The notes under the pieces: model-generated
The model's database searches: none
The model's input: only the letters and a program-made list of their open reading frames with translations
What the model was told of the DNA's origin: nothing
Assembly (NCBI GenBank): GCA_033220425.1
Contig: CM065646.1
Span: 4,595,501-4,659,500 of the forward strand
From: Lepraria neglecta
Lineage: Eukaryota; Ascomycota; Lecanoromycetes; Lecanorales; Stereocaulaceae
Direction: 5' to 3'
Length of the DNA stretch: 64,000 bases
Part shown: piece after piece, positions 1 through 64,000 of the stretch
How positions within the stretch are numbered: position 1 is the stretch's first letter
Layout of the letters: every line of letters starts with the position of its first letter
Program-made: the position numbers and the translations under genes

Positions 1-552
1 TATGGTGACGGACCAGTATGTTTCCCGCTTAGAGAGCTTGGAGGGCCTGGAAGACTATGCTAATCTCCAATCTACAGAAAATCCACAAGATCCGAAGTAC
101 GCCTAAGAAGCATTTAAAATCGCAGGAATGCCAGCTGACCCCAACCAGTCACCCTCACCTCCCGAAAAGTGCAGTCCCTCGAGAAAGTCTGCCAAGAGCT
201 CATCGAGCGCGCGAAATCCAAGGACTTGCGTGTCAAGGGACCCGTGCGCCTGCCTACGAAGAGTCTGAAGGTCACTACGAGGAAGACGCCTTGCGGAGAA
301 GGAAGTAAGACTTGGGATACCTTTGAGATGCGCATCCACAAGCGATTGATTGAGTGAGTCTTGCCTACGTCTACGGCTTCAACGGGGGTGTGAGGAGCGT
401 GCGCGATATCAGCGTTGGAAGATTTGGTTGGATAGGAGAATGTACTAATATGTGGTGTCTGATTCAGTCTCAACGCACCTACGGAAGTCGTCAAGCAGAT
501 CATCATCAACATCGAGGCTGGTGTTGAGGTGGAGGTTACAATCGCTGCTTAA
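1..552 (+). CDS. RPS20: 40S ribosomal protein uS10 (Rps20), 5' end outside window
   Basis: This is a component of the small ribosomal subunit head, cytoplasmic. Exons read 1-15 (partial), 78-96, 149-353 and 468-552, with introns 16-77, 97-148 and 354-467, all GT-AG. The joined frame gives [20 protein letters not shown], then the uS10 signature [28 protein letters not shown]-type sequence and the C-terminus ending EVEVTIAA. This matches the family over its whole visible length, and the TAA at 550-552 is at the normal place. The first codons lie to the left of the window. Intron phases agree at all three junctions, so the model is firm. Known: uS10 contacts 18S rRNA and is near-universal; nothing here looks unusual. 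Confidence 0.95.
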
Positions 553-799
553 GCATATGGAAACATTCCGGGGACAGTGGATATTTTTCCAAGGGGCTAC
601 GATGTGCGGACGTAGCCTTGAGCCTTGACTGTGAAAGAAGCCCAAGTCGGGACCCATTTGCATTTACCACGCAAGTCTATGTAGCGACAGACTAGGCACA
701 AGATCCATTACATGCAATCCTCCTAAATCCAGCCAAAGCAGAATGATAATTTCTTTCCCCTCTCCTGTTCGCCATACTCAATAACAGGCGCTATTTCCC

Positions 800-1233
800 C
801 TAATCGCTGTAGTCGTCATCGAAGTCATAGGCGTGGCGACATCTGCTGCTGCGAGGAGGGTCTCGGCATGATCGCTCAAACATTGGCTCGTAGTCGTAGT
901 CCCGAGCGTAGTCCATGTCATGGACACCGCGGCTGCCATGGCTTCTAGAATGATTTCGAGTGGAAAAAGGGCGACTGGGGTGCCTGCTACTACTAGATTT
1001 TGTTAGCGACATAGTTTGCTAAGTCATAGCTGGTGGGTAGAGACGCACAAGCTGTCCAAAGCAAGGCTTCTTCGAAGCGTTAATGGCACCATGGCGGAAC
1101 TATTTGAACGCTGCGGTCGGTGGGATCGGTGTAGACCGTGATCGTGATAATTGGGGTAGAGGGATTGGTCGTAAATGTTTGGGTAGTCAGCGCTGCGGTG
1201 GGGGAGACAATTGTATCTGGATCGTCGGGACAT
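800..1233 (-). CDS. small Arg/Ser/Tyr/His-rich hypothetical protein
   Basis: Two minus-strand open stretches join in frame if an intron 1048-993 (GTGCGT donor, GCTAAC branch point, CTAG acceptor) is removed, giving exons 1233-1049 and 992-800. The product would be about 125 residues. It is rich in Arg, Ser, Tyr and His, with an acidic end (DFDDDYSD). No domain is recognised. The good branch point and the in-frame join favour a real gene. The start at 1233 is only the first ATG seen, and an upstream exon is possible. Low-complexity composition means a chance ORF cannot be excluded. Confidence 0.4.
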
Positions 1234-1416
1234 GCTTGTTGAGACGTCAAGTTCTTGCGATCAAGTATCTGGGCAGTGAAAATATCGAATTGTAGAAACT
1301 AGGAAGAGGGCTTCTGAAGAGAATGTCTGGAGCTGAAAGTGGCAGATGCTTGGGCTTTATACCTGGAATCAGCTAAGGAATATTGGCTCGTACCCTCATC
1401 AGGCGCGCATTCAAAG

Positions 1417-1900
1417 TTTGCTCAAGTCAGAAGCGATGGAGCACCAGGGCATGGCTTCACGCAATCGCGCAAAAGGGTGGAACTGAGGAGCTCAGATTGC
1501 CCATCAGTCATTCGGTGTTTGTTTGAGCAAGAAAATTTCCCATGACATGGACATGCCCTTAGACAATCAGTCAAAAGTGCAACACAGGAAGCCCGAAAAT
1601 GCTGTTGTATCTGGACTTGTCCCAATATCATGTGCTGAAAGCAATGTTGGTTTGAGCTGGAAAGCTGCCAATGACATGAACACAATCCCAAACAATCAGT
1701 CAGAATTGTGACATACGGCTCTTGGAAAGGTAAGTCACTTTGGCTCGTGCCGATGTTGAATGCTCAATTTCATGTTGGTTGGAGCAAAGCTAAAGGCTAC
1801 ACATGGGTAGTACACCAAACCATTGATGACTGGTCAAAGGTTAACCCCTATGGAAATGTCATGCAGGTATGGCAAGATGCTCATACTTCTGCTCAATGGC
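1417..1900. repeat. diverged tandem repeat, ~100-130 bp period
   Basis: Copies starting near 1417, 1516, 1645 and 1770 share a GTTTG(G/T)TT(G/C)GAGC start and a CAATCAGTCAAAA-type block about 60 bases later. The 1516 and 1645 copies are clearly related over about 65 bases, the outer two only weakly. The last copy overlaps the 3' end of the phosphoglucomutase gene on the other strand. Confidence 0.55.
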
Positions 1901-3668
1901 AAGGCCAGGAAATCCGAACCATTCTCGGCTGATACGGCTCAGAGCTTCAGCAGCGCCGTTTGTGGCAGCTTCTTCAGACCGGCTTTGGCATTCCAGATAG
2001 ACTGCAATCGCAGATTTAGCATAAATATTTTGGTGCGTGTCCCGTCGACTTACTCTTGATCTTGGGTTCGGTCCCGGATGCTCTCACAGTAAAGCGGACC
2101 CCATTATCTTGCAAGCTTGAGGAAGAGTGGGATGAGGCCCCTTCAAGCCAGCAAGTGATCATCTGACTGCTGCTAGAGGATGGAAGTTCTGGTTGGTTGT
2201 CTACCGTGCTCGAATCATAAGCTGTGGTAAGGTCCCGCCAACGCAGGACTTTTCTCCCTGCTACATGAGTCGGAAAGGGCTTTCCTAGGGCTCGCACCAT
2301 CTTAAACACTTCAGCAGTGGTGGTAAGGTCCGGAGACCTCCAGTAAGTATTCATCGTTTCGAAATACCCGAAGCGTTGGTACAGTCGTTGGAGCCGAGCC
2401 CAAGGAGACCCCCAATCAGCGCAGGCACGAAGAAACAAGACAGCAGCAGCAATACCATCCTTATCGTGGACAACATGCGGAAACATGTATCCCAGTGCTT
2501 CTTCATATGCAAAGGGAATATATTTGCCTTCTTGTTCCAAAGTTAGGGCCCTGTTCCCAAGCCACTTGAAGCCTGTGAGGGTTTCTTCCACAGTATAATC
2601 TATTTCAGCCATAACTGAGAGCATCTGAGAGGACACAGCAGTGGTAAGTAGCCTTTGACTGGTGTGTCGCGCTTGCGATTTGCCATTGAACTGAGCAAAT
2701 AGCACTCCAACTTGATCTCCAGTGAGCTGTTTCCATTGGCCGTTAACCTTCTCGGCAACAGCAAAACGGTCTGCATCAGGGTCGTTTGCAAGCACAAGCG
2801 AGGTACCTTCCCGATCTGCTGTGGTTTTTGCAAGGTCCAGTGCGCCAACTTCTTCCGGATTAGGGTATTTCACGGTAGGGAAATTGGGATCTGGTTGGGC
2901 TTGTTCCCCAACGACTGTCATGAATTGCGTGGTACCTAAAAGCTCCATGACTTCATTCATGAAGACATTGCCCACGCCATGCATAGGTGTGTAAACAAAG
3001 CGTGGATGGTGGGGCCCACAGGGGCCAGCAAACTTGCACAACCTTTCGAAATACTTGTCTTTCATTGGATTCAAGATATGTTTCCCAGAACTTGTTCCTT
3101 TCTCAGCGTCCCAGGTTACTGGTTCCAGGTTCTCGATTATAGCGGCCGCAATGTAAGCGTCCACTGGGGTATTGATCTGACACCCGTTTGATCCGTAGAC
3201 CTTGTAGCCATTATCCTGCGCCGGATTATGGCTCGCTGTGATCATGATTCCCGCAGCTGCTCCAAGCTCTTTTACGCCAAAAGGCACCATAGGTGTGTGA
3301 ACAAGGTCTTCATACCACCAAACGGGTATTGCTTTCGCAATGAAAGCTGCAGCGGCCAGTTCAGCGAACTTCTTGGAGTTGTGGCGAGCATCATAGCCAA
3401 TTACGATGCCACGGGAAGCTATCCCTTCCTTCAGTAGGTATGCCGCAAGCCCTTGTGATGTCTGTATGATGGTCAGGCTGTTGATACGTGAATATCCCGC
3501 TCCCATCTGCGCTCTGAGACCAGCCGTACCGAAAGCGAGACGTGTACTGAATCGGGCTTCGAGCTCGGTGAAGTGTTGCTGCTCGAGCAGCTCCCTGATT
3601 TCAGAGCTTGTCTCCTCATCCCGATCCAATCGTAGCCATTCCCTGGCCAGATCCTCCACCTTCGTCAT
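1859..3668 (-). CDS. phosphopentomutase / phosphoglucomutase (Pgm3/PGM2 type)
   Basis: An alpha-D-phosphohexomutase-superfamily enzyme that interconverts ribose-1-P and ribose-5-P and/or glucose-1-P and glucose-6-P in the cytosol. Exons are 3668-2054 and 2001-1859, with intron 2053-2002 (GTAAGT donor, GCTAAATC before the CAG); the product is about 585 residues, normal for the PGM2/PRM15 branch. Visible motifs are the active-site serine loop TASHNPAQDNGYK, the metal loop DPDADRF, the sugar loop YEEALGYM and the phosphate-binding RASGTEPKIK just before the intron. TASHNP followed by DNGYK is typical of the PGM2-like rather than the classical PGM1 group. The frame is open upstream to 3920, but similarity begins at MTKVEDL, so 3668 is taken as start. 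It is divergent from the desaturase. Looks intact. Confidence 0.9.
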
Positions 3669-3994
3669 CCTGGCAAGTGAGTATACGCTCAATCGCAAAC
3701 TGGCAAAGGGTGCTGGCCCGTGACAAACAGTGATGGTGTTGGAAAATGATCTGAGACATGACTGGTAGTATTGACAACAGAAGGTGGTACCCACGAAAAT
3801 CGGTTCAGCCTGAGGCTCTGAATGATCGCCGCCAGGGGGTGCAAAACCTAACCCCAACCACTTTTTGCAGTTCCAGTAATCTTCAACGGTACTCGACGAG
3901 GTCAATGGATGCCGAATCAAGTCCCCGGCGTATACCCCTATACTGGAACTCTATGAGAGCTACCTATATGACCCAATTGGCCTGATTCCACAGC
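3669..3994. promoter_or_regulatory. shared intergenic region of two divergent genes
   Basis: These 326 bases separate the starts of the phosphomutase (minus) and the desaturase (plus), so both promoters must lie here. The minus-strand frame stays open through most of it, probably by chance. No specific binding site is claimed. Confidence 0.5.
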
Positions 3995-5761
3995 ATGCAT
4001 TTGACCAACCCATCTGGGCCAATGTCTCGAAAAGAAGCGATCCTTACGCGGAGCCAAGTGGAGGGCATGATTGCAGATGGACGCACCATAATCATCGTGG
4101 ATGGGAGAGTAATCAAGGCAGATGCATGGCTGAAATATCACCCTGGAGGGGACAAGGCTATTATGCACATGGTGGGGCGAGATGCTACAGATGAAGTGAA
4201 CGCGTACGAGTCCTAACCAACTGGACAGAAAATTCTTCGCTAACACTGTTCAATTGGCAGACTACATTCATTGGAGGCCCGCCAGCACATGGTGAAGTTC
4301 CAGATAGGCAGAGTTGGGGGAAGGTGGAGAAATTTCCTCCCTCCAATTCAAGGCGGCCAGTTCAAGCCATATCCCCAGGACTCTGAAATAGCTCAAGACG
4401 CAGAGGCCGAGGAAGCATCTTCAAGTGGCAGCAGCTCCCCATGTGGATCCCCATTATTTGATACCATTGAGGAGTCGAGCGACTTCAGAAACCGACGGCA
4501 GAGCAAGATCGCCGATCTCCACTCATCCTCCTCGATATCTTCCCTGTCCTCGATCGAACTGCCGGCAGTCGACGATGACAGCAAGCTCTCGCTTATGGAT
4601 GCTCGCACACAGGAGGAGATCGATCTCGACCTCGCAAAATATCCAGCCTTAGATCCCGTGACACAGGATGACATTGTACAAAGGTATCGCGTTCTTTACG
4701 ACAGACTGCAATCCGAAGGATTGTTCCAGTGCAACTACACCGCGTATTTCATCGAAACCTGCCGATACGCCTTCCTCTTCGGCATGTTCCTCCTACTCTT
4801 ACACTCCGGCTGGTATGGCATGAGTGGGCTCTTCCTCGGGATGTGCTGGCACCAATTAGTCTTCACTGTCCATGATGCAGGACACATGGGCATAACACAT
4901 AGTTTCACTATAGATACGGTCCTTGGAATAATGATTGCAGATTTCATTGGAGGGCTGAGCCTGGGATGGTGGAAACGAAATCATAATGTTCATCATATTG
5001 TTACGAACTCGCCAGAACACGACCCTGATATAGAGCATATGCCTTTCTTCGCCATTTCGCACCGCTTCTTCGATTCTTTGAGAAGTACATATTACGACCG
5101 CATCATGACATACGATCCTTTCGCTAAATTCGTTGTTCGATATCAGCACTACCTCTACTACCCTATACTCCTCTTCGGCCGATTTAATCTATACCGCTTG
5201 AGCTGGGAATATCTGATACTGGGCCAGGGACCCAAGAAAGGCCCTGCCTGGTGGCACCGATGGCTCGAGATCACGGGACAGGTCTTCTTCTGGTACTGGT
5301 TTGGTTACCATGTCGTTTACAAATCCATTCCCACTGCCAGTGGTCGTTGGGCATTTGTGATGATTAGCCACATGGTCACAGCGATACTACACGTCCAAAT
5401 TACGCTGAGCCACTTTGCCATGAGCACCGCAGACCTTGGCATTAACGAATCTTTCCCGCAAAAGATGCTACGAACTACTATGGACGTCGACTGCCCTGAA
5501 TGGCTAGACTTCTTCCACGGAGGTTTGCAGTTCCAAGCTATACATCATTTGTTTCCTCGGATGCCGCGACATAATCTACGACGGACGCAAAAGCTCATCC
5601 AGGAGTTTTGCAGAGAGGTGGATATTCCATATGCTTTGTATGGCTTTGTGGATGGCAATAAAGAGGTCATTGGTCGACTTGCCGATGTTGGACGACAAGC
5701 AGCTATCTTAGCTGAATGCCAGAAGACTATTGCGGAGAAAGGAGATTTCGGTCATCACTGA
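3995..5761 (+). CDS. delta-8 sphingolipid desaturase, cytochrome b5 fusion
   Basis: An ER membrane front-end desaturase that introduces the delta-8 double bond into the sphingoid base of fungal glucosylceramides. Exons are 3995-4203 and 4261-5761; the intron 4204-4260 has a GCTAAC branch point, and the join restores NALHSLEARQHMVKFQIG. The product is 569 residues, or 560 if MSRKEA at 4022 is the start. The N-terminal cytochrome b5 domain carries the heme-binding HPGGDKA. Three histidine boxes are present: HDAGH, HNVHH and QAIHH, where Gln replaces the first His as in all front-end desaturases. Hydrophobic membrane spans flank them. The Ser/acid-rich insert at residues 115-190 is variable in this family. 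A delta-6/delta-5 fatty acyl desaturase is the alternative, but the sequence fits the fungal sphingolipid group best. Looks intact. Confidence 0.9.
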
Positions 5762-5917
5762 GATGTACAACAATCCCTAAAAATTCATGGCTCAGGCTAC
5801 ATGGCGATCAATATATGATAATCTTCGAAAGAACAAATATATCATTCTATTTACCCTTTCGTGGCTGGACCAGCCATGTCTACAGCGACTCACTCACATT
5901 CCCGATTGATCGAGTCT

Positions 5918-7261
5918 TTAGGCTAGTTGCAATTGGAGGTCTGTGACGCATTGAGTCAGCCATTTCTGAAAGCAAGCTCCTATCAACCGGGACTTACTAG
6001 GATCCTTGAGAATGGCGCCGTGCTCTGCAGGCATCATCGCACCCTTCTCAGGCTTGTTCTTGCTCTTGAAGTCATCGCAGATATCCGCCATGGTCACCCA
6101 CTTTACGCCTGGTTTAGTGCTGATGTACTCGATCAATCTAGAGCGCGATGTCAGTTCACCCAAACTTGCACCTATTACAGCCAAATTGACTCACCTCTCC
6201 AGCATGAAGATAGCATGTGGATGTCCGCTCACATCCGGGTGAATGGTCACAGGATAGCAAAAGTCGTCGTATTCCCGGTAGAAATAATCGAAGTGGTCCC
6301 TCCAGAGGTCCTCGACGTCCTTAGGGTTCACCCAGCCGTGCGAGTTGGGCGCTTTCTTGATGAACATCATAGGTGGCAAGTCATCGAGATACCAGTTCGC
6401 GGGGATCTCGACAAGGCCGGTATTGGGACCCTTTTCGAGCGGCTTCATCCAAGTTTCAGGGTGCTTGCTGTAGTCGATTTTACTCCACTTGTTGCCGGTG
6501 CGGAGGAAGTAGGGGAGGCAGTCGTGATGGCTGAGGCTGTGATCTGATCACTCTTTTGTCAGTGGCATTCCAAAGGATAGGCACCATTCAAGGAACGGAG
6601 GAACGGGTTGGCTCACCATATTCCACCCCGTATTTGAGCATCAACTCTGCACCCTCCTGGCTGGCTTCTCTTGTTAATAAGAATGGCCTGACTCGAGGGT
6701 AATGTGCAGCAAACCTTCCCACCATGGCGCCACGCTGCCTCTCGGCGGCTTCCCACAGAACTTGGTGAGATCCTTATATGTCTTATCTAGGATGGCGTGT
6801 TGTTGCTCGACGGTCATGGCCACAGGGTTCTCGTGCGAGTAGCCGTGAAGGCCTCTGCAAATACAATCGATTCAGCACACATTTAACCCTTATGTGAGAT
6901 CTTGATCTATACATCTCATGCCCAGCATCTCTCACCATAGCACATTCTTCCGGAAACGTCTCGAGGGAGTGCCCTGGGATGAAGAAGGTGGTCTTAATGT
7001 CATATTTGGCGAAGAGCTTCAGGAGTCTGCGAACACCGACGGTACCGGCGAAGAGACCTGTATATCAATTAGCTGGAAGCCATTGAAAGCCGAGGATATC
7101 TATAATCACCTCTGGAAATGTCACTCGTAGAGTCTTCCCCGCCATAGGAACCTAGCCATCCAGCAACGGCATCAATGTCGACGGAGATGCAGCACAGTGC
7201 CTCTGCTGCCGTAAGCAGATGCAGCAGCCATTGAGACAAGTGACTCACGTTTCGGAGGCAT
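5918..7261 (-). CDS. polysaccharide deacetylase (NodB-like), 8 exons
   Basis: Exons, in transcript order, are 7261-7249, 7202-7110 (start could be 7205), 7057-6913, 6854-6715, 6664-6617, 6543-6195, 6137-5998 and 5940-5918. They sum to 951 bases, 316 residues, all joins in frame. The protein starts MPPK, then [18 protein letters not shown] with the metal-binding aspartates, [18 protein letters not shown], and the His motif GLHGYSHEN (H-x3-H), followed by [10 protein letters not shown] and DHSLSHHD. This resembles the PgdA/allantoinase-like branch of carbohydrate esterase family 4, often annotated polysaccharide or chitin deacetylase in fungi; some members are metal-dependent amidases/imidases, so the substrate is uncertain. 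No signal peptide is seen, suggesting an intracellular enzyme. Seven introns of about 46-75 bases in under 1 kb of coding sequence is dense, but every junction keeps frame. Confidence 0.85.
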
Positions 7262-7651
7262 GGTTAGGTCTGTAAAGAAAGTTCTCGAGCCCAACGGTCT
7301 GAACGATTACGAGTATGTCTGCCATAATCGTCAACGGTGGAAAGGCTTCTTATCTCAATTGACTTCGACTTGGACTGCGTAATGCGGGGGTAAGGCCAAT
7401 ATTTTGCGGATAAAAACTAGAACTAGCAATGGCGCGTTTTCCGTCGCGTTACGCGAAGCAAATTATTGGACGAAACTCTCCTTTTCTTTTCATGTAATGC
7501 AGCCTTGCCCAACCAACCTATTGACGCACATTCGAACGGCTATTTCCCCCGCTTCGAAGACCCATCATCAACAAAATGGGCAAACGTAAAGCTACCAGAC
7601 CAATTGGTAGCATCAAAAAAGGCTCAAAAGACAAGATCTTCTTCCTCCCAT

Positions 7652-9125
7652 ATGGCACCCATGACCGATATCGCCGTGGAACTTATGGAGCTCAATGTGG
7701 AAAAATCCCCTCTGTTGCGTTTACCGGAGGAGATAAGGCGAGTGATATGGCAGGAGGTTATTGGGCACAAAGTCCACATGGAGTATCACAGGCCCATATA
7801 CTTCGAGGATGCGGTGAAAGAGTGGCTGCACTATTATGGCTCGGTGCCGAAACAGGGTCTCAGTTGCCACGCTTGTTTCGCCCGAACTTTAGATGATGGA
7901 TACTACTGCGAGTCCTAGAAATATGATCACAACCCATTCTAGGCTAGCGGAGCGCCGCGGTACGATATGTTTGTAGGAGACAACGGACACAATTACTAAG
8001 CTTGCTATAAGTCCATCAATCGTTATACGCGCAGGGCTAAGGATCGCAGTCCTACCGTTAGCCTTACGCTGCTTCGAGTGTGCTGCCAGATGTACGTGGA
8101 GGGTACTGAAAGCCTTTACGCATCGACCCACGTTTTCTTTCCGTAACAGCAGAGCGTTCGTCGAGTTCTGTCACAGCCTCACTTCTTGCCAACGAAAGAT
8201 GCTCCGCGAAATCCACGTTTCATCGGCCGCGTTTGGGGGAGGCGAGGACGTAGACTGGCATTTCGACGACGAAAAAAGTCTCCCGGATCTGCCAGGCCTA
8301 ATGACACTGCACATATCCGTTAACTTTCGTTTTCCGGTACTCGATGCGTACGATCGCTTCAAGAAACATTCTGAAGAACTCACTGGTCATGAATGGAATC
8401 AAGCACTACTACGTTTCCAGGCGTTGTCCCTAGAGAGAGCCACTGTTGTCATAAATGACTACACTTTTTGTTCTGACTTTCTTCCCTATTATCCGACTGA
8501 AGACCTCTATAACGCGATTGAGAAGCGACATCGATTGACTGTGCAAGAAAAACGAGACTGTGCGAAACGTGTGCGGTCACGGCTGTTAGCAACGGATGGA
8601 GCAAAAATTGCAGATCTCGACCGTGCAGCTCAACTCCGTGAAGAGAGGAGAAAGGGTCGAAAAAATCGGCTACGCTTGTTTAGGCAGGGTGCCATCCAGG
8701 CCAAGAGGAATCCAAGAGCCCTAGAAGCGCAGGGGAAATTGGATGCTTTCCATGAGTCTTTGGATTGGATTGCCATGTGGCTAGCTGGAGGTCGTTTGGA
8801 TGAGCACAGTGCTTCGTTTATGATGCCAGGCCCTTATGTCTCCGGCTTTGGCGATAAACTCACTGACAACGATGATCACCTACTCAAGACCCATCTGGAA
8901 ATCGCCATGAACTCTGCCCCCAACCGCTCTCCGCGTCACTCATCAGCACACGTGAATGGTGACCTGACTAGGCCTCAGCTCACGATCAAGCATGATCGTG
9001 CAAGCTATGAATCTTGTCAGCAATGTCCTTTCCTACGTCTTACTCTGATCGAGGGATCTCTTCGCCTGATCACAATTTTGATAAATCTGTGGCCCTGGGA
9101 ACCTCTTTCTGTATTTACAGAGTAG
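7652..9125 (+). pseudogene. F-box-like/2EXR-type protein, probably broken
   Basis: The first open part (from 7652, or 7466 if the earlier ATG is used, to 7918) contains SPLLRLPEEIRRVIWQEVIG, which resembles the F-box-like LLRLPxEIRxxI start of a large fungal family. A second part near 8060-8140 reads LRVCCQMYVEGTESLYASTHVF, the usual TCRQIYxEAxxLLYSTNTF element, in another frame. It continues one base out of phase in the long ORF from about 8130 to 9125 (SFRNSRAFVEFC, then a basic coiled region). So there is a stop at 7916-7918 and a one-base slip near CGTTTTCTTTCC at about 8131. An intron could explain the first break but not easily the second. Function of the family is unknown; some members may be ubiquitin-ligase adaptors. 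Confidence 0.5.
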
Positions 9126-9721
9126 CCGAGCTGAGAGGAAAAATCCCATGAGCATCCAATGACTGATGCTGCTTGTTTCCATGCGACTGTCGCATGAATG
9201 AATTGAAGACGACTCGCGAGGTACTCAGTCGAAGGTTGCAAGCAAGAATCAGCATGTGTCCGAATCCCGTCATGCGTGATTCTAATCTGGCGGATACAGC
9301 CGGCAGGGAGATATTTAGGACGCTAGTGCAAACAACACATACTATAGTGTTGTCATGGGTGTGCAGGAGTGGGAGGGCACCAAGATAGCGCTATGAGATG
9401 CTAAAGGGGATGTGCAAGGAAGAGTACGGCTCTAGGATGCTCAAGTTGCCGGTTCCTCAATGCTCACTGCTAAAGGCCGAGTTTGCTGTTTGGCCCTTCA
9501 ACGCTGTCATCTTCTCTACTTCTTTGACAATCAGAGTTTGAAATTTACATGAATATGCTCTCCAGCGCTGTTCTTTACTCGAAATTCCCGCAGCCAATGC
9601 TCGAAAGTTGCACAATCTTGGTCTTCGAAGTTGCACATGCTTGGGTATTGAGGCGAAGGCTTGTGCTCATGCGCCGATATCCTTAGGACATCTTGTTCGG
9701 GCAAAGCTAACTTTCGCACCC

Positions 9722-10307
9722 TCACTCATCTTGATCATCATTCTGATCTTCGTTATCCTCCTCATCTGCATCCTCCTCCTCAGCTTCATTGACTTCCCCA
9801 TCTTCACTGTCCCCTTATCCTTGCTACCCTCCTTATCTTCACCGTCCTCTGCATCCTCAGAATCATCAAAATGCAAGAGCGCGAGAGCTTCTGCACGAAA
9901 ACGCCTATTATCATCACATGCAAATATGCGTTCCAACCTCTCCACCCAGCTCAAATCCTCAACAATTTTCATAACAGTCGGAGGCCTGGCAAGGTATCTT
10001 CGCAAATAATCAATTTTTGTTCTGATGGCTTGAAATGTCACCATCTCCCTCTCGGTGATATTGTTGGATATGATCAGTGTATGTAAGTCCTCTTCTAGAG
10101 AGCTGTCATGTGTGAGGTACTTGAACACCCCTCTTGGAACCAATCATCAACATAGGCTTCTATGATCATGATATGGATCCTGCTGAGGGTGACTCTGATA
10201 TTCTTGTCCATTTCTGGGGTGTAGGGCGTCATGCTGGGCATCGTCTCTGCGAAATGAAATACACGTTGCGGTGAGATCAAGCAAGGAATTTGGGACCAGC
10301 AATACAC
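9722..10307 (-). pseudogene. unrecognised protein with acidic tail, frame broken
   Basis: Minus-strand frames read IHIMIIEAYVDDWFQE up to about 10140, then after a one-base shift VFKYLTHDSSLEEDLHT and RRYLARPPTVMKIVEDLSWV. After another shift inside a GGGG run near 9816 they end in a strongly acidic tail (DSEDGEVNEAEEEDADEE) with a stop at 9722-9724. The acidic tail appearing only in the shifted frame is good evidence that the shift is a real indel or a sequencing error. The family was not recognised. The 5' end is uncertain and may lie beyond 10307. Confidence 0.4.
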
Positions 10308-10848
10308 TTGGGATCAGCAATGCTTTATATGTCTACTGTCGCTTGCCTTTCAACAACAAGCGAACGGCTAGGTAAAGACACCAATTACGCAATTCTTGTC
10401 CAGGGCACCTTGTTCCTGTCCGGAGTAGAATGTTCTCGTCATTTTCTAGTTTGCACTCGTTATTCAATGGTGAGTCACACATTTTTATCCCCTCAAGCGT
10501 GCAAGACTTTCACATTCGACAAGCACGGAAGAAATCTAGGCGATATAAAAAGGCTTAGCTAGTAAAATACCATTTGCGCGATATAGCATGTGAATTCCTG
10601 AAAATTGAAATGTGCCACCGGCTTCGAGCCTCAATTCTTGCTGATCGTTCTCACATGATCTCCATTCATGACTTGAATTTTCAATCTACATGTTTTTCCG
10701 CACACTCTTAAGCAAGCCTTTTCTTCCCAACTTCAACTTTTATTCCATACATCCATCCAGCCACGTCCATTCATCATACTACTGTCTATCAAACCATTCA
10801 TTCCCACCAACTACTTACACAACTACCCAAAAAATTCAATCGCCCAAT

Positions 10849-11898
10849 ATGGCAACCCCCATAGGCAAAGCAATCCTCACCATCCTCACCGCCATCAACG
10901 GAATAATGCACCCCGTCAACCTCCTCCCAAACGAAATGCCCAACCGAGACTTCGACTTCCTCAGCCCAGCCACCCGCTCCGAAGGCCCCCAAGTCTCCAT
11001 GGTGTGCGTGCAACTCGCCCTAAACGGCTACCAAGGCCTCTCCCAAGCCGGAAGGCGTCACCCCCAACATCGTCGCCTTCGACGAAAACAAAGAATACAT
11101 CGGCGCCTCCAACTAGTGGGACGGAGACGGCGAAATAGGATCCAATGGCTATATGGACATCTGGGCCTTTCAGAGAATGGGACCGAGTCGACCGGCTACT
11201 TACATTCAGGTTCTTGGTCACGATAATGGCGTTTGTGTGGCTTATGTGTCTTAGATACATATAAGCGGATGGTACGCCGAGAGGTTGGTTGGGCGATATG
11301 GGTCGCGCCTGTGGGAAACGGTGGTATTATACTAACTAACATCGAAGTTGGCGATGGCGGGCACAAACCCGACTGCGTCTGGCTGAACCGAGACGGCGAG
11401 CGCGACGGCAGCAAGCCGAAAGGTGATCATAACGAGGCTGCGGCGATGCAGATACATATGGAAGATTTGACGAGTTTCACCACGGACTGGAACACCGATA
11501 CGAATTTCTGCTGCAACGAGCCTGCGATGATTTGGGTTAGTCATTTCGACTACAGGATTGGTCTTTATACTAGAGAGCAATTCGACAATTACTTACCTGA
11601 AAAGAAGCGGATTCATTTATGGACTGCGAAGAATGCGATGCAGAAGACGGGGAGTGATATTGGACCGAGGAAGAGGCCTGCGTTGAGGGCAAGGACGTTT
11701 GAGGGGAGGTTGACTACTAGTGCGCATAAGAAGCATAGCGCGAGGGAGCTTTGCGAGGATGAGAATTCGCATGGGGTTTGGCCGCTTTGTAAGGAAGGGG
11801 AACGGGAGGGGGAGTGCTATGATGTCAAGATGACTTCGTTGGTTACGGCAAAGAAGCTCGTGAAGAGGAAGTATGTGCAGGTTGAGAATTGGCAATGA
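10849..11898 (+). pseudogene. secreted fungal protein of unknown function, broken
   Basis: The frame starting at 10849 (MATPIGKAILTILTAINGIM) has a hydrophobic leader like a signal peptide. Conserved-looking stretches then follow in changing frames: TPNIVAFDENKEYIGAS, MDIWAFQRMGPSRPATYIQV and LGHDNGVCVAYVS, and finally a long clean frame (about 11340-11898) with EVGDGGHKPDCVWL, DWNTDTNFCCNEPAMIW and GLYTREQFDNYLPEKKRIHL. This order recalls an uncharacterised secreted family in Leotiomycete-like fungi. Several frame changes and in-frame stops interrupt the first half, so the gene is dead unless the sequence has errors. The C-terminal third is unbroken, which suggests recent loss. Confidence 0.55.
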
Positions 11899-12197
11899 GA
11901 GATTGGGTGTTTACATTGATGATAAGCGTTGAAGACAGATTGAGATCCTTTTCGTAGCGCCTGTATCGTTGTTGTGGGAGGATTCCTAGGTGGAAGATGT
12001 AGTTTCGGTCCTGGTGATTGCTTTTACGCATGGGTCTGATGTTAAGGTTAGATCAGAAAAAGTACACAGGTAGATTCAATGGAGAGTTCGTTTGACTTTT
12101 ACCATCCTGGACGCATTCAGTTGTGTTCTTGAGTGTGACTTACATCCGCCTTGAGAAATCATCAGGAGCCACCCAGCACAAAACTTCCTGCTTCCTC

Positions 12198-13050
12198 CTA
12201 GCTCGAGGCCACCTGCTCAGCATCTACGTTCACCACATCGAGTCCATCGGATGAATCCGCAGGCAACGCCACGTCCGTGGCATTAGACCCAGCCGCAGAA
12301 AGCGCCTGATTTGCAGGAGAAGCTAGATCAGTGACCTTGGCAAGACCCAACGCACAAGCCTGGGAATTCTTTATATTCGCCGCCAAATGAGGACCATGTT
12401 GGACGCAAGGATTGCAAATGTACGGATGCTGGAACCATATTCCCCGGACGATCTTAACCGCAGTGTACCTAGGACTCCGCACGCGGGGTTTTGTAAACAA
12501 GTAGAAGGGTACGAGCTCCATATGTCCCACACAAACCTCAATGCGCCTTCAGATTGATCGACGAAGTCGAACGTGTTCACTCGTTCGTAGGGATCTAGGA
12601 GCTGCAATGAAATAAGTTTATCCGCTTGATGATCGAATAGTCTAATCCCCTCGAAATTAGTTTCCCAAAAGCCCCATGTTTGCCGTCCATCTAGTTCCGC
12701 TACTCTGGGACCAGTAGGAGGACTGAATGGTACGTAGACATCGGCTGAATGGATGTGAAGTCTTCGATGTTCAAGCTCGGGGACCCGCTGGCTGTACGGC
12801 TTATTATTCTCACAGGGTACTCGCTGAGACCTGAGATGGTCTTCGCAGTGTCAAAGCCGCGCTATAAATTGACTCTATAACTGGGAACTCGGGGATCAAG
12901 CCTGTCCGGGTTTGGGGTCCCCTGAAAAGTTAAGTTTACCGTTCTGTCCAGTAGGTTTGAATTTTGGGCTGATTGAGGAGGCACTGATGAGCTTGTCAAG
13001 CCAAGTATCAAGTTGTAAAGAAACCATGCGAGGACTGGAGATTGCCGCAT
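12198..13050 (-). pseudogene. secreted protein of unknown family, decayed
   Basis: A signal-peptide-like start at 13050 (MRQSPVLAWFLYNLILGLTS) is followed by DPRVPSYRVNL, a stop, and in the same frame RGFDTAKTISGLSEYPVRII. A second frame then carries PRVAELDGRQTWGFWETNF and LLDPYERVNTFDFVDQSEG, and a third (12530-12198) carries GHMELVPFYLFTKPRVRSPR and GIWFQHPYICNPCVQHG. The order and continuity show a single gene with at least one stop and two frame shifts. The family was not recognised; the leader suggests export. Confidence 0.45.
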
Positions 13051-14110
13051 AACGAAAGCAGCTAGGGATGTCGGTAGATACGAAGAAGGTGTCTTGCGTT
13101 AAGGCTAGATGAGTCGGTTGTGTTTGAGCTGCTAATGGTGCGAACGTCTTTTTACACCTCTTGAGGTGACAAGGATCTGTCCTCTAGATAGAATGGAAGT
13201 GTGGAAGATCATGTCCAGTAAAAAAAAGCAGCAATCACAGCAGTGGGGACAGAAATAGAGTTATGTGCTTGTTCACAGTGAAGACCAATGACGATACAAT
13301 ACCCGTGGAGTGGTGAGTTGGATAGAATGAAGTTTGCCTGCCAGCGATTTGCTATCCTTCCATCGAAACTACCAACGTCATTCTTTCCATATTTGTTTGA
13401 GTTGTTCAACTTGTCGCAAATCGCATGGCAGAGCGGAGATGCATCTGTTGCGGAAACATTACCACTCACCTGGATCCCTCTTTCTCCCGCAAACAATCCC
13501 TTGGCCTTGGTAGCCTATTAAATCCTACTCTTGAACGTTTTGCTTCTCTGTTAGTAGACGCCATATCTGCTTGGACCATGATCTGTTGAAGATTGAATGG
13601 CCTTTGTTGTGTCGTTTAGCTCAAGAGAAGCTTGAGCCCCTCAACATCTTGCATTCGCCTCTCCAATCCTTGTGCATGTTGACTATTCCTCGAAGGCCAC
13701 TTTGCACACCTCCACGAAACTCAAGCTGTTCGTAGTCAAGTTTGATACGTTGGATGTCATACAATTTGTCACTGGAATCGTATAGCTCTGGGCCAAGGGG
13801 ATATTCCACCACATTTGAGTCTGCTGAAATTATATCGAGGGTGGTTGTAGTAGCCACTAGAGGCGTCGACTTTTAGGGCTGCCCCTGGAGGGTTCGACAC
13901 CTTCGGTCAACTCAGGCATGAGTCCATGCACTGCACACGTCTCTTCTGATGCATCTCTAAGCCGGCATCGTGCTTGTGTTCATCCGCATTGAAGATGGCG
14001 CTTGGGCGCCCAGCTCCTGGTCTTTCCATAGCTCAATCTACGAAGTACTCAACGGTAGTACTCTCAGTCGCTCTATTGCTGTGTAAACAGCAAATTTAGT
14101 TGCCCTTTCC
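13051..14110. other. gene-poor stretch, two doubtful small ORFs
   Basis: Minus-strand ORFs 13496-13209 and 13857-13621 (starting MATTTTLDIISADSNVVEY) are the only open frames of note. Neither resembles a known family or has convincing splice context. Nothing else is seen. Confidence 0.4.
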
Positions 14111-15895
14111 TTGCGTTCCCCTTTGACATATGCTTCGATGGCTCCGTGGCCATTTCCAAACCGGTTTGAGCACGGCTCGACTACATTATGGCTTTCTCCA
14201 GAAGTGCGATATGTCCATTATGACAAGATACAAAGCGAGCTTGATAATGCCTGGTACAAGGGCATGGAGCGCGCTGCAGCGTTAGTACTTGTCCAAACCA
14301 TAGAAAGCATCATTGCTGATTCGTTTTTGTGCCTGTAGACCCACTTTTCCTGCATCAGGCGCCATCAATTACCCTCAAGATCTTCTCGAGGTCGCTTTCC
14401 AGCGATTCAAATCAAGAGTGTTCTCTGAGCGGTTTGTTCCCTACAAGTTCCACCCGAGGAAAGCCCAATTTGAACCGAGTCTAGACGGTACAAGGATCTT
14501 CATTAAGGAAATCATAATTGAGGGAAGCCTGGTCATGAGCCAAGAGAGTGAGCACCCTGCTGTTTCTCGAGATGCATACTCAATAGGCATCTCATCGGAT
14601 GGCACAATGCTCATTAGTATTCTATCTCCCGAGGGCAATCTTCGCGCTCTTGAGACGCTTGCGCAGCTGTTCTATGCCCATTCAGGTTCAGAAAAGGACG
14701 TTTATACGCTCTACGCACCATTAGTTGTGAAAGATGCACTAGCATTCGAACACCGAGGCCTCAATCTCGATATCTCTCGTAATTGGATCCCACCTCAAGA
14801 CGTGTTGCGTACCATCGAAGCAATGGGATTCAATAAGCTCAACAAGCTACATCTACATGCTACAGACGCCCAATCCTAGCCATTAGAGATACCTGCTCTT
14901 CCTAAATTAGCGAAGGAGGGTGCCTACCGAGAAGACCAAATTTGGACCACGAAAGATCTGGAGGAGGTACAGAGGCATGGTTAATACCATGGCGTGGAAG
15001 CGTATCTGGAGATTGACCTTCCCGGGCATACGGCTTCAATCTTCCACTCACATCCTGACCTCGTAACGGCTTACAACAAGCCTTGGGCAAAGTACGCCAT
15101 GGAACCGCCATCTGGCCAGCTGAAAATGAGCTCTCCCGACGTTCCTCCCTTCCTAACAACTCTTTTCAATGATCTCCTACCCCGTAGCTCTCCATTCAGT
15201 TCACACTTCCACATCGGCGGCGACGAAATTAACAAGGAAGCATACAACCTGGACCCACCAGTCAGATCCTCCTCCGAAGAAGTCCTCAAGCCTCTTCTTC
15301 AAAAACTCATAGATCACATGCTTTCATTGGTCGAGAACCATTCTTTAACACCCGTTGTCTGGGAAGATATGCTCCTAGAACGGGATCTCAAATTCCCCGC
15401 CTCCACTACAGTCCAAACCTGGCGCTCCAGCACCTCACTCGCTAAAGTCGTAGCAAAAGGCCACCGAGCCCTCCTCGGGCCGTGCGAGGAAATGGTATCT
15501 AGACTGCGGCTTTGGTACTTTCATTGACCCAGACCCTGCAAACCCGGACAACCCTATCAAACGCCCGTACCGCGATTGGTGCGCTCTGTATAAAAATTGG
15601 CGGCAGGTGCTGTCTTTCGACCCTTTGGCTGACATTCCAGAAGAGCAGAAGCATTTGGTCATTGGTGGTGAAGTGCATTTGTGGGGCGAGCTGACGGATA
15701 GTGTGAATCTGGATAACATGTTATGGCCTCGTGTGGCTGCTGCTGCGGAGCTGTTATGGAGAGGTAAAGGAGAGGTGGGTAAGGGGACAACGAGAAGGTT
15801 AGCGGAGATGAGAGAGAGATTGGTGGCGAGGGGTATTCGAGCTGGGATGGTGCAGATGGAGTGGGGGCTTAGGAATGAGGGCACATGTATCTTGT
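14111..15895 (+). pseudogene. beta-N-acetylhexosaminidase (GH20), broken
   Basis: A GH20 enzyme would remove terminal GlcNAc/GalNAc from chitin oligomers or glycans and is normally secreted. Family sequence runs from APWPFPNRFEHGSTTLWLSP through GLNLDISRNWIPPQDVLRTI, LHLHATDAQS, EIDLPGHTASIF, the catalytic Asp-Glu pair in HIGGDEINKEAY, TPVVWEDML, and VIGGEVHLWGELTDSVNLDN to the end. An intron 14281-14339 fits. Breaks are TDAQS followed by TAG where the family has Trp (14877-14879), a TAA near 14981, and a one-base gain in GAGGAAATGG near 15490, after which the frame continues YLDCGFGTFIDPDPANP to 15895. The signal peptide is not clear upstream of 14111. Two stops and a shift mean no full enzyme is made as written. 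Confidence 0.85.
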
Positions 15896-16533
15896 GATAC
15901 ATTTCTTGATTAAAGGGTAACCATCTCGACTTTTCTACTCGTATGAGGATGAAAGATCGTTTTGTAGCATCGACCTGAGCAGTGATTGGATCCTAGAGGA
16001 CTGAAGATCCCGCTTGCTGTGTCTCGCTGATGCTTAATCACTATGTGGAAGGTAGTTTCGTAGCATTGACTTGCAAAGTTTTAGAAAAGTGGGAACCATA
16101 GCAAGCAATAGTCAAGTTGCTGCTCAGCTGCTGCCGTTTTCTCCGAGAAGAGTAGAGCTGAAAACGCAAAGTTTTCGGATATTTTTGTAGGGTCGCAGAG
16201 TGGTGAATACGTTGTCATTAAGGCTAGTCGTTCCAGCCGAAGCACTAGTTCGGCAGAGTGTTGAGCTGGAGATGGTGTCCTCAGCGGGCTTCCATTGCTC
16301 ACGCATGCCATGGTGTTGTTTATGATGTAGTTAAAGTACAGAGAAGAGCAGATGTACAAACTCCAAATTCCCCACCCGTAGAATGGCGTGTCATCAAGAC
16401 TGCTCATGGTATCATCACGAATCCTCCGTTACCCATCGCCATATGTCCTAGACCTGACCCTATGTCCATTAAATACCCAAGCGCCATGCATTACATATCC
16501 AAATGAGGAGACGATGCAACACATATGCCGTTA
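15896..16533. other. intergenic, nothing recognised
   Basis: This lies between the GH20 relic and the INP1 stop codon. Only short unsupported ORFs are present. It includes the 3' untranslated parts of both neighbours. Confidence 0.5.
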
Positions 16534-18436
16534 TCAGTCAATCTCCCAAGACCCACCACCGTCTTTGGCTTCAGCGTTGCTGCTGGCCGATGGCGCTTTA
16601 CTGAGTGAAAAGCCATAGTCGTCTTCTTCCCAGTAGTCTTCATTTTCATCACTGCCGTCACTGAAATCCCAAGAACATGGTACCTTCTGACCACCGTCAC
16701 CATATCCGAATGTAGTGCCACGAAACGCACCCCTCGCTATCTTCGCAGCAATTCTCAACATTAGTGCGACAAGCTGGATGGGTGGTCCTAGCAGTATGGA
16801 ACATGTTCTTTGGAGGATTGCAGTGGTGAGATGATGCCCTGACATGTGTGATCGAGGCGAGTAAGGGGCGTATAGATTGGAATTTGATGGTAGAGGTGAT
16901 TGGGTACGACGTCTAGATCTTATACGGCGTCGAATCTCCGTCGGAGGCGAAGGCGTGATTGCTTCAGACCAGCGATCCTCATACAGTGAGGCAGCGTCGC
17001 TCTCGAGAGTTGGTGTGGCTGGAAGGTCAGGGGGTGAATGGTAGGTAGCTTCCTCACCAGAAGGTCCACTGCTTAGCTCCCAAAGGTCGGGAGAGACGGC
17101 CCTGACCGTTATTTCAGATACGTCACGTTTGTGGCTGCGGGTCCGGGAGATATCGATACCATCTTCGAGCACTTGGGGATGGGAAGCAAGGTTGAAGAAG
17201 CATGGCGAGGGCGGTAGTGGAGAGATTGGGCTGTGAAAGGAGTGAAATGAATCCACGCTCGACGCTAGACTAGAAGGCTCTTTCTTGAGCTGTGGTATTG
17301 GGAGGGTTTTGGTTTCAGTATTGGAAGGAGGCGTAGTTTTCAAAGTCAGTTGCGGGGGTGCGGTGAAAGTCCGCCCCCCAGTTCGCAGAGACTTGGGCCG
17401 TGTCGGAGTCTTGAAGTCGTCGAAGCCTTCGAGTTGATGATCGTGCACGTCTTTATGGGTAAAGCCTGTGTCGTCCGTGGCTTCACTGTCAGGTTCGTTT
17501 TCGGTGCTTCCAGTACTACTATCGTCCGATTGAGGGGCTGCATGGCTTCCCTGATCTTCATTATCTGGCTGAAGCAGTGGCCCATCTGCATCGGTCTCGC
17601 CATTCGCTGGTGTTGATGAATTTGAATCCTCCAGTGTGAGCTCGTTAATGCCCTCCGGCTCTTCAGACAAGTACGATGTACCCCCTGGTCGCGGCTTAGG
17701 CCTCCACGGCCGTTTGATTATAGGCGTTTTTGGTGGTTCTGGCAACTCGACATAGAAGCCTCGTTTGAACGGACATGGCGTGACCTCATATTGCAGCACT
17801 TTAGCTAGGACAGCCTTCAGGCTTTCCACCTGCTCTTTATCTTCCGAGGTGCGTGTTGGCAACTCGATTCGGTAGTAACTGTTCGGTCTTATTCGGAGCA
17901 CAAATTTTGATTCGCCATCAATGCACCAACACTGCGATTTCGGCAGGATGGGATGTAAGGTATCGCCGGAATTGAGGAAGGCGGTACCGAGGACCCTATA
18001 GATGCGCAGTGGTCCTGGAGACGTACGTCAGCGATTTAACGACGAGCACAGTCACACATGTGATCATACCGGCGGCAATGGTCCTCTCCGTTGTAGACTT
18101 CCATGGCAGTGTCCCAGCTTCCTGATCACCAAATTCTAATCGCCCATCACTCACACTTGAATGCATCCTAATTAGGCTGCTTGATGTATTGAAAGACACA
18201 ATCTTGCAAGCGCTATGTGCATATAGCGTTTCAGCCCCTTGAACAACCTCTTGAGAAATTGGGATGGCTGATCTCGAGGATTTGATAGGCGCTGTAAAGG
18301 AACGGCGGATTCCAGGTGGTGGCACTGCCCTGTCGGGAGTAGAGGGCGCTGATGCGAGCGCCATTTCGCAGTCGTCAGGGGGTTGAGTGTGTTTACTCTC
18401 CAACGCGTGAGGCAGTGCCCATCTTGTGAAGCTCAA
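16534..18436 (-). CDS. INP1: inheritance of peroxisomes protein 1 (INP1)
   Basis: INP1 tethers peroxisomes to the cell cortex or ER through Pex3 so that part of the population stays in the mother cell. Exons are 18436-18070 and 18014-16534; intron 18069-18015 (GTATGA donor, CGCTGAC branch point) joins TIAAG to GPLRIYRVLGTAFLNSG in frame, giving 615 residues. The family core is seen at residues about 60-220: ETLYAHSACKIVSFNTS, RIYRVLGTAFLNSG and the QYEVTPCPFKRGFYVELPEP end. The rest is Ser/Pro/Glu-rich and probably disordered. A hydrophobic/amphipathic stretch (SILLGPPIQLVALMLRIAAK) sits before an acidic C-terminus. INP1 has no catalytic residues to check. Looks intact. Confidence 0.8.
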
Positions 18437-18908
18437 GTCGTATCAGAGAAGTTGTTGATGAACTTCGAGGTGGTTATCGTCAACATTGAAGGCCGGCGTC
18501 ACGCCGCAAGGCTTGGCAGCAGAAGGCGACAAAAATCTGCCCCCAGCTCACTCGAGGCTCGCCCGGGCCCTGCCGCTTTAGCGAGCGCGCCGGGTGAGCA
18601 GGGGTGATGCGGCACCCGACTCTTGGTGATGCATCAGCATATCTATCACTGTCGCCGAATAGAGCTGGCCAATACGCTTGAGTGATCACCCTCCGAAATA
18701 AGATACTGTTTCGCGTACTTCGATTGGTTCGTGGAAGAGGGAATAGGATTTACATTATCTGACACACCTCGAGTCGGTCACCTCCAAACGGTACGTATCT
18801 ATCACCTACTGCAACACACTCTTCCGTCGTGCTTTCTGCCCGTTCTGCCTAGGTGACGAGCGGCTCCCAGCGTCATCCCAATGGACCTCTTAGACTAGAG
18901 AAGCCAAA
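18437..18908. other. GC-rich intergenic region upstream of INP1
   Basis: A GC-rich block at about 18540-18610 looks like a promoter-type region for INP1. No RNA gene or ORF with support was found. Confidence 0.4.
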
Positions 18909-20040
18909 TTGTGGAGTCACCTAGGCACGCATTTGGGACCGTCTCGTTGGCGGTTGACATGCCCTCACCCGTTATGCCGCCTACGCCTCCCAGACGAGAT
19001 ATCGTTTCTCTATCATCTGAGCGACGTCCACAGCCTGCAGATGAGCCCACACATGAGGAAATCTTGGCAAACCGGGCGCGATTCGAAGCCTCTTATTCAA
19101 TGGTTATCTAACGCCACGAGCCAGAAGCGGAAGAGGCAGGATAGAGATGAGCAGGAGCTGCCGCCTTCGAAGCGAAAGCCAAACCCTGTCCAGATCGGCT
19201 GGAGAAACGAGCCCTTTCCACGTCTACAGCGGGATCGAAACACGCCCGATGGGATTCAGACCCCTCATCACCTGGGTCGTCCGAGGCATCGTGTCCTCCT
19301 CTGGCTGCTGGCGATGATTCCCACGATCTTCCCCAGTTGACTGATAGCGTGTCGATGTCACCTTCCAATATTGATAAGTTCCTCTTGCTAGATGACCTGA
19401 GTTCGAGCGACAACGTCCAAGTAACAGAGCTCTACAACGAACGGGAGTGGATGAGACACTAGTTAGAGACTAAGGCTGATGACTATAAGTCCCAACTGCC
19501 AGGCGAGGACGCCCTTTTCTCTCAGTAAGTACGTTCCCTATCTCCGTCCTGCTCGTCCGCCAAAGGTGACAGCAGCTACTACGACCACGATGGAGAATTG
19601 CCTTCGCAACCCGTCGCTCCTCGTGATCTATACTTCTGTACGGATGAGGACCCATATCCAGCCGAGTTGATCGATCAGCGTCCAGCCCCACCGAAAAAAG
19701 TCCCAGTCACGACCAAGAAACCTCAGATCACACTCCGAATCGACCAACCCAAACCTCCACCTCAGGCAAAGGTCATACTACGACTTAGCCAGCCCAAGCG
19801 GACCCCAGCTCAGAGGCCGGTTCGTCCAGGTCTCAGCAATCGCAGAAGACGACGGACTTGAACTAACAGTATACAACGACGAGCTTCCGCCCTCGCCTCT
19901 CTCACGAGTAAGAAGCTATCACTCCGTCTTCTTATATCTACGGAGCTGGCTGGAGCGACGTCATACCTATATACTCAGACTATAGAACCTGAGGCACTGC
20001 TGGAAAGTATCACGAAGGCAGCGAGCGTAGACGTCGTTTT
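18909..20040 (+). pseudogene. C2H2-finger protein relic, repeat-associated family
   Basis: The first frame holds a single finger, CPHPLC then 12 residues then HLSDVH (C-x4-C-x12-H-x4-H), followed by a basic stretch QKRKRQDRDEQELPPSKRK. After a frame change near 19220 comes SVSMSPSNIDKFLLLDDLSS. Then a basic Pro-rich part (QITLRIDQPKPPPQAKVILR) runs to about 19858. After another shift comes ELPPSPLSRVRSYHSVFLYL. These blocks follow each other in sensible order, so they represent one gene with at least two frame changes, one of which may be an intron near 19530. Single-finger genes of this kind occur in many fungal genomes in accessory DNA; the function is unknown. The start is not certain. Confidence 0.45.
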
Positions 20041-20233
20041 ACTATTCATATTTATATACTAACTTCCGAGAAGAGTAGGCACGTGAGCATTTGATCCAAT
20101 ATCTTCTGCCTCTGCCTCTCGGTCTGTATACTATCTCAATGATCTAAATTTTACATCCTCTAAACTTGTATGATTTCAGTTGACGGAGCTTCGCAGTGAT
20201 CTGACAGCTAGCTTGCACTCTCCAATCAGTGTA

Positions 20234-20969
20234 TTATCCACCACCGAAAAGGCTGAGGTCAAGTTTGAGTCTCGTGAGGACCTCGTTCACGGAGTTTGCT
20301 ATAGTGTGTCTAATGTATTCCACCGTCGCTGTAAGGTTTTGCACTTCTTGCTGTAGGATTTGTTTGTCCACCTCAGCTGCCTGGATAATCAACTTCGATC
20401 GAGCTGCTTCTTCTTCGGCCAGATGCTTCAATTCTGTCGCCTTTATCGCCTGACCGTGTAACCTGACCAGCTCCGTGGCTATTGTGAGCTTCTCCATTTT
20501 TGACTGTCCGATCACTGTAGTGAAGCTAATTTCGGGGCTCGAGAGATTCTGTTTACTCCGTCAGTTATGCTTGAGCAATAGAAAGGACACCTACTGGATC
20601 TCCTCGGCTGTCCTCCTGCAGCTTACTCTCCGCCGCGTTACTCGATTCAGGTACCAGAACAGTTTCAAACGATACACCTACTCATCGACACAATTCCCCG
20701 TAAGCGCCGATAGAATGCTTGCTGAGTTGTCTCTTGAAGAGGTGTTCTTTCTCGGGCAGTATTTGCCAGGTATACGGATCATCAGCACAGGTGATCAGCC
20801 GTACTTCTGCCGGCTCAACTGATATTCTAAGCTTTGCTACTAGAGACTTTGTGAGCGACAGGTATTCTCTATTAGGTAGCCAGATCTTACGGATATGCTC
20901 GGACAATTTGTTGCGGCACTTCGCTCTATACGCAGCACGATTCAAGTTACTTGATCGAAATGTTGCCAT
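20234..20969 (-). CDS. coiled-coil hypothetical protein with one internal stop
   Basis: The start at 20969 (MATFRSSNLNRAAYRAKCRN) reads to a TGA after GAYGELCR (20682-20684), where CGA to TGA is the simplest explanation. The same frame continues VGVSFETVLVPESSNAAES to 20595. Intron 20594-20549 then leads in frame into NLSSPEISFTTVIGQSKMEK and a Leu/Glu-rich coiled coil (residues about 150-225) ending LSLFGGG at 20234. The product would be about 230 residues without the stop. It is convergent with the C2H2 relic; the two may be cargo or parts of one mobile unit, which is inference. The family was not recognised. Confidence 0.45.
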
Positions 20970-22105
20970 TTAATGAACGCTTTACACCTGCGCAAAAGGG
21001 TGCGGATCTGAATTTGAAGTGAAGCAAGTCTATTTGAGAGCATGGTGGGCGTTCGACCTGTGAAGTCTAAGATAAAGCTCAGGAGGACCAGTTCTGGCAA
21101 ACCCCCCAACCAATTCGGGCACCTCTCTTTTTGAACGACCCATGGCAATCACAATGCTATAAACATGAGAAGCCAATAGTATAAGGATTCAGGTAATGCC
21201 AGTCAACCCTGTCGGATTCAGTGTTCTAGTCCTGTATTCGAGTGGCTCCAAAAGATCATATGTAACGAATACTCAAAAGTCAACCCTTCCTTCCCATTCA
21301 GTAACACAACGACGTATGAAGCTGGAAAACGCCCTCGGCCAACATTCAAAGCGTTCGAGATGAAGAACTCGCACGTGCGAGAGACATGTGCCGTCAAGAA
21401 ACCGATCGTGGTGGTCTATCGCGTGTCTATTGTTATGTGGACGGGCGAATAAAATCTGCGCTTGGCGGCCAGACTTTGGTGCTGACTTAGGAAGTTTTGT
21501 CCTCCCGCAGGACAGAACTTCCGGCTTCGAGTCGTTTTTGGAGGGACTTTGTGCGTAGAGGTATAGAAGCTTCTAGAAGTCGCTTAACGCCAAGCTCGTT
21601 TCGACTGATTGATGAAACACGAACATGAAAGGCCCATGAAACTAGCTGCTCAAGAACATTTTCTGCCCTATGGAGTTGCACCTGACTAACAGCCTAAATA
21701 AGGGCCTCTTTTTCAGGGTCAAACGCATTTGTACCGTCTTTCTATCTTTCCATCTTTCCACCTTCACTTCCGCTTCTTTGCCTCTCCTTACTGCTTCTGC
21801 TTCTGCTAATAGAATATCCTATCTCAATAGTATCATCTCTCATATTGTCTTCCTCAGTGAATCTGTTGCCTGAAACGTCAATGAAAGAGCTAGGATGGAC
21901 CGGACTGCCCGGCGCCAACCTAAGCCCCAAGTTGTGTTATAGAAAAGCCAAGGAGTACGTCCTCTTATTGGCTGCTACCCAGGCTCCCACCAGTACTCGT
22001 TGCCCACAGTACTGGCCTCCACCACCTATTCAAGACCCATTCTTTTATTCTTGATCCTTCAGTCGAGGTCCAAAGGCTTTCCAATGACCATTTTTGGCGT
22101 ACGCC
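20970..22105. other. no supported gene; small hairpin at 21489
   Basis: Only short ORFs are present. GAAGTTTTGTCCT at about 21490 pairs with AGGACAGAACTTC about five bases later, giving a 13-bp stem. Nothing else was recognised. Confidence 0.4.
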
Positions 22106-22257
22106 ATCACTCACGTGACAGTAGTTTTCCGCCCGCGGGCAGGAAACTACTGTCATGTAACTTAGTGACGCGTGGTGTACACCACTGATCAAGGTGCACA
22201 CCAAAATGGTACATACCACGAGGCGTGGTTCATACCAGCCTACATCACGTGAGTGAT
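22106..22257. mobile_element. palindromic MITE, TIR ATCACTCACGTGA
   Basis: ATCACTCACGTGA at 22106 is matched by TCACGTGAGTGAT ending at 22257, giving 13-bp perfect terminal inverted repeats on a 152-base unit. Inside the left half, CAGTAGTTTTCC pairs with GGAAACTACTG around a GC-rich loop, and the right half has several GGTGTACACC-like palindromes. There is no coding potential. Target duplication is not evident. The family is unassigned. Confidence 0.6.
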
Positions 22258-22825
22258 AATGATCGCGGTCGTTACTCCATCCCCGTGGTGGTATGCCCTC
22301 CCTGTGACCCTGTACGTCTTGTGCGCTAAATATAGAGAGGAATTATATACTCAGCCTTACCCCTTAGCTTACGGAGCTTACCCGACGATTGCTCTCCCGA
22401 CGAGTACTCCCCCCTTTCCCAGCCTTACTCCTCAGATTTTGGAGGCTATTCGTAAGGGAGTAATCCCACTTCTAGGGCGCGGCAGATTTGCGGTAGGCCT
22501 GGGCAGTTGGATATGCTTCAATTCGAGCTATTGTAAGCCCAAACTAAGGCACGTCGAAATCATTCCCAGATAAATCTATTTTCGTACCACATCGGTTCAG
22601 ATCTATCCTTACCCCTGCTCCAGCGTATTTATTCTGCGCCCTACCAAAGTTGTAGGGAATTAGACCACCCGCTCTGTGTATAGGACAGCCGACCACGACG
22701 TCGCCAAGTCTGATGTTATGCTTATCGCTGGGTGCCCTCCTCCGATACCGACTATCAATCTAATCCAGATGAATTCAAAGCTGCGCAAGTGTGTAGGCGT
22801 TATCGTCGTGGGGGAAGTCGGTCGG
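22258..22825. other. spacer between two MITEs
   Basis: Plus-strand ORF 22253-22573 starts inside the MITE and has no recognisable family. Nothing else is supported. Confidence 0.4.
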
Positions 22826-23386
22826 CAATGTTTTTAATAGTGTAAACGGTGCAGTTTGAAAGGCAGACTGCACCGTTTACGCTAACCATTTAATAAATAG
22901 TGCGTTTGGAACATCAAACGGTTTAAACCATTAAGCAATGGTCAAACTATTAGTGCACTAATAGTGTAAACAGTTTGACTGCGGAAGGGTGGAGAAGAAG
23001 AGCGAGATCTCACTAAATTTTGGTGTAAACCTGCTCTAATTGGGCAGCCATCTCCTGGAGGATAAGCTTCTGTTCTTTAATAGGTATGCGACAGGTTTTC
23101 AGGGGTGACCTCAGCCCTACTTTTGCGCTAAACCTAATAAGGTAATCAGCTAGCCGCATCAGGCATAAAAAAAATAACACCATGGCGCGCATCAAGTATA
23201 GAAATAACAACACCATGCGCCACCAAACTAATAGTGCAAACGGTTTAAACCGTTAACTACATATTTCGAACGGTTTAAACTGCACTATTTAAATGTCAAA
23301 CTGCACTAACTATTTAGCAAAAAAAGGCAAACTGCACCGTTTAAACTAATAGTGCATAAATAGTTGGTGCACCATTAAAAACGCTG
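22826..23386. mobile_element. hAT-like non-autonomous element with 8-bp TSD
   Basis: The 561-base unit begins CAATGTTTTTAATAGTG and ends with the inverted CACCATTAAAAACGCTG. It is flanked on both sides by TCGGTCGG (22818-22825 and 23387-23394). An 8-bp duplication and CA...TG ends fit the hAT superfamily. The interior has many copies of AAACGGT, TTTAAAC and CACTATTA in both orientations, like hAT subterminal repeats. A minus ORF 23216-23013 inside has no recognised domain, and no transposase is present. Confidence 0.8.
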
Positions 23387-23394
23387 TCGGTCGG

Positions 23395-25160
23395 TAGTAA
23401 AGGGTGTTCCTCGTCGAGCGGCTCGCAGGCAGCTATATACACCGTCTGCACAGCACAGATCCATCCTACCCCGTAGTCCTGGCGACGCATACCTTGGCTT
23501 TCTGATATGTTCTCGAGAGGGACGGCGCTGATGATGGGGTGGTCATCAGCTTCTTAAGCTTGCAAATCTCTACTGGCCAGTATAGAGGATTGACTAGGGA
23601 CAAGAGACATGTGGCACTGGGACGAAAAACGGACATAGGGCTGTAGGGAAAAGATTCTGATTCTGTTGGTTGGGAACCACGGGATGACTAATCGCCTCGT
23701 CTCATCGCTACCTTTTCCGTCTCTTTCTCGTCCAGATCATCACTCACTACCACTACCACCAACCACCCTCATCCGCGTCACGACCCAGCAGATATGCCGG
23801 TTGATGCGCTTCATCCCTCTTCATCAAACCCGAGCTCTCGAGCCCTAGATCATGTCCTAGCCGGCCGGGTTCGCTAGCATCAACGAACGTCCGTTTGTGA
23901 TCCTCTACCAATCAGGTATCGACAAGGCCAACAACGAGGTTGGTGAGTGGCCAGCAATGATCGGTGACGTGCTGCCAGTGAGTGATCTACCATTTTGCCG
24001 GTCTACTGAGCATTTATGCCGCGCAGTCGTCCAGGGAGGGAAGGAGTACAGCTACGATTCATGGTAGTGAAGAGGATAGCTCAGGTTTGTATGCTCCCGA
24101 ATCATGGTTTCTGTTCATACGTATCCAGTCATATATTAAGCGAATGCCATACCATATTGCAAAAGTCATTGAATTGAAAGGGGGAAACGACTATCGAGAA
24201 GGCAGTTGAGACTGTACAGTGACAGACGTACATCCTTACATACCTGAGGCTCGAAAAAAGGCTTACAAACAAAGAAAAGCTGGAATTCGCCCTGGGACCC
24301 CTGAGTATGACGCTGTGGCTCCAGAGGAGTTCAATTCGGTGTTGTCTTTTGATCTTAGTGAGTTAGCAGACAGTAGGAGTGATGTAGAATAGGTATTAGT
24401 AGGTGCAGAGTATGTTGTGGAGGATTAATTAATAAGTAGTACTTGTAATATGAAATATTTACCCGTGGTATTTTGATCGTATATCGGTCTTGTGGCATTG
24501 TAGATAAAGCGCGATTTCAGACCATACTAATTTGCGTGGCGAAAGCAGCGGCTACATTAGACGTGTATTTTGTCACCCACCAAAGACTCCCCACGCGTTT
24601 GACCCTCACGAGGCACACAGTCCCCAGAACCGCGCCTGCGCTGGAATTGCTGGACATGGAGCCCGGCGCGGACCCTGATCGCCATTGCTCCACTGCCTCG
24701 TCTGACTACGCCGCACTTGGTGCACCCGAATTGGGGAATTGATGATCGTCTGGATGATGATCAAACCATACAGGATGTTCAGCTCGTCTTTAGGCCGTTG
24801 ACATGGCTTTAGCGACATCGGCCACACCGACGGCATTCACGGTGGGAAATTGTCACCGGCCTAGCAGGAGTTTCGGAGCTCGGCTAAAGGCTAGTCAGCA
24901 CTGTCCTTTCCCCAGGGATTAACTCCCAGTGGATACGCCGGCTACGTAATTGGTCCAGCTGACAGGCGCATCTACGATGAGTGTCTGATGCGAAATGCAG
25001 AAGCTGCGCCATTGAGCAGGCCGGGAGTGCGGCTCTTCGTGTAAATCGTATAAATTTGAGCATCTATCCCACTGTGCTGAATCAATGCTCTTGTTGCGCG
25101 ACTTCATATTCACTACTCAGACCTCACAACCTCAAGAACCTTGGCCGAGAAAGAAAAATC
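23395..25160. other. gene-poor accessory DNA, possible decayed ORFs
   Basis: Short plus-strand frames, including a final one with PGTPEYDAVAPEEFNSVLSF at about 24300-24350, look like pieces of coding sequence, but no family is recognised and no splice model holds. ATTCACGGTGGGAAATT at about 24835 recurs at about 40290. Confidence 0.35.
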
Positions 25161-25853
25161 ATGGCTGATATTAAGACCACCGCAAATCATCAGCTCTCGA
25201 ATACCACATTGTCCGCCCAAGACACTGGGGACACTTCCGAGCCTGCTTCCGAGGCCATGACAAAATACAACATGTATTATACGGCCTCTCGATTGAACCT
25301 TACTCTCCATGATGGCCCACCTTCCACTCCCGCGATCTACTATATGGAATCTGATTGCTCGTTGAGCAAACTACTACTTCTGCTACGACGGGGTGATGCG
25401 AAAACATCACCTATGGTCGCCTTCGCCAAATTACCTCTGACGTCGCGACACATGCAGATAGGCAAAGGAGATTGCGGTAAGGATGCGGGAGACCAAATCG
25501 TCTGGGAGGAACTCCATCGTGAGAAGAACCTGTTATTCCGCAGCGATTACCACTTCGGCACATCAGAGGGTGACGAATCGGGGAAGAGGGCAGAGTTCGA
25601 CTGGCGTAAGAACCAAAAAAAGCTGGGTAAGACGGTGTATGATTGCTTGGACAGGGGCGGGAGGACTGTGGCGAAGATGTTCAGCGGAGGCGGTCTCAAT
25701 TGGAAGAAGGGCGGAGAGGTTGAGGTTTTGGAAGAGTTGGATGAGGGGTTAAAGGAGGTGTTGATTGTAAGCGCGCTGGCGATCTGGGCGATGGAAGGTC
25801 TAAATTATAAGAGCCTATTTCAGGGATTCAGTAGTGAGGATAAGAAAGATTAG
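25161..25853 (+). CDS. Tubby-C-terminal-like / DUF6593-type protein (tentative)
   Basis: A 230-residue uninterrupted frame starting MADIKTTANHQLSNTTLSAQ. The middle part has SRLNLTLHDGPPSTPAIYYM, VWEELHREKNLLFRSDYHFG, EFDWRKNQKK and KTVYDCLDRGGRTVAKM, followed by a hydrophobic C-terminal stretch (VLIVSALAIWAMEGL). This pattern is like the fungal family whose fold resembles the Tubby C-terminal barrel and lipid scramblases. That is family resemblance only; the function is unknown. No introns are needed. The first 35 residues are Ser/Thr-rich and probably disordered. It is the only clearly open gene between 21 and 33 kb. Confidence 0.6.
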   Translation: MADIKTTANHQLSNTTLSAQDTGDTSEPASEAMTKYNMYYTASRLNLTLHDGPPSTPAIYYMESDCSLSKLLLLLRRGDAKTSPMVAFAKLPLTSRHMQIGKGDCGKDAGDQIVWEELHREKNLLFRSDYHFGTSEGDESGKRAEFDWRKNQKKLGKTVYDCLDRGGRTVAKMFSGGGLNWKKGGEVEVLEELDEGLKEVLIVSALAIWAMEGLNYKSLFQGFSSEDKKD

Positions 25854-26332
25854 AATCAAGCTTAGATGCGACCCTGGAATGCCGGGTCAGCAAAGATCAC
25901 AGATTTTTAGGCCATAAGTTATGTTCGCACTCACCGACAATAAAATCCGCTTCACGGCGGAGCTTCGGAGATGCCACAACTTGTAGGCTCGTATCCTTTA
26001 GTGCATCTTGCAGGTCTCCCGCTCAGAGCAACCCGCGCGCTTCAAGAGTTACACATGACCTATATTGCACCTTCAACGTTCAGTGAGGTCTGTGTACTGA
26101 CCAGGATCGCTTTCGGGTTCTATAGCTAACTATATCATGCGTTTCTAGTTCTAAGTCCGCATAGACGCACGATAATCCACACCGTCACGACGACTTCCAT
26201 TCGGCTTGCTCACCATCATTCAAAGCGAATGTAAATACCTACTTCTTCGACCGATCCTACGCCAAGTGATACTCCTCTGAAACCGTTGTCTAAAGCCTCT
26301 CACCGCGAGTCCTGAGGCGACCACAACGAGTG

Positions 26333-26930
26333 TCACATTGATATACCTATTGCGACCACCCCAGATACGACACACAATAGGAGGGCAACCCGAAAGAGAG
26401 GGAAGACCCTACGGACCAATACGTCTTCCACCGATGTTGGCAGCTGTGGTGGCATTGCGTTTGTGATTTGAAGGTGAGCCCGCGCCGCCAGAGTTCGTGC
26501 ATATTGTCGGCACTCTTCGAAGGTCTGATCATTAGCGAGCCGAAAGAATCGCTCAAAGCGCGGACGTGTAGCACCGAGGCTACAGGTCCTGGTGCCTATG
26601 GAGATCATTGACAGATCGCGGCGTGGGTGGCCAATGTCTACGATAAGCTTGCCGTCTGGTTGGAGTATGGCGGCCCATTGTCGTATTTGTTCAGCTTGCC
26701 TCGCCGACAGCACATTCAGATAGACACGCTGCGCTGTGATAAGGGACAGAGGTTGGCCTCCATTAAGGCGTGGTCGGATGGTACTCAAATCCCTGAAGAC
26801 ATCCCCGCGGACGGCTGTGACTGCAGTAGGGCCATTCTCAAGGTCCAGCAGTGAGGTGAGTTTCTTGAGTGCATTATCAAGCATCGGCTGTAGGCCATCT
26901 ATAACGTTAATACTGCACTAGCGACCTGTA
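26333..26930 (-). pseudogene. SAM-dependent methyltransferase, partial
   Basis: The open frame 26884-26333 extends upstream in frame through VIDGLQPMLDNALKKLTSLL to about 26925 (possible CAG acceptor). It then has PLSLITAQRVYLNVLSARQA, EQIRQWAAILQPDGKLIVDI and GHPRRDLSMISIGTRTC, the middle and later strands of a class I methyltransferase domain. The glycine-rich SAM-binding motif I expected upstream is not found in the adjacent sequence, so the copy seems 5'-truncated or has a distant exon. The last 18 residues are hydrophobic. It is clearly related to the piece at 38925-39520 (shared DIxHPRR and CRxYAR blocks). Confidence 0.55.
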
Positions 26931-27699
26931 GATTAAAGCATTTATCCACAAGCGAAAGCAGTAAGGCCGCTTCTAGTACCCAAGTCAACGTATGAGCTGA
27001 CGGCAAAATTAGATAAGATTTATGTTGCGAGGAGGTTGGCACCCTGGCTGAAGTCTAAGCTTATAGTATCGTAGTATTGAATAAATATAGGTTGGTAAAG
27101 GGAAGAGAGATGATGGAAGCTATACTCTATATTCTTATTGTTCTATTGATTCTGGTTGATTTATCTCTAGATGGCTACGCGATTCATATAAATGTCGTCA
27201 CTGCTACCATCCAGAGGTAAGGTGAGAAGAGGTGGTACCGGGATTGGAAGTGCGGTCATTGTGACTTGCGTATATTTGAATAGAGATTGAATATTGGTGA
27301 GTATATGGATATGATAAGATAGGTGGAGAGGGTTTCGTGGTGAAAGCCAGGTAGGAGATTAAGAAGTTAGGAGATTGAAAAGTTGGTAGTGAAGCCGAGG
27401 AAAAAACGCCTAGATGCGGTACTATAAACGCTCCACCTCCGAAGTAGGACCATTCTCTTCTTATTCACGGGAACTTGAATTCTTGCAACTTCTTTAGCCT
27501 TCGATATCTCTCCCAAGTACTTAAGCATATTATAAACCAACTCTATAACTTTAATACGCTCAACGCAGGGTTCTGAACGAACCAAATTCAGTATATATAA
27601 GTCATTTGGAAAAGCCAGAGAGTCCGTACGTTTTCTGACACCGCAATAGCAAGCGAAATCACTCTACCTACCTTACTTCTACTTAGGAGCAGCTATATG
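26931..27699. other. AT-rich spacer, no supported gene
   Basis: AT-rich sequence with a doubtful minus ORF 27585-27367. No repeat borders were recognised. Confidence 0.4.
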
Positions 27700-28520
27700 G
27701 CTACCGCAAGTGTACCCCACCCTTTATGGCGTGACGGCGTCGCCCTCAGCCTTGATCAGACCTTACTCGCTTAGATAAATACCAATATCTATGGCCTCCT
27801 CGCTATCGCTCGGTTATAGCCTAATAATTCCGTCCTCGTGATAGGCTGTAGTACCCCAGGACTGGCCATTAAAGCTGTTAAGGTCTTGGGTCCAGGTTAT
27901 AGGCGTATTATTGGTATCGAACCTTCTCGCGGAATGATTCAACAAGCCGTTATAAAGCTTGAAACGCTTGACATAAGTAATATTATTATTCTCCACCACG
28001 GCGATATCACGTAACTTAACTCGATCGCAGGCTTCCATAACACGTCTCAAGCACAATCTCCCCTAATCTTTAACACCCTATTTACTTGCAACGTCCTTCC
28101 GATCGAGCTATTCCAGGCCGAAGCCGCTCTTCATCACTAGTCTACATACCTTACCCTAGAAACCGGCCGTATAGTAGTAACCTTCTGCCCGAGTAACACA
28201 AAGAATGCTCATCTGGCAGGCGTATAATATATATTTCAGGGGGACCAGGTTATAGCTAGGGTAAGCTTCATATTAGAGGATGAATGGGTCCGGGCCGAGC
28301 GGGCATTCAACGATTTGGCAAGCTCTGTAGGCCTTCGCGTAGAGGGTATACAGCGAGTTAGCTTTCATAGCGAGGTTCATATATAAATAGGAGATATTAT
28401 AGAGGAGAGAGTACGCCTCGCATTCGCCAATATAACAGACAAGGACCCCCTCCTTGGGTTAACGCAGATGGAACATTCATACCGGCCTTTAAGCGCGAGT
28501 ACCTGATATAGTCTCTAGAA
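27700..28520 (+). pseudogene. SAM-dependent methyltransferase pseudogene, RIP-like decay
   Basis: One plus-strand frame reads LWRDGVALSLDQTLLA, stop, INTNIYGLLAIARL, stop, NSVLVIGCSTPGLAIKAVKV (motif I of class I methyltransferases), YRRIIGIEPSRGMIQQAV (acidic ribose-binding Glu) and IIILHHGDIT. Further stops separate LETGRIVVTFCPSN and DEWVRAERAFNDLASSVGL. Most stops are TAA or TAG where CAA or CAG would be natural, consistent with C-to-T change as in repeat-induced point mutation, but I did not count dinucleotides. It is a gene fossil. A link with the two other methyltransferase pieces in this window is likely at superfamily level only. Confidence 0.6.
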
Positions 28521-29074
28521 ATGACTGGGAACGAGACAAGGGACACTGTTCTTCACGTGCTGGATGGTATTGAGGGACTAGGGCCGGAGGTCAGGCGATG
28601 CGTGAGCAGATGCAGGATTCGCTCGCAATTATTCCCGTGCCTGCGAAGTTGGCGGCTGTACTTCACTGACTATGATTGAGATACCTCATGTGCATAGACG
28701 AATGACCATAACATCTGGTCGCTGCCATCTAGATCTAAATACATCAATAAGTCTTCTACATTGAAGGAAGAACAAGACACCAAGGCAATTAGGACTGATT
28801 TTGGTGGGTTCTTGGATTTTTTTTGACTAGAGTAGTTAGTTAAGATATTTTTGCTTATGTAAGCTATCACGTGATTCGCCTCCTGACAGTTCTCCCTCAG
28901 CTCAAAAGAGCTTCGCCCCCTTTGCTCCACCGGAAAAGCCATAGAGAGACCACCATGCTTCGTAGGAAGGAACCAATTTGCTTCGTATGACATGAAACCG
29001 CTATGCTTCGCCTTGCCTCGTAAGAAAAAGACCGCCATGCTTCGTAGGAAAAGAACCACTTTGGTTCGTCATTG
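28521..29074. other. spacer with ACCGCCATGCTTCGTAGGAA-type short repeats
   Basis: Three related copies of an (A)CC(A/G)C(C/T)ATGCTTCG motif lie at about 28950-29050. The minus ORF 29059-28670 runs across them and is probably not a protein. This is the edge of the CGAAGC-rich block that continues to about 31 kb. Confidence 0.4.
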
Positions 29075-29587
29075 TCACTCCAGCTGGGCCATCTGGGCTA
29101 GCAGCTCTTCCTTTGCCTGTTTTCTGAGGGTGGGGAGGTGGTTTGCTTCGACCTCCGCTCGGAGTTCCTCGCGGATTTCATTCTTGACCCTCGCCAAGAG
29201 CGCCTGACCTTCGGCGGTCTTTGCTTTGTCGTTCGCTTCCTTCTTCGCTTGCTTCTGTGCTTCGTCGCAGAACTGCTTCTTGTAGGCGGCGATCATCTCC
29301 GCACGGGTATTGTCCTCGATAATTTTGACCTATTCCTAGCGGAACATTTCTATTGCCTCCTCCACCATGTGGTCTGATGCCTCGGGCTCGTACTTTGGGC
29401 AGCGGCATAGGTGTGCTTCATTGAGGGTGTAGATAAGTGCTAAGGGCATTGAGAACGGTTTGGCCTTCTCTCCCGAGAGTGCTTCGTCAGCTTCCGCCGG
29501 TGCTTCAGCGGATGCGGCTTTCTTCCCTTTGTGCTTCGAGGAGTTTGCTTCAGCGAAGTCCTCAGGATCTCCGTCTGCTTCAGCCAT
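29075..29587 (-). pseudogene. Ala/Glu/Lys-rich coiled-coil protein, broken
   Basis: Minus-strand frames MAEADGDPEDFAEANSSKHK and then MIAAYKKQFCDEAQKQAKKE make an Ala/Glu/Lys-rich protein with a coiled C-terminal half (KNEIREELRAEVEANHLPTL). The unit is broken. It follows the 29606-30673 frame on the same strand with 18 bases between, and shares its CGAAGC-rich codon use. The family was not recognised; it may belong to the same mobile unit as the integrase fossil upstream. Confidence 0.35.
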
Positions 29588-29605
29588 GAATGTATCAATA
29601 TCGAT

Positions 29606-30673
29606 TTAATCTTCCCCCTTGATTCTGGGTGTATGCTCTGTTGCTGCGAGTCGCTGGCCGATGTCTATACGCTGGTACTTGGCGAAGTTGGTGGGGTGAT
29701 ATCCAGCGAGCTTGAAAATGTGTGCCGCGATCACTTGGATCTCACGCTTGTCTTTGGCGGCCTGGTCAGCTACTTTGCTGATCGTGATTCCAAAGTTGGT
29801 AAGTTCGCGATGAATGTCCTCAACGACATTAACCAGGATCGCAGTGTGGCGCTGTAAGTGCTCGGTGTGGTCTTTGGCGGTGATGGTGGGGGTAGGGTGA
29901 AGACTAAGCAAACGAGTGGCTACCGAGCTCGCAGTGGGTTTGGTGGTGCTGTCGGTGGGCGGGGGATTGTCGAGGAGTTGTTGAAGTTGCTTCGTTGCGT
30001 TATCGTCGATGGTCGTGACGAACATCTTCTGTGATCTGGCACTCATGGGTCTCTCGGCGATGGCCTTGTGGTGCTTCAGGCTTCCATACTTGTCGACGAG
30101 GGTGGGGAAGTACAGGGACCAAAGCTCCAGCTTGAGTTCTGACTTGGCTTCGACGATGGTTCCATATGTTTCGTCGGAACAAGTCTCTGTAAGCTTCTCG
30201 ACGTTTTTACAGATATCGACCCAGAAGTCACTGCTCTCGAGACGTGGGTTGTGGTTGTCGCTCAGCAATATGGCTTGGCCACCGCCAAGATTGAGAGTAA
30301 CCGGGAGATTGACGGTTGTGTTAGGTAATTCTTTTATCACTGGGATAAATTCGGGTACCTGCGGGTAGAACTCCTTCGGCTGGGACTTTTTCTCTGGATG
30401 GGATGGGACTATGATGCGCTTCGTGGTCTGCTTCGAAGTAGGTAGTAGTCCTTGTAGGTCTGGAGTGGATTGGCTGCTCGATTTGTGATCATGCGTTTTT
30501 ACGCGCTTTGAGGTCGTAGTTATGGTGGATTCCTGGTCAGAGGAGAGAGGTATATCGCCGGAGTCTCCTGATTGACGACGGAGTGAGTTTTGGCGTCGCG
30601 TTTCGCCGCTCCTTTTGCCGCCTCGAGCTCCTGCTTCGGCCTTAGACATCTTTTTATCGAATAGCGTAGCCAT
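29606..30673 (-). CDS. hypothetical 355-residue protein near integrase fossil
   Basis: An unbroken 355-residue frame. The N-terminus is basic (KMSKAEAGARGGKRSGETRR) and Ser/Thr-rich to residue about 110, then comes a likely folded part (NLPVTLNLGGGQAILLSDNH, WVDICKNVEKLTETC, ELWSLYFPTLVDKYGSLKHH) and a C-terminal helical part (LQRHTAILVNVVEDIHRELT). No zinc knuckle, protease or polymerase motif is present. Codons written CGAAGC are very frequent, as in the neighbouring broken frame. It lies downstream of a Ty3-type integrase on the same strand, so it could be an additional ORF of that element or unrelated cargo. The function is unknown. Confidence 0.45.
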   Translation of the reverse strand: MATLFDKKMSKAEAGARGGKRSGETRRQNSLRRQSGDSGDIPLSSDQESTITTTSKRVKTHDHKSSSQSTPDLQGLLPTSKQTTKRIIVPSHPEKKSQPKEFYPQVPEFIPVIKELPNTTVNLPVTLNLGGGQAILLSDNHNPRLESSDFWVDICKNVEKLTETCSDETYGTIVEAKSELKLELWSLYFPTLVDKYGSLKHHKAIAERPMSARSQKMFVTTIDDNATKQLQQLLDNPPPTDSTTKPTASSVATRLLSLHPTPTITAKDHTEHLQRHTAILVNVVEDIHRELTNFGITISKVADQAAKDKREIQVIAAHIFKLAGYHPTNFAKYQRIDIGQRLAATEHTPRIKGED

Positions 30674-30996
30674 TATTGCGGCTTGCTTCGTAGATGGTGG
30701 AGGTTCGTACGCATTTGGTTCGAGGTGTTGGCTGATTTAATTGAAGGAGTTGTAAAGTTGAGGGAGGGGAGTGAGAGGAGTAGTGATGTGTACGAAGGAT
30801 AGTGATTTGAGGTGCGAAGTGAGGTTTTATAGCCTTTGTATTCACTCTTCGCGGTTCACCGCGGTTTAGGCGAAGGTTACCATCACGGAGGCGAAAAATA
30901 TTTTGTTCGGTAAGTCGTGCCAAATTTCTGCTTCGTTGTTCTGTTAAGCTATCTCTGATAAGCAAATCTGTTAAGCAGCTCTGCTTGGTGTTTGTG

Positions 30997-32410
30997 CTAT
31001 GCTAATGATGCTTCGGTGCTTCCTGAAGTCAAGGGAGGAACAGAGCCCGCTGGCCCGCTCGACCTGCTTTGAAATCGGAAGGAGGATTGGTAGACCGGGG
31101 TGGTCCCATAGAATGGTGTAGCTAATTGTACTGCTCCTGAAAGCACTGGTTCCCTCTCGTGGTAAAGGATCAGATCGCCGATGTGATATCTCTTAGGTGC
31201 TCCGTTGCCGTGGAGCTCCCTGACAAACCCGCCGTGCTTGTGCTTTACCCATTTGATAAACAGTCGCGGTCCCAACCAGCGTGCTTCCAGCCTCCGTCCC
31301 TTCTGGTTGTTCAATGCGGTGTTTCGTACCAAGACCAGATCTCCTGGTTCAGGTATCCTTTGCTTTCTCTCTGCTTACTTCTGGCTGCTATGCGTGTATG
31401 AAGCAATCTCGCTAGATAGCAATCTGTTCTCGTTGCGCAGGGCAGCGAAGAGCTAGCTGGTACTGATGTTCTGGTAGGGGTTGTTCTGCTTGCTCCGGGT
31501 CTGGTAGAAGTCTTGGTTCGATATCGAAATGGAAGTGCTTCGGCTCAAAGCCTAGCATGATCTGTGCCGGGGAGTACCCATGGATCTTGGTGCTTTTCGT
31601 GTTCATGTTCAGTGTATTATCTCTTACCGACAGGGACCAAGAGTTCGTCGTGCCACGCTCGATGCACTTCTTGCTTACCTGTACCAACATTTCCTGGACT
31701 GTCCTTTCCAGTAGCCCGGTTGACGAGGGATGACTGACGGGCCCGGTGAAGTGGCTGACCCCATGCTCAAGCATCAGGGCTTGCATGTCGTGGTTCACGA
31801 AATGTGATCCGTGATCCGTTATCCGTATAAAGGCACTTTGGCCATCCAAAGACTGGTGCAATATATTCCCGAAGCATGTCAATGGTTTCATAGGCAGTGT
31901 GATTCTGGCATGCTTTGGCCCAAACAAATCTGCTGAAGTAGTCCACGACAAGAAGCACGTATACTGCTCCGGTTGCTGTGCAGACTGGGCTGATTGGTCC
32001 TAGCCAATCTGCTCTAAATATAATCATTGGCCTGAAGAATTAGATGGTTAATAGTATATACTTGATTGGTGTCCGGAGTCTTGCTTGACAGGCGTGACAG
32101 TTCGCGCTCCAGTTATATACATCTTTGGTTCGAGTAGGCCAGTATACTCGCCCGATCAAGTAATCCAATGTCAAAGACGCGGCGTAGTGTCCGTGGTCCT
32201 CATATACTGCCTTCAGGAACCGAGGTATATCCTCCTCAACAAGGCAGATGCTATTTGCCCCAGTTTCTTCCGTTCCCGAGGGGAAAGTATGATACGGATA
32301 CTGAACGAATTGTCTTCAAATAGCAGCGCTGGCTGCCCTGTATCATTAGGAGGCAGCCTTAGAGGGCGCTCCACGCGCTTCTTCGTCTTTCAGGTGGCTA
32401 TGTTATAAGG
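30997..32410 (-). mobile_element. Ty3-type LTR retrotransposon fossil, integrase part only
   Basis: Pieces in order on the minus strand are a zinc-binding region ending in a CxxC, a retroviral-type integrase core with VDYFSRFVWAKAC-like sequence and a DNGS segment, and an integrase C-terminal region with KGRRLEARWLGP. It is broken, with a few breaks. Gag, protease, reverse transcriptase and LTRs were not found nearby, so it is 5'-truncated. Moderate sequence decay with still readable motifs suggests an old but not ancient copy. Confidence 0.75.
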
Positions 32411-33311
32411 TCCTCCGAGTCAACCAGGGCAAATAGTTGTACCTGAGATTACAAGGCAGAGGATATCTGTATCAAATATCGCCATCGGACGAACGGCTCC
32501 ATGGTATGATCAGATCGGCCGCCTACAATTCTCGATAGAGAAAGTTACGAACCTGTGCTGCATCTGGCAAAGATATTCGTGGATGTCCTGGAAGACTGGC
32601 GGGGAACGACTGCACGAGCAAAGTCAGGCGTTAAGAGTTACAGGCGGCGACTTTTCCTTATAGCGTCGATGGACCAGCCCCCAGGAGTGTCAACCTAAAG
32701 AAGATCAAACGCGTTACACAGAGTATCGCATCCGGTAACATCTGTGTGGAAGCCATTTTCCACGGCTTGGTGGGCTACATCGAACAAACGGCATTGGATT
32801 TGACCAAGCCATGGTGGAAATTGGGCGGTTCTATTTATAAGTAGCCTCAAGAACAATAGGTTACCGGATTAACTGGACGGCTTTCGCTGCGGATAACGAA
32901 GCTGGTTCACTGGAGACTGTTACCAAGCTTATCCACGTTGTTTTGAGAAGCCTGGGCGGACCTCGGCAATTCCCGTGAATTCTAAACGGCGCCAGAACAT
33001 GTGATCCCTAGTCTTCTCTGGCGACGGTTTGCTGCTACCGTCGTTCTTGCCATGAGTCAGCTTCTTCAAGCCGTCTCGGGCCAAGAGTCAATTACCAGCG
33101 CCCGAATAAAGGAAGCGAAGTCAGGGTGGGACAGACTAAGTTACGACTGGTGATTTCACGATGCGCTATTGGTCGATCTGTCCAGCTAATCAGACGAGTA
33201 TTCTACTGCCTCTCCTTGCTCGCGCCGGGCCGCAGTACAAAGCTGCGAATCCCCTCTCTCATACAGATTGCACACTTGTCCAACTGCAAGATCGCAAAGC
33301 CTTGGACAGAG
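32411..33311. other. spacer and probable promoter of the TPR-NLR gene
   Basis: No gene is supported. The frame of the NLR's first exon is open upstream to 33126, but family-like sequence begins at MPFKFKGLFGS, so 33126-33311 is taken as leader. Confidence 0.4.
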
Positions 33312-36300
33312 ATGCCGTTCAAGTTCAAGGGCCTTTTCGGCTCAAGAGAGTCAAGGTCGCAATCACCACTGCCGACGCCTCCCCCGCCGATACCTGAACG
33401 GTCCGGCGCGTACTCCGCACAAGCCGCCGCACCGCAAGACCTAGCCGTCCAACCATCGCAGGCGACCATCGGTCCGGCATCGACTGCTACAAACACACAA
33501 GCTTCTCCAGCACCAGCACCAGCACCGATCCGAGAAGGCCAGAACTATGGCGCCAAAGTGCTGTACGATGGTGGCATGGAGGCGAGTGTCGATATCGTGT
33601 TCGTGCACGGATTGACGGGCAATGCGTACAACACCTGGCTTCACAAAGACACAAGGGTACACTGGCCAAGCGAACTTCTGAGGCAAGATATCCCGGACGC
33701 ACGCATTTTGAGCTTTGGCTATGATGCAGATATCGTCAACTTCTGGAACCCAGCATCTAACAGTCGACTGAGCAACCATGCTGAGAATATGGTTGGCGAC
33801 CTTGTACGAAAGCGAGAGAGAACGAATACAGAATCCAGAAAGATTCTATTTGTCGCTCATAGTCTCGGTGGACTTGTTACTGAGCAGGCTCTCAGCCATT
33901 CAAGGAATACCGCAGATAAGTTCCTCCACCAGATCGAGCGCTGCACGGCTGGGATAGTCTTCATCGGAGTCCCGCATTGTGGGTCTGATTTAGCATCATG
34001 GGCAAGCTTTGGGACACAAATGGTTAATCTCCTCAAACGCTCAAACTCAGACATCGTAGGAGTATTAGGGCCAGGGTCCGAAATGCTTCGCATGGTGGGA
34101 AATGGATTTCAAAACATCCTCAGACTAAGGAAGGACGAAGGGTCTGAGATCCCAATCACATGCTTCTATGAAGAACTTGGTGTTATAGGGGTTGGGGAGG
34201 TATGAATGTCAATGCATCACACTAGGCGCTGATCCTGATTCGTCTAGATTGTACCTTTACATTCCGCAGAGATTAGGGGCCATAGCTGTTATGGCATTCA
34301 CGCAAATCACATGGTAATCCGGGTGATGCCATCGATTATTCTATTTGCTAACCACCCTAGGATATGACGAAGTTCCCAAATCAAGAAGATCGCGGATACG
34401 ATGCTATTCTAGGTGAACTTCAGCGCTGGAAAAAGTCAGTCTACAGAGCACTGGGGAATGATCGGCAATCAGGTTAGGCTCGAGTCTTGGTTCATATCCC
34501 CTGGTGATTTTACGAAAGACGTCGCTACTAGTTTTAGTGGGCGTTGTCTAGAGCTCTGAATTCCTTCGCCTTGAATGTGTTAGTCAGGTACTTAAAAGCT
34601 GATCTTCTTGTTCTTGTCAGCGGTAGATAAAGTCACGGATCAGCGAGAAAATACGTCGCCCGGCATAAGGACCGAGATAGGTGACCGTAAAAAGCTGACG
34701 TCGGGGGGTACGATGGCCGAGCAGGGCTCGAATCGGTTTGGTGACAGTCATGCTTGGAACAGCCAGGTGGTCCAAGGAAACTTCTATAATGCAGTCATTA
34801 GTCAGTCCTCTCAACGCTAGTCGTGCTCCAAATCTAACCGAGACCCACATTACGGCTATACCAATCAATACAGAGAAAACAAGAGCTGATACGGGAGTCC
34901 AGATCCGACGGCTGCTGCCCAGATCCCTCCAAGCACCTATGAGGGTCACTATGCCCACTCGTCGCTCCGACCGGTCCCTAACTACGTCCCGCGACCGCGA
35001 TTGCACCAAAAGATCAAAGAACAGTTACATGACCTCCAGGATGACGGGGTGGAGGACGTGCGGATCCTGGTGGTGTGGGGGCTCGGTGGAGCGGGCAAGT
35101 CGCAACTGGTGCTCAACTACATCCGCGAGTATCGAAAAGACTACTCGGCAGTCTTCTGGATTGAAAGTGGATCCAAGGAGTCGATCGAGCGTGACTACAT
35201 CCAGATCTACCGGCTGCTATATGGACGCCCCCTCGGCGCGGGCCAAGAGATGGTAAAGGTCGAAGATGCGGTGCCTGCGGTCAAGCGCTGGTTCTACGGT
35301 CGTGAGGGGCGATGGCTGGTGGTTCTGGATAGTGCAGACGCTATCGACAACGATCGAGACAAATCCTATATCGACCTGGAATATTTCCTGCCCGACGCGC
35401 CCGGATTGCACGTTGTTATTACTTCACGGAGCTCGACGGCTAAGGGAATGACAACGCTGGACGCGGTGGGAGTGGCGGAGATGGAGCCCTCGGAAGCAAC
35501 AGAGCTGTTCCAGCGGTACGCGAAGATGACGGAGAAAGGCCAAGACATCGCGACGGAAGTGGCTCAAATCGTTAAAGAGCTGGGATACTTAGCCTTGGCA
35601 ATCATCCTGGCAGGTTCATACATATCGGTGACGCCTCGCTTGTCGTCTGATATTCGCAGATATCTCCCTGAGTACCAGCAGCGGCGGAAAGAGCTGCTCG
35701 GTCAGCCGGCTAAGCGGTATATACACCAATACGGGGAAAGCGTTCTGAGTACATGGGAAGTATCGTTCGAGGCGATTAAAGATCACAATCCGACGGCGGC
35801 CCGCTTACTTGGTCTGTTGGCGTTTATAAACTTTGAGGATATCTTTCTGGGTCTCTTCGATAGGGATAGGGCTGGTGTCCTCGCGAGCGCTCCCACTCGT
35901 GTTACGGACCCATCAGAGGCTACGACATCGCCTGATAAGACGTGGCCGATATTCCTCTTCTGCGGACAGAAATGGACAGCGTACGACCTGGAGTCGGCGT
36001 TCGGGACGCTTCAAAATTATTCGCTGATTCAGTGGAAATCGGATCAGGGGAGCTATGCAATGCACAAGCTTGTACATGCGTGGGGGCAAGATCGACTGGA
36101 GGCAGACAGGCAACGGCAGCTGAGCAGTCTCGCCCTCGAGCTTATGGCGGATGCCACCGCCCAGGATGAGATCGACCCTAGCTATCAACTCCGGTTGGTG
36201 CCGCATGTGATGGCTAGCTTTGGTATGTTTTCTCCCCTGTATGAATCACAGAACGAGCTTGCGATGGATCGACTCGCCATGATCGATGGGATGGAAGGCT

Positions 36301-38159
36301 TCCTGTTCAGGATAGGGCGGTGGTCTGAGGCGTATAAGATACAAGTGTTTCATTTCAGAAAAGCAGAGAAGATGCTGGGCAAGGAGCATCCATCTACGCT
36401 GTCCAGCATGAACAATCTGGCCGAGGTGTTGAGCAGTCAAGGCAATTACGAAGAGGCCGAGCGGATCCATCGACAAGCATTGGCGTTGAGGGAAAGGGTG
36501 CTAGGCAAGGAGCATCCTGATACGCTGGGAAGCATGAACAATCTGGCCGAGGTGTTGAGCAGTCAAGGCAATTACAAAGAGGCCGAGCGGATCCATCGAC
36601 ATACGTTGGCGTTAAGGGAAAGTGTGCTGGGCAAGGAGCATCCTGATACGCTGGAGAGTATGAACGATCTGGCCGAGGTGTTGAGCAATCAAGGCAATTA
36701 CAAAGATGCCGAGCGGATCCATCGACAAGCGTTGGCGTTAAGGGAAAGGGTGCTAGGCAAGGAGCATCCAGCTACGCTGACCAGCATGAACAATCTGGCA
36801 TGGGTGTTAACCAGCCAAGGCAATTACGAAGAGGCCGAGCGGATCCATCGACAAGAATTGGCGTTGTGTGAGACGGTGCTGGGCAAGGAGCATCCTGATA
36901 CGCTGGAGAGCATGAACAATCTGGCATTGGTGTTAAGCAGCCAAGGCAATTACGAAGAGGCCGAGCGGATCCATCGACAAACGTTGGCGTTGATGGAAAG
37001 GGTGCTAGGCAAGGAGCATCCAAATACGCTGACCAGCATGAACAATCTGGCATGGGTGTTAAGCAGCCAAGGCAATTACGAAGAGGCCGAGCGGATCCAT
37101 CGACAAGCGTTGGCGTTAAGGGAAAGGGTGCTAAGCAAGGAGCATCCTGATACGCTGGGGAGCATGAGCAATCTGGCATTGGTGTTAAGCAGCCAAGGCA
37201 ATTACGAAGAGGCCGAGCGGATCCATCGACAAACGTTGGCGTTGATGGAAAGGGTACTAGGCAAGGAGCATCCAAATACGCTGACCAGTATGAGCAATCT
37301 GGCATCGGTGTTGAGCAGTCAAGGCAATTACGAAGCCGAGCGGATCCATCGACAAGCGTTGGCGTTAAGGGAAAGGGTGCTAAGCAAGGAGCATCCTGAT
37401 ACGCTGACCAGTATGAACAATCTGGCATTAGTATTAAGCAGTCAAGGCAATTACGAAGAGGCCGAGCGGATCCATCGACAAACGTTGGCGTTGATGGAAA
37501 GGGTACTAGGCAAGGAGCATCCAACTACGCTGACCAGTATGAGCAATCTGGCATGGGTGTTGAGCAGTCAAGGCAATTACAAAGAGGCCGAGCGGATCCA
37601 TCGACAAGCGTTGGCGTTAAGGGAAAGGGTGCTAGGCAAGGAGCATCCTGATACGCTGACCAGTATGAACAATCTGGCATTAGTATTAAGCAGTCAAAGC
37701 AATTACGAAGAGGCCGAGCGGATCCATCGACAAACGTTGGCGTTGATGGAAAGGGTACTAGGCAAGGAGCATCCAACTACGCTGACCAGTATGAGCAATC
37801 TGGCATCGGTGTTGAGCAGTCAAGGCAATTATAAAGAGGCCGAGGAGATACATCGACAAGCGTTAGCGTTAAGGGAAAGTGTACTAGGCAAGGAGCATCC
37901 ATCTACGCTGACCAGCATGAACAATCTGGCATGGGTGTTGAGCAGTCAAGGCAATTAGGAAGAGGCCGAGCGGATCCATCGACAAGCGTTGGCGTTGATG
38001 GAAAGGGTGCTAGGCAAGGAGCATCCAACTACGCTGACCAGTATGAACAATCTGGCATCGGTGTTGAGCAGTCAAGGCAGTTACGAAGAGGCCGAGCGGG
38101 TAGTTCGACAAGCGTTGGCGCTGAAGGAGAGGGTGGTCAGGACTGACGAGTGGGAGTAG
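33312..38159 (+). CDS. NLR: alpha/beta-hydrolase (SesB-like) - NB-ARC - TPR
   Basis: A fungal NOD-like receptor, likely a cytoplasmic non-self sensor of the incompatibility type. Exons are 33312-34199, 34248-34313, 34361-34472, 34621-34800 and from 34903, all in frame. Residues about 85-355 form an alpha/beta hydrolase with VDIVFVHGLTGNAYNTW, the nucleophile elbow VAHSLGGL and GIHANHMDMTKF. A linker contains NSQVVQGNFYNAVI. NB-ARC begins at about 450 with P-loop GLGGAGKS (about 475), WLVVLDSADA (about 552) and VITSRSS. From about 917 there are 42-residue kinesin-light-chain-type TPRs. A TAG at 37956-37958, where other units have TAC (Tyr), ends the protein at 1433 residues; the same frame continues for two more TPRs to a second TAG at 38157-38159. 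The truncated form keeps 12 full repeats and could work. Confidence 0.85.
36405..38159 (+). repeat. 126-bp TPR-coding tandem array, about 14 units
   Basis: Each unit encodes a 42-residue TPR of the form SMNNLAxVLSSQGNYEEAER. Units are nearly identical at DNA level. From the fifth on they alternate between QTLALMERVLGKEHP and QALALRERVL types, a 252-bp higher-order period. The eighth unit lacks one codon (41 residues). Confidence 0.9.
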
Positions 38160-38790
38160 AGCTTTAACAGCACAGCATCAAGCCAAAGCCGGCACCCCGG
38201 GGAGCTGGCCGTAGTCTATATGCGCTGGCAGCATCCAGCATAAACACTACATTTAAATCTTTCGCGAGGCGACTATGTACAAAATGCATGAATTTGTAGA
38301 GGACGTGCTTGATGATCTTGCAATCAGGTAATCAATATACAATAATGACCCTTCAGAACGCGGCCCAAGTCGAGGCCTCTTGCACATTTGTGACCTCTGC
38401 ATACTGCAAGACTGATTGGTACTATCATTGCCATGCTTTTCCGACGAAGGACACCGAGAGTGTGCGCAGTCTTAAGCAACTCTTGAAACAGCCATCGTTG
38501 CCTTTCTCATGGCAACCGTGGGGTTTGTCCGATGACTCAGGTCCGTTCCCTCACTGGCCGATGTTTACGCGGGCAAAACACCAGGTTCATATACCTATTT
38601 TATGTATCTGACAAGAATTCATCACAAAAAATGAAGCCGACGGTTCTTGGAAGCGTCTATGGCTCACCAGTGGGGGAATTCCTTATTTTCCTCTGCCTGC
38701 ACTATGGCAAATACCACGCAAATCGATATTTTCTGTGGCGGTTTGATAGGAGTGAGGCCAGCCATCACAACAACAATTACTGGCTGGAAT
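38160..38790. other. no supported gene
   Basis: Short plus ORFs at 38309-38611 and 38532-38810 have no recognised similarity. This spacer follows the NLR terminator codon. Confidence 0.4.
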
Positions 38791-38931
38791 GGCAAGCGCC
38801 GCTGCTTTAGGGCACGTAATAGTAATAGAGAGATTGCTCCGACAAAAGGCCGATGTCAATGCTAGCAGAACGGCGGCTGGAGGTGGTCACCTAGCTGTGG
38901 TCGAAAGGCTGCGCGTTGCAGGTGCTACATA
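38791..38931 (+). pseudogene. ankyrin-repeat relic
   Basis: The frame reads ASAAALGHVIVIERLLRQKA, then DVNASRTAAGGGHLAVVERL, RVAGAT and a stop: about one and a half ankyrin repeats with the typical GGGHLxVVERLL and ADVNA signatures. There is no open frame upstream, so this is the tail of a lost ankyrin or NLR gene. It ends against the methyltransferase relic on the other strand. Confidence 0.6.
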
Positions 38932-39748
38932 GTCGCTGGAATAATTTTGATACCCCGCTCTTTCATCTTCTTATTCTGCTTCGCCGCCTGCTTAATTACC
39001 TTCTTCCGGGCATTACCTGTCAGCGACTCGTCAATTGCATACTTCGTGTGTTGTATATTGACAGTGACCCGAGCAACCGGAGCGAGCTCGAATATAGTGA
39101 TAACAGCAGCGATGTCGGCAGTGCATCTGAAACCTTGCTTACGGTAGAATTCCATAGCATCGCTAGTATAGCGTTGACCGAACCAGTGATACTGCTGAGC
39201 CGAGAGATTATCGGGGACGGTGTTGGCTTTGCATTTCTCAACCCAGTCCCATACTGTAGAGGCGCCATTCTCGAGTCGCCCGTGGAGTGGGAGCTGCTCG
39301 GGCATGTCATTGACAATAACGAGTCCAGCTGCAGCAGCGAGCTCTCTCGCATAGCGACGACACTCTTCCCAAGTCTGAGGTTCTGTGATAATGCGGCAGG
39401 TCTGGTAAGGAGTGGTACCGATCATTAGAGACCCGACGCAGCGTCGTGGATGTGGTATGTCCAACATGGGCCTCCCCCCTGGACTAAGTAAGGCCGCCCA
39501 CCGTCGGAGCTGCTCTTCTCGAAGACTGACCCCATGCTAATATAATCGTACGCCGCGATGAGATCTATGCTGCAGAGCTGATTGAGGCGTTCGTGTCGAT
39601 GTTCGGTATTAGCATCTTCGGTGCTACTCTGGGCGATACTTGCATTGATGAACGCCAAATTAACGCTTGATGGATCACGTTTATCTGGCCTAGTGAGGTG
39701 GGTTACAGCTGACTGAGATGCCATGATGAGGATGATTGAACAGATCAA
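38925..39748 (-). pseudogene. SAM-dependent methyltransferase, frame-shifted
   Basis: The upstream frame from about 39721 (MASQSAVTHLTRPDKRDPSS) runs to IDLIAAYDYISM at about 39535. After a one-base change it continues GVSLREEQLRRWAALLSPGG, PMLDIPHPRRCVG, TWEECRRYARELAAAAGLVI and WFGQRYTSDAMEFYRKQGF, ending in a very basic tail (RKKVIKQAAKQNKKMKERGI) at 38925. LLSPGG and LDIPHPRR are class I methyltransferase strands 4-5. Glycine-rich motif I is not seen. It is closely related to 26333-26930. The frame change could be an unrecognised intron, but no good donor-acceptor pair was found. Confidence 0.55.
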
Positions 39749-40700
39749 GCTTTAAGTATCTAAGGTTCAAAAATTGATAAGGAATTAGAGTCCACTAATC
39801 TGAAGTTTAAGATCAATGTGGAATTGAAGTCTAATGATGATAGAGAAGATCGAGGAGAGATTGTAAGTGATGTAGATAGATAAGGAGAGAACCAGAAGGA
39901 TAGCGTCAGTAAGAGTGCGCAAGGGTAATTGTATAGAAGGGATAGTCTATGGAAGACAGTCGGAGGAAGGTAGAGATAGAAATCAGGGAAGCGAAAAAGT
40001 AGCAGTGAATGATAGCCGCCGAGGCGGGGCATTAGAGGGAGCGACGCCCCCCCTTCTTTCCTCCTCTGTTCTTCCTCTCTTCGAAGGAAGATTATATCTC
40101 TTATCTCTATCTACTACGCTTATTCTCGATTATTCTATTTACTCCCTATAACTATAGGCCGCTAAGAGGTGATATGAATCTCACGCCCTCAATATATGCA
40201 AACAGTAACTCCGTGATACTATAATAAGGACCTAGTAGTCTAGCTACAGAGGCATACGGGCCTCCAGCTTGGGTTACCCCCTACGTAGTATTCACGGTGG
40301 GAAATTATCCTTTAAGTTCCTTTTCTAATAATACGTAGATAGGTCTAAATATTAGTTACTTACCGGGTTCGAGTTCGATCTTATAATCCTATAGTTAATA
40401 CTTAGGTAAGGCTTTTACCGTTATCTCTTCCTTAAATAAGTACGCCTACTTATTATACCCCTAAGGGATATTCGAAGGTATATTAGTTCCTTTCTTAACT
40501 CTTACTTATTTACCCCGCTAACCCTTACTAGTATTGGGATTCATAACACTCCCTAGACTTCGCGAACATTCACCGCCCATTTCGGACTTGAATTGAAGGT
40601 CTATGAAACCCATCTAGGAAATGAGGAAAATGTCTATATAACAAGACATTCGCCTAACCAATTAGGACGGCCTCGCATCCACCATCTATCAATTCCTGAG
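39749..40700. other. AT-rich, low-complexity region
   Basis: Strongly AT-rich with TATC/CTAT runs (about 40080-40140) and TA-rich text to 40560, suggestive of a decayed repeat altered by C-to-T mutation. It contains the ATTCACGGTGGGAAATT motif at about 40290. No gene is supported. Confidence 0.5.
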
Positions 40701-41883
40701 ATGGCGACACCGAAGACCGTTGATATCCAGACGGTCCGGATAACGGCACTGAAAGGTCGTGTTGATCTGAATTCTCAAGACGCCCAGACCTCATTACGAG
40801 AAGGCGCCGAAATAGAGACCGTTCAGACGTCCGCCTGCGTCATCACGATTCTCATTGGCACAAATTTTCGATATGAACTCTGCTTCCCCACCCCCGTGAT
40901 GAGATCGCGCAGCAAACTTCGGCTTGCGAGGAAATCATCATATGTCGAGATCGTGGCTCCTGTTATGGAGCAAGACTCGCTCGAGCACTTCATGTATCCG
41001 TCCTTCATCGATGAATCCCACCCTGTAAGTTGGAACATGCCTCGACTAATCCTCAATCGCCTTCCTATACTGGACACAACTAAAACGCGAAACCTGCAAT
41101 GGCTAATCACCCATACGTCCCTGATGTTCTCGACACGCGAACGTACTCTCAGGCAGACATCTATGAACATCGCTGGTGGGATCCACAGCAATGCCAGATT
41201 GAACTACAAGAAATCCCTGTTCTCGATGTTCATGAGCTTCAGTGGCCTCCAGGGAACGAAGTCGAAGGTCTTCGGGTTCAGTGATGCAACCCGAGGCGGG
41301 GTGAGTATACTCATCCTGGGATCTCGACTGAGGCTAGACCTGGCGAATCACACCGTAGTCCTGGATGCGGCCGTTCTGCTATTGACACCTCGGCTGATTC
41401 CACGGATTCGTGCATTCCTTGAAGCGATATCGGCCACGGGAGTCCGCGTCATTAATATGAACGACGACGAAATGAGGTTGTGGAAGCAAACAATCTCGGC
41501 GTGTGTTGAACGCTGTCGAGATTGGAGCCATACTTCATCTTGCGAGTATCTCATAAGCTCGTGTATACCTATTTCCTTCGAAAGTCATAAGGATTTCCCA
41601 TGCTCATGTGGGAAAGGCAGATTCCCTACCGGATATATGGCCGAAATCCCAAGGTGGGAAATGATTTCCAAATACTCGCTTCGAATCGCTCTTTCGCCAT
41701 CATTTCCCGTGCCATATGTGGAGGGCGTCTGTGAGGCCGACGATATAACGCTGAGGAGCAGTGATGTCAGTGCGTGCGATGCTTGTGGCAAAGACAAGAC
41801 AAGCGGCGGAACGGCCCTTCTGAAGTGCGCGCGTTGCCAGACGACTAAGTATTGCTCTATTAAATGCCAGCGTGCACAATGAG
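40701..41883 (+). CDS. MYND zinc-finger protein
   Basis: An uninterrupted frame of 393 residues from MATPKTVDIQTVRITALKGR. The body (residues 1-345) is not recognised. It includes a small Cys-rich piece (DFPCSCGKGRF). The C-terminus is a MYND finger: CDACGK, LLKCARC and YCSIKCQRAQ. The stop at 41881-41883 falls before the last His and Cys. WNNHWKC, which would complete the finger, lies about 30 bases downstream, so either a very short intron is spliced or the 3' end is damaged; a GTGCAC...GTAG intron of 34 bases keeps frame but is shorter than the others here. MYND domains bind proline-rich partners. The start could be 40593 if the earlier ATG is used. Confidence 0.7.
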
Positions 41884-42080
41884 TCGCTTCGCAGAGTTGA
41901 TGTAGTTGCGTGGAATAACCATTGGAAGTGTAATGGATAATGATGCTGCTTGTTCAGGCGCAGAGGCACAACCCTTCGTCGCATAGCTGCGAAAACTCCA
42001 AGGAATCGCTATACGAAAAGACCAAATTGATTATCAAAGATGTCTCCACCAGTACAATGATCTCCTAGCTCTCGGCTTCA

Positions 42081-43235
42081 TCAAACCATTTGTAGATTGC
42101 GACATGCGCGAGGTACCAGTATTGCGAGAAATATCCCAAGCGCACACGCAGTGTCCAAATCTCCATTCATATACTTCCAAGCAGCAAGACCTGCTCCGAT
42201 CATTACACCGATGAGATCACCTTTAGGTGGTATACTAATTGTATGCCAGCCGAGCTCGATATTCAGCCCGCGGTAGCAACGAGTATCTTGAAGAGCCTCT
42301 TTCGGAGATTGAGGAATTCGTAAAGATCTGTTGGCGTTAGTGTATTTGCGTACAGTGCACCCGACGAGGCTCAAGCTTACCGCCCATTGTAGATACAGCT
42401 TTCCTGGGCTAGACCCTTTAAAGAGCTTCCCTCAGCCGCCGTCAGCGGGGCTTTGAAGTTTTCTGTCAAGAAGCCCAAGGACTTTAGGCCTTTCAATCGT
42501 AGCTTTGCACTCTCAGCTTGCTTGACGAAGCATGGGTCGTTAGCGAAATCCATCATTTTCAGACATTCCTCAGTATGGCAGTTCGTTTCCGGGTCACAGA
42601 AGTCGTTCGTCAAGTAATCCTGAGAGCTCTTTGCAAGATCGATCTGGGAATTGGCTTCTTCCTCGATCTTCTTATAATCCAAGTGCTCTAGAAGAATACC
42701 GTATCGATCTTCTCGTAGAGAGCGGATTTGGAACTTAGAGAAAATGTTCAGCAGAGCTCGTATAGAGTCACTAGGATATTAGGACCTTGACTTCTTCGAC
42801 CTTGACGATACCGTAGAAGGGTATATATCTGTGCCAAGGTCCCACCTGAGCCCAAAAGGCTCGATTCAACTTCTGGCAGATCACAACATCGCAATTCTCA
42901 CAGGTACAAGGTTTTTCGGGCTTGGACCCATGGCGGCGAGCCAGAGGGGCCGCAGCATGGACCTTAACCTGGATGGCCCAGCGCGTCAAGTCATGGTCCC
43001 CTCCACAGATGAAAACGACCTGTCCTTTCTTTTGTTGTGATTCTGATGGTCGCGTGGTAGCTGCAGACTGTGGCTGGGACCTTTTTACGCCAGCGTTCGA
43101 TTTGATGACGGCCGTGAAGGGCTCGCGAGTAGATTGTGTTCGTTCGGGTCGGACCATAACCCTCTCGGGCACTTGAAGTCCCTGGCCTTGCCCCTCGAGG
43201 TCAGGTTCGAGCTGATTTTGTGGAGCTGAATACAT
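42081..43235 (-). CDS. hypothetical protein, spliced, family not recognised
   Basis: The first frame (43235-42771) has a basic Gln/Ser/Arg-rich N-terminus, then VVFICGGDHDLTRWAIQVKV, a CTCENCDVVIC cysteine cluster and WAQVGPWHRYIPFYGIVKVE. A second frame (about 42765-42381) continues SIRALLNIFSKFQIRSLRED, CDPETNCHTEECLKMMD and GLKSLGFLTENFK. Intron 42380-42328 (GTAAGC donor, CTAACG branch point) joins it in frame to SLRIPQSPKEALQD and a hydrophobic tail (IGVMIGAGLAAWKY, GIFLAILVP) ending at 42081. The change between the first two frames near 42770 has no clear intron, so the gene may be broken there. The C-terminal part could be a membrane anchor. Confidence 0.45.
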
Positions 43236-44461
43236 TGCGAAGTACAGTGTAAATCTTGGTGACTGTGCAGAGGTGAAGAAGACAGCCAGGCGCGACCGTT
43301 CAACAATTTAATACATTAGGCAGCCAAAGAGCTCCTCAGCTGAGGGTCAGGCCGAGAGCATTGTAAGGCTGAGGCTGAGAGTGAGGATGGCGGTAAGGCT
43401 GAGGGTGTTGGTGGGCTGGGAGTGCGAGTAGTGACCAGTCCAGCAGTAACCAAATCAGCAGCGGCGAGCACGTCAGCCATGACCAACGACCGACATGTTA
43501 TCGGACAATGAAGATCAAAGTCTCGCCTCGCAGAACGGTCTCGGTCTGGCCGTCGAAGCAAGATCAGGCGAGGATCGTCCCCTTACAGAGCTTATTACAG
43601 TTGCACTATCGAGTTCTGTCATAAGCGGCGATCGCGAGACGTTCTTATGGAGCGTAATGGGCGGCCGGAGCGAGAAATTGAGGGGTGAAGGACAGTGAGA
43701 AAGCAAGAGTAAGCCTGACTCGCACCCACGAAGATCCTACCAGTATGAGTCGTGTCATATCAAAGCTTGATGCCTCGCGGGCTTGGAATACTCGTTTCTG
43801 TCACATGGAAAATGGAGACCAGAAGAAATAGCCCCCGTATCCGTTGCCTATCAACTTTGCTGTCCCAAGCCCACGCGTCTCTCTGTTAAGTAAGTATGGC
43901 AGGCGTGGTAATCGGAGAAGTACCTATAGCTGATAACACGAAGGTCGCTCGTCCATTGAGTGACCTGTCTGCCTCCAGATACAAGCGAATTTTACTTCCA
44001 AAGGCACAACTCTCCGTTTCGATGGACCTTCGAGTCGTTATCGAGGCTAGATGTTCACGGTCAAAGTTGCAACACGTCACCCACCATGCAGGAAGTGATG
44101 CGAACAGTCTATGCTTCGGAAATCGGAGAGTTGTGTCGCACGTTCCCCGGAAGAAAGCCTCACTCGGCTTGGCCAATCGTATCGCACGACTTGGCGTTTG
44201 ATGATAGTGCTAAGCATTGTTATCATATCTGACTACCACTAATAATTCCGATGTACTCGCTTCCCCACTTTTCATACTGTTGATGCAGTTCGAGCGCATG
44301 CGAACCCTTCAACGTGTTTGTTCTTGATTTGGTCTCCTCTCAGCGTTATCCCCTGCATGGCTAAGCACCTCGTTTCAGGGGCTAAGTCTTGGCGCATCAC
44401 AGTCGCAACTTTTATAACAGGAAAAACTCAACGCGCATCTTGCGACATCCTTTCAAACTTA
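43236..44461. other. no supported gene
   Basis: Overlapping short ORFs in several frames (43896-44232 plus, 43316-43706 both strands) have no recognisable motifs. The MITE begins at 44462. Confidence 0.35.
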
Positions 44462-44991
44462 CAGTCGATTGCAGAACCATTGGCGCGAGAAAATCAGAAT
44501 TTTGGGGGGCGCTCCGGGGGTAGGGAAGGCGCGCGAAATGGGCCAAAACTTTGGGAAACCAGTTATACAGTAACGACCAACGCTGCTCCGGCCTAGTAAA
44601 CGGGGAATTCAAGCGCCTATCCAGCTTTATTAGGCTATAAACTTTGTATATCTAATGCAGCGTTAGACAGCCATCGCAAAGGCGATTCTATGATTTTTTG
44701 ATTTTTTTTGTTGATTCGCGCTAGTATAGGGCTGAAAAGTAAACAAAAAAAATCCGATTTTTAACCCTATTTGCGATGGCTGTCCAGCGCTATACTATAT
44801 ATATAAAGCTGATAGCCTAATAGAGCTGGACGAGCCTATTAATCACCCGTTTACTGTAACTTCTACGCAGCGTTGGTTGTTACTGTATAGCTGGTTTTCC
44901 AAATTTTTGGCCCATTTCGCGCGCCTTCCCTACCCCCGGAGCGCCCCCCAAAATTCTGATTTTCTCGCGCCAATGGTTCTGCAATCGACTG
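44462..44991. mobile_element. foldback MITE with TA target duplication
   Basis: The left arm CAGTCGATTGCAGAACCATT... and its near-perfect inverse ending at 44991 match over about 125 bases, with weaker pairing continuing inward to ACAGCCATCGCAAA (about 44668) and TTTGCGATGGCTGT (about 44770). TA flanks both ends (44460-44461, 44992-44993). CAGT ends plus a TA target suggest the Tc1/mariner (pogo/Fot1) superfamily. The 530-base unit has no transposase. Confidence 0.8.
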
Positions 44992-44993
44992 TA

Positions 44994-45642
44994 CAGTGCA
45001 TCGATGCATAGCTGCCCAAGCCCCCAGAGAGACCTAAAGCCTTCGACGTGATATCTCTCCGAGTAGCCGTGTCGTGACGCAGTAAAAGTTGGCTGATCTT
45101 CCAACAGCCTCCAGCACTTCTCACATCCCCTTAAGCCCCCGCTGGCCCCGATGAACTTTCCATGGGCAGGCGTAATTACGTTCCAAAGCCTCCGAAGAAA
45201 CGTAGTAATTTCGGTTCTACAAGCAATACCATCGCTCGTGCCATCTTTGGCACTCTCTATACAAGCAAGAACCTCGTTCCAGTGGCGCCCCGACGGATCG
45301 CGAGGGTGTGTCTTCCTCCTGTATCAATCCTCCTCCTTGATGCTTCGTGACCCTGCGTCTTCTTTAACGGATAGTGAAAGACTCGAATAGGTGTAAGGAG
45401 CAGAAAGCGCCTGCTATAATAGGCTGAGGATGATCGAGGCGGTGCGCGCACCCTATTCGATGGCTGGCTGCATTGGCTAGACTGCCGTTTGCCGGAAACG
45501 CTTTTCAGCTGAGGCACACGCGGTTACACAGCTCTTCAAACATTTCGCAGAACAAAACAACTAAATCTGTATCCATCACTTTTGCTAACTGTTCCAAGAA
45601 AATAATCTCCGCTGAACAAGATCGAGAGCGAGGTCGGCTTCG
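44994..45642. other. spacer and promoter of ankyrin NLR
   Basis: No supported gene. The NLR start codon at 45643 follows. Confidence 0.45.
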
Positions 45643-48600
45643 ATGACTGACCCATTCTCCGTCGCGGCAGGCGTGGCGGGGTTGGTCTCGCTAGGAATCG
45701 AAGTAACGCAGTCGCTAGTCGATTTCTACAATGCCTATAAAAAGCGGGACTCGGACCTCGTTGGCATGATTGAAAGGCTTGAAAGCCTCCTGGACATCTT
45801 CCAATGCCTTGAAAAGACGTTATTAGATCGCAATTTCCAAGCGGACGAACAAGGCTTGATCAAGAGGATTGAGACGTTGATCAAAAACTGCGATGAATTA
45901 ATTCAAGAACTGCGGGATGAGTGTCAGAAGTTTAGCAAAGCCTCCTCGAACGGAATCAAAGCTGCTGTCAGAGTTGCGGGACATCGAGCGATATATCCTT
46001 TCCGACAAAGCACCCTGCAGAAACTCGATGAAGATATTGGTGAAATACGTGCCAACCTCTCCTCTGCGCTGGACGTGCTACAGCTCAAGGACACCAAGAG
46101 AATTCAAGATGATATTACTGAAACAAAAGTCCTTTGGGACTTGGTCAGAACCAGTCAAATTTCATCGATTCTTCGTGACTGGCTAAATGCACCTGATGCC
46201 ACCATCGACCATAATACGGCGTGCGCAAAGAAACACCCTGGCACAGGGACGTGGCTCGTCGATAGTCCCCAATTTTCGAGATGGTTGACAGAGGGAAATT
46301 CTACTTTGTGGCTGAACGGATTTGCGGGTTCTGGCAAGTCAGTCTTGTGCTCAACGGCGATAAATTTCACTCTGCGGCGCCGAAGATCTGACCCCAATGT
46401 CGGGATTGCATTCTTTTATTTCACCTTCAACGACAAGTGGAAACAAGATGTGTCGGCTATGCTACGAGCACTGCTGCTACAGTTGTCGAGCCAGCTCCAA
46501 GACGGCCATACAGATCTTACCCGGCTGCACGATTCATACAAAGCCGGCACACCTCCGTCGCCGGTGCTGATCGAGTATCTTCGGCGCCTGATTCAAAGAT
46601 TTCACCAGGTGTATATTATGATGGACGCGCTCGACGAGAGTCCTCGGAATACAGCACGAGAGGATGTGCTTGATGCGATAGAGACGATGCGAAAATGGAG
46701 CCTACAAGGTTTGCACCTCTTCGTCACAAGCCGGGATGAGCCGGATATTTGCGACTCTCTCGACCTTTCTGCCACCCAACAAGTCATAATGCAAAATGCA
46801 GGAATAAACAAGGATATTGCCGACTTCATATCCGGTCGGTTTGATACAGACCGAAAACTACGAGAATTGTTGCCATACCATGACAATATTCAAGAAGCAT
46901 TGTCCAAACGTGCCAAGGGCGTGTAAGTGGATAATAAGGATGGAGTGGTAGCGTTAAAAGATACCGGCTGACCTATTTACAGGTTCCGATGGGTTGAATG
47001 CCAATTTAAGTCTTTGCGGTCGTGCCCTCGCAGTGAAGATCACCTCGAGGGCCTACTCAACTCGTTGCCTCAATCACTGGACGAGACGTACGAGCGGATG
47101 TTGTGTAATATCGACCATTATTTGATTGAAGACGCTCGACGGATCTTGACGTTGCTTTGCTTTGCTCCAAGGCCGTTAACGGTGCGAGAGGTTATCGACG
47201 GCGTCGCCGTCAAACTCAACAACTCTCCAGGACTGAATCGTAAACGTCGTTTGCAAGATTCCAACGATATTCGCGAGATATGTATAGGTTTCATCGATAT
47301 CGGTCTCGGTGCTGATTACACGACTGAGACTTACCACGAAGAAGAGTTGACACCGACCGTTCGAATTGCTCATTTCTCTGTCCAGGAATACTTGGAATCC
47401 GAACGTATCCTGCATCAGAAGGCTGCAATCTTCAGCTTAACCAGCGTTACGGCACATGCTGAAATTGCACAGATTTGTTTAATATACCTGCTTGAGCATG
47501 ACCTTTCAAGCTCAAACCTGGATCAGGGTCTTCTCAAGGAATTCCCACTGGCTCAATTCGCAGCCAGGTATTGGTATCACCATTACCAGAACGCGGTAAA
47601 TTGCGCTCCCGGAATGGACGATTTCATCTTGAAGTTATTTCAACGTCAGGATTCGTTTGTGACTTGGGTTAAGTTGCACGACATGGATCGACCCTGGACC
47701 ACTTCTATTGACTTTAGCCGCGTATTGGACAATATTGCGGCTCCTGTCTATTATGCGTCATTACTGGGACTTGACCAGGCTTTGCATCAATTAATCAATA
47801 GTGAGCAACTAGAGAGCACACCGATACCTGCTCTATCACCTGCATCTACGTCCAAGGTTTCCAAAAAAGTCAACACTCAAGGTGGACACTTTGGCAACGC
47901 ACTACAGGCGGCGTTACAGGGAGGTCATTACAGGATAGTACAGACGCTGCTGGACGAAGGAGCTGATATCAACGCTCAAGGTGGATTCTATGGCAACGCA
48001 CTGCAGGCGGCGTCATACGGAGGTTATGACAAAGTAGTACAGATATTACTGGATAAAGGAGCTGATATCAACGCTCAAGGTGGATTCTATGGCAACGCAC
48101 TGCAGGCGGCGTCATACGGAGGTTATGACAAAGTAGTACAGATATTACTGGATAAAGGAGCTGATATCAACACTCAAGGTGGAGAGTATAGCAACGCACT
48201 GCAGGCGGCGTCAGACGGAGGTCATGACAAAGTAGTGCAGACGCTGCTGGACAAAGGAGCTGATATCAACGCTCAAGGTCGAGAGTATGGCAACGCACTG
48301 CAGGCGGCGTCATACGGAGGTCATGACAAAGTAGTACAGACGCTGCTGGACAAAGGAGCTGATATCAACGCTCAAGGTGGATTCTATAGCAACGCACTGC
48401 AGGCGGCGTCAGACGGAGGTCATGACAAAGTAGTGCAGACGCTGCTGGACAAAGGAGCTGATATCAACGCTCAAGGTGGATTCTTTGGCACCGCACTGCA
48501 GGCGGCGTCATACGGAGGTCATGACAAAGTAGTGCAGACGCTGCTGGACAAAGGAGCTGATATCAACGCTCAAGGTGGAGGCTATGGCAACGCACTGCAG

Positions 48601-49440
48601 GCGGCGTCAGACGGAGGTCATGACAAAGTAGTGCAGACGCTGCTGGACAAAGGAGCTGATATCAACGCTCAAGGTGGATTCTTTGGCAACGCACTACAGG
48701 CGGCGTCATATCGAGGTCACGATAAAGTGGTGCGGCTGCTACTGAATCATGATACTGTCGTAGATCGGAAGGATATACAAGGCAGAACTCCATTCCATCT
48801 GGCCTGTGCTGGAGGGTGGATGAAAACTGTTGAGATGTTGTCAAGCTTTGGATCAGATTCGACTGTCATTGACACGCAAGGGCGTAATTGTCTCCATCAT
48901 GCGGCCTCCAAAGGTTCCATTGAAACAGTCAAGTGGCTTCTGAAGGAAGGTTTTGATCCTAACGATGCTGATCGAGATGGCTGGACCTCTTTGCATTGGG
49001 CTGCTAAAAACGGATCTGTTGGTACCATAGAGGTCTTAAAGGCTGCAGGTGCCAGTTCGACTATCGAGGTTATCGAAGGCTGGACACCAGACTCAGTTGC
49101 AATTTTTCATCACAACAAACCTTCATCAATATCTCATGAAAATGCAAAGTCTGAGCTAGCAGCAAAACGGAATATCAGTTCTTCGGCCGCGGCGGTTGAA
49201 TCAATGGGTGATGAATGCAAGGTTAGCCCTGGCATTTGGCAGAATGGGTACTATTGCAATGGCTGTCTTTTGGTGAGCTTCAACCTCAATAAACTTCTAA
49301 ATTTCTTCATCTAATACAAATAGGACATATATGGTGCGCTTTACAAGTGTTCGGATTCCCCAGATTTTCACTACTGCTTTAAATGCCAAAACTCATCAGA
49401 TCAGACCCATGTTAGTCACAGGTTTGAGAAATTGGAATAA
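45643..49440 (+). CDS. NLR: HeLo-like - NACHT - ankyrin - ZZ finger
   Basis: A fungal NOD-like receptor of 1228 residues. Exons are 45643-46922, 46983-49272 and 49324-49440; both introns are GT-AG and keep frame. Residues 1-200 resemble the HeLo-like/fungal_N helical domain (TDPFSVAAGVAGLVSLGIEV), a membrane-active cell-death effector type in this family. NACHT has Walker A GFAGSGKS (about 226) and Walker B VYIMMDALDESP (about 322); a winged-helix region follows with TLLCFAPRPLTVREVIDGV and VRIAHFSVQEYLES. Ankyrin repeats run from about 726 to 1125, nine of them almost identical, then three ordinary ones. The end is a ZZ-type finger split by the last intron: YYCNGC, DIYGALYKCSDSPDFHYC, FKCQ and HVSHRFE. 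CSDS stands where CSDC is usual, so one zinc ligand may be missing. The gene is otherwise intact. Confidence 0.88.
47881..48771 (+). repeat. 99-bp ankyrin-coding tandem array, 9 units
   Basis: Units encode GGxxGNALQAASxGGHDKVV followed by QTLLDKGADINAQ. From the fourth unit ASDGGH and ASYGGH alternate, a 198-bp higher-order period; the second and third are almost identical to each other. Confidence 0.9.
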
Positions 49441-50967
49441 GCAGTCAAATTATCAAGTGATTATAATATCACACAATACTTTCATTAGCATTGCAGGATA
49501 TGAAGCTAGTACGGTTGAGGCATTTACTGGTTTTATAGTGCAACTTTCTTGAAAGCCACGTTGGCATTGTATTCAAATGTCAAGACTCTAGCACGAAGCA
49601 TATCTAACGGAAGGAATTCTTTCAGCCAGAAGGTCTTCGTCCTTGGATGTGTCCACGTCTCAATGGGGTCTTTATTCAAATTATGGACAGCGACAAGACT
49701 GGGAGGATGTAATTATCAGTGGCTATTCTGACGATGGTACCACAGCAGTATAGGTGTAAGGTTTCGATGACCCACTCGACCTTCGAAGCCTTCTCTTCTT
49801 TTGCCGGAGGATGTAGAACCGTCGAACCCATATCGACAACGCCTGTTTCCGCCAGGTCGATCACGGTGTTGTCTATGTAAGTGGGTGCGCTGCTTGAAGA
49901 AATTCCTGGATTGTTCTTTTGGACAGCACCCGTGGTCAGTTTGCCACGACCCAGTCGTATTCACCTTCAGAAAAATAATTCCTCAGATGTGGGCCACGTT
50001 TGAATGCTAAATTTAATAGCTAAATATAGTCTAGCCTTATAGAGCTGTTTCCGAGGGCGAATAAGGCTGATTGACCCCGCCAATTTGGGAGCGCGAATCG
50101 ACATCTCGTTCAACCTTTAGCATACTTACCGAGCAGTTTTGGCTCCACGACGTTGCTGTCTTCTCCTTGGGGGTGGAGTCAACTTTGTGGACGAAATATT
50201 CGAGACACTAATAACAAAGACCAAAGCCAGGCCTCAGCCAGCTGGGGAAACCCATAACCTTGTCGAGATGCGGCATTAAAACGCCCGAGGTGACCTTTCT
50301 AAGCAACTTACACGGTGGGGCACGGGGCTTGGGCCTATAAGTCTTTCAGATAATGAGTTAACAGGGCTGTCAGATGGATATAAGTAGAATAGACCTAAAT
50401 AGTTCTGGCCTTTGTAAGCAATTGGATCCGCAAGTGTCGGTCCCACATCATCCACGGCATATCTGTTGTAAATTATTCATACAAAAGCAGGGAAACAACG
50501 ATGTCACAGCCCTCATATATGAAGCAAGGGTATCAAATTTCAATCGTTTCAAGTTCACGGTGCACTGTGCGTAAATCTACGCCAACAGCAGGTCAAAAAA
50601 TCGAAATAAGTGATGGAAACGATGGCGGCAAAGATAGAGACTAAGAGCTTTTTAATAGGTGTACAAATCGTCCTTCGGCAGGTTCGGGTGACACGTGAAT
50701 CCCAAATGTCGCCATTTCAAGGACACGAAGCCCTTCATCTAACTAAAGCAGATCTAAAATTACAACGCGAAGGGAAGCACAATGCTAGGTCAGGATTATC
50801 TTTGTCAAGGGCAGTAAGAGATTACGAGAACGAAGCTGCGAGACACGTGATCAACAGCAGAGGGTCACAGAACCCCGCCAACGGTCGGTGTGCTACCGGA
50901 TGGGAAGGGCGATAAGGACGTATCATAAATCAGAAGCCGCAAACCCGTACGTGAAGGTCGAGTAATG
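49441..50967. other. spacer with possible gene remnants
   Basis: A minus-strand frame at about 49930-49690 (VIDLAETGVVDMGSTVLHPP, VEWVIETLHLYCCGTI) looks like coding sequence but is short and shifts frame. Plus ORF 50610-50915 is unrecognised. Nothing else is supported. Confidence 0.35.
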
Positions 50968-53180
50968 TCAAGTGGGGGTCTTGTGCACCAGCTCTACGTG
51001 ATTTTGCAAATGCATTGTGCTTCCCAAATCGACGTGGCACCTCGGATGAGGGCAGGCGATCGGCTGACCGTCCGGGTGATGGTGAAGGTGTTTGCGATGA
51101 AGGTGCTTCTTCAGGTCGCCGCGGCTGTGGAAGGACTTCAGGCGGGTCTCGGTGGGCAATGCTTCACAGCCAAGACGAAAAATGCATTGAGTGGCTTCGC
51201 ATTTGATCGGGATGGAGTCGGAAAGACTCGGCAGATGGAGGACCGATGGCCGTGTCAGATCCCGTTCAAGCTTGGAATCCAAAGCGGAAGGTTTCAGGCA
51301 CCGTGGACGCTTCCCTTCCTGCAAGCGGCAGAGGGCCGTTAAAGCATTGATCGCTTCCACCCGCCGTCTGCACTCTTCTTCGGGAGACGGGGTCGCAAAA
51401 GTGAAGAGCGCGTCAATAACCCGAACACGCTCAACGAAGACGTAATCCTCTGCCTTCGCCATCTCCAGTTCTGTCGACGGCAATCCTTTCAGCTGTCGCT
51501 GGATGTCGATCACCAGCTGCTCCCTCTTATACCTCGCTTTGACCTCTTGTAAGAGAGCCTCCTCCTGCCGCCGTTTCATGTTGCGATGAGCGTGGTACGC
51601 TTTTTGGTACTGGTCGTACACCGGCGTCCCCTTCATGCTCGCGATGGATCCGTGTTTCTCTCTAATAAGCTTGCACAGCGTCTTCTGCCTCCGGCGAAGG
51701 AGTCTCACCTCCGGGTGGCGATCGACTTCTGCTCGTTGGGCAGCATCGAGCTTGCGAGGCCGTCGTCGATCGATGGTGCGACTCATCCCACTGGCCAGTC
51801 GCATCAACGCGGTTTGCGGCTCCAGACCACGGTAGGCGGCTCCCGTATCACCCGTAATGTACCTCGAGAGATTGCTTTTTAAGAACACGGTGGAGTTGTG
51901 ATGTTGCAAAATCAGATTCCGTTGCGATTCGCTGATGAAGCCTGTGCACGGGTCAGCGAAAAGATCGCAGGGATGTCAACGGCGGCTACTCACTGCTATT
52001 GTCGAGGGCTTCGCCACTGCCGCGCCGGAAGGTGTATGGACCCGTGGGAAGCTCCATGCCGGTGACACTCCCAAGAGTGACCATCCGCGAGCGGAGAGTA
52101 CTGTCGGACAGAGCTTCGTCGTCGGAAGTTCGAACCCCGTTCACGGTGGGTTTGGACCGGCGGAAGAGGGGAACGTGTTGTATCGCTTCCTTGAGAGGCA
52201 CTGGCAACTGTTTCTGTCCAGAGGGGATCCGGAAGCGGAATAATTGTTTGGGGGAAGTCAATTCGGGCGCGGCGAAGGCCTGATCGGTATAAGCAGGTTC
52301 ACGTGAGGACAAAGCAACAAGCAAGGTTCGTCAGGTACATCAAGAATCCCGAACTCGTTCCTATAAGAATTGTCAGCGGTCCAGCCAAACAGTCCGTCAC
52401 CGCGAAGGGAGCGCAAAAGGGGAAACGGACGTCTCTTTCTCGCCTAGTTAGGCCTTGGTATTCTTGAACCAGCCTTCGAGGAAGTTCCCCTCCTTTCGGA
52501 TCTGGAAGCAAAGTGATTTTGATGTCTTTATAGCAAACACCCAAGAGAGCAGGCCGGTTGCCCGTGATCCCTGCCAGCTGCATGATCAAGCCCAGCTGTA
52601 TACGGTGCCGCTCGTGATCAAAGGCGATCTCAACGGAGAGGATTAATGTCTTCAGGAGCTCGAACTCGTCCTCGGCCCGCATGATGGGCTTCTTCTTCTT
52701 CTCCATCCTTAATCCATGCTTCAGGGCCAGCCGTTGTCTCACCAGGTACCGGTTAGCCGAGAAGAAACGTGTACTGAGGCGCCTACCCCATTCATCTGGC
52801 TCTTAATGAGCGGGTCGATCTCGAGACAGCCCGTCTCTTTCTTTCGCACCAGGCAAAACACATTCTGGTATGTTTGCAGGGTACTGGCCGCACCCAGCCG
52901 ATCCTTGCGAACGGAGAGTAGCCAGTCAAAAAAGGCGAAGAGGACGTTGATGGAAATGCCCTTCAGAGCCATGACAGGCTCTTTCCCAGTGAATTCGCAA
53001 TATCTGCCGAGTTTGATTAGATTTCGCCGGTCCACTGATCGAAAGTAGTAACCTCTCCTTACCGATACTAGAGGTTCTTGATCCAACTCTGCAGATCCTC
53101 GCTGCTATCCTTGTAGTGAGGGCCAGAACGTCTAACTCGACTTCCATTTGCTTGCAGTATTCTGCCGAGAGCTCCATCGT
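50968..53180 (-). pseudogene. DUF3435 tyrosine recombinase (Starship captain family)
   Basis: DUF3435 proteins are the tyrosine recombinases that mobilise Starship elements in Pezizomycotina. In order on the minus strand: RRNLIKLGRYCEFTGKEPVM and FFDWLLSVRKDRLGAASTLQ (N-terminal DNA-binding part); EFELLKTLILSVEIAFDHER and LAGITGNRPALL (catalytic Arg I region); LDVPDEPCLLLCPHVNLL and FAAPELTSPKQLFRFRIPSG; YTFRRGSGEALD (Arg II region); QHHNSTVFLKSNLSRYITGD, where the family has FLKxYL; AYRGLEPQTALMRLASGMSR; then a C-terminal double finger with SRGDLKKHLHRKHLHHH and CPHPRC. The frame changes near 52740, 52310 and 51950. Some may be introns, but no pair restores frame cleanly, so the gene is probably broken. 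The catalytic Tyr reads Asn (AAT, 51871-51873 complement). The 5' end lies near 53.1-53.2 kb. Confidence 0.85.
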
Positions 53181-54261
53181 GTTTGTGGCAGCTTAGCCGT
53201 GTCTTGGAGGAGAGATAAGGTCGGCGAGCGTGGACGACGGGTGAGCGACGTGAAGGTCGAACGGCGAAGATAGAGGTTGGAGAGTACGAGGGTTGGATGG
53301 GTGGAGGGACACGAAGAAAGGGTCGTCAAAGATGATGGGAACGGTGGAGTGGGGTGGCTGAGCAGAGCAACCAGTTCTGGAGGTCGGGGGGAACGATGAT
53401 ATAAATACATGGCGCCGGACGATGACTACCGGGACCAGCTGAGCGATGATGGGTTGAGGACGAGGACGAGGATGGCGGCATGAAACGGTCGGCATCATGG
53501 TGGGGTGGTGGGCGCCAGAGCGACCGGGGAAGGTTTGAAGCGGCGGGGGAAACCTGGCAGCGTCCGAACCGGCCGAAAACGGCAGCTGTTGCGCCGTCCC
53601 CTCGTTTAATCTTATAAAAAAAGAGAAAAGCAAAGAGTATAGAGATCTAATCCTCTTACTCGGGTCGGTCACCCCAGGGAGGATATCACCACGTATAGAA
53701 TGGACCTGCAATAGACGATCTAGTGGAGCCTCAGTGGACTTGCTGAGTTCTCGCCTATCTTAATCCATTTGTAAAAGAATCGTATATATATTCCTTTTCT
53801 GCCTCAGAAGACTCTCGTCCTGTTCAACGAATCCTTTATATCCCACCCCGGTAGGTTTTCGCCAACGACGTGGTCAAAGTCTTTAGAGAGCAAGTTGATA
53901 GGCAACGGATGCGATGCTTTATAAGCTTATATCAGCACACGATCGATATATCAGGTGGGTACGTACGACTTCTGATATAGTGGGAGGCCACGGTTCCTGA
54001 TCAATCGATCGGTAAGTATAATATCTCCTATTCCCGTGGATGATCGGTGTAATATCTGCGCAGCATAAACGTGCCAGCTGATCTGCCTTTTTCATCAAGT
54101 TCGGTTTTTCTTCTGATAAATTGTTGGGCATTTGCTTTTTTGAGTATAACATCTTATTAAGTTGCTAACCGCGCCTTAACAGATATAAAAGCCTGCAGTT
54201 GTCAATAGATATCTGCGGAACTTAATGATATTGTTCCTTTATAAGAATAAGCTGAACGCCC
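53181..54261. other. region upstream of captain; expected element edge
   Basis: Purine/GC-rich on the plus strand to about 53560, then AT-rich. ORFs here are unsupported. If the captain marks a Starship, its 5' border should lie in this stretch, but I could not identify a terminal repeat or target duplication. Confidence 0.35.
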
Positions 54262-54500
54262 TCCATTTCTGGCGTCTCAGCTCCAGCCAATCACCTGTGT
54301 TCTAGCATCTGCCATATCTGGACGCTCAGCTCCCGCCAATCATCTGTGTTCCAGCATCTGCCATAACTGGCGTCTCAGCTCCAGCCAATCACAGCATCTG
54401 CCATATCTGGACGCTCAGGTCCCGCCAGTCATCTGTGTTCCAGCATCTGCCATAACTAGACGACCAGCTTCAGCCAATCGTGTCCAGCCATATCTGGAGG
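54262..54500. repeat. minisatellite, ~55-bp unit
   Basis: Four to five imperfect copies of a unit containing CTGGCGTCTCAGCTCCAGCC, AATCATCTGTGTTCC and AGCATCTGCCATA, alternating between CTGGCGTCT and CTGGACGCT versions. Non-coding. Confidence 0.8.
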
Positions 54501-54504
54501 GGAA

Positions 54505-54600
54505 TTCGTACTGAACCAGGGGTTCGCGCTGACCTAGGGGTTCGTGCTGACCCTGGGGCTCCCGCTAACCCTAGGGCTTACGCTGACCCAGGGGTTCGTT
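54505..54600. repeat. minisatellite, ~22-bp unit
   Basis: Five copies of a GCTGACCCAGGGGTTCGT-like unit directly after the 55-bp repeat. Confidence 0.75.
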
Positions 54601-54929
54601 TTATACCTATTGTTCTTTCTGAGATATTCAGCTCTTCCTGGTAGTCTAGCTCAGTGCCAGGTATCTTCGGTTCTTTAAACAGTTCCTTAGGCAAGGTTGA
54701 TTAGGGGGCCAATTCTGCCAATAAGGAATATTGACCGTCCTTTGAACGAAGCAACAAACCAAGGGACCGAAAGTATATATCGACCATAAAGTAGCAGGCC
54801 CCCAGTTATACTAAATCGCATTGAAGATATCTAAATATCAGCATTACGATCTTGCCAACCTGTCTGCACATGCCTCCCTTGCCCTTTCAAGAACATCAGC
54901 CATCCGAGAGTAAAGTCCTCGATCCTCAC
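54601..54929. other. spacer and 3' region of FunK1 kinase
   Basis: No gene is seen; the kinase stop codon lies at 54930-54932. Confidence 0.5.
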
Positions 54930-57370
54930 TTAAGCGCCGTTTCCCCCCGGGAAGACTTCCTTCCATAGCTCTTGCATGCAAGGGATCAACGACTTGCAGT
55001 ACTCAGAGAAATTGTCGCTCATTTTTTTAACAAAATCATCTTCCAGGACCAGTCCAATCTTTAACATCGCCAGTTCCTCAATTGACTTGTTAATCCAGTC
55101 CTCAAACTTCTTTATTATCCTTCTCTTGCGAGAAGGTCCATTCCAGTGGATGCAGATCCAGAACAGAACCCAGAAGAAAGACTCCAAGTCATGCATGTAG
55201 TTATGATGCTCGCCTTTGAGCGCGCCAATCGCCATGAAAACCTTCGTACCGGTTTTGCTCGGCGCTCCGGATGCCGCATCGTCATCCATCCTGACTGCGA
55301 GATCGAGGTCGATAAGGAACCCGTCATCCTCTTGCTCGGTGAGCATGATATTTCCATGGGAGATGTCGCGATGGAGAATGCCGGCGTCCAGCAGAGATTC
55401 ATGCCCTGGAATGCATTAGCGAGGTTTGCGGTCATTAAGATGCGCCACGTACCGTTGATAGCTCCTACCAGTCCATTCAACACAGCCACGAGAGAATTCG
55501 ATTCGTGGATAGTCTTACCAGCATCGCGAGTGATGACACGTCGACGGACTCGATTATGGGTAGGCGTCCGCGAATTTCTTGCTCGAAGGCTTGAGCAAGA
55601 TCTCTTCGCTGGCGGAGGCGCCATCCGGGTTGAGCTTGATGATCGCTTTCGTGAGGCACTTCGGCTTTGAGTTCGGCCTAAAGATTCTGAGGCTGGTGCT
55701 TCAGAGTCGATGAAGGATTTCTCTCTGAATGTAGTCCCACCGCACTTTTTCATCAAGCCCTTTCGCACATTCTCGGAGGTGTCGTCATTCTTCCCATCAA
55801 CCTGCACCGTCTCGTGATGATAGTACCGTGCGATGTTTCGCACGCTTTTGTCTGTTGCTTCCTTGATAAGGCCCCCTTCTTCAGATCGTTCCTCATACTG
55901 CCAGGAATCTTTGACGATGAGAGAAGTCTTCGATTCGTCTCCGTCACGGTAGGCTTTCCAACAAGTCGTCGCCCGGCCAGCAATCAGCGCTTGCTTTTTG
56001 ATAAGCTTAGTGAGCATGAGTCGTTCGGTCTTGCCATTTCGGGTGATTTCCATGTAACACTTGCCATCGGATTGCTGAATCGTAGGGTCAAGGCCGAGCT
56101 GTTTGTCGTTCATCAGGAGGTAGCCGAGCAGGACCTGAATGAATCTGAATCCGTCCTCGTTGATGTCGAAGGAAGATGATCCTGAGCTGCCCGACCGATC
56201 GAACTGCCACAAGCGCATCATGGATCCACAGAGAGTGAAACCAAGGACGAACCTCCGATCTTGTGCACGGAAAACCTCGCGAGCGTACGTGGCCAGGTCC
56301 AGCCACGCTGGCGTCTGCCCATCTAGGACGGCGTTGCTCTTCAACTCCCCAGTCACGAGGATCTCAGCCCAATTGGAGATCGGTGTACTTAATTTTTCCT
56401 CAATTCCGTCCTCACTCTTGCTCTGACCATGGTGTATCACAATTCCAACATCCATCTTCCGTTTGATTGGGGATCCATCGAGGTAGACGGTGGGCCCTTG
56501 GTATACCTGCCGGCAGGTTGTAGAATGCGAGCCTCGGTCGGTGACCCACTCTACAAGACGCTTCGTAAGGTCTTGAAGCCACTCCAGCACAAGTTCCTCC
56601 TTTGCACTTGGAGGCCACTTCGTCCAACCAGAGCCTTGTTTGTAAAGCGGTGTCTCCCCACCCTGGCATTTATCGAACACCTCTTCTGCCAACTCATCGA
56701 GTTGTAGGACCTGTCCGAAGACAGCAGGGACGAAGTCGGGGATGTCGAGGCGGAGGCCGGGTAAGAGTTCTTCTTTCAATGCCCCGTCGACCTGGTTCCT
56801 GTGCTCGGATGTATCTGCGAAGTTGCCCGTGTTGAAGGACCAAGGCGTCTGTTGGAAGGACGATGTGAATGATGGGCCGGATTGGGGGGGGGTGGTTGGC
56901 TGCGGTAATGGCCTGGTTCGCGCAATTAGGTCCAGCACAGCTGCCCATATGTCTATATCACTGATATGAGTGACACCGATTTTCTGAGTAATCACGAGCT
57001 GTAGAAGCGGGCCGACGAGTTTGGATTGCACCAGGTTTGAGGAAAGGCGAGCGTAAAAGGTAGCAATGTCACCACTGAGAGGTCCATTCCCAGTTCGTGA
57101 GCGGATGATTCGAGCCGCCGGCTGGCTTTGAAAGGCTAGAATGAGATCAAGTATCACATCCTTCGCTTCTATCGCCTGTTAATGACGTTTTGAGACTCGT
57201 GAATACTCCTCCTTACCTCTGCCAGACGCTTCAGACGTGAGCTGTTCAATCACGTTCGCATTCTTGCCGGTGAGGTGTTCCGATGTAAACGACAGACGAA
57301 AGTTTTCAAGTCCCTTCTTAAGAGAGTGGGCCCTGATAGCTTTCAACTCATCAGGTGAAAGTCCCGCCAT
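54930..57370 (-). CDS. FunK1-type fungal protein kinase
   Basis: A fungus-specific Ser/Thr-like kinase (Pkinase_fungal) of 781 residues. Exons are 57370-57217, 57168-55453 and 55405-54930; introns 57216-57169 and 55452-55406 both restore frame. The N-terminal 200 residues carry no known domain. The kinase part contains ISNWAEILVTGELKSN (lysine in the ELK position), YAREVFRAQDRRFVLGFTLC, an Arg/Ser-rich insert (SRSASRKRSSSSTR), then VRRRVITRDAGKTIHES, the catalytic loop GILHRDISHGNIM, FLIDLDLA in place of DFG, SKTGTKVFMAIGAL and HDLESFFWVLFWICIHWNGP. All key residues (HRD Asp, Asn, DLD Asp) are present, so it should be active. FunK1 kinases are expanded in many fungi; specific roles are mostly unknown. 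A MITE sits 58 bases upstream of the start codon. Confidence 0.9.
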
Positions 57371-57428
57371 GGTGAAGTGAACATGTGCTGCAAGACACGA
57401 AGAGCGAAGAGCAACGCGACGGAACACT

Positions 57429-58064
57429 TTGCCTCAGTACCTCAGACGTGCCAAGCTACCCCCCCCGGCTAAGCCCCTATCGGGTTAGCCATTGCTGACT
57501 CCGCAGCTGGGGCGGCACGTCTGAGCGCAAACTTCCGAAAAAACGGCAGCTTTGCGATTTTTGTATCAATGAGCGTGTACAAACCTATCAAAACAATATC
57601 TTAAACCATCGAATTTTAGCTTGAAACTACACTCGGAGCGAGATTTCTACTAGTTAAATACTATAACTACTTTATTTTAAAAGATCTAGGCGTGCGCATA
57701 GGTAAATAACGTGTCGACGAATTTTTCAAACCCAAAATTTTTCCCCTTAACATGTTTTTCGATTGTATGGAAGTTGTGTTGCTCAGGCCCCGAAAACATC
57801 GTGTTCCCCCCCGAAATTCCAATAAGTCCTGGTACATTACGTGACCGCAGTCGTTGAATTAGCCTCCGAGCGTTGAGTATAGGAGTAAAGCTATCGTATA
57901 TCGAGTTTTTGGTATTTGGCGTGGTGTTTTTAAGGAATTTACAAGCAAAGTGACAGAAGTTTGCGCTCAGACGTGCCGCCCCCCCAGCTGCGGAGTCAGC
58001 AATGGCTAACCCGATAGGGGCTTAGCCGCGGGGGTAGCTTGGCACGTCTGAGGTACTGAGGCAA
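57429..58064. mobile_element. foldback MITE with 8-bp TSD GGAACACT
   Basis: The unit starts TTGCCTCAGTACCTCAGACG and ends with the inverse; arms of about 110 bases are nearly identical. GGAACACT flanks both ends (57421-57428, 58065-58072). Each arm is itself bounded by CTCAGACGTGCC (57441) and its inverse GGCACGTCTGAG (57514), a repeat within a repeat. An 8-bp duplication fits hAT, but the end sequence is not typical, so the family is left open. No coding potential. Confidence 0.85.
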
Positions 58065-58072
58065 GGAACACT

Positions 58073-59271
58073 GGGCCTTCTTGGCATCGATTAGTCATGA
58101 GACACTAGCTAATGTCATGGCTGCGTCGGTGATATTATTATCCGGAGTGACGATCAAGCGTCCGGGGAACTGTGCAGCCTTATCTTATTCACAACCACGG
58201 AGAAATTTCCTGTCGTTACGTACAAACCCTTTTCCGCAATGGTCAACAGGAGTTTGCTAATAGGTTTTATCAACAGTTCAATTCGGGCACCCGAATTGAA
58301 GCGGTCGAACCTCCGACTACATACATCTACCACACTGCAATACCAGACTGCCACCTATTCCCTGCTGCGCCTTCGAAGGCGTGAGAGCCGCCGGTAGCCA
58401 GTCCGGAGAATCTACCAGACCTACTTGTGCCTCAAACGATCCAATCATGGTCAAGAAAATCAAAAAAATCAGAGTCAAAACGTCTGATGACGATGATCTT
58501 GTCACAGAGGGCCAGAAAGCGGTACAGCAAGTCCAAATTCAGAATCTATGATAGCGGAGATACTAAGTGCTATGTAAACTGATTGTGGCACCTGCGAGCC
58601 TCTCGAATGGACGTAGCCGCCGAAAGCCATACGAATAGATCCTCCCTCGAACACTGTGGCAGTTGTAGTCGACCTTCTGCACAACCAAGGTGCAATACGC
58701 GTGTTCGAAAAGAAAGATAATATATCTGTAAATATTGTCGGTACAGAAGAGGCTGGAAACCTGGTGGTTGTTCCTTGGGAGAGCACCTGGTGGTTCAGGG
58801 CATCTGGAAATCTTCGAGTTGGGTATGTCAAAGTGAAGGAAGCCAAATAGCTTAAAAGTTTTCACATCACCCGTGGGCGCTATATAATAAAGTCATTCGT
58901 TAATTCATCGCAGATCGGAATTGTAATGTATGAGGTATTATTCCCTCCGTACGTGTCTGTCAACCAGATTTTACCTGAAAGCTGGTCGGATATTGCAACC
59001 AGCCGAGCATCATCGACCGTAAGCTCGTAAACGTCTCCGCTAAAGTAGACTAACAATAAAGTCAACTTCAGGAGTCGAATTTTGGAATCGGCTTTTCTTC
59101 TATACCTGTCGTCTGCGCCTCGCCTTACCCTCGAATTTGATTCTCTGTCTGCTAAGTATTTGGCGTAAGCGAAAACGCTGTCGCCAATTAGCTTTGACGA
59201 AGCCTAAGATTTGCTCAACTTACTTCCGGTCAACGGAGACTGCCCATTAATACTTTTGGGAAGAGTTATAG
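58073..59271. other. spacer with possible decayed small genes
   Basis: A plus frame MVKKIKKIRVKTSDDDDLVT (from 58447) and another ending ASGNLRVGYVKVKEAK (58848) may be pieces of one small gene in different frames. Minus ORF 59065-58880 is unrecognised. None is firm. Confidence 0.3.
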
Positions 59272-59738
59272 CTATACTACAATATTCCGGTGGAAGGACT
59301 TGCCAATAATTAGTTCGTTTGCTCTGCAATAAGAAGGTGCTGTCTTACACTGCCGAGTATAAGTTTCTACAAGGCTTTGGAGCATGCTATTTTCGAGAGC
59401 TTCCTCTCGCTCTCTCATCTTAAAAGGCAAGTTAACTCGGACTCGGTCCCTCATAGCTGCCACTGACGGTGGACTAAGCCCCGCAGCACATAACACGACC
59501 TTGGAAAGTCCCATAACTTTTTCGACTCTCTGCAAAAATCCCAAATTCTCTATTTAGAACCCGTTGACTTGGACGGAAGCGTTCCTTTCGCAAGTAGTAT
59601 AAAAGCTTCGTCCACACGCTTCTCTTCAGCTGCTTTGAGGCCTATTAGGCGCTCGATCACAACGGAAGTATTAATAAGTTTCTCCACAATATCTGCGGTT
59701 GACGGTGGACCATGATGATTCCGGTTTTGCTGCGCCAT
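59272..59738 (-). CDS. small helical hypothetical protein, frame uncertain
   Basis: Frame 59738-59550 starts MAQQNRNHHGPPSTADIVEK and is helix-rich (TSVVIERLIGLKAAEEKRVD). A second frame 59544-59272 continues LGFLQRVEKVMGLSKVVLCA and VRVNLPFKMREREEALENSM. They lie end to end in different frames, so either a short intron near 59545 or an indel joins them. The two parts contain a similar phrase (PPSTADIVEKL versus PPSVAAMRDRV). The function is unknown. Confidence 0.35.
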
Positions 59739-60188
59739 TGTGAGTAGAGCGCTGATTGGCTTGGAGTTGAGAGGATAGTAATGGAATAAATAGACAAAGG
59801 TCCAATTATCCCCAATCTGTAATACCTAGTTGGAAAGTACTAAGAAAAATTTCTAAGAAGATAGGAAAAATTGGAAAAAGTTGGAAGAAGTTGGAAACTT
59901 TCCGCTTGTCAATAGACGCCCAAGCGTAAAGCGATCACCCGAAATGACCAGAGCATAGCTTTGAACGGGATCGTTACAAAATTTATATATGAGTCCTTCT
60001 CAAGTCGATTCAAAGCTCTTCATTGCCTCGTTGTGGAATTCTTCGTGTCAAAACCGACATCCTTTCGCTGGTCACAACGCAATCCAGGTTGAAGCGTCTA
60101 CTGGCAGACACATTACTCATTCCTTTTAAATTGATATACCAATCGTATTCGGATCTCTATCCTGTGATACGATCCTACAATTGAGACG

Positions 60189-62723
60189 ATGACGCCAACG
60201 GATGTTGTCGTCCCAATGCCGCCTACCTCTCCACGACCACCTGAAACCCCTCCCAGCAGCCCTACACTGCCTTGAAGCACGTTCAACAATTCCTGGAGCT
60301 GTTGAAGACTGTTCAAGCAACGCAGACCCTATAGCCTCTTGGAGAAGCCAAGCCACTGGCGAATGACAAAGAGACATCCGGGGACCAGTAGCAAGTTGCG
60401 GCCAGGGCCTCGAAGCTAGAGTTTAAGTCGGTCAACGAGATGTAAGTCTGATAAGCTTTTTGCTTGCGTGACGAGACTCGCTGACGTGTATTCGGTTTAT
60501 AGCTGGGATCCAAAGGCATACGAGTATAAAATCGCGGAATCAATCAAACCGTCCGACTCAATAACCGACCTGGACCAATATATATTCGTTGTTCGCCAGC
60601 GAATTAGTAAGTACGCAGGTGCCCCTGGTACGAGTCTCTTTCTTACGAGGATGATATAGACAAGAAGACGTTAGACCCTAGTTACTTTGTTAATATCAAA
60701 TCAGAAGGGCTGCGAGACATCTTGAGGACGGTCCTACGAGAGATTCGCACAGCCAATATCAACGAAGACAAGCCTTCCGTATAGTTCCCATTCAGTCTGT
60801 CAGCTTGGCCCTACAGCTAACTTAAGTCTAGGTGGAATAAAACCTGCTGTACAACTACTTCGATGAATTACAACTGTATCAGAGCAACGCAAAATACGCG
60901 CACCATCTATGATCCTATATGCCTCAAGCACTTAGACCTCCTGGTCAACTTCATCAAAATAACCTACGGCGCAGCGCCTTTACTCGCTCTTAGAGAATAG
61001 TAAAATCACTTACGATTTTCTTTAGGCACTCTTCAAGCCAAACTCCATAGTCTATTCGACTTACTTTGGGACTAAAAAACTACGCTGTATTATATACAAT
61101 AACGACGAAGAGTGAGAGACAAGTAATAAGGTAAAGTACTTTAAGATAGAGTACCAGTACTTGGACTATAACGGGCAAGTATTTGGGAAGACGTCAATTA
61201 ACCTTACCATTATAAAATTTCGTAGAAAGAAGCGTATCAGCACACTGAACGTATTCCCTCTCCAGTATCATCCACACGAAAAGGAGATAAAAGCATACCT
61301 CGTTAAATGCGGCCGGAAATTCGTCCCCATGCTTGGTGCTTACTATTATTACTACCGAGGTAAGGTATTCTATATAAAGGAGGGAGAGGCCGTCACGGTC
61401 TCGGTGTTGCAATGTGGCAATAGGCTGGGAAGGATGTCTAGCTAATGGGGGGCCCCAGGGCCCCATATGTGGCTAAAACAGACAAATAATGGCTAGCAAC
61501 AGGCTTCTGGAATCGCATAGAAAGCATTCAAGCAACGGGTTGCAACACTCGGTTAACAGCAGGGTTATACTTAATACTGCTTTCTTCCGAAAGATGAATC
61601 CTAACTACTCTAGACTATAACCTAACAAATTAGTTAAAAGAAGACGGAGAATGATTTATACTTCGAAATATCCTCAGATCTTCTAGCAAAGGAAGCCTTA
61701 ACCGAATCAAAGGTAATGGCGTAGAATTAACTAACATCGAGAAGAAGGACTTGCTTATCTACTATCTGACCGTGCCGGGTTTCGGTCTCGGAGACAAATC
61801 ATAGAGTATAATCGTATTCCTCTTATAGTGCGGTAGCTGTTACCCTAATCCGTTGATCTATAGTGGAATTCGCCTTTGCCGATATCAAAGATATTAAATA
61901 GTCCTCGTCACCTTTCAGTTATTTAACGATTCCTGATAAACAGAAGGAGGTCATTATAGCGCGGAAACTCGTTTGGGTCTGGTGCCTAGTGTCCCATTTG
62001 ATAACTTCGTAGCGGGTAAGGGACGAGGTCTCAATATGCTTCTGCAATAAGATACTTCATACTCCTTACCGAACCTACTAACCTATCTATTAGTAGAATA
62101 CTGGGGGGCGGGAAAACCTTAACAGCGGAGGCAGTGTCGGAGCATCTTCAAAGGCTACTCTATTCGGTGCGTATATCTGTCATAACACCTTCTACAGTCT
62201 TCTCTGACTCTTCAGATCTCGGTCGGAGAGTTAAGCCTTAATTCAGGAGTGATAGAGGTTCAACTTTCGCGCATCTTCCAGATCACCAATAACTGGAATA
62301 CTCTCATTCTTCTGGACGAAGCGATCCTCAGCAGGATCCATCTTATGTTGAAGTATCACGAATTGGGCGTTGGCGTCAGAAGCCAAATCTGGAAATACCT
62401 GCTCTATAGGGCCTATACCTCTTAAGGAGGAGCGGTTATTGCTCGCAAGGAAATGGAACGCTTGGCTACCACGGCATTCAACGGTCGGACAGGTATATTT
62501 GCTATACGGTATATCTGGAGAGTTCTTTTACTGATCTACCATCACTTAGATCAAGAACGTGGTTACCATCGCTCACACTCTCGCTATCAAGAAAAACACT
62601 CTGGTAGCCTATTCCCATGTTCTGCAGGCGGTCAAGGCGAGCGAGAGCTTCATCCGCGAATTCAACGGCACGAGCATTGTTGAGTTTGTATCATTGAGCT
62701 TACGAAGTATGAAATCAAATTGA
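60189..62723 (+). pseudogene. fungal AAA+ ATPase (DUF7025-type N-terminus), decayed
   Basis: Blocks of one known fungal AAA family appear in order on the plus strand: a Pro-rich start (VVVPMPPTSPRPPETPPSSP), YEYKIAESIKPSDSITDLDQ and KSEGLRDILRTVLREIRTAN; an N-domain piece (61161-61445) with VFPLQYHPHEKEIKAYLVKC and GRKFVPMLGAYYYYYRGKVF; then VPFDNFVAGKGRGL, GAGKTLTAEAVSEHLQRLLY (Walker A) and WNTLILLDEAILSRIHLMLK; and IAHTLAIKKNTLVAYSHVLQ to the end. Many stops and shifts occur. Walker B LLDEA is joined directly to AILSRIHLML, where the family has LLDEAD...(about 40 residues)...FDEAILSR, so a deletion between two DEA-coding sites removed the ATPase core and sensor 1. Most stops are TAA/TAG and the DNA is AT-rich, suggesting RIP-like mutation. 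Confidence 0.75.
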
Positions 62724-62847
62724 TCCCCTTTGCACAAAAAGCCGTTTCGGACCGCAGTAGGTGTGCACACCTCTCGCCAGACTGTCAAACTTTTATTTGA
62801 CTGAGGTGGAAGCCCCGCTTCCACCACCGCAACCACCTCTGCTATCT

Positions 62848-64000
62848 TTAGCATCCTTGTCTCTTTGCTGTCGACGCTGCTTCTTTCCCTTCCTTATCGC
62901 CTTTCTTTTCTACTTCTGCATGTTGGATGAATTCTACTACTGCTTTTTTGACCGATCCAAAGACCTCCTCGATAGATCCGTCACCATCGATCTGCAGCGC
63001 GCAATCAGTAAATAGTCTCACCTAATTTCACGATCCACTTACATTCTTATAATACCCTTGGACCGCTTTCAGGCGATTTTCGATCTCTACACTTTGAGCT
63101 GTGAAAGCTCTGAGCCTCCTTTCCATATCCAGATCGCTACAGGCGCTGGCTGACCGCATGAGCATCTTCTCCGCAGTGCAGCTCAGCAATAGTGTGTAAT
63201 TTGGCTTTTGCACCTGCTGATGTGAGCCAAGCTACTTTTCAAAGGATCACACCAACCTTATCTTCAAATTCATGAAGCTCTTCTGTACTTTCCGGAAATC
63301 CACGCATAAGAATCCATCTCTTTCCGTCCTTCATGCCTTTGGTGATGCTCTTTTCAAGTAAGCTGATCGACAGTCCCGTTGGAATCTTCACGCTTTCATC
63401 CAGGCAATTTTCCAAGAAATCTGCGTGAGGGTATGTGTGATCATTGGACCTTTCACGTAAGACATCACCGAGGGAGATGTGCTGGAAACCAAATTCCTCG
63501 AAAAGGAGTGTGCACTGGGTCCTTTTGCCAACGCCAGTGGCACCTGTGATCTAGTCAGCACCGGGTCTAAATATTCCTGAAAGCGACTACCGATGACAAA
63601 GATGACAGGAATCCGCTGTCGTCTCTTTGAGAGATGACTCTGTCTCTCCTGCTGTAGCAATCCCAACCACGATACGCCTTCCGCTGACGTGACTTTTGAT
63701 GACAATCCTTGGAACTCTTCCAGATCTTTCCTTCCGTGGGTCCGCTGCTCGTATTCATGTGCCTGTATCATACACTCCAATTTGTCCATCTCGTGCATGT
63801 ACTGAGCCTCCTTCGTTTCAGCCCGTTCGAATTCTAGCCAGGCGTTCCTGACTTCTCTGCCAAGGTTTTCATTGAAAGGCTTCAACAAGCTTTCAATGTA
63901 TCGGAAGCCAAAATCTTCCAGTTTGTACTTCTCCTCTAATAAGCGTCAGTCTTCGGATCATGGAAGGATGATGCAAAGAGGACCTGCTTGCCTTTACTCA
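62848..64000 (-). CDS. adenylate kinase / UMP-CMP kinase-like protein, 5' end outside
   Basis: A P-loop nucleoside monophosphate kinase domain. Exons visible, in transcript order: 63935(?)-63591, 63543-63257, 63213-63043 and 62991-62848, with introns 63590-63544, 63256-63214 and 63042-62992 all in frame. The order is a helical N-terminal extension (GREVRNAWLEFERAETKEAQ, HEYEQRTHGRKDLEEF), then PVIFVIGATGVGKRTQCTLL (P-loop GATGVGK), FGFQHISLGDVLRE (NMP-binding), DGKRWILMRGFPESTEEL, a basic LID-like part, IDGDGSIEEVFGSVKKAV, and a Lys/Ala-rich tail ending TAKRQGC. The P-loop reads GATGVGK rather than GGPGxGK, and the DGFP motif is RGFP, so activity may be altered. Upstream exons lie beyond the right edge. 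Convergent with the AAA relic. Confidence 0.75.

Follow-up and report, generated by a model that had tools for sequence, protein, structure and literature searches.

The window described here is a stretch of 64,000 nucleotides from Lepraria neglecta. It holds an accessory island, flanked by Inp1 and an HD-domain gene, that starts at 18.6 kb and extends to about 62 kb. A preliminary description of the sequence had named a DUF3435 recombinase at 51-53.2 kb reading toward lower coordinates, two large NLRs of different architecture, a MYND gene and transposon remnants, and all of these are present (Table 1). It took them as signs of a Starship running through the region, with the recombinase as its captain and a 5' edge near 53.2-54.3 kb.

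Table 1. Features in and around the accessory island, with positions in the window.
Feature	Position	Strand	Observation
5'-truncated remnant of another DUF3435 family	18637-21188	+	Left limit of the accessory island; DNA paralogy
LTR-retrotransposon-like remnant, integrase-like piece	31000-31999	minus	rve, E = 0.018 at 31415-31999, below the Pfam cut-off
NLR1	33012-37955	+	DUF676 esterase-like ORF, then NB-ARC and TPR array
3' flank of NLR1 with putative ankyrin relic	38334-38931	+	About 200 bp separate the end of its C5 copy from a captain tail
MYND-finger gene	40557-41879	+	PF01753, E = 5.2e-6
Palindromic inverted-repeat element	44460-44993	.	Self-match on the opposite strand, 80% over 545 columns
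NLR2	45616-49311	+	PigL_N, NPHP3_N/NACHT, uniform ankyrin array
DUF3435 captain pseudogene	50968-53177	minus	Frame broken near 52.29 kb; presumed nucleophile Tyr replaced by Asn
Conserved block, candidate 5' terminus (or promoter)	53556-53614	minus	Recurs upstream of two paralogous captains
Dispersed repeat	53613-54147	.	Begins at the candidate edge; in one copy the match continues to 54,348
Fungal protein kinase gene	55118-57178	minus	PF17667, E = 2.5e-87; right of the candidate edge

In the profile search of the window's ORFs, the captain matches Pfam family PF11917 in three pieces: 50971-51975 on the minus strand (E = 2e-52), 51989-52330 (E = 3.2e-28) and 52302-52802 (E = 4.2e-16). Its start codon lies at about 53,177. 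The preliminary description did not mention that the gene is broken. The frame is interrupted relative to the closest paralog, the captain at 3.52 Mb on C1. Furthermore, a column occupied by tyrosine in all five paralogs compared, which we take to be the nucleophile, is asparagine in the window copy, while the TGNRP motif and the YTFR arginines of the domain are retained. These changes mark the captain as dead; the DUF3435 gene expected of a Starship is there as a pseudogene, with neither an intact frame nor a full set of catalytic residues. A sequence search for solved relatives of the captain tail returned nothing meaningful (two weak hits, E = 0.32 and 0.65).

NLR1 consists of the esterase-like ORF (33012-34202) and an NB-ARC and TPR portion (34890-37955); its TPR array (36373-38135) has 14 units of 126 bp that match at 88%, and it extends beyond the stop at 37,958. 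NLR2 is made up of two ORFs, one encoding PigL_N and NPHP3_N/NACHT (45616-46923) and the other the ankyrins (46972-49311), with 48 bases between them that are probably an intron. Its ankyrin array has 8.7 units of 99 bp that match at 91%. Both genes fit the definition of NLRs with high internal repeat conservation given in the part of PMC12222747 available to us: an NB-ARC or NACHT domain with tandem repeats more than about 80% alike. Like the genes of that paper they have near-uniform units, and the paper mentions NLRs of this kind with ankyrin and with TPR repeats; its main genes, however, are of the WD40 type, and a link to captains lay outside its search. The ankyrin relic claimed in the preliminary description is less certain. 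By eye, the copy on C5 (aligned to 38334-38931) looks ankyrin-like, but the window itself gives only a weak match (38756-38929, E = 0.085).

The island is composite. The DNA at its left limit has counterparts beside DUF3435 hits, on their downstream side, at seven loci elsewhere, and four of these matches begin at 18637-18639. This remnant, absent from the preliminary description, gave no Pfam match of its own (ORF 18894-19337), so its identity rests on paralogy. A single Starship spanning 18.6-53.6 kb was considered and not adopted; the remnant belongs to a different DUF3435 family and lies in the opposite orientation, which favours a composite. Next to the integrase-like piece, 31000-31374 has no Pfam match. 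The inverted-repeat element at 44460-44993 has many copies in the genome, a second long element of this kind occupies 57429-58064, and a high-copy 221-bp repeat is present as one uninterrupted copy at 40310-40533, with at least 39 copies elsewhere. We found no multi-gene copy elsewhere of 39540-44440 (besides itself, only the 221-bp repeat among the best 40 of 385 candidates) or of 49120-51000 (only a 149-base piece on C2 among the matches listed). Rfam and tRNA searches across the window were empty. As for the accessory genes of Starships (NLR, DUF3723, FRE and PLP), NLRs are present, no DUF3723 lies within the window, and neither patatin nor ferric reductase was found among the 27 distinct window ORFs scanned.

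Where would such an element begin? A block lying some 435 bp ahead of the captain's start codon recurs upstream of two paralogous captains, at C1:3.52 Mb (82% over 61 bp, E = 2e-8 genome-wide) and at C8:0.54 Mb (79% over 43 bp). Homology stops at 53617 in the first case and at 53599 in the second, so that the end points agree within 18 bp and the block has a common end at three loci. In the sequence examined, it was found neither upstream of the captains on C3 and C7 nor at the C5 locus, and a sequence model of it, run against 31 sources, matched only the three places used to build it. We regard its end, at about 53.61 kb, as a candidate 5' edge of the element, although the block could instead be a promoter. 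The edge claimed in the preliminary description is to this extent plausible and falls within the range given, but no second border matches it.

The search for that second border covered several kinds of signal. Starship terminal repeats are reported as 2-12 bp (PMC12153272, in the part available), and repeats at the very short end are undetectable by the searches we used. Between 18.0 and 50.9 kb, no pair combining direct and inverted repeats reached the threshold; as a control, two of 12 random segments each had one pair at threshold. Across the local 264 kb, no word from the candidate edge turned up a second time, whether as an exact 10-mer or 11-mer, as a 13-mer with one mismatch or as a 15-mer with two. 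Comparison of the 18.6-kb junction with the one at 53.6 kb gave no common direct six-base word and a single 6-base inverted match. The direct repeats that mark both ends of a Starship, often together with inverted repeats, were not seen in these searches. Starships usually measure at least about 15 kb; with one candidate edge located, the length here has a single end from which to be measured. No border pair rose above background, in line with the earlier remark that obvious borders are absent. A 9-bp direct repeat, ATCTTATAA, does occur at 40378 and 53609 and would bound an element of 13 kb; the expectation for the window is 0.39, and shuffling gave two or more in 5 of 100 cases. We rejected this element, since the 40378 copy lies within the one unbroken copy of the 221-bp repeat and no edge can exist at that site.

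A dispersed repeat begins at the candidate edge; it occurs at five other genomic places and carries ATCTTAT at both limits. It could be the distal (3') end of such elements, in which case the window would hold either two abutting elements or a junction formed by the rejoining of their ends. Two of the five other copies do lie 3' of captains in the same relative orientation, 14 kb away on C8 and 3.5 kb away on C6 (chance about 1e-4, computed after the places were seen), and by eye the repeat has TATAA at its left limit on C8, just as it does here. Three of the five have no nearby captain, however, the copy at C3:909120 runs past the supposed right limit, ATCTTAT at both limits suits an ordinary small transposon equally well, and the C8 flank, examined as a possible empty site, is single-copy, unmatched in the local 264 kb and in the rest of the genome. 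We consider this reading very improbable.

Are the captain and the NLRs neighbours by accident? A captain relic and independently duplicated NLRs might simply have gathered in the same repeat-rich stretch, the island that Inp1 and the HD-domain gene enclose. The several unrelated repeats in the island and the empty border searches agree with this, as does the number of NLRs in the genome (at least 169 loci). Several close relatives are distant from captains: those of NLR1 type at C7:0.47, C7:3.92, C4:4.14, C4:2.35, C5:4.63, C6:2.61 and C8:0.76 Mb, and those of NLR2 type at C3:2.98 and C7:2.97 Mb, have no nearby DUF3435 hit.

The distribution of NLRs around captains argues against accident. Among the matches listed, four of the 21 DUF3435 loci have an NLR within 10 kb on the 3' side in convergent orientation, against 0.46 expected; a count as high was reached in 1 of 1000 random placements (P ~0.001), in tests run after part of the pattern had been noticed and with placement blind to genome compartments. 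Without the window locus the figure is three of 20 (P = 0.009, binomial with the mean from random placement). Again among the matches listed, the same class gave 2 against 0.20 expected within 5 kb (P = 0.015) and 5 against 0.82 within 20 kb (P = 0.003), and NLRs within 10 kb on any side and in any orientation numbered 5 against 1.66 (P = 0.015). Counts on the 5' side (1 against 0.84) and on the 3' side in the same orientation (1 against 0.41) were unremarkable, and HET genes, the control, were convergent at none of the 21 loci (best 150 of 196 candidates). The input comprised the best 150 of 197 NPHP3_N and the best 112 of 721 TPR_12 candidates; TPR arrays were merged by hand, C2 was taken as 5.95 Mb, and C9 to C11 were excluded from random placement. 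On C5, moreover, an NLR1-type tail sits about 200 bp from the tail of a captain of the window's type; this neighbourhood was left uncounted, as the family hits do not include its NLR relic. Given this repetition and the placement pattern, accident is a serious but clearly less probable account. The same two observations weigh against a captain that moved with little or no cargo into a place where the NLRs already lay, which would suit the failure to find a far border and which we think unlikely.

We conclude that the region is probably a derelict, composite Starship-type element. The original proposal of a Starship keeps its captain, a candidate 5' edge, NLRs inside that edge and an enriched arrangement; against it stand the dead captain, the missing second border and a composite island that runs to the right past the edge. 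While alive, the captain at the 5' end would have acted on two termini, its own just upstream of the gene and a distal one, cutting and rejoining the DNA at each and carrying the segment 3' of itself along as cargo. NLR2, the nearest gene, is likely to be former cargo; we make no claim that NLR1 or the whole of 33-54 kb travelled with the captain as one unit. Subsequently the reading frame of the captain would have broken and its nucleophilic tyrosine been replaced. Other transposons, along with a piece of a different DUF3435 element, would have gathered in the region, and the distal end would have been lost or become unrecognizable. The NLRs may remain as resident receptors of the non-self-recognition type, with recombination keeping their repeats alike.

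In derelict Starships with pseudogenized captains (PMC11623301, in the part available), the DUF3435 captain is broken and former cargo is still in place; those elements were linked through homologous intact elements in other genomes, whereas here the comparison is within one genome and yields one candidate border. The Sanctuary Starship (PMC12506042, likewise) has NLRs among its genes and its captain about 350 bp from the 5' edge, against about 435 bp to the candidate edge here, but direct repeats and empty sites are documented for it, as is its length, 170-196 kb. A dead captain with a conserved upstream block also shows how a derelict element may be recognized from a single genome.

The captains that stand in this arrangement with an NLR differ from place to place, and the NLRs include TPR as well as ankyrin types (C1, C3, C5, C6 and C8). 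A convergent NLR just inside the captain might even be a recurrent, selected module of Starship-type elements in this lineage, acting for instance in defence or self-recognition to keep the element or exclude rivals, rather than random cargo; we hold this to be rather doubtful. We met no rule that places NLRs convergently at captains in the available parts of the literature searched, a scope that did not extend to the original Starship survey, and it may already be published. Should the pairing hold in other genomes, it would offer a simple, testable rule to explain why Starships contain receptors of the immune type. It would also point to a way in which the NLR repertoires of fungi could grow, as elements die and receptors stay. 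DUF3723 genes lie within 30 kb of DUF3435 at three of 21 loci against 0.33 expected, a limit chosen after the places were seen, and one of them sits 28 kb inside the C1:3.52 Mb captain.

The 42.0-Mb genome, assembled in 11 contigs (C1 to C11; the window is C1:4595501-4659500), contains intron-bearing genes, NLRs, DUF3435 recombinases and many HET genes (at least 147 loci), a content that points to a filamentous ascomycete. All comparisons were made within this one genome. Every gene named in the preliminary description, which proposed a Starship with a DUF3435 captain and two NLRs, was found in the window. They lie in an island of accessory genes and repeats that spans roughly 18.6-62 kb and is bracketed by conserved genes. 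On its left side stand phosphoglucomutase, desaturase and Inp1 and, farther out, a DNA methyltransferase and a MIF4G protein; on its right side an HD-domain gene is followed by CUE, formamidase and SMC proteins. The right limit was set by RIP-like ratios and low G+C. The island opens on the left, at 18,637, with a stretch whose own start is broken off; copies of it follow DUF3435 matches at seven other loci (C7:2.33, C8:0.44, C2:3.23, C6:1.51, C4:3.77, C4:0.49 and C8:3.63 Mb), in four of which the match begins at 18637-18639. Pfam gave no match in the window's own stretch; by paralogy it is a second DUF3435 remnant, and the island is accordingly composite.

What is this locus? We consider it fairly likely to be the relic of a Starship-type element, composite and derelict, whose former cargo probably included NLR2 and perhaps NLR1. 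The proposal of a Starship with NLR cargo is partly supported, by gene content, a candidate 5' edge and NLR placement above random; against it stand the broken captain, the missing second border and the composite island. Excerpts of the literature describe derelict Starships, which share the broken captain (PMC11623301), and NLRs among Starship accessory genes (PMC12506042), including one in Gaeumannomyces elements (PMC12134995). The locus therefore adds a member to a known kind.

Features of the locus (window coordinates)
Feature	Position	Strand	Remarks
Second DUF3435 remnant	18.6-21.2 kb		by paralogy
ORF left of NLR1	26336-26917	-	no Pfam match
NLR1	33012-37955	+	DUF676/NB-ARC/TPR
ORF behind NLR1	38928-39536	-	no Pfam match
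221-bp repeat copy	40310-40533		intact
NLR2	45616-49311	+	PigL_N/NACHT/ankyrin
Captain	50968-53177	-	DUF3435 pseudogene
Captain introns (likely, GT-AG)	52786-52738; 51993-51942	-	further ones possible
Conserved block	53556-53614		candidate 5' edge
Dispersed repeat	53613-54147		non-coding; one copy matches to 54348
Two adjacent short tandem arrays	54263-54598		units ~49/89 bp and 18 bp; between dispersed repeat and kinase gene
RIP-like, low G+C	58-62 kb		right limit of island
HD-domain gene	63.4 kb		right conserved flank

As had been described, the captain reads leftward; its start is near 53,177. Its coding pieces show several frame changes. Relative to the closest paralog, at C1:3.52 Mb (72% DNA identity over 2.27 kb), ten bases are missing near 52.29 kb and the frame shifts there, within the recombinase domain; a scan for introns that allowed a limited set of donor words and one branch-site word proposed none at this break. 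The captain has Asn where all five compared paralogs (C1:3.52 Mb, C8, C5, C3 and C7) have Tyr, which we take to be the nucleophile of tyrosine recombinases; the captain retains the TGNRP and YTFR arginines. Its TpA/ApT ratio, 0.68 and 0.75 across the two 2-kb bins containing it, is not RIP-like, unlike the ratio at the captain loci at C1:3.52 Mb (1.34) and C5 (1.19). Three paralogs (C1:3.52 Mb, C5 and C8) have stops in the aligned frames.

The ancestry of this captain can be approached through DUF3723, whose 31 pieces were taken as 13 loci. Three of the 21 DUF3435 loci have DUF3723 within 30 kb, a limit chosen after the places were seen, against 0.33 expected (P 0.0035). Of these, two are on the 3' side, and one of the two lies 28 kb inward from the C1:3.52 Mb captain. 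Since DUF3723 occurs at DUF3435 loci that include the closest paralog, the window captain's clade is probably a Starship clade. The link supports ancestry rather than present structure. DUF3723 is absent from the window, and the nearest on C1 is more than 1.1 Mb away.

The 5' edge had been predicted at 53.2-54.3 kb, and a conserved block lies there, about 435 bp from the captain start codon; in the Sanctuary element, as excerpted, the captain is about 350 bp from the edge (PMC12506042). Upstream of the C1:3.52 Mb captain, 61 bp match the block at 82% identity (E 2e-8 genome-wide); upstream of the C8:0.54 Mb captain, 43 bp match it at 79%. Ungapped, the identities are 50/61 and 38/61, against at most 32/61 at other compared loci and at most 31 in the window's first 50 kb; the compared sequence of the C3, C5 and C7 captain loci yielded no counterpart of the block. 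Homology stops at ATCTTATAA (53617) for the former and at 53599 for the latter. The block is a candidate edge; alternatively, it may be a conserved promoter. To its right begins the dispersed repeat; judged by eye, the C8 copy has its start at the same TATAA. This repeat has ATCTTAT at both limits in the window and occurs at five other places. Two of these are on the 3' side of captains in the same relative orientation, 14 kb from one on C8 and 3.5 kb from one on C6; the other three are not.

Searches for a second border covered 18.0-50.9 kb of the window, the junctions at 18.6 and 53.6 kb, and words from the candidate edge across the local 264 kb; they gave no pair of direct or inverted repeats that was convincing. 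The preliminary description had likewise found no borders. Starship direct repeats are reported, in the excerpted source, as 2-12 bp (PMC12153272), so very short ones would escape detection. A single 9-bp candidate was rejected, as it sits within the intact copy of the 221-bp repeat. That repeat occurs at 39 or more further places (385 candidates at first look). Rfam and tRNA searches of the window gave no family and no tRNA.

Are the NLRs beside the captain by chance? This is the main rival, and we regard it as unlikely. We merged 36 DUF3435 pieces into 21 loci and derived at least 169 NLR loci from NPHP3_N (at least 150 pieces), NB-ARC (30) and TPR_12 arrays (at least 104). A convergent NLR lies within 10 kb on the captain's 3' side at four of the 21 (the window, C3:1.06, C6:3.01 and C8:0.44 Mb; 0.46 expected), a count as high in 1 of 1000 random placements; with the window omitted it is 3 of 20 (P 0.009). 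NLRs on the 5' side (1; 0.84 expected) and in the same orientation on the 3' side (1; 0.41 expected) show no such excess, and HET genes in the convergent class number 0 of 21 (0.35 expected). The arrangement had been noticed beforehand at the window, C3, C5 and C8, and the random placements take no account of genome compartments; the figures therefore describe a pattern rather than confirm a rule. At C5, about 200 bp separate the end of an NLR1-type tail, which carries its ankyrin relic, from a captain tail of the same type as the window captain. Counting against the link are relatives with no DUF3435 match nearby, seven of NLR1 (C7:0.47, C7:3.92, C4:4.14, C4:2.35, C5:4.63, C6:2.61 and C8:0.76 Mb) and two of NLR2 (C3:2.98 and C7:2.97 Mb). 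The one-sided convergent placement is the part worth testing in other genomes.

The repeat arrays of both NLRs are very uniform, with 14 units of 126 bp (88% match) in NLR1 and 8.7 units of 99 bp (91% match) in NLR2. They are of the type described, in excerpt, for fungal NLRs with high internal repeat conservation, including ankyrin and TPR types (PMC12222747). The two ORFs flanking NLR1 are alike by eye (QWAA.L.P.G....DI.HPRR).

At C8:433832-441537 a TPR NLR and a DUF3435 locus converge; this DUF3435 locus belongs to the same family as the remnant at the island's left limit, which gives a second captain family with the same NLR neighbourhood. Minus-strand placement on the contig is shared by 17 of the 21 DUF3435 loci (two-sided binomial 0.007), possibly by chance.
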